Shown here: positions 1 to 20,081 of the stretch, piece by piece
How the letters are laid out: every line of letters begins with the position of its first letter
Numbering within the stretch: the stretch's first letter is position 1
IMG/VR virus record: IMGVR_UViG_3300032241_000675
Location: 1 to 20,081 of that record
Source: a virus
Strand: one strand, 5' to 3'
Length of the DNA stretch: 20,081 nt
Translations under genes and position numbers: made by a program
The notes under the pieces: model-generated
What the model was told of the DNA's origin: nothing
The model's input: the letters and a program-made list of their open reading frames with translations, nothing else
Databases searched by the model: none

Positions 1-1362
1 CGGCTTGAACAAACAATCTTAAAAAACTTAATTTACAATGAAGAATACCTACGAAAAGTCTTACCATTCATTAAAGACGAATACTTTACCGATTCGGTTG
101 AAAAGATTTTGTTTAAAGAAATCGCTGAATTTATTTCAAAGTATAATACTCCGCCAACGATTGAAGCGATTACATTGGCCGTCAAAGAAAGGAGAAATCT
201 CACGAATGCTGAGATGGAAAAGTCCAAAAGTTATCTACAAGAGATTGAATTGGCTAAGGGTGAAGAATCCAAAATTCAATGGCTTATTGATAAAACCGAA
301 AACTTCTGCCAAGAAAAAGCAATATACAACGCAGTATTGGGGTCTATTTCAATTTTGGATGGGAAAGACAAGACCCAAGACAAAGGTGCGATTCCCAAGA
401 TATTATCGGACGCCTTATCGGTAACATTTGATAATTCTGTTGGTCATGATTACTTGGAGAACTCAGATGAACGTTATGAATTTTATCACAGACATGAAGA
501 ACGAATTCCATTTGATTTAGATTACTTTAATAAGATTACAAAAGGCGGTCTACCCACTAAAACTCTTAATATCGCTTTGGCTGGTACTGGTGTGGGAAAA
601 TCTCTTTTTATGTGTCATGTTGCTGCTGGTGCTATGTCTTTGGGTAAAAATGTACTTTACATCACCTTAGAAATGGCTGAAGAAAGAATTGCTGAAAGAA
701 TAGATGCTAATCTATTGAATGTGACCGTAGATGATTTGTCCGAAATACCAAAGGAAATATATGATAAGAAAATTGAAAAATTACGTGGAAAAATTACAGG
801 TAAACTTATTATCAAAGAATATCCAACTGCCTCAGCTTCTACAACTCACTTTAGGACACTATTAAATGAACTCAACCTTAAGAGGTCCTTTGTACCTGAT
901 ATTATTTTTATTGATTACCTTAACATTTGTTGTAGTTCACGAATTAAACCAGGTGCAAACATCAATTCTTACACTTATGTCAAATCAATTGCAGAAGAAC
1001 TGCGAGGACTTGCCGTTGAATTCGGAGTCCCAATTGTTTCTGCAACTCAGACCACAAGATCCGGTTTTACAAGTTCCGACCCAGGACTCGAAGATACAAG
1101 TGAGAGTTTTGGTTTGCCTGCAACCGCCGACCTGATGTTTGCTCTTATCTCAAGTGAAGAACTGGAAGAACTTGGTCAGATTATGGTCAAACAATTGAAG
1201 AATCGTTATTCTGATCCAACATTACATAAACGATTTGTCCTTGGTATTGACAGAGCAAAGATGAGATTATATGATGTGGAACAAAATGCACAGAACGATA
1301 TTGCTGATGCAGGATATTCTACACCCAAACCTAAAAAGAATTTTGATGGATTTAAAGTATGA
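1..1362 (+). CDS. 41: Replicative DNA helicase, T4 gp41-like (5' end outside window)
   Basis: This is a DnaB-type hexameric 5'-3' helicase that would unwind the replication fork together with the phage primase. The frame is open from base 1, so the start lies upstream; 453 codons are visible, against about 475 residues for T4 gp41. Counting from the first visible codon, the Walker A loop is GTGVGKS at 195-201 and the Walker B strand IIFIDYL ends around Asp305. The segments KITKGG, LYITLEMAEER, RIDANLL, FRTLLNEL, SYTYVKSIAEELR and GLPATAD match T4 gp41 as I remember it almost residue for residue. An internal ATG at 109 is not the start, because homology to T4 gp41 continues upstream (for example the EYF and VLPF region near residues 20-30). 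The stop overlaps the next start by four bases (ATGA), so the two genes are probably translationally coupled. Confidence 0.95.
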   Translation, partial: RLEQTILKNLIYNEEYLRKVLPFIKDEYFTDSVEKILFKEIAEFISKYNTPPTIEAITLAVKERRNLTNAEMEKSKSYLQEIELAKGEESKIQWLIDKTENFCQEKAIYNAVLGSISILDGKDKTQDKGAIPKILSDALSVTFDNSVGHDYLENSDERYEFYHRHEERIPFDLDYFNKITKGGLPTKTLNIALAGTGVGKSLFMCHVAAGAMSLGKNVLYITLEMAEERIAERIDANLLNVTVDDLSEIPKEIYDKKIEKLRGKITGKLIIKEYPTASASTTHFRTLLNELNLKRSFVPDIIFIDYLNICCSSRIKPGANINSYTYVKSIAEELRGLAVEFGVPIVSATQTTRSGFTSSDPGLEDTSESFGLPATADLMFALISSEELEELGQIMVKQLKNRYSDPTLHKRFVLGIDRAKMRLYDVEQNAQNDIADAGYSTPKPKKNFDGFKV

Positions 1363-2468
1363 AATTAACTAGGGAAGAAGCACTATATTGTGCCAATGCC
1401 TTCCATGAATATTTCAATGATATTGGTTCCATTGAAGAATACATGAGAGATGAGAAATTAAAATCTTTGGCAGATATGCCAACTTCTTTATTTCCACCAG
1501 AAGATGATTTATTCTCAGACTTTTCAATGCACCCAAAAGACATGGAGATTGAAGTCACGGAAATACCGAGCGAGACTTGGTCCACATTATTGAATATTAC
1601 CTCATCACATATCAATAAAGCACCTGTTGGTAGAAATATTGAATTGGCTGTTAAAGAAAAAAACACAGGAAAGATTCTAGGATTCATTCGCTTAGGTTCA
1701 CCAGTAATCTATATGAAACCACGTAATGAATTGCTTGGACAGGTCTGGATTCAACAACCAGACACATCTAAACGATTCAATCAATCCGCTATTATGGGTT
1801 TTGTTATTGTACCAGCGCAACCTTTTGGATTCAATTATCTTGGTGGTAAATTGCTGGCAGCTATCTGTACTTCTCATACTGTTAGAGAAATAGTTAACAA
1901 AAAATATGATGCTAATATATGTCTATTTGAAACTACCAGTTTATATGGAACTGCCAAAACAGTATCTCAATATGATGGTATGAAACCTTTAATTCGTTTT
2001 CAAGGTTTAACTGAATCTGATATGGTACCAATGATGCATGGTCCGAGATATCTAACATTGAAAGATTATGTTGAAAGCCGAGTTGGTGATTTATTGGCTG
2101 GTGACACATCAACAACTAGTCGCAAACTTAGAACTTTTACCAAAATTATTGCCTTGACCAAGGCTGCTCTGAAAGGTAGTTCTAAATATGATGAATTCAA
2201 TAAAATAATTGAAAATGCCAAAAACTTAACCGAGAAGAAACGTTACTACACCTCAGATTATGGATTCAAAAACATGGTTGATTATATGGCCTGTAGAACT
2301 GATACCTTAATTAAAGGAGACAACTATACTAAACATGAATTATCTAATATTGTAGAGTGGTGGAGGAACAAAGCAATAAATAGATACGAAACCCTTAAAT
2401 TAGAGGGTAGATTACGTACCGAACTAGAAGTTTGGACATCAGGTAAAGACATACAAATTATTAGATAA
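1359..2468 (+). CDS. Conserved phage protein of unknown function, possible DUF4338/GNAT-like fold
   Basis: A 369-residue protein whose start overlaps the helicase stop by four bases, which points to co-expression with replication genes. I do not recognise it with certainty. The middle third contains GRNIELAV, GKILGFIRLG, GFVIVPAQPFGFNYLGGKLLA and FETTSLYGTAKTVSQY. This order (a strand pair, a Pro-containing strand, a helix with GGKLLA, then an E-T-x-x-YG strand) is reminiscent of the DUF4338 proteins found in phages and in some defence loci, which have an acyltransferase-like fold. That link is from memory and is weak. The C-terminal 120 residues are helical and charged (YYTSDYGFKNMVDY, EWWRNKAINRYETLKLEGRLR) and could bind nucleic acid. 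No signal peptide or membrane segment is visible. The proximity to gp41 suggests a role in DNA metabolism or modification, which is inference. Confidence 0.8.
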   Translation: MKLTREEALYCANAFHEYFNDIGSIEEYMRDEKLKSLADMPTSLFPPEDDLFSDFSMHPKDMEIEVTEIPSETWSTLLNITSSHINKAPVGRNIELAVKEKNTGKILGFIRLGSPVIYMKPRNELLGQVWIQQPDTSKRFNQSAIMGFVIVPAQPFGFNYLGGKLLAAICTSHTVREIVNKKYDANICLFETTSLYGTAKTVSQYDGMKPLIRFQGLTESDMVPMMHGPRYLTLKDYVESRVGDLLAGDTSTTSRKLRTFTKIIALTKAALKGSSKYDEFNKIIENAKNLTEKKRYYTSDYGFKNMVDYMACRTDTLIKGDNYTKHELSNIVEWWRNKAINRYETLKLEGRLRTELEVWTSGKDIQIIR

Positions 2469-2470
2469 CT

Positions 2471-3706
2471 ATGGCATCTCCAACCGATATACAAGAATCT
2501 GCTCAGGCTTTATTTTGTGCTTTAGCCAATAAACATGGCGCAACAAATATTGACGCAACTTTCAATAAAGAAACTTATCCAACTTATCTTGATTTTAAAA
2601 AAGCTTGGAATAAAAAGAATAAATCGGTTACCATAGAGAAAGCTTTTCAAACTCATGTAAAATCTGGTAAAGCTTCTTTTGATGAAATTGAAGAATTTTT
2701 ACATGGTACAAAAGAAAAAAGTAAATCAAAAAAGAATGATTGGTATTATTCATCATTACAAATTTCTAAACAATTAATTAAAGATATTGCTTCCATTAGT
2801 AACAAATTTAATTATGTCAAATCTGGAGATTGGTCTAATATTTTCTGGAGACATGGTGATAAAGAAGTGATGGAAAATATTGCCAAATTATATAAGAAAG
2901 CAAATGATTATCAAAAATTATTGGTCGTAAGTGGTTCAAAAGCAGATAGACCTTTTGATAACATTAATAAATGGTCTACAGCTGATATCTATTTTGCTTC
3001 AGAAACAGCGAAAAGAGAAATTGAAGATTTGGTTAAAGAAAAGAAATTAGATTTCACAAAATTAAATAGTTTTGTAAGTAAAACTATTACAGAAGGATCT
3101 TTGTTACCATTATCATTGAAAAAACAACCAAACTCCGTTACAATTAAAAAAGTTAATTTCAATAGGCCACAAGAACAAAAAGATATTGATAAACTTGAAT
3201 ATAGCGGAACAGAAGATTGGAAAAAATTTGATCCTAAAAAAGATGATATTAACAAATACAAAAGAACTTTGATTCTTTTTATGTCTAAAGATAAAAAGTT
3301 AACTTTACAATTAAGACATGATGCTTCAACAGAGATATTCAAAGGTGTTGTTGTTATTCCAGGTTCTGGAGCTTTTGAAGGAAGTATAAGTGCCGGTGGT
3401 ATTCGTGATATGATTAAAACCGTTGATGCAAATTTTGCTAAAAAATGGTATGATACTTATGATAATGTAAACATTAAATTTAGAGAAAGAAAATCTTTTT
3501 TAGACAAAGAATTGAAAACAAAAGATAGAGCAAGATATGATGAAGAAAGAGAAATGGCTAGTGCTTTAGTTACAAATGAAGTTAATCCTTTATTACTAGA
3601 TTGGTTGAAAAAAGACCAAAAAAGATCCGATTTATTTGTAAGAGCTATATACACATATGCAACCGCACGTTCAACAAATTCATCAAAATATGTTATAGCG
3701 AAATAA
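2471..3706 (+). CDS. Hypothetical phage protein, possible nuclease-like fold
   Basis: A 411-residue, lysine-rich soluble protein starting two bases after the previous stop; no strong Shine-Dalgarno sequence is seen before the ATG. The N-terminus (ESAQALFCALANKHG) is helical, and residues 80-90 are a K/S-rich linker. A central block holds KWSTADIYFAS (Asp172) followed about 40 residues later by LLPLSLKK (Lys217-Lys218). An Asp on a strand followed by a strand ending in S/E-x-K is the usual spacing of a PD-(D/E)xK-type nuclease core, but the expected acidic residue of the second half-motif is replaced by Ser-Leu, so this is only a suggestion. Residues 295-330 contain a glycine-rich stretch (VVVIPGSGAFEGSISAGG). 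Codons are strongly A/T-ending and the gene looks more AT-rich than its neighbours, which may mark a later arrival. The function is unknown. Confidence 0.75.
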   Translation: MASPTDIQESAQALFCALANKHGATNIDATFNKETYPTYLDFKKAWNKKNKSVTIEKAFQTHVKSGKASFDEIEEFLHGTKEKSKSKKNDWYYSSLQISKQLIKDIASISNKFNYVKSGDWSNIFWRHGDKEVMENIAKLYKKANDYQKLLVVSGSKADRPFDNINKWSTADIYFASETAKREIEDLVKEKKLDFTKLNSFVSKTITEGSLLPLSLKKQPNSVTIKKVNFNRPQEQKDIDKLEYSGTEDWKKFDPKKDDINKYKRTLILFMSKDKKLTLQLRHDASTEIFKGVVVIPGSGAFEGSISAGGIRDMIKTVDANFAKKWYDTYDNVNIKFRERKSFLDKELKTKDRARYDEEREMASALVTNEVNPLLLDWLKKDQKRSDLFVRAIYTYATARSTNSSKYVIAK

Positions 3707-3707
3707 T

Positions 3708-3989
3708 ATGGCACTAACCGACTTCCAAAAAATACTTGAAGAATATAAAGTGACCGATAATGATTTCGGTTTCTCTGCTCTGTCTGAAGAAGAACATAAC
3801 GCTAGAATAACTTCTAGCACACAAACAGCTGAAGATTACAAACGTAGATTGACCGATTTAGAAAAACTAATAGTGCCTTTCCTACAGAAACTACACACTA
3901 CAGGTGAGAAAGAATATATCTATTGGCCCAACCGTAAACCTGTTCTTGAGGAACAATTACAAAAGGTATTGAAATTAACTAGAGGATAA
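3708..3989 (+). CDS. Small conserved T4-like phage protein
   Basis: A 93-residue protein starting one base after the preceding stop. It is mostly helical: residues 1-60 contain a probable coiled-coil segment (AEDYKRRLTDLEKLIVPFLQKL). The C-terminus is EYIYWPNRKPVLEEQLQKVLKLTRG. The YWPNR-x-x-x-(L/I)-E-x-Q motif is familiar from small uncharacterised proteins of marine T4-like phages, so I believe it is a real conserved gene rather than a chance frame. I know of no function. It closes the replication-side block; the next gene begins three bases later and opens the glycan cassette. Confidence 0.8.
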   Translation: MALTDFQKILEEYKVTDNDFGFSALSEEEHNARITSSTQTAEDYKRRLTDLEKLIVPFLQKLHTTGEKEYIYWPNRKPVLEEQLQKVLKLTRG

Positions 3990-3991
3990 TT

Positions 3992-4705
3992 ATGAAAGCG
4001 ACTGTGATTATACCAACCACGGGGTCGGATGAAGTGGTTGGTGCTATTGATTCAGTATTAAAACAAACCATAGAAACACAAGTCTATCTTGTTTGTGACG
4101 GTAAAGAATTTACTGATAAAGTAAAAAGAATTGCGGAAAAATATGCTACCAATTCTTTCGTTAAAGTTTGTTATTTGCCTTTGAATGTAGGTGCAAATGG
4201 TTTTTATGGACATCGTGTCTATGCTGCCTTTACTCACCTAATCAACACCGAGTATGTTCTATATTTGGACCAAGACAACACATTTAAACCCAACCACGTT
4301 GAATCCTGCATCAATACTATTGAGAAATATAGTCTTGATTGGTCATATTCTCTCCGTTCTATTATAGATAAAAAAGGTAAACATCTGTGTGATGACAATT
4401 GTGAATCTCTCGGTAAATGGCATACTTATCACGGTGTTAACCATATTGACACAAATTGTTATTGCATTAAAACTGAAATTGCGATAAAATTAGCAAGTGC
4501 ATGGCATGGAGGTTGGGGTCAAGACCGAGTATTCCTAGGTGCAATAGCTCAGCATTTTCCAAGATTTGATTGTAACGGAGAATATACAGTAAACTACCGA
4601 GTTAACGGAAACCCAGGTTCTGTTACACCAGAATTCTTTGAAAATGGTAATGCAATAATGAGTAAAAAATATAATGGAGATTTCCCATGGCGCAAAAAGA
4701 TTTAA
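3992..4705 (+). CDS. Family 2-type glycosyltransferase (GT-A fold)
   Basis: A 237-residue protein that probably transfers a nucleotide-activated sugar to a glycan acceptor. It has a typical GT-A start: KATVIIPTTGSDEVVGAIDSVLKQT, with the nucleotide-binding first strand followed by the S-x-L-x-Q-T helix of GT2 enzymes. The metal-binding DXD equivalent is DQDN at residues 93-96 after the strand EYVLYL. Downstream, HGGWGQDRVFLGAIAQHF occupies the place of the acceptor-side acidic motif. It is short for the family, so it is a catalytic domain with no membrane anchor, as expected for a cytoplasmic phage enzyme. AGAGGA six to eleven bases before the ATG supports this start. Its 3' end overlaps the next gene by 19 bases. 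The acceptor cannot be deduced. Confidence 0.85.
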   Translation: MKATVIIPTTGSDEVVGAIDSVLKQTIETQVYLVCDGKEFTDKVKRIAEKYATNSFVKVCYLPLNVGANGFYGHRVYAAFTHLINTEYVLYLDQDNTFKPNHVESCINTIEKYSLDWSYSLRSIIDKKGKHLCDDNCESLGKWHTYHGVNHIDTNCYCIKTEIAIKLASAWHGGWGQDRVFLGAIAQHFPRFDCNGEYTVNYRVNGNPGSVTPEFFENGNAIMSKKYNGDFPWRKKI

Positions 4706-5559
4706 TCATCGGTGGTTGTACAAACTACGGAATCAATGAACTTAAACCTTGGGTTCTTTCAGTAAATGAATGTATGCCTGATGCACATAAAGTGATGTGT
4801 GTTGGTAATGCAACTGCCGAAACAATAAAATGGTTATCTGAACAAGGATTTGATATAGTAAATATGCCAAACATGAATGTCCCTGTTCATGTGTTACGAT
4901 TCCTATCTATTTACGAATATTTGAGAAATACTTGGCAAGATTATCGTTATGTTGTGACTACCGATGTAAAAGATGTATTCTTTCAATGGTCACCATTTAA
5001 GTGGATGGAAGACCAATCTATTGGTAATGACATGATTGTTAACCAAAAATTAGTTTGTGGTTCTGAAGGTATGCGTTATTGTGATGAACCATGGGGCAAT
5101 GAAAACTTAATGCAAGCTTATGGTCCTTATGTACATGAGTTGTTTAAGAATGAAAAAATATATAATGTTGGTGTTCTTGGTGGAACTGCTGAGTATTTAA
5201 AAGACTTAGTGTTCAACATTTTCACCAATGCGATTAATAGACCAATTGCAATTTGTGACCAAGCAGTATTCAACGTACTAATCAATACACAACCATATTA
5301 TGACGTAATGTTCTTTGCAGGTAATCAACACGCATGGGCTTGTCAAGCAGGAACAATGGTTGATCCATCTAAGATTGAATCATTTAGACCTTTCTTATTA
5401 GACGCTGAACCTATATTTGATAATGGTATTGTATGGACTGCTGATCGTGAAATGTATTGCATTGTTCACCAGTATGACCGTGTACCAGAATGGAAAAAGT
5501 TTGTTGAAAAGAAATATGACCAAGTAAATTCTGATGAATATATTATTATAAGAACATAA
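4687..5559 (+). CDS. GT-A-type glycosyltransferase-like protein
   Basis: A 290-residue protein. It begins LIIGGCTNYGINELKPWVLSVNE, followed by the helix-strand pattern of a nucleotide-sugar domain. The segment YRYVVTTDVKDVFFQ places a DxxD acidic motif at residues 93-96, the same layout as the TDVRD(V/I)xFQ motif seen in uncharacterised glycosyltransferase-like proteins of viruses and eukaryotes. Later segments (YNVGVLGGTAEYLKDL and CDQAVFNVL) fit the acceptor loop and an active-site Asp-Gln. The start at 4687 is supported by GGAGA five bases upstream, inside the preceding gene, giving a 19-base overlap in another frame and likely translational coupling. There is no membrane segment. The class assignment is good, but the donor and acceptor sugars are unknown. 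Confidence 0.8.
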   Translation: MAQKDLIIGGCTNYGINELKPWVLSVNECMPDAHKVMCVGNATAETIKWLSEQGFDIVNMPNMNVPVHVLRFLSIYEYLRNTWQDYRYVVTTDVKDVFFQWSPFKWMEDQSIGNDMIVNQKLVCGSEGMRYCDEPWGNENLMQAYGPYVHELFKNEKIYNVGVLGGTAEYLKDLVFNIFTNAINRPIAICDQAVFNVLINTQPYYDVMFFAGNQHAWACQAGTMVDPSKIESFRPFLLDAEPIFDNGIVWTADREMYCIVHQYDRVPEWKKFVEKKYDQVNSDEYIIIRT

Positions 5560-5560
5560 G

Positions 5561-6262
5561 ATGAGTTTGGGATTTATACTTTCAGCTTCAAATCAATTGA
5601 GAGCTGCTGAATTTAATATGAGTAATATTCGTAAGTTTTACCCAAATAGTTCATACATCATATTGGTTGATAAAGGTAAAGACTATTACGATTTGGCTAA
5701 AAAGTACAATGCAGAAATTTTATATTGCCAAAAGAAAAATGGTTATCCCGTTCAACCCAACGGTTACCAAAAAGAACAAATTTTGGAATTCTTACAAAGA
5801 ATGTATATTGGTTGTTTGAGATGCACAGAAGAATATGTTATGCTTGTTGAAGAAGATGTTTACATAACCAAAGAGATTACGATACCGGAAAATACAATTG
5901 TTGCAGGATTCAACACAACAATTGGCAATGATTATCCTCAAAAATTTATTGACTTAATAACAAATTGGTCTGGTATAGAACCAAAATTTAAAAAATATGG
6001 AGCTTGCGGTGGAACAATATTTCATAGATTGACTTTTGTTAATAACTATGATAGAATGTGTACTTTTATTAAGATAAATTTAGATGAAGTCTTTACTTAT
6101 TACCCAACCGCAGGATGGATTGATTGTTTTATGTCTTATTTGTTCCAAGTAATTGGATATTATTATACACCAAATGTAAAATTATTTAACATATATCCTC
6201 ATCTGAAAAAAATACCAGAAGGTACCGAGATTGTAGGAAATTACAAAGGATACTATGATTGA
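5561..6262 (+). CDS. GT-A-like glycosyltransferase-family protein
   Basis: A 233-residue protein starting one base after the previous stop. The N-terminus (GFILSASNQLRAAEFNMSNIRKFYPNSSYIILVDKG) resembles the first Rossmann-like half of GT-A enzymes, where several residues bind the nucleotide. The strand EEYVMLVEEDVYI carries an acidic cluster E97-E98-D99 at the position of the DXD motif, and YGACGGTIFHRLTF resembles the acceptor loop. The C-terminal part has aromatic-rich segments (YYPTAGWIDCFMSYLFQVIGYYY) that are amphipathic rather than clearly transmembrane. It sits between a transferase and a methyltransferase in the same coupled run, which supports a glycan role. Sequence similarity to named families is weak, so it could be a divergent or inactive transferase. 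Confidence 0.7.
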   Translation: MSLGFILSASNQLRAAEFNMSNIRKFYPNSSYIILVDKGKDYYDLAKKYNAEILYCQKKNGYPVQPNGYQKEQILEFLQRMYIGCLRCTEEYVMLVEEDVYITKEITIPENTIVAGFNTTIGNDYPQKFIDLITNWSGIEPKFKKYGACGGTIFHRLTFVNNYDRMCTFIKINLDEVFTYYPTAGWIDCFMSYLFQVIGYYYTPNVKLFNIYPHLKKIPEGTEIVGNYKGYYD

Positions 6263-6881
6263 AAATTATGAAATGATTGATAACGGCCATTGGTATCAAA
6301 GCAAAATAACTGGCGAACCAATGAAGTATGATGAGAATTACATTCAGTATTATACTAGAATGGACAATTCTATGTCCAAACTAAGATACAATTTAATACT
6401 GAACCACATAGGTATTTTTAAGTCGGTATTGGATGTTGGTTATGGTGACGGCAATTTCTTACAATATTGTTTCAATAGAGATAAGATTTGTTATGGCCAT
6501 GATATATCAAATTATCCTTTACCTGGAGGAATAGATTTTGTAAAAAATGTAGGTGATGTTGAAGTAGATGTTATAACTTTTTTTGATTCACTAGAACACA
6601 GAACCGAAAAAAACCTTATTCCTTTTTTGAAAACTATTCAAGCAAAATACATAGTGGTATCTTTACCTTGGATGCACCAAAGTCTAGGTGCTGAATGGTT
6701 TAAAACATGGAAACACAGAAAAGAAAACGAACACATACATCATTTTGATTACGTTGGTTTAATTAATATATTAAAAGAAGCAGACTTTGATTTAATCTAT
6801 ATTGGTAACGAAGAAGATGTTATTCGTAAACCTGTAACATACTTACCTAATATTTTAACTGTGATTGCAAGAAAACGATGA
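6255..6881 (+). CDS. SAM-dependent class I methyltransferase
   Basis: A 208-residue protein of the small Rossmann methyltransferase type. Motif I is SVLDVGYGDGNFLQYC (residues 57-72, with the glycine loop at 62-66) and binds S-adenosylmethionine. VDVITFFDSLEH is the motif IV region, and YIVVSLPWMH follows in the position of strand 5. This pattern fits the Methyltransf_23-type enzymes often found in polysaccharide clusters, where they cap or decorate sugars. The HxHHFDY segment near residue 160 is also common in that group. It overlaps the previous gene by eight bases, with AAAGGA six bases before the ATG, and its stop overlaps the next start (ATGA). The likely substrate is a sugar in the cassette product, inferred from context only; a nucleic acid substrate is not excluded. 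Confidence 0.88.
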   Translation: MIENYEMIDNGHWYQSKITGEPMKYDENYIQYYTRMDNSMSKLRYNLILNHIGIFKSVLDVGYGDGNFLQYCFNRDKICYGHDISNYPLPGGIDFVKNVGDVEVDVITFFDSLEHRTEKNLIPFLKTIQAKYIVVSLPWMHQSLGAEWFKTWKHRKENEHIHHFDYVGLINILKEADFDLIYIGNEEDVIRKPVTYLPNILTVIARKR

Positions 6882-7687
6882 GTGACATTACTATTGTAAC
6901 AGCCTTCTTTGATATAGGCCGTGGTGATTGGAGTCCAGACAAAGGTCTTCCACATTATCTACAAAGAACAAATGATACGTATTTTGAAAGGTTCTCACAC
7001 CTCGCCAGTTTAGATAACAATATGGTCATTTACACATCACAAGATTTAGCTGAGCGTATTTCTCAGTATAGAATTGGCAAGATGGATAAAACTAAGATTG
7101 TTTGTTTTGACTTTGCAAATGCGTTTGATAAAGAACGTAAGATAATTCAAACAGTACAATCAAATATTGAATATAGAGCTAATATTAATCCAATTCAATC
7201 TAAAAATCCTGAATATTGGAGTGTTGATTATGTACTAGTTAATTATCTGAAATCATCTTTTGTAAATCATGCTATCAATAATGGATTGGTTCCAGATGAA
7301 TTGGTTGCTTGGTTAGATTTTGGTTATTGTCGTAGTAAAGACATTCTTTTTGGAGTTACAAAGTGGCAATATCCTTTCAATAAAAATTTAATTCATGTTT
7401 TCAGTATTAAAAACTTTAAAGAAGGAAGAATGATACAAGATATCATTTTTAATAATGATGTACACATTACTGGTCCACATATTATTGCAAGTAAATCTAT
7501 GTGGCCTAAGTTAGATATTATGATTAATCATCACTTTTTGTTTTTGGCAAATAGTAATTTGATGGATGATGATCAAACACTTTTATTGATGTCAACACTA
7601 TCAAATCCGGAAGTGTTTGAAGTACACAAAGTTTCACCAAATGATTGGTTTGTTATTTTTAGGGATTATAATGAAAATATATCTTAA
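6878..7687 (+). CDS. HtrL/YibB-like protein of glycan clusters
   Basis: A 269-residue protein resembling the HtrL/YibB family, which is encoded in bacterial lipopolysaccharide core and other surface-glycan loci and is thought to be glycosyltransferase-like; its reaction is not established. Family-type segments are the N-terminal ITIVTAFFDIGRGDW, then YFERFSHLASLDNNMVIYTS, PEYWSVDYVLVNYLKSSFV and LVAWLDFGYCRS, where the WLDFGY acidic position is the candidate active-site strand. There is no signal peptide or membrane helix. The start overlaps the methyltransferase stop by four bases, and the end overlaps the next gene by 17 bases. Finding a host-type LPS-locus family in a phage cassette supports the idea that the products act on surface-type glycans. 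Confidence 0.8.
   Translation: MSDITIVTAFFDIGRGDWSPDKGLPHYLQRTNDTYFERFSHLASLDNNMVIYTSQDLAERISQYRIGKMDKTKIVCFDFANAFDKERKIIQTVQSNIEYRANINPIQSKNPEYWSVDYVLVNYLKSSFVNHAINNGLVPDELVAWLDFGYCRSKDILFGVTKWQYPFNKNLIHVFSIKNFKEGRMIQDIIFNNDVHITGPHIIASKSMWPKLDIMINHHFLFLANSNLMDDDQTLLLMSTLSNPEVFEVHKVSPNDWFVIFRDYNENIS
7661..7665 (+). promoter_or_regulatory. Ribosome binding site AGGGA deciding the start at 7671
   Basis: AGGGA lies five bases before ATG 7671. An in-frame ATG at 7617 would give 18 extra residues (MKYTKFHQMIGLLFLGII) that read as an out-of-frame copy of the upstream gene's coding sequence. The protein starting at 7671 begins directly with the expected first strand, MKIYLNSTANLGDF. I therefore prefer 7671. 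Confidence 0.6.
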
Positions 7688-8408
7688 TTCTACGGCAAAT
7701 TTAGGAGATTTCTTAAATTCTATGCCTGTGTTATCCGGTTTATCTAAACAGAATGAATTGGAGTTAATTGTCAGAAATGAAATGAAGAAGTTTAAAGGCT
7801 TCGAAGAATTTCTAGTTTATCAAAATCTATTTAAAAGTGTGGACTTTGATAATGACATCTTTATGTATGGAAATATCACATTGTTTAGTTCTTGGACTAG
7901 AGAAGACCAAAGTAATTCAAATCGTCCAATTGAAACTTGTAGATACGAGAACTGGATGAGAGACAAATACCCTGATATTAAATTTGAAGTTGATGATGAT
8001 TTTGAAATCAAATTCCCTCAGTTTGATTTTGTTGTAAGAAGCGATGTGCCTTATGTTGGTGACAGATGGAATATAAATGATATTGATTCACGTAGAGAAA
8101 GTAATGTTTTAACACATCTTTCAAAATATGAATTTATAGACTATAATAAAGATTTGTTGGAAAACTGTTATACCATAAAAAAATCTCCTAAACCTTTTAT
8201 TACTAATCTGACTGGTGTTGCTGTGTTGGCCGACTTATTGAACAAAGAACAATTAGTAGTTTGGAAACAAGAAGATTTTAAACCAGAATTTAGAAAAGGT
8301 GATAACATTGATTGGGATAATGGTAAAGATATCAATAAAGTTTTTGCCAAACATTTTTACGGTAACAGAAAATCTAAATTAGTACACGCAAATGATTTAC
8401 AATATTGA
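7671..8408 (+). CDS. Short GT-B/GT9-like protein (glycosyltransferase-related), first of a pair
   Basis: A 245-residue protein. The beginning, KIYLNSTANLGDFLNSMPVLSGLSKQ, has the pattern of family 9 (heptosyltransferase-like) N-termini: a strand, then N-x-G-D-x-(L/I)-x-x-x-P-V-L-x-x-L. Residues 100-150 are acidic (KFEVDDDFEIKFPQFDF). FITNLTGVAVLADLLNKEQLVVW near the C-terminus resembles the part of GT9 enzymes where the donor site and the helix with conserved small residues lie, but the usual D-S/T-G-x-x-H motif is not evident. At 245 residues it is well short of the roughly 330-350 of GT9 enzymes. It may be a divergent, possibly non-catalytic partner of the next gene, with which it overlaps by 17 bases. 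Confidence 0.65.
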   Translation: MKIYLNSTANLGDFLNSMPVLSGLSKQNELELIVRNEMKKFKGFEEFLVYQNLFKSVDFDNDIFMYGNITLFSSWTREDQSNSNRPIETCRYENWMRDKYPDIKFEVDDDFEIKFPQFDFVVRSDVPYVGDRWNINDIDSRRESNVLTHLSKYEFIDYNKDLLENCYTIKKSPKPFITNLTGVAVLADLLNKEQLVVWKQEDFKPEFRKGDNIDWDNGKDINKVFAKHFYGNRKSKLVHANDLQY

Positions 8409-9093
8409 ACCCGGAACTTTTGGTGGTCCTGCTCGAAACGGAGATATAGTTGCCATCATCAATGTTATTCAACACTTAAGGTTTGCAAAACCAAATCTGA
8501 AGTTTCATATGAAACCTGGCACAATAAGTGCCGATGATTATTGTCAAAAGTTTTTTCAGTATCTTTGTAAAACAAATGATTTCTTTTCTCCAACACAAGG
8601 TACCGAATCTTTAAATTGGAGAAAAGTAAATTTATGGGACTTCCGTGATATAATTGGTGACAATGTATCAATCAAAAACCCAGACACCATGGTTGATAAG
8701 ATTGTTATCTTTCCCGTTACTGATGCACCATACAACACTTATCGCAATTGGTCTTCTGATGTTTTACCAAAAGTTATTGGTGAATTTAGTAGAGTAGAAT
8801 ATATGAATTACGAAAAGTTAATTTGTGTTAAAGAACCACTTAAAGAAAAATATGATGGTTGGACATATAGTACTGATATGGTAGAAAATATTCATCATAT
8901 TAATACAGCTAAAGTATATGTTGGTGGTGATACAGGAACTTCTCATTACACATGGTCACTTGACAGAGGACCAGAAACTATGATATACTACAACTCAAGT
9001 AGGGGACTAATACATACTTTACCTTTCTATATAACAAAAGGAAAAGGCGAATTAAGAACATACTGGTTGGACTTTGAAGGAACTAAATGGTAA
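8392..9093 (+). CDS. GT9-like glycosyltransferase-related protein, second of a pair
   Basis: A 233-residue protein with a GT-B/GT9 outline. The N-terminal segment GGPARNGDIVAIINVIQHLR corresponds to the G-D-x-(I/V) helix at the start of heptosyltransferase-like enzymes. The C-terminal AKVYVGGDTGTSHYTWSL corresponds to the conserved (V/I)G-x-DTG-x-x-H-x-A-x-x-L donor-binding motif. Between them, KIVIFPVTDAPYNTYRNWSSDVLPKVI resembles the linker strand and the P-x-x-x-W segment. It is about 100 residues shorter than the family norm. No convincing ribosome binding site precedes the ATG; the 17-base overlap with the upstream gene suggests translational coupling. The predicted role is sugar transfer to the cassette glycan, with low certainty about donor and acceptor. 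Confidence 0.72.
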   Translation: MIYNIEPGTFGGPARNGDIVAIINVIQHLRFAKPNLKFHMKPGTISADDYCQKFFQYLCKTNDFFSPTQGTESLNWRKVNLWDFRDIIGDNVSIKNPDTMVDKIVIFPVTDAPYNTYRNWSSDVLPKVIGEFSRVEYMNYEKLICVKEPLKEKYDGWTYSTDMVENIHHINTAKVYVGGDTGTSHYTWSLDRGPETMIYYNSSRGLIHTLPFYITKGKGELRTYWLDFEGTKW

Positions 9094-9758
9094 GTGTGAC
9101 AGTTATAGATTCTCTATATTATGATTTAAAACCACTTAAAAAAACATTAGAAATTTTAAGTAATAAAATCAATAGAGTTCATTGGTTTAGTGACATTCCA
9201 TTTCCAGAAAAACCATTTCATGTTCCTGTTACATGGACCAAAATATCTAAAATTAAAAACTACAATGATGAGTATGGTTACATAACTTTGAAATTATGTC
9301 CAAGTGTTTGTACGGAAAATTATAACCTCATCATACACAATGACGGATTTGCAGTTAATGCGGATGCTTGGACTGATGAATTTTTAGAATATGATTACAT
9401 TGGTGCAACTTGGACTGATGGTTTTGTTGGCAATGGAGGATTCTGTTTAAGGTCAAGAAAATTGTATGATGCTTTATTGGATATGAATATACCTTATGAC
9501 ACAAACAGTTATAAAGATTATTTTAACGGAGATTTTTATTCAGTTATATCCAATGGTAATAAACTTGTTCCTGAAGATAGTATAATATGTAAGATACATA
9601 AGAGTACATTAGAGACAAAATATGGAATCAAATTTGCTCCACAACAAATAGCAGATAGATTTAGTATTGAGCACAATATGAGTTCTCCTTGGTTGGGGAA
9701 AAGTTTAGGTTTTCATGGTAAACATGGAATTCACAAATATTATGGAGTGGATTTATAA
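9087..9758 (+). CDS. DUF5672-like protein, probable glycosyltransferase relative
   Basis: A 223-residue protein. The segments NLIIHNDGFAVNADAWTDEFLEYDYIGATW and GNGGFCLRSRKLYDAL match what I remember of the DUF5672 family, found in polysaccharide loci, giant viruses and phages and regarded as GT-A-like. HNDG (residues 84-87) would sit at the place of a metal or nucleotide acidic motif, and GNGGFCLRS (115-123) is the family signature loop. PEDSIICK near residue 160 supplies a second acidic pair. The ATG overlaps the preceding stop by seven bases and is preceded by GAAGGA with a five-base spacer. Its stop shares a base with the next ATG (TAATG). The reaction is unproven; the family match is the firm part. 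Confidence 0.82.
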   Translation: MVSVTVIDSLYYDLKPLKKTLEILSNKINRVHWFSDIPFPEKPFHVPVTWTKISKIKNYNDEYGYITLKLCPSVCTENYNLIIHNDGFAVNADAWTDEFLEYDYIGATWTDGFVGNGGFCLRSRKLYDALLDMNIPYDTNSYKDYFNGDFYSVISNGNKLVPEDSIICKIHKSTLETKYGIKFAPQQIADRFSIEHNMSSPWLGKSLGFHGKHGIHKYYGVDL

Positions 9759-11053
9759 TGGGTGTAGTATTAGATTCTAGAGATATGGTCAATTTTTTGG
9801 CCCAAGAAGACATCAAATATGTAAAAAATTATGACAATTATGTTGATGGAGAATTTGTACAATACTCTGGTCAATTGTGGGATTACAAAGAAATTACGGC
9901 TGCAATCAATACATTACTTTATGGTAAGTGGATTGTTGCTGGAGAAAAAGTAGCACAGTTTCAAATCAAATTCAGTAAAAGATTTAATGTAAATCATTCT
10001 CACATGGTCAACTCAGGCAGTTCGGCCAATCTGGTATTGATTACTGCCATGAAAAAGAAATTCAACTGGCAGCCTGATGATGAAGTGATTGTATCACCTG
10101 TTGGGTTTCCTACAACGATTGCACCTATCGTACAAAATGGTTTGAAACCAATTTTTATTGATATAGAATTGGATACATTAAACTTTGATGTTAATTTAAT
10201 TGAAGGAAAGATTACATCTAAAACAAAAGCTATTTTTGTTTCACCTGTATTAGGTAATCCGCCTGATATGGATAGACTTGTTGATATCTGTAATAAACAT
10301 AACCTTGTTTTGTTGGGAGATAACTGTGATTCTTTAGGAACAAACTGGAAAGGTAATTTAATTACTGATTTGTACTATGCTTGGACCACATCATTCTATC
10401 CAGCACACCACATATCTACAGGTGAAGGTGGCATGGTTTGTTCAAATGATGAAGATTTTATCAATCAAGCCAGAAGTATTTCTTGGTGGGGTCGTGATTG
10501 TTATTGTGTCGGTTCAAACAATCTATTAGAATGTGGAACTTGTGGGAACCGTTTTGACAAATGGTTGGATGATTTTGATGGCATCATTGACCATAAATAT
10601 TTGTTTACCAATATCGGTTACAATTTAAAACCATTGGACTTACAAGGTGCTATTGGTATTGAACAATTGGCTAAGTTTGATATGTTAGAGTCTAAACGTA
10701 GAGAGTATAAAAATATCATTCAAAAGTTTATTGAAGACAATATCAAAGGAGTCCGTGTGATTGATGCATCACCAAATTCTGATCCTTCTTGGTTTGGTGT
10801 TCCTATTTATTGTGAAACTCAAGAAATCAAAGAAAAATTTGTTGCTCACCTAGAGAAAAACAAAATTCAAACCAGAAATTACTTTAGCGGCAATATTCTT
10901 TTACATCCAGGTTATAAACACCTAGATGATGCTAAAAAGTATACAAATTCAAATTTGGCTTTGAGCAATGTATTTTTTGTTGGTTGTTCTCCTCTTTATA
11001 ATCAAAAAGTTCTTTCATATATTGAAAAAGTGTGTAAAAAATGGAACGATTGA
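9758..11053 (+). CDS. rfbH: PMP/[2Fe-2S] sugar 3-dehydrase, RfbH/E1 type (DegT/DnrJ fold)
   Basis: A 431-residue enzyme of the fold-type I aminotransferase superfamily. E1-type members do not transaminate: with PMP and an iron-sulfur cluster they remove the C3 hydroxyl of CDP-4-keto-6-deoxyglucose, on the way to 3,6-dideoxyhexoses. Supporting residues are SGSSANL near 85-91 and GDNCDSLG around 188-195. In SFYPAHHISTGEGG (212-225), His217 occupies the place of the PLP-binding lysine, as in RfbH, AscC and ColD. C190 and C248 are separated by 57 residues, followed by C250, C259 and C262 in GRDCYC and CGTCGNRF, closely resembling the cluster site of E1. HKYLFTNIGYNLKPLDLQGAIG is the standard DegT C-terminal block. 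The spacing between C250 and C262 is about four residues longer than in the RfbH sequences I remember. No E3-type reductase is encoded nearby, so electrons would have to come from the host or from outside the window. Confidence 0.9.
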   Translation: MGVVLDSRDMVNFLAQEDIKYVKNYDNYVDGEFVQYSGQLWDYKEITAAINTLLYGKWIVAGEKVAQFQIKFSKRFNVNHSHMVNSGSSANLVLITAMKKKFNWQPDDEVIVSPVGFPTTIAPIVQNGLKPIFIDIELDTLNFDVNLIEGKITSKTKAIFVSPVLGNPPDMDRLVDICNKHNLVLLGDNCDSLGTNWKGNLITDLYYAWTTSFYPAHHISTGEGGMVCSNDEDFINQARSISWWGRDCYCVGSNNLLECGTCGNRFDKWLDDFDGIIDHKYLFTNIGYNLKPLDLQGAIGIEQLAKFDMLESKRREYKNIIQKFIEDNIKGVRVIDASPNSDPSWFGVPIYCETQEIKEKFVAHLEKNKIQTRNYFSGNILLHPGYKHLDDAKKYTNSNLALSNVFFVGCSPLYNQKVLSYIEKVCKKWND

Positions 11054-11853
11054 TTAATGTATTAGGTGCTGGGTTTGTTGGAGGTCGTTATTGTGAATTG
11101 ACACCCAACACAATCGTAAATGAAAGAAATGATTACACGATTAAGGCAAATGATGTATTATATTTCATTTCAACCATAGACAACTATAACGTACATACAA
11201 ATCCTTATCTGGACATAGATACAAATCTAACCACATTGATTAAGACGTTACAGACTTGTAAAGAAAATACAACCTTCAACTTTATTAGTTCTTGGTTTGT
11301 TTATGGTAATGTGCCATTGCCAGCCAAAGAAGATTCTTATTGTGATCCAAAAGGTTTCTATTCTATTACTAAACGTGCTGCGGAACAACTATTGATTTCA
11401 TATTGTGATACTTTTGGTATTAAATATCGTATCATTAGATTAGCCAATGTTTTGGGTAAATCTGATAGTAAAGTGTCCAAGAAAAAGAATGCTTTACAGT
11501 ATATGATTAATGAAATCAAAAACAATAACGATGTTAATTTATATGATGGAGGAGAAATATTTAGAGACTACATTCATGTTGATGATGTAGTGAAAGCGAT
11601 TAATCTAATACTTGATAAAGGTAATTTGAACACCATCTATAATATAGGAAATGGTGAGAAAGTATATCTAAAAGACGCTTTGTCTTATGTTAAAGATAAA
11701 GTAGGATCCTCCTCAAAATTCAATATTATTAAATCGGTAAAGTTCCATCAGACGGTTCAGACAAAAAATATGGTGCTTGACATTTCAAAAATACAACAAC
11801 TAGGGTATAAACCTAGTATGGATATTTGCCAAATTTTAGATTCTGTGTTATAA
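11041..11853 (+). CDS. NAD(P)-dependent sugar epimerase/reductase, extended SDR
   Basis: A 270-residue extended short-chain dehydrogenase. The dinucleotide-binding turn is GAGFVG (residues 9-14), and the catalytic pair is Tyr107-x-x-x-Lys111 in FYSITKRAAEQ. NFISSWFVYG supplies the upstream catalytic Ser region, IIRLANVLGK the post-active-site strand, and FRDYIHVDDVVKAI the conserved substrate-side block; NIGNGEKV follows. It overlaps the 3-dehydrase gene by 13 bases. In O-antigen clusters the enzyme after RfbH is an SDR such as abequose or paratose synthase, which reduces the C4 keto group of the 3,6-dideoxy intermediate, so the same role is inferred here. It is slightly shorter than typical epimerases because the region after the first strand is compressed. 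A GDP- or UDP-sugar epimerase cannot be excluded. It is the last gene of the glycan run; a TAA-TAG double stop follows. Confidence 0.85.
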   Translation: MERLINVLGAGFVGGRYCELTPNTIVNERNDYTIKANDVLYFISTIDNYNVHTNPYLDIDTNLTTLIKTLQTCKENTTFNFISSWFVYGNVPLPAKEDSYCDPKGFYSITKRAAEQLLISYCDTFGIKYRIIRLANVLGKSDSKVSKKKNALQYMINEIKNNNDVNLYDGGEIFRDYIHVDDVVKAINLILDKGNLNTIYNIGNGEKVYLKDALSYVKDKVGSSSKFNIIKSVKFHQTVQTKNMVLDISKIQQLGYKPSMDICQILDSVL

Positions 11854-11864
11854 TAGACCGTATA

Positions 11865-11905
11865 TATCGGTTGGAACATTTTAAAGATTCTGACATATAC
11901 CGATA
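11865..11905. other. Imperfect inverted repeat in the intergenic region
   Basis: TATCGGT at 11865-11871 is the reverse complement of ACCGATA at 11899-11905, with a 27-base spacer. The left arm also lies inside a short dyad, ACCG-N7-CGGT, at 11857-11871. It sits just upstream of the late promoter core and downstream of the SDR stop. It could be a weak RNA hairpin ending the glycan operon or a protein-binding site. The arms are short, there is no T-run after the right arm, and chance is possible. Confidence 0.25.
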
Positions 11906-11912
11906 AAAGTTG

Positions 11913-11920
11913 TATAAATA
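11913..11920 (+). promoter_or_regulatory. T4-type late promoter core TATAAATA
   Basis: An exact match to the T4 late promoter consensus TATAAATA, which is read by host RNA polymerase carrying phage gp55 with gp33 and the sliding clamp. It lies in the 115-base intergenic region, the only substantial one in the window. In T4 the core spans about -13 to -6, so transcription would start near 11926-11927, giving a leader of about 43 bases before ATG 11969. It would drive the operon of the ligase-like protein, the fusion enzyme and the following virion-type genes. Confidence 0.72.
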
Positions 11921-11968
11921 AGCAACGGCAACCAAAGTGTGTTGCATTTCTAGAGAAGGTCTAATTCA

Positions 11969-13147
11969 ATGGGTCGTTTTTTACAATTTCTCAAGGAAGA
12001 AGCCGAAGGTGATGGCAAATTAAAGCACATTACTCATCCGGAGGATCGTCCTTTGATGCACGGAGCAAAAGGCTTCAAACGTGCTGTTGAGGTATTGAAT
12101 AAGGCGCACAACCACATCAAGTCTGGTGGCCACAGTTCTGATATGACAATGAAATATGATGGTTCGCCATCTTTAGTTTTTGGTCATCATCCAGAGACTG
12201 GTAAATTCTTTGTGGCGTCCAAGTCCGCTTTCAATAAGAATCCTAAGATCAATTATACCTCGGCAGACATTCAAAAGAACCATGGCCATGCTCCTGGTCT
12301 TGTAGATAAATTACAGGCATCACTTACACATTTAAAGAAAGTTGCACCAAAGAAAGGTGTATATCAAGGCGATGTTATGTTTTCTCACGGTGATGTGAAA
12401 CATAAGTCGGGCGGAAAAGCATCATTCACACCAAATACAATCACATATACTGCTAAAGGCGATGAAGCTGAAAAAGTTAAAAAAGCCAAATTAGGTATAG
12501 TTGTTCACCAACAATATCATGGCGACACATTAGATAATATGAAGGCGGATCCTCATCCAGACCATCACAATTTTGGTCATCATCCAGATGTGTGGCATAA
12601 ATCAGCGGAATTGAACACTAAAAATGTTCATTATTCCGAAGAGGATCAAAATGAATTTCATAAACATATGGAAGCTGCCAAAAAGATACATGATGCTCAT
12701 GGTAAAGAAATGTATAAGGCTACTGAACCACATTCTGGTGAAGCTGGTCATTTGGCAACTTATATTAATCACACGGTTCGTACAGATGAGAAACCAACAC
12801 CTGAAGGTTTGAAAAAACATATAGCGGATAAGTATAAGAAAAGTATTGAAAAGTTAAAAACTCCTGCAGCTCAATCAAAAAAAGCAAGTGAATTGAAATC
12901 ACATATGGATTACATTGATGCTAACAAAAAACATTATAAAGCTGCATTAGATATGCACCAACATTTAGAAAAAGCAAAAAACGTTTTGGTTCGTACATTG
13001 AACCAAGCACCAGGAGGTCTAGAACATCATATTAATGATAAACCAACCGATCCAGAAGGTTATGTTGTCAATCATGCTGGTGAACCTGACAAATTGGTCA
13101 ATCGTAAAGAATTCGCCAAAGCAAACTTACTTAAAGTTAGAAAATGA
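11969..13147 (+). CDS. Ligase-like covalent nucleotidyltransferase (DUF6267-like phage protein)
   Basis: A 392-residue protein rich in His and Lys. It carries, in order, the motifs of the DNA/RNA ligase and capping-enzyme superfamily. Motif I is KYDG at 62-65 (Lys62 would carry the AMP), a following SKSAF resembles a motif Ia-type segment, YQGDVM at 132-137 is motif III-like, GIVVH at 176-180 is IIIa-like, and PEGYVV at 362-367 is motif IV-like. About 180 residues, mostly charged helix (coiled-coil-like), are inserted between IIIa and IV, which is unusual. I believe this corresponds to the phage family DUF6267, from memory. The N-terminus MGRFLQFLKEEA resembles the leader of three other proteins here and T4 capsid-targeting peptides, so it may be packaged and processed after Glu10 or Glu11. 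GAGAAGG lies nine bases before the ATG. The substrate (RNA, DNA or protein) is unknown. Confidence 0.75.
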   Translation: MGRFLQFLKEEAEGDGKLKHITHPEDRPLMHGAKGFKRAVEVLNKAHNHIKSGGHSSDMTMKYDGSPSLVFGHHPETGKFFVASKSAFNKNPKINYTSADIQKNHGHAPGLVDKLQASLTHLKKVAPKKGVYQGDVMFSHGDVKHKSGGKASFTPNTITYTAKGDEAEKVKKAKLGIVVHQQYHGDTLDNMKADPHPDHHNFGHHPDVWHKSAELNTKNVHYSEEDQNEFHKHMEAAKKIHDAHGKEMYKATEPHSGEAGHLATYINHTVRTDEKPTPEGLKKHIADKYKKSIEKLKTPAAQSKKASELKSHMDYIDANKKHYKAALDMHQHLEKAKNVLVRTLNQAPGGLEHHINDKPTDPEGYVVNHAGEPDKLVNRKEFAKANLLKVRK

Positions 13148-15084
13148 AATCATTCCTACAGTTAGTACAAGAAGAAGAGCAAGCACATAAACCTGTGGTG
13201 ATTGCCTTTGGTCGTATGAATCCACCAACCACGGGTCACTTAAAGTTGATTGATAAAGTGCGTGAAGTGGCAAATAAACGAAAAGCCAAACACAAAGTAA
13301 TTGTTTCACATTCACAAGACGCCAAAAAGAATCCATTATCAGGCGAACAAAAAGTTAAACACTTAAAAAGATATTCGCCTGGTACTCATTTTGAAGCATC
13401 TTCAAAAGATAAACCAACGATTCTACACCACGCTGCAGCATTACACGCAACCGGACACGACCACTTAACAGTTGTTGCTGGTTCAGATCGTGTTAAAGAG
13501 ATGCATGACTTATTACACAAGTATAATGGTGTAGAAGGCCGCCATGGTCATTACAATTTCAAAAAGATTAATGTTGTTTCTGCTGGTCACCGTGATCCAG
13601 ATGCCGAAGGCGAAGAAGGAATGTCTGGCACTAAGATGAGAGAACACGCCAAGAATAAAGACTTCCATGAATTTAGAAAAGGTGTTCCACATCATGTATC
13701 AGATGCTCATGCTAGAGAATTGATGAGAGATACTCGTAAAGGTATGGGTTTAAATGAACAAGTTGACCGTGGAATGTTTAAGGCTGTGTTTGTTACAGGC
13801 GGACCAGGTTCTGGTAAAGATGTAATCATCCGTGAAGCAATTGCCGAAGCTAAAGCGGTAGAATTAAATGTAATTCAAGCTATTGATTATTTGGCAGACA
13901 AACAGAAACTGTCCGAAAGAACAAACGATTACCGTAGAGAAACTATTCGTAATCGTGGTCCTATAATCATCAATGGACCTGCTGACGATAACTCTATATC
14001 TCATATTAGAGAAGAACTAGAAGAACTTGGATACGAAACAATGATGATATTCGTACATACGTCAAATGAGGTTTCTAAAGAGAGAAATGAAAAATTAAAT
14101 CGTATGATGTCCGAATCAATTCGTTTAGATAAATGGAAAGAGTCACAAAAATTTCATGATGCGTTTGTAAGGGAGTTTAAAACAGCATTAACCTTTGATA
14201 ACAGTTATACTTATGCTGAAATTGAAGACCAAATTACAGAAACCTATGTCAAAGTTAACGAATTTATAGATAATAAATCCTACAATGATATCGCATTTTC
14301 ATGGTTGGAAAGCCATAATAAATTAAATATCAATGAAACTTTTAATTATTTGTTTAAGGAAAAAACTGATGTTACAAAAGATAGCAAATCTATTCAAGCT
14401 CAAACCACGAAACGTTATAACCCAAGATTTATCAAAGCCGCAGGACCTGCAGACATCTCTCCTGAAAACTCCGGAAAGAGAAATCCCCTTGGCCAAGGAG
14501 ACCAAATTAAAGGAAACTCCTTCCCAAGAAAAGATCCAAACGGAAGAGGTCACAGCGGTGGCGCATGGTCAGGAGCCTACAGCACCGAAGAAGCCGGCCC
14601 AACGCTCAAAGTCAACCCGCCAAAGAAAGAACCAAACTTCAACTACGACAACGACAAAATCAAAAAGCAGAAAAGGGGCAACACCTCGTTAAGTGCTGGT
14701 CGTGTTGGTAGACCAGATGGCATTGGTTCTACATATGATACCAGAGCAGGTGGTCAAGGTGCGGCCGCTGGAGCAGGTTTAGGTCAAAATATTGGTGAAA
14801 GCGAACACTTCAGTAACGCTCAGAGCACGACTGCTCTACCAGGAAGTTCTGCTATGTCACCAAATCCACTAAGCAGTGCTTGGGATCCAGAAAAGAAAAA
14901 GTCATTCAACAAGCTTAGAAAAACCATGAAAGAATGGAATGGTTTCATAAATGATGTTGAATCTGGTGTTGGTGGTACATTAGGTGGTGCAGATAATAAA
15001 GAAAAGATGCAGTCTTACCGAGATAACGACCAAAAAATGAAAATGGCAGGAATATTAATTAAAAAGAAAAAGGGAGCAAAATAA
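13144..15084 (+). CDS. Adenylyl/cytidylyltransferase-P-loop kinase fusion with low-complexity tail
   Basis: A 646-residue multidomain protein. Residues 1-12 (MKSFLQLVQEEE) are a capsid-targeting-like leader. Residues 17-205 form an HxGH-type nucleotidyltransferase: GRMNPPTTGH at 23-32, VVAGSDR at 110-116 and MSGTKMRE at 160-167, the last matching the (I/M)SGTxxR motif of NMN/phosphopantetheine adenylyltransferases. Residues 212-400 are a P-loop kinase-like domain with GGPGSGKD at 219-226 and a downstream IIINGPADD strand; the layout is AAA/zeta-toxin-like. Residues 415 to about 600 are Gly/Pro/Ser-rich and probably disordered, and the tail ends in a Lys cluster. The start overlaps the previous stop (ATGA), and the stop shares a base with the next ATG. 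In T4-like phages NadR/NadV-type enzymes serve NAD metabolism, so an NAD or nucleotide role is plausible but unproven. Base composition changes sharply at 14455-14690. Confidence 0.82.
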   Translation: MKSFLQLVQEEEQAHKPVVIAFGRMNPPTTGHLKLIDKVREVANKRKAKHKVIVSHSQDAKKNPLSGEQKVKHLKRYSPGTHFEASSKDKPTILHHAAALHATGHDHLTVVAGSDRVKEMHDLLHKYNGVEGRHGHYNFKKINVVSAGHRDPDAEGEEGMSGTKMREHAKNKDFHEFRKGVPHHVSDAHARELMRDTRKGMGLNEQVDRGMFKAVFVTGGPGSGKDVIIREAIAEAKAVELNVIQAIDYLADKQKLSERTNDYRRETIRNRGPIIINGPADDNSISHIREELEELGYETMMIFVHTSNEVSKERNEKLNRMMSESIRLDKWKESQKFHDAFVREFKTALTFDNSYTYAEIEDQITETYVKVNEFIDNKSYNDIAFSWLESHNKLNINETFNYLFKEKTDVTKDSKSIQAQTTKRYNPRFIKAAGPADISPENSGKRNPLGQGDQIKGNSFPRKDPNGRGHSGGAWSGAYSTEEAGPTLKVNPPKKEPNFNYDNDKIKKQKRGNTSLSAGRVGRPDGIGSTYDTRAGGQGAAAGAGLGQNIGESEHFSNAQSTTALPGSSAMSPNPLSSAWDPEKKKSFNKLRKTMKEWNGFINDVESGVGGTLGGADNKEKMQSYRDNDQKMKMAGILIKKKKGAK

Positions 15085-16877
15085 TGTTCACAAAAAACGT
15101 AGTATCTCAGTCAATGATTGACGCAGTTAACGCTGTGATAGGAGAAACGCCTAAGAAACCTAAAACACCAAAAGTTCTAAAAGAAGAAATCTACAGCTTC
15201 AATATTGACCCACATACAGGTCAAATGAAAGATGAAGTTGAGGTGTTGATATCTGGTGACAACGTTAAACTTAGAAAAAAACAAATCGTAATGATTGAAG
15301 AAGGCAAAAAGAAAATGCTTAGTGACGCTGACATGGATGAAACGGGTTTTCACAAAGCTGCTCATGCTGCCAAAAAAGCCAATCAATCTCATTTTGAATT
15401 CATGGGTAAAAAATATCCTGTGACCGCAAAGTCTCAAGCAGAAGGTTACGTTGATGATATCGTTGCAAAAGCAAGAGCAAGTGGAATGAATGCCAAAGTT
15501 GTCACAAAAGCCGACAAAGAAAGAGATTTGCAGGCTGTGATAGATAGACAGAAAAAAGCAAAAGAAAAAGCCGCAAGTAATCCACCAAGTACTAGCATGA
15601 TTGGAAAAGGCCGAGATAGTTTTGGTCCAAATAAAGGATATGGTCAAGGTCGTTATATGGGTGATTCTGTTGAGATTGATGATGATGTGTTAGATGAAAC
15701 TACCGGTGTAACTGATTACAATCCAAAAAGCCAAGGTGGCACAAGAAAAGAACTATTAGCAAAATATTCTAAATCTGGTGATCCTAAACACGCAGAAGCT
15801 GCAAGAAAAGCAGGTGCAACACAATCAGAATTAAAAGCTGCATCAATGAAGAAAGAAGGTACATCATTTAAAGACCGTCTACTTGAAGCCTACATGGACA
15901 AAAAAGACAAAGGCGATATATTAGATATGGATGAATCCGAGATGACTGATGCTCAAATGAAAAAACGTGAGAAGATTGTAATGTCAATGAAAGATGGCCA
16001 AGCAGGATTTAAAAAGAGATATGGTAAAAATTGGAAAAATGTAATGTATGCTACAGCTACTAAGCAGGCGATGAAAGAAGAAGTTGAAGAATTAGATGAA
16101 GAGCATTCTGAAAAAGAAGTTAAGATGGCTATTGGTATCCTTAATGACAAAAGATATAAAGGAGGTAATTTGAGTGGTGCTGCTAAGGCTATTGAAAAAA
16201 TGAAACCTGGTCTTTCTAAGCATCCTGCTGTGAAAAAAGCCATGCAAAAAGCAAATGAAGAATATGAGTATATGATGGAGAAAAATGAATCTCACACTCA
16301 TGCAGCTCACTATGAAAATGACAAAGGTGAATGGACTGGTATGAATTTGTTAGTCGCTAAAGATGATGAGGATGCTATTCGCCAAGCACACGAAAAATGT
16401 AAAGAGGGTTGCCGACTTTCTAGAGTGGAAAAACATATACCGGTTAAAGAAGGTTGGGAAGATATGATGAAAGCTGTCAAAGACCGTGCAGGTACACAAC
16501 CATCTGGTGGTTCAGGTGTAAAACAAGGTTCACGTTATGGTGGTTCTAAACAAAAAGAGAAACCAGAACATGATGAACCAGAAGATAAAAAAGTCAAAAA
16601 AGAAGCCGTAGACCCAAAAGTTAAGACTGTGGATATGCTACGTGGTCGTGTTAAGAAGCCTAAAGACTTTCAAGACGGCAACGAACACAGCTCAGCTAAG
16701 ATTAAATTAGCTGCTGAAGAAATGGATGAAACATTCAAAGGACCTGAGTCTGGTTCTGGTGTAGGTGATAATCCTTTTATTACTAGTGAATCTAAGCCAA
16801 TGAAAAATGCTAAAGAATTGGCTAATTCAACAATGAAACGAATCAAAACAGAAATGTTGGGAAAGATTTCCAACTAA
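15084..16877 (+). CDS. Modular charged virion-type protein
   Basis: A 597-residue, Lys/Glu-rich, largely disordered or helical protein without enzymatic motifs. It starts MFTKNVVSQSMIDAVNAVIGE, a helix of the type seen at the start of other phage structural proteins. Short modules follow: FKKRYGKNWKNVMYATATKQAMKE (around residues 310-335), THAAHYENDKGEWTGMNLLVAKDDEDAI (around 405-435) and EGWEDMMKAVKDRAGTQPSGGSGVKQGSRYGG (around 455-490). I recognise these as recurring pieces of proteins in marine T4-like phages. Acidic L-x-E strings (VLDETT, VEELDEE) could be prohead-protease sites. AGGGAG seven bases upstream supports the ATG at 15084, which overlaps the previous stop as TAATG. A scaffold/core, internal head or other virion protein is likely, inferred from the late context. 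Confidence 0.75.
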   Translation: MFTKNVVSQSMIDAVNAVIGETPKKPKTPKVLKEEIYSFNIDPHTGQMKDEVEVLISGDNVKLRKKQIVMIEEGKKKMLSDADMDETGFHKAAHAAKKANQSHFEFMGKKYPVTAKSQAEGYVDDIVAKARASGMNAKVVTKADKERDLQAVIDRQKKAKEKAASNPPSTSMIGKGRDSFGPNKGYGQGRYMGDSVEIDDDVLDETTGVTDYNPKSQGGTRKELLAKYSKSGDPKHAEAARKAGATQSELKAASMKKEGTSFKDRLLEAYMDKKDKGDILDMDESEMTDAQMKKREKIVMSMKDGQAGFKKRYGKNWKNVMYATATKQAMKEEVEELDEEHSEKEVKMAIGILNDKRYKGGNLSGAAKAIEKMKPGLSKHPAVKKAMQKANEEYEYMMEKNESHTHAAHYENDKGEWTGMNLLVAKDDEDAIRQAHEKCKEGCRLSRVEKHIPVKEGWEDMMKAVKDRAGTQPSGGSGVKQGSRYGGSKQKEKPEHDEPEDKKVKKEAVDPKVKTVDMLRGRVKKPKDFQDGNEHSSAKIKLAAEEMDETFKGPESGSGVGDNPFITSESKPMKNAKELANSTMKRIKTEMLGKISN

Positions 16878-16885
16878 GGAATAAC

Positions 16886-17776
16886 ATGACAGACAGAGCC
16901 AAAAAACTCAAAGATATTGTCAAACCTCGTGCTGCCTCTGGTGTATCAAACACCGATCCGGGACAGTTAGGACAATATTCTGCGACAAACTTAGTCAAAG
17001 AGTCTCCTTCTTTGGAAAAGTATCTTCAGTCTAGAGGATACAATCCTAAAACTGTGCCTAAAGATGTTAAAATAGCTCATTCAAAATCAAATGCGTTTAA
17101 GACATGGCAAATGCAACATATGTATGAGTCTGGCGAAAAAACTCCAATAGAAAATATACCAGCGGATAAAAACAAAACACCATCTGATGCAATGATGTCT
17201 TATGCAAGTAAAAACAAAGCAAAACATATTCCATCACACGAAATTAAAAATCCGCCAGGTACATTAAAGCGTGAAGATTTAGATTATATGGCACCTAAAG
17301 CTGACTTTGTGAAAAAAGAACTAAAAAGTATCTTGAATAGAAAAAAACCAGGTGAAATCAGTTTCAAAGAAGCAAGTGACATGATGGGTGATCCAAAATC
17401 TGCCACTATTAGTCCAGCAGACGGTTCACCAAAAGAAAGTGATGTACAACGCAAAATGTCTAAAAGAGCTAAATTACTTTTAGACATTAAGAAAAAATCT
17501 CTCAAAGAAGATTTATATGACCATGAAAAAGCAGATAAATCCGTAGCTACTTATGGTAAAAAACCAAAAATTGACACAGCTGAAAAATTTGATGAAACAG
17601 GCAAAGATAAACCGAAGGCAGCTGCTGTGATGTCCGGCGGTACTACATTAACTGGTCAAAGCCGTGATACAGTTGAAATTGATCCTGCTATGAGAGTACG
17701 TCCAGGTCAACCTGATCCTACCAAAGATAAGGATAAAGACAAGGACAAGAAAAAAGACGAGAAGAAAAAAGAATAA
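16886..17776 (+). CDS. Hypothetical late phage protein with Lys/Asp repeat tail
   Basis: A 296-residue hydrophilic protein. The N-terminal half contains YLQSRGYNPKTVPKDVKIAHSKSNAFKTWQMQHM, which looks like a small folded module (a basic helix ending in aromatic and Met residues). The rest is charged and probably flexible, with SDAMMSYASKNKAKHI and SFKEASDMMGDPKSATISPADGSP. The C-terminus from residue 280 is an almost pure Lys/Asp/Glu tail. AAGGA five bases before the ATG, overlapping the previous stop region, supports the start. Its stop lies inside the first of two late-promoter cores for the next gene. I do not recognise the family. It has no catalytic motif and is more likely a virion-associated or assembly protein. 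Confidence 0.72.
   Translation: MTDRAKKLKDIVKPRAASGVSNTDPGQLGQYSATNLVKESPSLEKYLQSRGYNPKTVPKDVKIAHSKSNAFKTWQMQHMYESGEKTPIENIPADKNKTPSDAMMSYASKNKAKHIPSHEIKNPPGTLKREDLDYMAPKADFVKKELKSILNRKKPGEISFKEASDMMGDPKSATISPADGSPKESDVQRKMSKRAKLLLDIKKKSLKEDLYDHEKADKSVATYGKKPKIDTAEKFDETGKDKPKAAAVMSGGTTLTGQSRDTVEIDPAMRVRPGQPDPTKDKDKDKDKKKDEKKKE
17723..17773 (+). repeat. Lys-Asp codon repeat at the 3' end of the preceding gene
   Basis: Four alternating Lys-Asp codon pairs (AAA/AAG with GAT/GAC) are followed by Lys/Asp/Glu codons up to the stop. The hexamer varies at the third codon positions, so it is a diverged purine-rich repeat rather than a perfect tandem array. It encodes a highly charged flexible tail. 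Confidence 0.7.
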
Positions 17777-17790
17777 ATAACCAATAAATA
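17772..17790 (+). promoter_or_regulatory. Tandem late-promoter-like cores AATAAATA
   Basis: AATAAATA occurs at 17772-17779 and again at 17783-17790, eleven bases apart (about one helical turn). Each differs from the T4 late core TATAAATA at the first base only. The first copy includes the stop codon of the upstream gene. Starts would fall near 17785 and 17796, giving leaders of about 27 and 16 bases that contain the strong AGGAGA site. This points to high late expression of the next gene. Confidence 0.55.
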
Positions 17791-17800
17791 CCTTATCACT

Positions 17801-17806
17801 AGGAGA
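17801..17806 (+). promoter_or_regulatory. Strong ribosome binding site AGGAGA
   Basis: AGGAGA lies five bases before ATG 17812. It is the most complete Shine-Dalgarno match I noticed in the window, where most genes rely on overlap with the upstream gene. It fits a product needed in many copies. Confidence 0.8.
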
Positions 17807-17811
17807 TAAAA

Positions 17812-18411
17812 ATGCCAGCATGGTCAAATACGGACAATCACAAAAACAAACCAAAGTTTGATGTGGAACGTGAAACAAGAGAAGTAGTTCAATTAACTAC
17901 TGCTAACACCACAAATTCGGGTAATACAGTAATTACATTTACTTATTGGGATGGAACAGCAAGTTCCAACCTATCTAATGTGATTGCAATAGGATATTAT
18001 TCAGCCTCAACTAATGTTGGCGCAAACGGTGTTTCGGGTTTCTTTAAATCTAATAACGCTATTACATCAATTAGTGGAAATAACGTTGTATTGGGTAGCG
18101 CTGTTTATGGTGCCATTCCAGCAGGAACAACCATAGAATTTGACAAAGCAATTGCTTGGAATTCTTCTAAAGCAAACGACTCAACATACAATGCTGATAC
18201 AGTACTTGTTACACCAACACGTTTGGCAAACAACACAGTATCTATGGGTAACATAGTTCCAGGTTGGGTGAACATTACCAAATCTAAAAATGGTGGTGCA
18301 GATGGCGCAGTTCGTTATCGTCTCGAAACTTTGGTCGCTCTCGCTAATCCAACAGCAGCTAATACAAACTCAGGCAATACAGGCTGGGGTCAAGCTTTCA
18401 CTGGAGTTTAA
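17812..18411 (+). CDS. Probable virion structural protein
   Basis: A 199-residue protein, rich in Ser, Thr, Asn, Gly and beta-strand patterns (TVITFTYWDG, NVIAIGYYS, NNVVLGSAVYG), which suits a small beta-rich capsid decoration or tail/baseplate protein. The N-terminus MPAWSNTDNHKNKPKFDVERE and the C-terminus RYRLETLVALANPTAANTNSGNTGW resemble a family of short structural proteins in marine T4-like phages, as I recall. There are no cysteines or enzyme motifs. It forms its own transcription unit: tandem late-promoter cores and a strong ribosome binding site in front, and a UUCG-loop terminator four bases after the stop. That arrangement, unique in the window, argues for high and independent late expression. 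The precise location in the virion cannot be told. Confidence 0.78.
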   Translation: MPAWSNTDNHKNKPKFDVERETREVVQLTTANTTNSGNTVITFTYWDGTASSNLSNVIAIGYYSASTNVGANGVSGFFKSNNAITSISGNNVVLGSAVYGAIPAGTTIEFDKAIAWNSSKANDSTYNADTVLVTPTRLANNTVSMGNIVPGWVNITKSKNGGADGAVRYRLETLVALANPTAANTNSGNTGWGQAFTGV

Positions 18412-18414
18412 TAC

Positions 18415-18435
18415 ATGGGGCTTCGGCCCCATTTT
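18415..18435 (+). terminator. Rho-independent terminator with UUCG tetraloop
   Basis: A seven-base-pair stem ATGGGGC (18415-18421) / GCCCCAT (18426-18432) is closed by the very stable C(UUCG)G tetraloop (18422-18425), and a short T tract (18432-18435) follows. It begins four bases after the stop of the structural gene and ends five bases before the next ATG. The T tract is short, so termination may be partial, allowing read-through into the downstream genes. Confidence 0.8.
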
Positions 18436-18440
18436 AAAAT

Positions 18441-18827
18441 ATGTTTGATTTATTGAATGAGGATAATTTTGTACTGTATGCAATGAAATGCTATGAAGCA
18501 CCTAATTGTGTTATGTCAGAATTTGAAGGAGATATTAAGAGAACTAAGTATGTGAAAAGACTTTTTAGAAAATATAAAGTTACTAAAGTACTTAAAGAAC
18601 GCCTAATACTCAATCACATTATATTATTGAATAATGTTTTTGGACCAGAACCAACGGCAAGAATATTATTCTATAAAATAGATGAACGAGACTATGATAT
18701 ATTGAAAACTTTTTTGTGTTACTTGAGCATCATGCCTGAAATGGTTTTTGGTATAAAAGGTAAGAATATAAAGTCATATGATATACCGATGGAATTAAAT
18801 GTCGCAGAGATATTAAGGAACTTATGA
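18441..18827 (+). CDS. Small conserved phage protein of unknown function
   Basis: A 128-residue, mostly helical protein. It starts MFDLLNEDNFVLYAMKCYEAPNC, continues with a basic region (FEGDIKRTKYVKRLFRKYKVT) and then LKERLILNHIILLNNVFGPEPTARILFYK. This run of segments is familiar from uncharacterised short proteins of T4-like cyanophages and their relatives, which supports it as a real gene. LILNHIILLNNVFG is a hydrophobic helix but has a charged context and is more likely buried than membrane-spanning. The ATG lies directly after the terminator hairpin and has no purine-rich ribosome binding site. The stop overlaps the next ATG by four bases. No function is known to me. Confidence 0.78.
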   Translation: MFDLLNEDNFVLYAMKCYEAPNCVMSEFEGDIKRTKYVKRLFRKYKVTKVLKERLILNHIILLNNVFGPEPTARILFYKIDERDYDILKTFLCYLSIMPEMVFGIKGKNIKSYDIPMELNVAEILRNL

Positions 18828-19324
18828 AGTCTTTCAAACAATTCATAAATGAAAAAGGCAGATGTTGGCCAGGTCACAGACCTGTTCCAGGTAAAAAGCC
18901 TTATTCTCCTGGTAGTTGTGTTAAAGAAGACCATGTTAAAGAATTGGAAGATGGTCTAAAGCAATTAGACAGTCACGACTATGACACAATCGATGGATTG
19001 ATGACGAAGATATCTAAGAAACACGGCATCACAGGAAAAGATTTACATAATGACTTTAAATCCAAACACGGCAAAACTCCAGATGATTGGATCAATGAAG
19101 ACTTACGCAAATGGTTTAAACAAGATTGGGTTCGTATGGACACCAAAGGCAATGTTAAAGGCCAATGTGCAAGAGATCCAGGTGAAGGTAAACCAAAGTG
19201 TCTACCTAGAGCAAAAGCAAACGCAATAGGTAAAGTTGGTAGAGCAGCTGCAGCACGAAGAAAACGCCGTGAGGATCCAAATCCAGAACGCCGTGGTAAA
19301 CCAATAAATGTTAGGACAAAGTAA
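18824..19324 (+). CDS. Small basic protein with capsid-targeting-like leader and paired Cys motif
   Basis: A 166-residue basic protein. Residues 1-10 are MKSFKQFINE, closely resembling the T4 internal-protein leader MKTYQEFIAE, with I-N-E as a candidate prohead-protease site. Residues 13-33 (RCWPGHRPVPGKKPYSPGSCV) hold Cys14 and Cys32 around a Pro/Gly/Lys-rich loop that I have seen repeatedly in T4-like marine phage proteins. The C-terminal region (WVRMDTKGNVKGQCARDPG, then PKCLPRAKANAIGKVGRAAAARRKRRE) is another recurring phage module with two further cysteines and a strongly basic end suited to DNA contact. The ATG overlaps the preceding stop, and its own stop is immediately followed by the next ATG. 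The likely role is a DNA-associated internal head protein; this is inferred, not shown. Confidence 0.8.
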   Translation: MKSFKQFINEKGRCWPGHRPVPGKKPYSPGSCVKEDHVKELEDGLKQLDSHDYDTIDGLMTKISKKHGITGKDLHNDFKSKHGKTPDDWINEDLRKWFKQDWVRMDTKGNVKGQCARDPGEGKPKCLPRAKANAIGKVGRAAAARRKRREDPNPERRGKPINVRTK

Positions 19325-20081
19325 ATGAAAAGTTTTAATCAATTCATAAATGAGACTCAAAATTTAGAAGAAAAAAATGTTCCCACAAGTCCAGAAAAAT
19401 GGGCTCGTGCTAAGGCTGCTGCAAAGTCTAAATTTGCTGTTTATCCTTCCGCTTATGCAAACGGTTGGGCTTCAAAGAAATACAAAGCAATGGGTGGTGG
19501 TTGGAGAAGTACCAAAGAAGAAGTTGAAGTTATTTGGGAAGCAAAAAAAGATGATGAAGAAATGCATGAAAATGACCATGAAGTAAAAGTATTTGATTAT
19601 GATACAAATTACTTTCACATCTGTCCAATTGCAACAAAATTATACAAAGATATTGAACATAAAGTAGAACCTGATGATTATGATTTAGTAGAAGGCATGG
19701 CCAAATTACAAGACTGTATCTTCTTTATTGAAAAACATCTCAAAGAGAAAAAGGGTTCACCAAAAGAAGATGATATGGGTTATCTTTTGATGGCACAGAA
19801 CATCAAAGACCAATTAGACCGTATGTTATCAATGACAACACCTGAGATGCGTATGGAACATGGTTATCTACAAGGTCATATTGAAACTATCAAAGAACTT
19901 CTTGATTGGGAAAATCGTAAAGAAGAATTAGATGAACAATATGAATGGTTGGAAGAATCAGCTGCATGGAAACGTAAAGAAGGTAAAAATCCTACAGGTG
20001 GACTAAATGCAAAAGGTATTGCCTCTTATCGTAGAGAAAACCCAGGTTCCAAATTAAAGATGGCTGTTACAGGTAAAGTAA
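19325..20081 (+). CDS. Capsid-targeting-leader protein with GGGW module (3' end outside window)
   Basis: A frame starting directly after the previous stop (TAA-ATG) and open for 252 codons to the window edge. Residues 1-10 are MKSFNQFINE, identical to the leader of the upstream gene at nine of ten positions. Residues 22-60 contain SPEKWARAKAAAKSKF, then VYPSAYANGWASKKYKAMGGGW, a module common in proteins of T4-like aquatic phages. Residues 75-210 are acidic and helical (KLYKDIEHKVEPDDYDLVEGMAKL, then GHIETIKELLDWENRKEELDEQYEWLEE), coiled-coil-like. From about residue 212, AAWKRKEGKNPTGGLNAKG begins another recurrent phage module, perhaps DUF6321. Adjacent placement and nearly identical leaders suggest coordinated packaging with the preceding protein. 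The function is unknown. Confidence 0.82.
   Translation, partial: MKSFNQFINETQNLEEKNVPTSPEKWARAKAAAKSKFAVYPSAYANGWASKKYKAMGGGWRSTKEEVEVIWEAKKDDEEMHENDHEVKVFDYDTNYFHICPIATKLYKDIEHKVEPDDYDLVEGMAKLQDCIFFIEKHLKEKKGSPKEDDMGYLLMAQNIKDQLDRMLSMTTPEMRMEHGYLQGHIETIKELLDWENRKEELDEQYEWLEESAAWKRKEGKNPTGGLNAKGIASYRRENPGSKLKMAVTGKV

Follow-up and report, generated by a model that had tools for sequence, protein, structure and literature searches.

A fixed-position glycan cassette in uncultured T4-like phages and its possible role as a serotype locus

The window analysed here is an entire IMG/VR virus record of 20,081 bases. A sequence-only reading had recognised ten consecutive genes within it (3992-11853) as a glycan set, and we found all ten open reading frames to be intact and co-directional. 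These genes appear to represent one allele of a serotype-like glycan locus, held at a fixed position throughout a lineage of uncultured T4-like phages. We regard it as an even call that the cassette is a phage “serotype locus” whose enzymes lengthen, in the cytosol, an acceptor of the host, most likely the LOS/LPS core, against rival phages. Glycan clusters are already known from T4-like aquatic phages (PMC3037559, PMC7029224). What sets this locus apart is the fixed slot between the replication genes and the late block, the constancy of the first gene pair in front of exchangeable distal blocks, and the core enzymes themselves: tblastn against 50,697 phage records gave no match to g1, g6 or g7 and a single distant match to g2. 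A description of this slot was not found in the literature, which does not prove that there is none.

Membership in the T4-like (Kyanoviridae-like) phages is indicated by the DnaB-like helicase of the window (PHROG 19) and by the terminase of a 163.8-kb relative (G001), which matches those of cyanophages at 53.6%. Further, the gene order around the helicase and the cytidyltransferase is common to the lineage of the window and phage HTVC008M.

The cassette and its transcription unit

Table 1. Features of the window (coordinates from its first base).
Feature	Coordinates	Strand	Basis or remark
Upstream replication block	1..3989	+	Runs without gaps into the cassette
DnaB-like helicase, 5' end cut	1-1362	+	PHROG 19
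PHROG 19197 protein	1359-2468	+	
Two genes without assigned function	2471-3706, 3708-3989	+	
g1, family-2 glycosyltransferase	3992..4705	+	Pfam GT2, E 4e-11; DxD at residue 93
g2, GT-A-fold glycosyltransferase	4687..5559	+	Predicted fold; no Pfam match; TTDVKDV motif
g3	5561..6262	+	No family match
g4, SAM methyltransferase	6255..6881	+	Pfam Methyltransf_23
g5, HtrL/YibB family protein	6878..7687	+	Pfam HtrL_YibB, 1.5e-57
g6, GT9-like (heptosyltransferase-like)	7671..8408	+	Predicted fold only; no Pfam match
g7, probable GT9-like glycosyltransferase	8392..9093	+	Pfam GT9, sub-threshold only; TIGR02193, E 0.0012, below cut-off
g8, DUF5672 protein	9087..9758	+	Pfam, E 5e-14
g9, E1/RfbH-like (CDP-)4-keto-6-deoxyhexose 3-dehydrase	9758..11053	+	Pfam DegT, 1e-70
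g10, SDR nucleotide-sugar epimerase/reductase-like	11041..11853	+	Pfam Epimerase/SDR, 8e-27
TATAAATA, T4-type late-promoter motif	11913..11920	+	Sole exact copy in the window; first base 56 bases 5' of the d1 ATG
d1, first gene 3' of the slot	11969..13147	+	PHROG 455; protein begins MGRFLQFLKEE, similar to a T4 capsid-targeting sequence

Pfam and NCBIfam together identify g1, g4, g5, g8, g9 and g10. Two of the other assignments in Table 1 rest on AlphaFold models. That of g2 (42 sequences; pLDDT 93.5) has a predicted GT-A fold and comes nearest to alpha-1,3-galactosyltransferase, UGGT, LH3 and mimivirus R699, at a TM of about 0.5. That of g6 (40 sequences; pLDDT 93.6), for which the ATG at 7671 was taken as the start instead of the TTG at 7617 in the ORF list, is predicted to be closest to the GT9 heptosyltransferases WaaC, WaaF and TibC; WaaC superposes with a TM of about 0.54 and an rmsd of 7.9, and TibC fits almost as well, at a TM of only about 0.5. 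Profile searches of PDB sequences returned nothing for g2 and g6 and chance-level matches only for g7. The product of g9 aligns to the 3-dehydrase E1 (3bcx) with an E of 5e-70, and the motifs SFYPAHH and CYC...CGTC are common to both; we take these to be the histidine that replaces the PLP lysine and the iron-sulfur cysteines. Its score against the NCBIfam RfbH equivalog NF011936 is 358 bits, under the 423-bit cut-off. No membrane-like segment was found in any of g1-g10.

The tight junctions described in the sequence-only reading are present, the extremes being the 19-base overlap of g1 with g2 and the gap of 2 bases 5' of g1. Such packing is ordinary in this phage, since 100 of the 195 co-directional junctions in G001 are no longer than 2 bases (ORFs in the relatives were called from the first ATG, which makes their junction lengths approximate). 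Between the helicase and g10 every gap is at most 2 bases, and the first real gap is at 11854-11968; beyond it d1, d2 (a cytidyltransferase) and further genes follow, all on the plus strand. Because the gap-free run reaches upstream to DnaB, the transcription unit probably comprises more than the ten genes; the cassette has the look of the 3' portion of a longer unit that would start in or before the replication genes. The sequence-only reading had seen no internal terminator in the cassette; one weak terminator-like match lies inside g7 (8517-8533, +), and the scan, with 15 matches vs 9.3 in shuffles, gives no evidence in either direction. A scan for sigma-70 promoters (70 found vs 86 in shuffles) was equally uninformative.

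A common slot with exchangeable contents

Relatives were collected with g5 as query (30 viral loci) and with the flanking PHROG 19197 protein and d1 (the best 80 each, of 95 and 599 confirmed loci). The slot between the helicase/PHROG 19197 genes and d1 is spanned by at least 53 loci; slots over about 10 kb are excluded by the 10-kb flanks, so that long alleles are under-sampled. Merging near-identical slots (≥90% identity over ≥60%) reduced 54, including that of the window, to 40. Among the matches listed in IMG/VR, 39 of these 40 non-redundant slots hold a glycan cassette at the same position, L203 being the sole sampled slot without one. In the same 40 slots g1 occurs in 39, g2 in 38, g5 in 25, g6 in 24, g7 in 20 and g3 in 19, with g9 and g4 in 6 each and g8 in 5. 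The 29 slots found via the flanking genes were counted apart, which avoids the bias of the g5 query; among the matches listed, g1 is present in 28 of them, g2 in 27, g5 and g6 in 14 each, g7 in 10 and g9 in 2. One further slot, L206, has g1 and no recognised g2.

Wherever g1 and g2 occur together in flank-found slots (27, among the matches listed), g1 lies ahead of all 18 glycan families tested. F26, methyltransferase-like by eye and outside the 18-family test, stands 5' of g1 in three flank-found slots (L069, L096 and L114) and also in L030, and three further genes without assignment do so in L031. By gene content, g1 and g2 are an almost constant first pair of the slot. The comparison among close relatives proposed in the sequence-only reading yields a glycan cassette of fixed position and almost constant g1-g2, the rest of which varies from phage to phage.

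The distal part of the slot consists of alternative blocks in different phages. One block type reads (F11/F13)-g3-(g4)-g5-g6-g7, with or without g8-g9-g10; others are F8-F20-F12-F21-F22-F15 and F8-F17-SDR-F24 (the SDR family of our clustering lumps several SDRs), and there are more. Methyltransferases, a GT4 and an APH-like kinase are among the contents of the alternative blocks. Against its closest sampled relative, L051/L130, in which neighbouring genes are 89-97% identical, the window has 95% identity in g7 and g9 and only 57% in g5; further, the dS of g2 is lower than that of neighbouring genes in L055 and L012. Both facts point to exchange by recombination. Nine of the genes have a dN/dS of 0.04-0.13 against L051, and g5 has 0.25; the value for g7, which is in two pieces in L051, rests on 139 codons. 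The cassette is under purifying selection, and the part that follows g1-g2 is exchanged in blocks.

A contig of an alphaproteobacterial MAG (L212:8494-11780) carries, consecutively, a GT4 gene, a methyltransferase gene, a g2 homologue and a GT2 gene, much like one of the phage block types.

The late-promoter boundary and the block downstream

The core of the T4 late promoter is TATAAAT (PMC3037559). Among the matches listed, 36 of 39 relative slots have an exact TATAAATA within 120 bases 5' of d1; L025 and L203 lack it there, and L156 has a one-base variant. Elsewhere in the slot the motif occurs in 3 of 39 (L025, L203 and L206). In 316,728 slot bases, 3 copies were observed vs 32 expected under a first-order model. 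Within slot ORFs, 2 were observed vs 22.2±3.7 after synonymous codons were shuffled, and the reverse-strand motif gave 2 vs 22.9 in the same kind of comparison. This avoidance on both strands suggests that TATAAATA is a working signal in the lineage. Upstream of the cassette in G001, the nearest further copy is some 24 kb away from the one at d1 (24353 vs 48237). Since the motif stands before d1 and is avoided inside the slot, the cassette is probably transcribed as part of the replication (early/middle) unit and not with the virion genes. The copies inside the L025 and L206 slots may mark a second transcription start in those alleles.

Four proteins of the downstream block begin with similar sequences, which resemble the capsid-targeting sequences of T4: MGRFLQFLKEE (at window position 11969), MKSFLQLVQEE (13144), MKSFKQFINEK (18824) and MKSFNQFINET (19325). 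The capsid-targeting sequences of T4 are cut after L/I-X-E (PMC9026906). Four G001 proteins (L032-L033) have capsid-targeting-like starts as well; a fifth pattern match in G001 and one at window position 3708 look like chance. One of the proteins with such a start is a cytidyltransferase-family enzyme, which raises the possibility of an enzyme that may be packaged and injected. Separately, a gene of G001 for a NodU-like carbamoyltransferase (L036:8585-10402, -; below cut-off) belongs to one co-directional run with the terminase gene.

Possible acceptors of the glycan

The sequence-only reading had noted that the cassette has no flippase, polymerase or initiating transferase, and had argued from this for a soluble, virion or DNA acceptor. 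The absence itself holds, and it extends beyond the window: Wzx (PF01943) and PF02397 were not found in 16 relative records, nor Wzy_C, PF00953 and PF13440 in 20 (mostly fragments; G001 is the 163.8-kb record), the families sought being of the Wzx, Wzy, WecA and PglC/WbaP types; the same searches, run on 14 control genomes, were positive in 9 to 14 of them. Further, no polytopic membrane protein is predicted among the 419 slot ORFs, each having at most one hydrophobic segment. The argument built on the absence is weak. LPS/LOS-core glycosyltransferases also extend a host lipid in the cytosol; they can do without a phage-encoded flippase, polymerase or initiating transferase, since the host takes care of export. 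A soluble acceptor therefore does not follow.

Timing, order of action, acceptor and benefit are inferred as follows. Expressed from the replication unit, the cytosolic enzymes would build a short, variable oligosaccharide. Its shared inner part would probably be made by g1 and g2, and g3-g8, together with the deoxysugar enzymes g9 and g10, would add a variable, methylated, deoxysugar-bearing outer part. The acceptor would be a glycolipid of the host on the inner side of the membrane, most likely the LOS/LPS core, with host machinery exporting the product, and the altered surface would protect the infected cell from rival phages. An alteration of the cell ahead of the appearance of progeny would agree with the early/middle position.

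Several known systems resemble this arrangement in part. LOS outer-core loci need neither flippase nor polymerase, and cytosolic glycosyltransferases without either are what we find in the cassette. In Acinetobacter, the OC loci are reported as strain-variable sets of cytosolic glycosyltransferases, one type of which includes HtrL/YibB, the family of g5 (PMC4172580). Unlike the phage cassette, LOS outer-core loci lie on a bacterial chromosome and have a known acceptor. The cassette shares glycosyltransferases and deoxysugar enzymes of the E1/RfbH type with Wzx/Wzy O-antigen loci, but has none of their flippase, polymerase and initiating transferase. The LPS-type clusters described for the T4-like cyanophages P-SSM2, S-SSM7 and S-SM2 likewise group glycosyltransferases with nucleotide-sugar enzymes (PMC3037559), and the cluster of this kind in Synechococcus phage S-H68 includes a relative of g9 (57%). 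Those clusters are reported near hli03 or phoH (PMC3037559), whereas the slot here is between the replicative helicase and d1; a position near hli03/phoH or the tail fibres, which the slot does not have, is usual for LPS-type clusters and not strictly defining. In pelagimyophages, hypervariable LPS-type glycosyltransferase genes have been proposed to bring about serotype conversion, through O-chain modification, against co-infection (PMC7029224). The same account places these genes in the host recognition cluster and scattered, with 63 of 162 LPS-related proteins in the tail-fibre region, unlike the slot here; it also reports a hypervariable region between the replication and structural modules, and two freshwater fonsimyophages without LPS genes (PMC7029224). 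In HTVC008M the interval from helicase to cytidyltransferase contains just four hypothetical genes, one of which may be the d1 counterpart.

The gene products bear on the LOS/LPS core in both directions. In its favour, the predicted fold of g6 is nearest to WaaC/WaaF; against it, TibC, a protein heptosyltransferase (PMC4358343), fits the g6 model nearly as well. Also against it, relatives of g2 occur in Nocardia, and early-made enzymes could still modify late virion proteins. To our knowledge, Nocardia has no LPS. As for sugar supply, CDP-glucose synthesis (TIGR02623) reached its cut-off in none of 20 records, with weak partial matches in 4; with no phage supply found, the sugar for g9 would have to come from the host. 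A phage-made heptose donor was considered as general support and rejected, an HldE-kinase-like gene being present in only 2 of 20 records.

G001 has both an HldD-like gene (201 bits vs a 275 cut-off) and an HldE-kinase-like gene (below cut-off); the gene between them encodes a methyltransferase, not an isomerase. In the same genome an LpxH-like phosphoesterase, a GT2 and a D-Ala-D-Ala endopeptidase-like gene adjoin (L034:4346-6513, +). The LpxH-like, endopeptidase-like and heptose-related genes, all below curated cut-offs, hint at a putative envelope programme in this one genome. G001 further carries 25 tRNAs and a permuted tmRNA (L039:3668-4125, -, and L034; Rfam RF04321, 99 bits; tag ANDSRFLMAA), the latter a hint of an alpha- or betaproteobacterial host.

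Decoration of the virion is a somewhat unlikely alternative, in which the cytosolic enzymes would glycosylate a virion protein, g1 or g2 attaching the first sugar, to give variable glycans on head, tail or fibres. All of the cassette enzymes are cytosolic, the lipid-linked pathway families were not found (16 or 20 records), the slot has strong modular variability and the next gene block looks capsid-related, all of which suit it. So do the predicted folds, as g6 also resembles the protein heptosyltransferase TibC and the matches to g2 include LH3 and mimivirus R699. However, in none of the ten genes did we find a protein-acceptor signal, and the position of the cassette, ahead of the late promoter and within the replication unit, does not favour this reading. 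Its more specific form, in which g1 (GT2) and g2 start the glycan directly on a phage protein with no lipid carrier and the exchangeable blocks vary the coat, we hold to be doubtful.

Some other acceptor, such as a different host glycolipid, an S-layer or pilus protein or a soluble glycoside, seems improbable. Of 14 relatives of g2 in genome contigs, 5 have a GT2 or GT4 gene as neighbour, in hosts as different as Parachlamydiaceae and Alphaproteobacteria; the pairing is therefore not only a phage trait, which speaks for such an acceptor, but no acceptor gene was found beside the cassette. A search of six bacterial genomes that have g2 with the g7 profile gave no match and, lacking a positive control, is uninformative.

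The DNA acceptor of the sequence-only reading, in which glycosyltransferases would add sugars to a modified base, as they do in T4 or RB69, is very improbable. The early/middle position agrees with it, the T4 glucosyltransferases being so placed, but the thymidylate synthase/dCMP hydroxymethylase family (PF00303) is present in none of 10 records of up to 163.8 kb, and ten enzymes with deoxysugar synthesis and methylation exceed the needs of a base. Least credible is filler DNA for headful packaging, an option (“stuffer DNA”) that Sullivan et al. 2010 raised for cyanophage LPS clusters of unknown function (PMC3037559), because dN/dS is 0.04-0.25 against L051; all ten ORFs are intact as well, and in 27 of the 29 slots found via flanking genes g1-g2 comes first among the glycan genes (18 tested families; F26 ahead in 3).

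The glycan clusters of T4-like aquatic phages have so far been left open as functional or filler in the published account (PMC3037559). The constant pair, block exchange, purifying selection and late-promoter boundary argue that a locus of the kind described here works and undergoes exchange, in the manner of a bacterial capsule or LOS locus. Whether it acts on the host surface or the virion becomes a question that can be tested with a single phage or a single expressed cassette.

Follow-up and report, generated by a model that had tools for sequence, protein, structure and literature searches.

A probable capsid-targeting tag on unrelated late proteins of an uncultivated T4-like phage

Why should four proteins of different families begin with the same kind of ten-residue sequence? 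The question is raised by a 20-kb fragment of an uncultivated T4-like phage (the window, 20,081 nucleotides with 22 genes), in which the plus-strand genes starting at 11969, 13144, 18824 and 19325 encode the leaders MGRFLQFLKE (11969..11998), MKSFLQLVQE (13144..13173), MKSFKQFINE (18824..18853) and MKSFNQFINE (19325..19354). A preliminary description had reported this shared decapeptide and the complete divergence behind it. Both points hold: all four start codons and N-termini were confirmed, and past residue 10 the proteins belong to different families, namely DUF6267, a CTP_transf_like plus P-loop domain protein, an unnamed protein with CWPG and basic modules, and a protein combining DUF5872-like with DUF6321 modules. 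On sequence grounds and from published mass spectrometry (MS) of homologues, the decapeptide is very probably a T4-type capsid-targeting sequence (CTS) addressing late cargo. This comparison with T4, already proposed, is supported by the position and residue pattern of the leader, by a matrix that recovers the T4 internal proteins (IPs) untrained on them, by a gp21-type protease in relatives and by the virion MS.

The cargo operon is located downstream of a T4-type late promoter, TATAAATA (11913..11920, plus strand). Its earlier assignment is backed by conservation: 68 of 78 loci have the element 45-56 nt upstream of the DUF6267 gene, and 882 kb of sequence contained no more than 91 copies on the plus strand and 10 on the minus strand. 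All genes of this region are on the plus strand. The DUF6267 gene (11969..13147; PF19782, E=1.7e-97) is followed by one for a fusion of a cytidylyltransferase/NMNAT-like domain with a P-loop kinase-like domain (13144..15084; PF01467, E=1.6e-6). The next gene of the operon (15084..16877) encodes a probable virion protein, judged by gene position: its place after the cytidylyltransferase is that of S-SZBM1_139 and S-SCSM1_92, both detected in virions, a purely positional likeness. An operon protein without assigned function follows (16886..17776); in the N-terminal part of its homologues (L003, L032, L049, L075), an (I/L)-x-E-like site is located around residue 35-40. The 15084 protein lacks a CTS-type decapeptide and has an N-terminal segment ending in AVIGE; it and the 16886 protein carry other N-terminal segments, for which an (I/L)-x-E-like site likewise forms the end, either in the window proteins themselves or in homologues. 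By position, the gene at 17812..18411 codes for a probable virion structural protein; its place and size are those of S-SZBM1_136 and S-SCSM1_95, which carry virion-protein annotations and were detected in virions. The DUF7207 gene (18441..18827; PF23837, E=7e-35) separates the virion genes from the second leader pair and is a conserved marker, found at the same place in relatives. This pair comprises the protein with a CWPG module and a basic C-terminus (18824..19324; PHROG 727/10346) and the DUF5872-like plus DUF6321 protein (19325..20081; PF19846, E=2e-6), which is cut by the contig end.

The leader is rare outside gene starts. The pattern M.{1,2}[FY]..[FYL][ILVMF].E, run on internal ATGs of 12 phage sequences, matched 6 of 7,306 (about 1 in 1,200), against 4 of the 22 window genes; at the internal-ATG rate the binomial probability of 4 of 22 is 3.3e-9. 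This frequency argues against low-complexity chance. A translation-initiation or mRNA feature would also explain a motif located exactly at the start codon, but free positions lie between the invariant amino acids, and the codons of the four leaders differ, so that the leader is conserved at the protein level. An origin in chance or in an initiation signal is thus barely credible.

The CTS reading is favored by the residues that are retained. Among 35 DUF6267 homologues, M1, F4, F7 and E10 were the only fixed leader residues, and residue 8 was Leu or Ile; entropy was zero in columns 1, 4, 7 and 10, 0.19 bits in column 8, and 1.2-3.0 bits in columns 2, 3, 5, 6 and 9. In T4, mutagenesis showed that residues 4 and 7 control targeting and residues 8 and 10 processing, with the cut made after L/I-X-E (PMC9026906). 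The fixed and restricted positions of the DUF6267 leader coincide with these targeting and processing residues. In 47 cytidylyltransferase homologues F4 and E10 were invariant, position 7 was L/I/T/V and position 8 was V/I/L/Y; the strict L/I rule therefore fails for part of this family. Within the window, the (L/I)-x-E cleavage rule assumed earlier applies exactly to FLKE and to FINE (twice) and loosely to LVQE, with Val at P3. The search motif suggested in the preliminary description, with Q or E at position 6, proved too strict, since it misses real cases and most families show no constraint at position 6. A scoring matrix derived solely from relatives of the window placed T4 IPIII, IPII and IPI at the top of a scanned 50-100 kb stretch of T4. 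The regular expression found no leader in S-PM2, which shows that not every member of the family has the tag, and the leader-like sequences of HTVC008M, MKSFKDFQNVNE and MKTFTDFSTDLL, were weaker.

Could the four genes be duplicates of one ancestor that remained alike only at the N-terminus? The genes at 18824 and 19325 are neighbors, and both have matches within the same long multi-domain PHROG families (727, 10346, 3477), which indicates that their modules occur fused elsewhere. The matched parts are different, however, and the two proteins are not copies of each other. The bodies of the four proteins fall into distinct Pfam families and predicted folds, and a single exact leader was found in IMG/VR in front of 52 unrelated protein families, 80 of its 87 occurrences being near open-frame starts; no recognized replication enzymes were among these families. 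Moreover, DUF6267 orthologues occur both with the leader (the window, C48C1, Melnitz) and without it (S-SZBM1, S-CRM01, S-PM2). Duplication is accordingly very improbable.

Published virion proteomes provide evidence of packaging in relatives. In S-CREM2 (virion proteins by MS in Table 3 of PMC10665884), six proteins match the T4-derived motif, and five of them, none of which is structural, were detected in virions (enrichment P=0.003 among all proteins and 2e-4 among non-structural ones). The four annotated proteins scored highest by the matrix were all virion proteins (Fisher P=0.003); only top scorers are informative, the rank test over all S-CREM2 proteins giving P=0.71. The "Cas9" label of S-CREM2 gp12 had no Pfam support and was rejected. 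Leader-bearing cytidylyltransferases were reported by MS in virions of three phages (S-CREM2 gp154, S-SCSM1_91 and S-SZBM1_140), and in S-SCSM1 and S-SZBM1 this enzyme was the only leader-bearing protein detected. The small leader-bearing proteins S-SCSM1_30, S-SZBM1_191 and S-SZBM1_192 were not in the published proteomes, the S-SZBM1 list comprising only 30 proteins. S-CRM01 virions contain a protein kinase, according to a citation in PMC10665884, and the S-CRM01 kinase gene 130 begins MISFDQFLSE. As for the second leader pair, the 18824 protein had a tblastn match (39%, 84 aa) inside the virion protein S-SCSM1_29, and DUF6321 is also present in S-SCSM1_29 and in virion-detected S-CREM2 gp137.

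Abundant soluble late proteins could, as the S-CREM2 and S-SCSM1 authors themselves noted, co-purify with virions, and the shared N-terminus would then serve otherwise, for example in localization within the infected cell. No published peptide starting after Glu10 was found, and no N-terminal peptides have been reported. Contamination alone, however, would not predict the enrichment of the leader among non-structural virion proteins of S-CREM2. The residue pattern equals the T4 CTS determinants, and a matrix from these phages singles out the T4 IPs. We consider co-purification improbable. In relatives the tag is present on dozens of unrelated proteins, and several of these proteins were detected in purified virus particles; it is therefore probable that these phages come equipped with a kit of ready-made enzymes; the window's own four proteins are predicted to be among the contents of its heads.

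Processing of such a tag involves a prohead protease, and the preliminary description proposed to look for one resembling gp21. The window contains neither gp21 nor gp23, because the record is a 20-kb fragment only. A gp21-type protease was found in relatives with enough sequence: in all three long close relatives and in all eight leader-bearing contigs above 58 kb, one match being below the family cut-off. Late in infection, the operon behind TATAAATA would produce the cargo proteins, whose leader, through F4 and the hydrophobic residue 7, may bind the prohead scaffold core. The gp21-type protease would then cut after Glu10, and the mature proteins would stay in the head with the DNA. The kit may be delivered to the next host along with the genome and would act there before phage gene expression; injection and the targets of the enzymes are speculative.

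Two of the tagged proteins had been noted to carry enzyme motifs. The cytidylyltransferase-kinase is well supported by Pfam and by a fold search in which ATP sulfurylase, small-molecule kinases and NMNATs were hit. The DUF6267 protein is a candidate ligase-like member of the covalent nucleotidyltransferase superfamily, as suggested by motifs and sub-threshold fold hits. It contains KYDGS (62-66), EGYVV (363-367) and KLVN (375-378), and KYDGS, EG[FY]V and KLV[ND] were invariant in the alignment, the superfamily motifs being KxDG, EGxV and KxK. The fold search gave no PDB hit at E<0.001; ligases and capping enzymes recurred near the top. In the AF2 model (pLDDT 85, but mostly below 50 for residues 1-20) the leader is not part of the folded domain. 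No direct detection of DUF6267 in virions was found, and leaderless S-SZBM1_141 is absent from the published S-SZBM1 proteome.

Head targeting may be right while the proteins serve head assembly or DNA condensation in the particle rather than enzyme delivery. The 18824 and 19325 proteins carry basic modules, small leader proteins copy the capsid N-arm, and T4 IPIII has been implicated in assembly (PMC9026906). On the other hand, host-directed enzymes (SAM lyase, ADP-ribosyltransferase, zeta-toxin kinase), which have no obvious use in a capsid, account for many of the cargo domains. We regard a purely structural role as unlikely, though less so than co-purification.

T4 gp61.1 and its equivalents copy the N-terminal arm of their own phage's capsid protein. 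The Gp23 Pfam profile does not detect these small proteins, and a second Gp23-profile hit in G011, considered as an N-arm, was rejected as a different gp23-like fragment.

Returning to enzyme delivery, the broadest form of this reading has about even chances of being correct: aquatic T4-like phages would bring a large and rapidly changing arsenal of pre-made enzymes to the host by means of an exchangeable decapeptide, ahead of phage expression, and one branch, including T4 gp61.1, would use the tag to place a small mimic of the capsid arm in the head. Cyanophage virion proteomes include enzymes that the authors of these studies were unable to distinguish from contaminants. The tag offers a rule, based on sequence, by which packaged cargo could be told from free proteins, and it is applicable to metagenomic T4-like phages by the thousands. 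Candidate anti-defense and takeover proteins (SAM lyases, ADP-ribosyltransferases, kinases, DUF6267), which would act just as infection takes place, are singled out by the tag, and so is gp61.1 as an overlooked candidate in T4. No description of the tag in cyanophage-type phages was found in titles and abstract openings of the papers listed by literature searches.

Virion-associated NMNAT-like and kinase proteins of cyanomyoviruses are the same or homologous proteins, detected by MS (PMC10665884, PMC9602691, PMC9146016); in the available parts of these papers detection is reported, two list co-purification as a possibility, and there is no mention of the leader. The polyvalent proteins known from phages and conjugative elements are likewise thought to be delivered with DNA and aimed at host defenses, and they have the ART-PolyVal domain in common with a tagged protein (PMC5512222), but they are long multi-domain proteins, whereas here separate genes carry an exchangeable decapeptide. 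T4 Alt, a packaged ADP-ribosyltransferase that loses a 7-residue N-terminal propeptide (PMC9026906), is a comparable enzyme cargo of the head, and a leader-bearing ART-PolyVal protein (L215) occurs in IMG/VR. The closest parallel is provided by IPI, IPII and IPIII of T4, which resemble the window's proteins in having an N-terminal leader of about ten residues (positions 4 and 7 aromatic or hydrophobic, 8 hydrophobic, 10 Glu), unrelated mature parts and a gp21-type protease (here in relatives); T-even internal proteins are diverse defense proteins with only the CTS in common (PMC3012670). Unlike the T4 proteins, for which Straboviridae is the family, those of the window belong to a Kyanoviridae-like phage. 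Position 7 is Leu in some leaders, cleavage and packaging of the window's own proteins are predictions, and the cargo extends to very many families, including large enzymes of 392-821 aa.

The window is the complete 20,081-bp IMG/VR record, and its 22 genes comprise, from left to right, a DnaB-like helicase, a sugar-related block and the leader-protein operon. The leaders MGRFLQFLKE, MKSFLQLVQE, MKSFKQFINE and MKSFNQFINE, described for the plus-strand genes starting at 11969, 13144, 18824 and 19325, were confirmed in both start and sequence. The protein bodies behind them do differ, representing DUF6267, a cytidylyltransferase/P-loop protein, a CWPG-module protein and a DUF5872-like/DUF6321 protein, respectively. 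Adjoining the helicase gene, positions 1359-2468 matched the Druantia protein DruA (PF14236, E=2e-8, above the family cut-off), here in a phage. The block that separates the helicase region from the cargo operon (3992-11853) consists of genes that look sugar- or nucleotide-sugar-related, and its content varies among close relatives. A terminator-like GGGGCTTCGGCCCC hairpin followed by a T-rich stretch was found at 18413-18436, between virion gene 17812 and gene 18441.

A strict leader pattern occurred 68 times in 80 related IMG/VR loci, the window included, every time on the coding strand and in all but one case close to where an open frame begins. Among the 7,306 internal ATGs of 12 phage sequences, whole or long, only 6 matched a T4-based pattern; relative to this rate, four leader proteins among 22 window genes correspond to P ~3e-9. 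Scanning IMG/VR for the exact version MKTFK[EQ]F(hydrophobic)xE returned at least 87 matches. Among the matches listed, 80 of 87 were no more than 25 codons away from an upstream stop or a contig end, and the proteins that follow the leader formed at least 52 sequence families. Two uncultivated large phages (L234, 979-2349; L194, 1513-2436) encode proteins starting with MKTYQEFISE, one residue off the T4 IPIII leader, with a CWPG-type module resembling that of gene 18824. Homologues of the 18824 and 19325 proteins carry eroded leaders (MKTFKQIREKGRCW, MKTLKEVLGKIENL) at L002:12098-12796, L003:18998-19285 and L075:18877-19890, which suggests gain and loss of the tag. Leader-like segments also occur about 15 residues inside proteins: SLDSFIKE in gene 128 of cyanophage S-CRM01 (L099:10394-10945) and RFASFMAE, preceded by a short N-terminal extension, in gp12 of cyanophage S-CREM2 (L084:7704-10313, minus strand). 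The "Cas9" label of the latter has no Pfam support.

In the T4 capsid-targeting sequence, residues 4 and 7 serve targeting, residues 8 and 10 serve processing, and gp21 cuts after L/I-X-E (PMC9026906). In the leaders of 35 DUF6267 proteins, columns 1, 4, 7 and 10 were invariant and column 8 was Leu or Ile, with wide variation in columns 2, 3, 5, 6 and 9. An acidic linker of variable length follows, and the AF2 model of DUF6267 has a confident fold apart from leader and linker. A matrix trained only on relatives of the window gave its three best ranks within the relevant T4 stretch to the internal proteins encoded there, in the order IPIII, IPII, IPI. The gp21-type protease sought on the strength of the preliminary description is encoded by the long close relatives G001-G003, whose capsid proteins have L-x-E sites (SLNE, ALME) where expected, and by 8/8 leader-bearing contigs >58 kb, one match being below the family cut-off. 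The proposed late promoter of the operon is likewise conserved: 68 of 78 loci have TATAAATA 45-56 nt ahead of the DUF6267 gene.

The published S-CREM2 virion proteome comprises 52 of 219 proteins (PMC10665884 Table 3). The T4-derived motif M..[FYL]..[FYL][ILVMF].E, applied to N-termini taken from the genome, matched six S-CREM2 proteins, five of which appear in that table: SAM hydrolase gp6, gp13, kinase gp14, gp136 and cytidylyltransferase gp154. All five fall outside the structural proteins; the sixth, gp175 (55 aa, Leu4), is absent from the table. Measured against this list, the association gave P=0.003 for all proteins and P=2e-4 for non-structural proteins only. The table also includes gp12, with its motif behind the extension. 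In cyanophage S-SCSM1, the NMNAT SSCSM1_91 (MKSFLQFLKE) is a virion protein by its record label; SSCSM1_30 (MKTFKQFMSE) has no such label in that record. The cytidylyltransferase of cyanophage S-SZBM1 (MRFRQFIIE) was detected in the virion, and two small leader proteins of this phage were absent from the detected set. Each of the three virion-detected cytidylyltransferases is a homologue of the window 13144 protein, and DUF6321, the module of 19325, is present in virion-detected S-CREM2 gp137 (per the same table) and S-SCSM1_29. DUF6267 was not directly detected in virions; S-SZBM1_141 is leaderless and undetected. DUF6267 orthologues have the leader in the window, C48C1 and Melnitz and lack it in S-SZBM1, S-CRM01 and S-PM2. 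The residue match to T4, the matrix, the protease in relatives, the promoter and the virion data of homologues speak for the earlier proposal, and the reading as a capsid-targeting leader of the T4 type, carried by a Kyanoviridae-like phage, is well supported. Cleavage of the leader is putative, by likeness to the T4 sequence.

Pfam analysis of 82 proteins that bear the exact leader, among the matches listed, revealed 18 SAM lyases, 4 DUF6321 proteins, 2 lytic-transglycosylase folds and single ADP-ribosyltransferase, zeta-toxin, glucosaminidase and cytidylyltransferase domains. The leader has so far not proved common on cytoplasmic early proteins: no replication, transcription or DNA-synthesis enzyme was identified by Pfam among these 82, most of which had no Pfam match. 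By analogy with T4 internal proteins and given the host-directed nature of the domains, the cargo may be delivered into the cell. One leader protein (L252:5547-6194), lacking a Pfam match, has a HGNYGGFGNRGG..LDAAFQKHDTGYHY stretch that looks phospholipase-A2-like by eye. Of the two window proteins said to carry enzyme motifs, 13144 was modelled with nucleotidyltransferase and kinase-like domains, its best fold matches being ATP sulfurylase, small-molecule kinases and NMNATs. For 11969 the claim stands less firmly. The invariant DUF6267 motifs KYDGS, EG[FY]V and KLV[ND] resemble the motif order of the RNA/DNA ligase/capping enzyme superfamily, and ligases and capping enzymes recur among the best matches of the fold search; since none was significant, a ligase-like nature is a lead rather than a result.

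A protein of 54 aa with a perfect leader, MKTFKEFIKE, and a gp23-like segment is the product of T4 gene 61.1 (NC_000866 18966-19130, minus strand), which directly precedes the primase gene 61. The 30 residues after the leader resemble T4 gp23 around and after its cleavage site and at the mature N-terminus (alignment score 82; best of shuffles 50). We take this site to lie between FGSFLTE and AEIGGDHGYNATNIAAGQTSGAV, a position based in part on the propeptide length. The T4 gp23 propeptide has 65 residues (PMC9026906). Proteins resembling the gp23 arm of their own phage were also found in S-CRM01 (a small protein at 97132-97341, minus strand; 99 vs shuffle maximum 51), S-SCSM1 (the small protein S-SCSM1_97; 83 vs 53), G002 (a small protein at 60773-60964; 51 vs 45), the contig G023 (leader-bearing, L251:992-1354; 74 vs 50) and S-CREM2 (gp160; 95 vs 45). 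S-SCSM1_97 and, per the published table, gp160 were detected in virions by mass spectrometry; both lack the leader. In the annotated cases (T4, S-SCSM1 and S-CREM2), these genes are at or near the gp61 primase gene. The match to the gp23 of the same phage far exceeded that to arms of distant phages, and arms of near relatives scored about equally. The same method found no such protein in HTVC008M, C48C1, S-PM2, S-SZBM1, G001 and G003, and the Melnitz match was marginal.

The proposed mechanism is that of T4 internal proteins, but the phage group of the window differs, being Kyanoviridae-like. Both the scale, with dozens of families and large enzymes, and the phage group exceed the T4 internal proteins of the cited literature.
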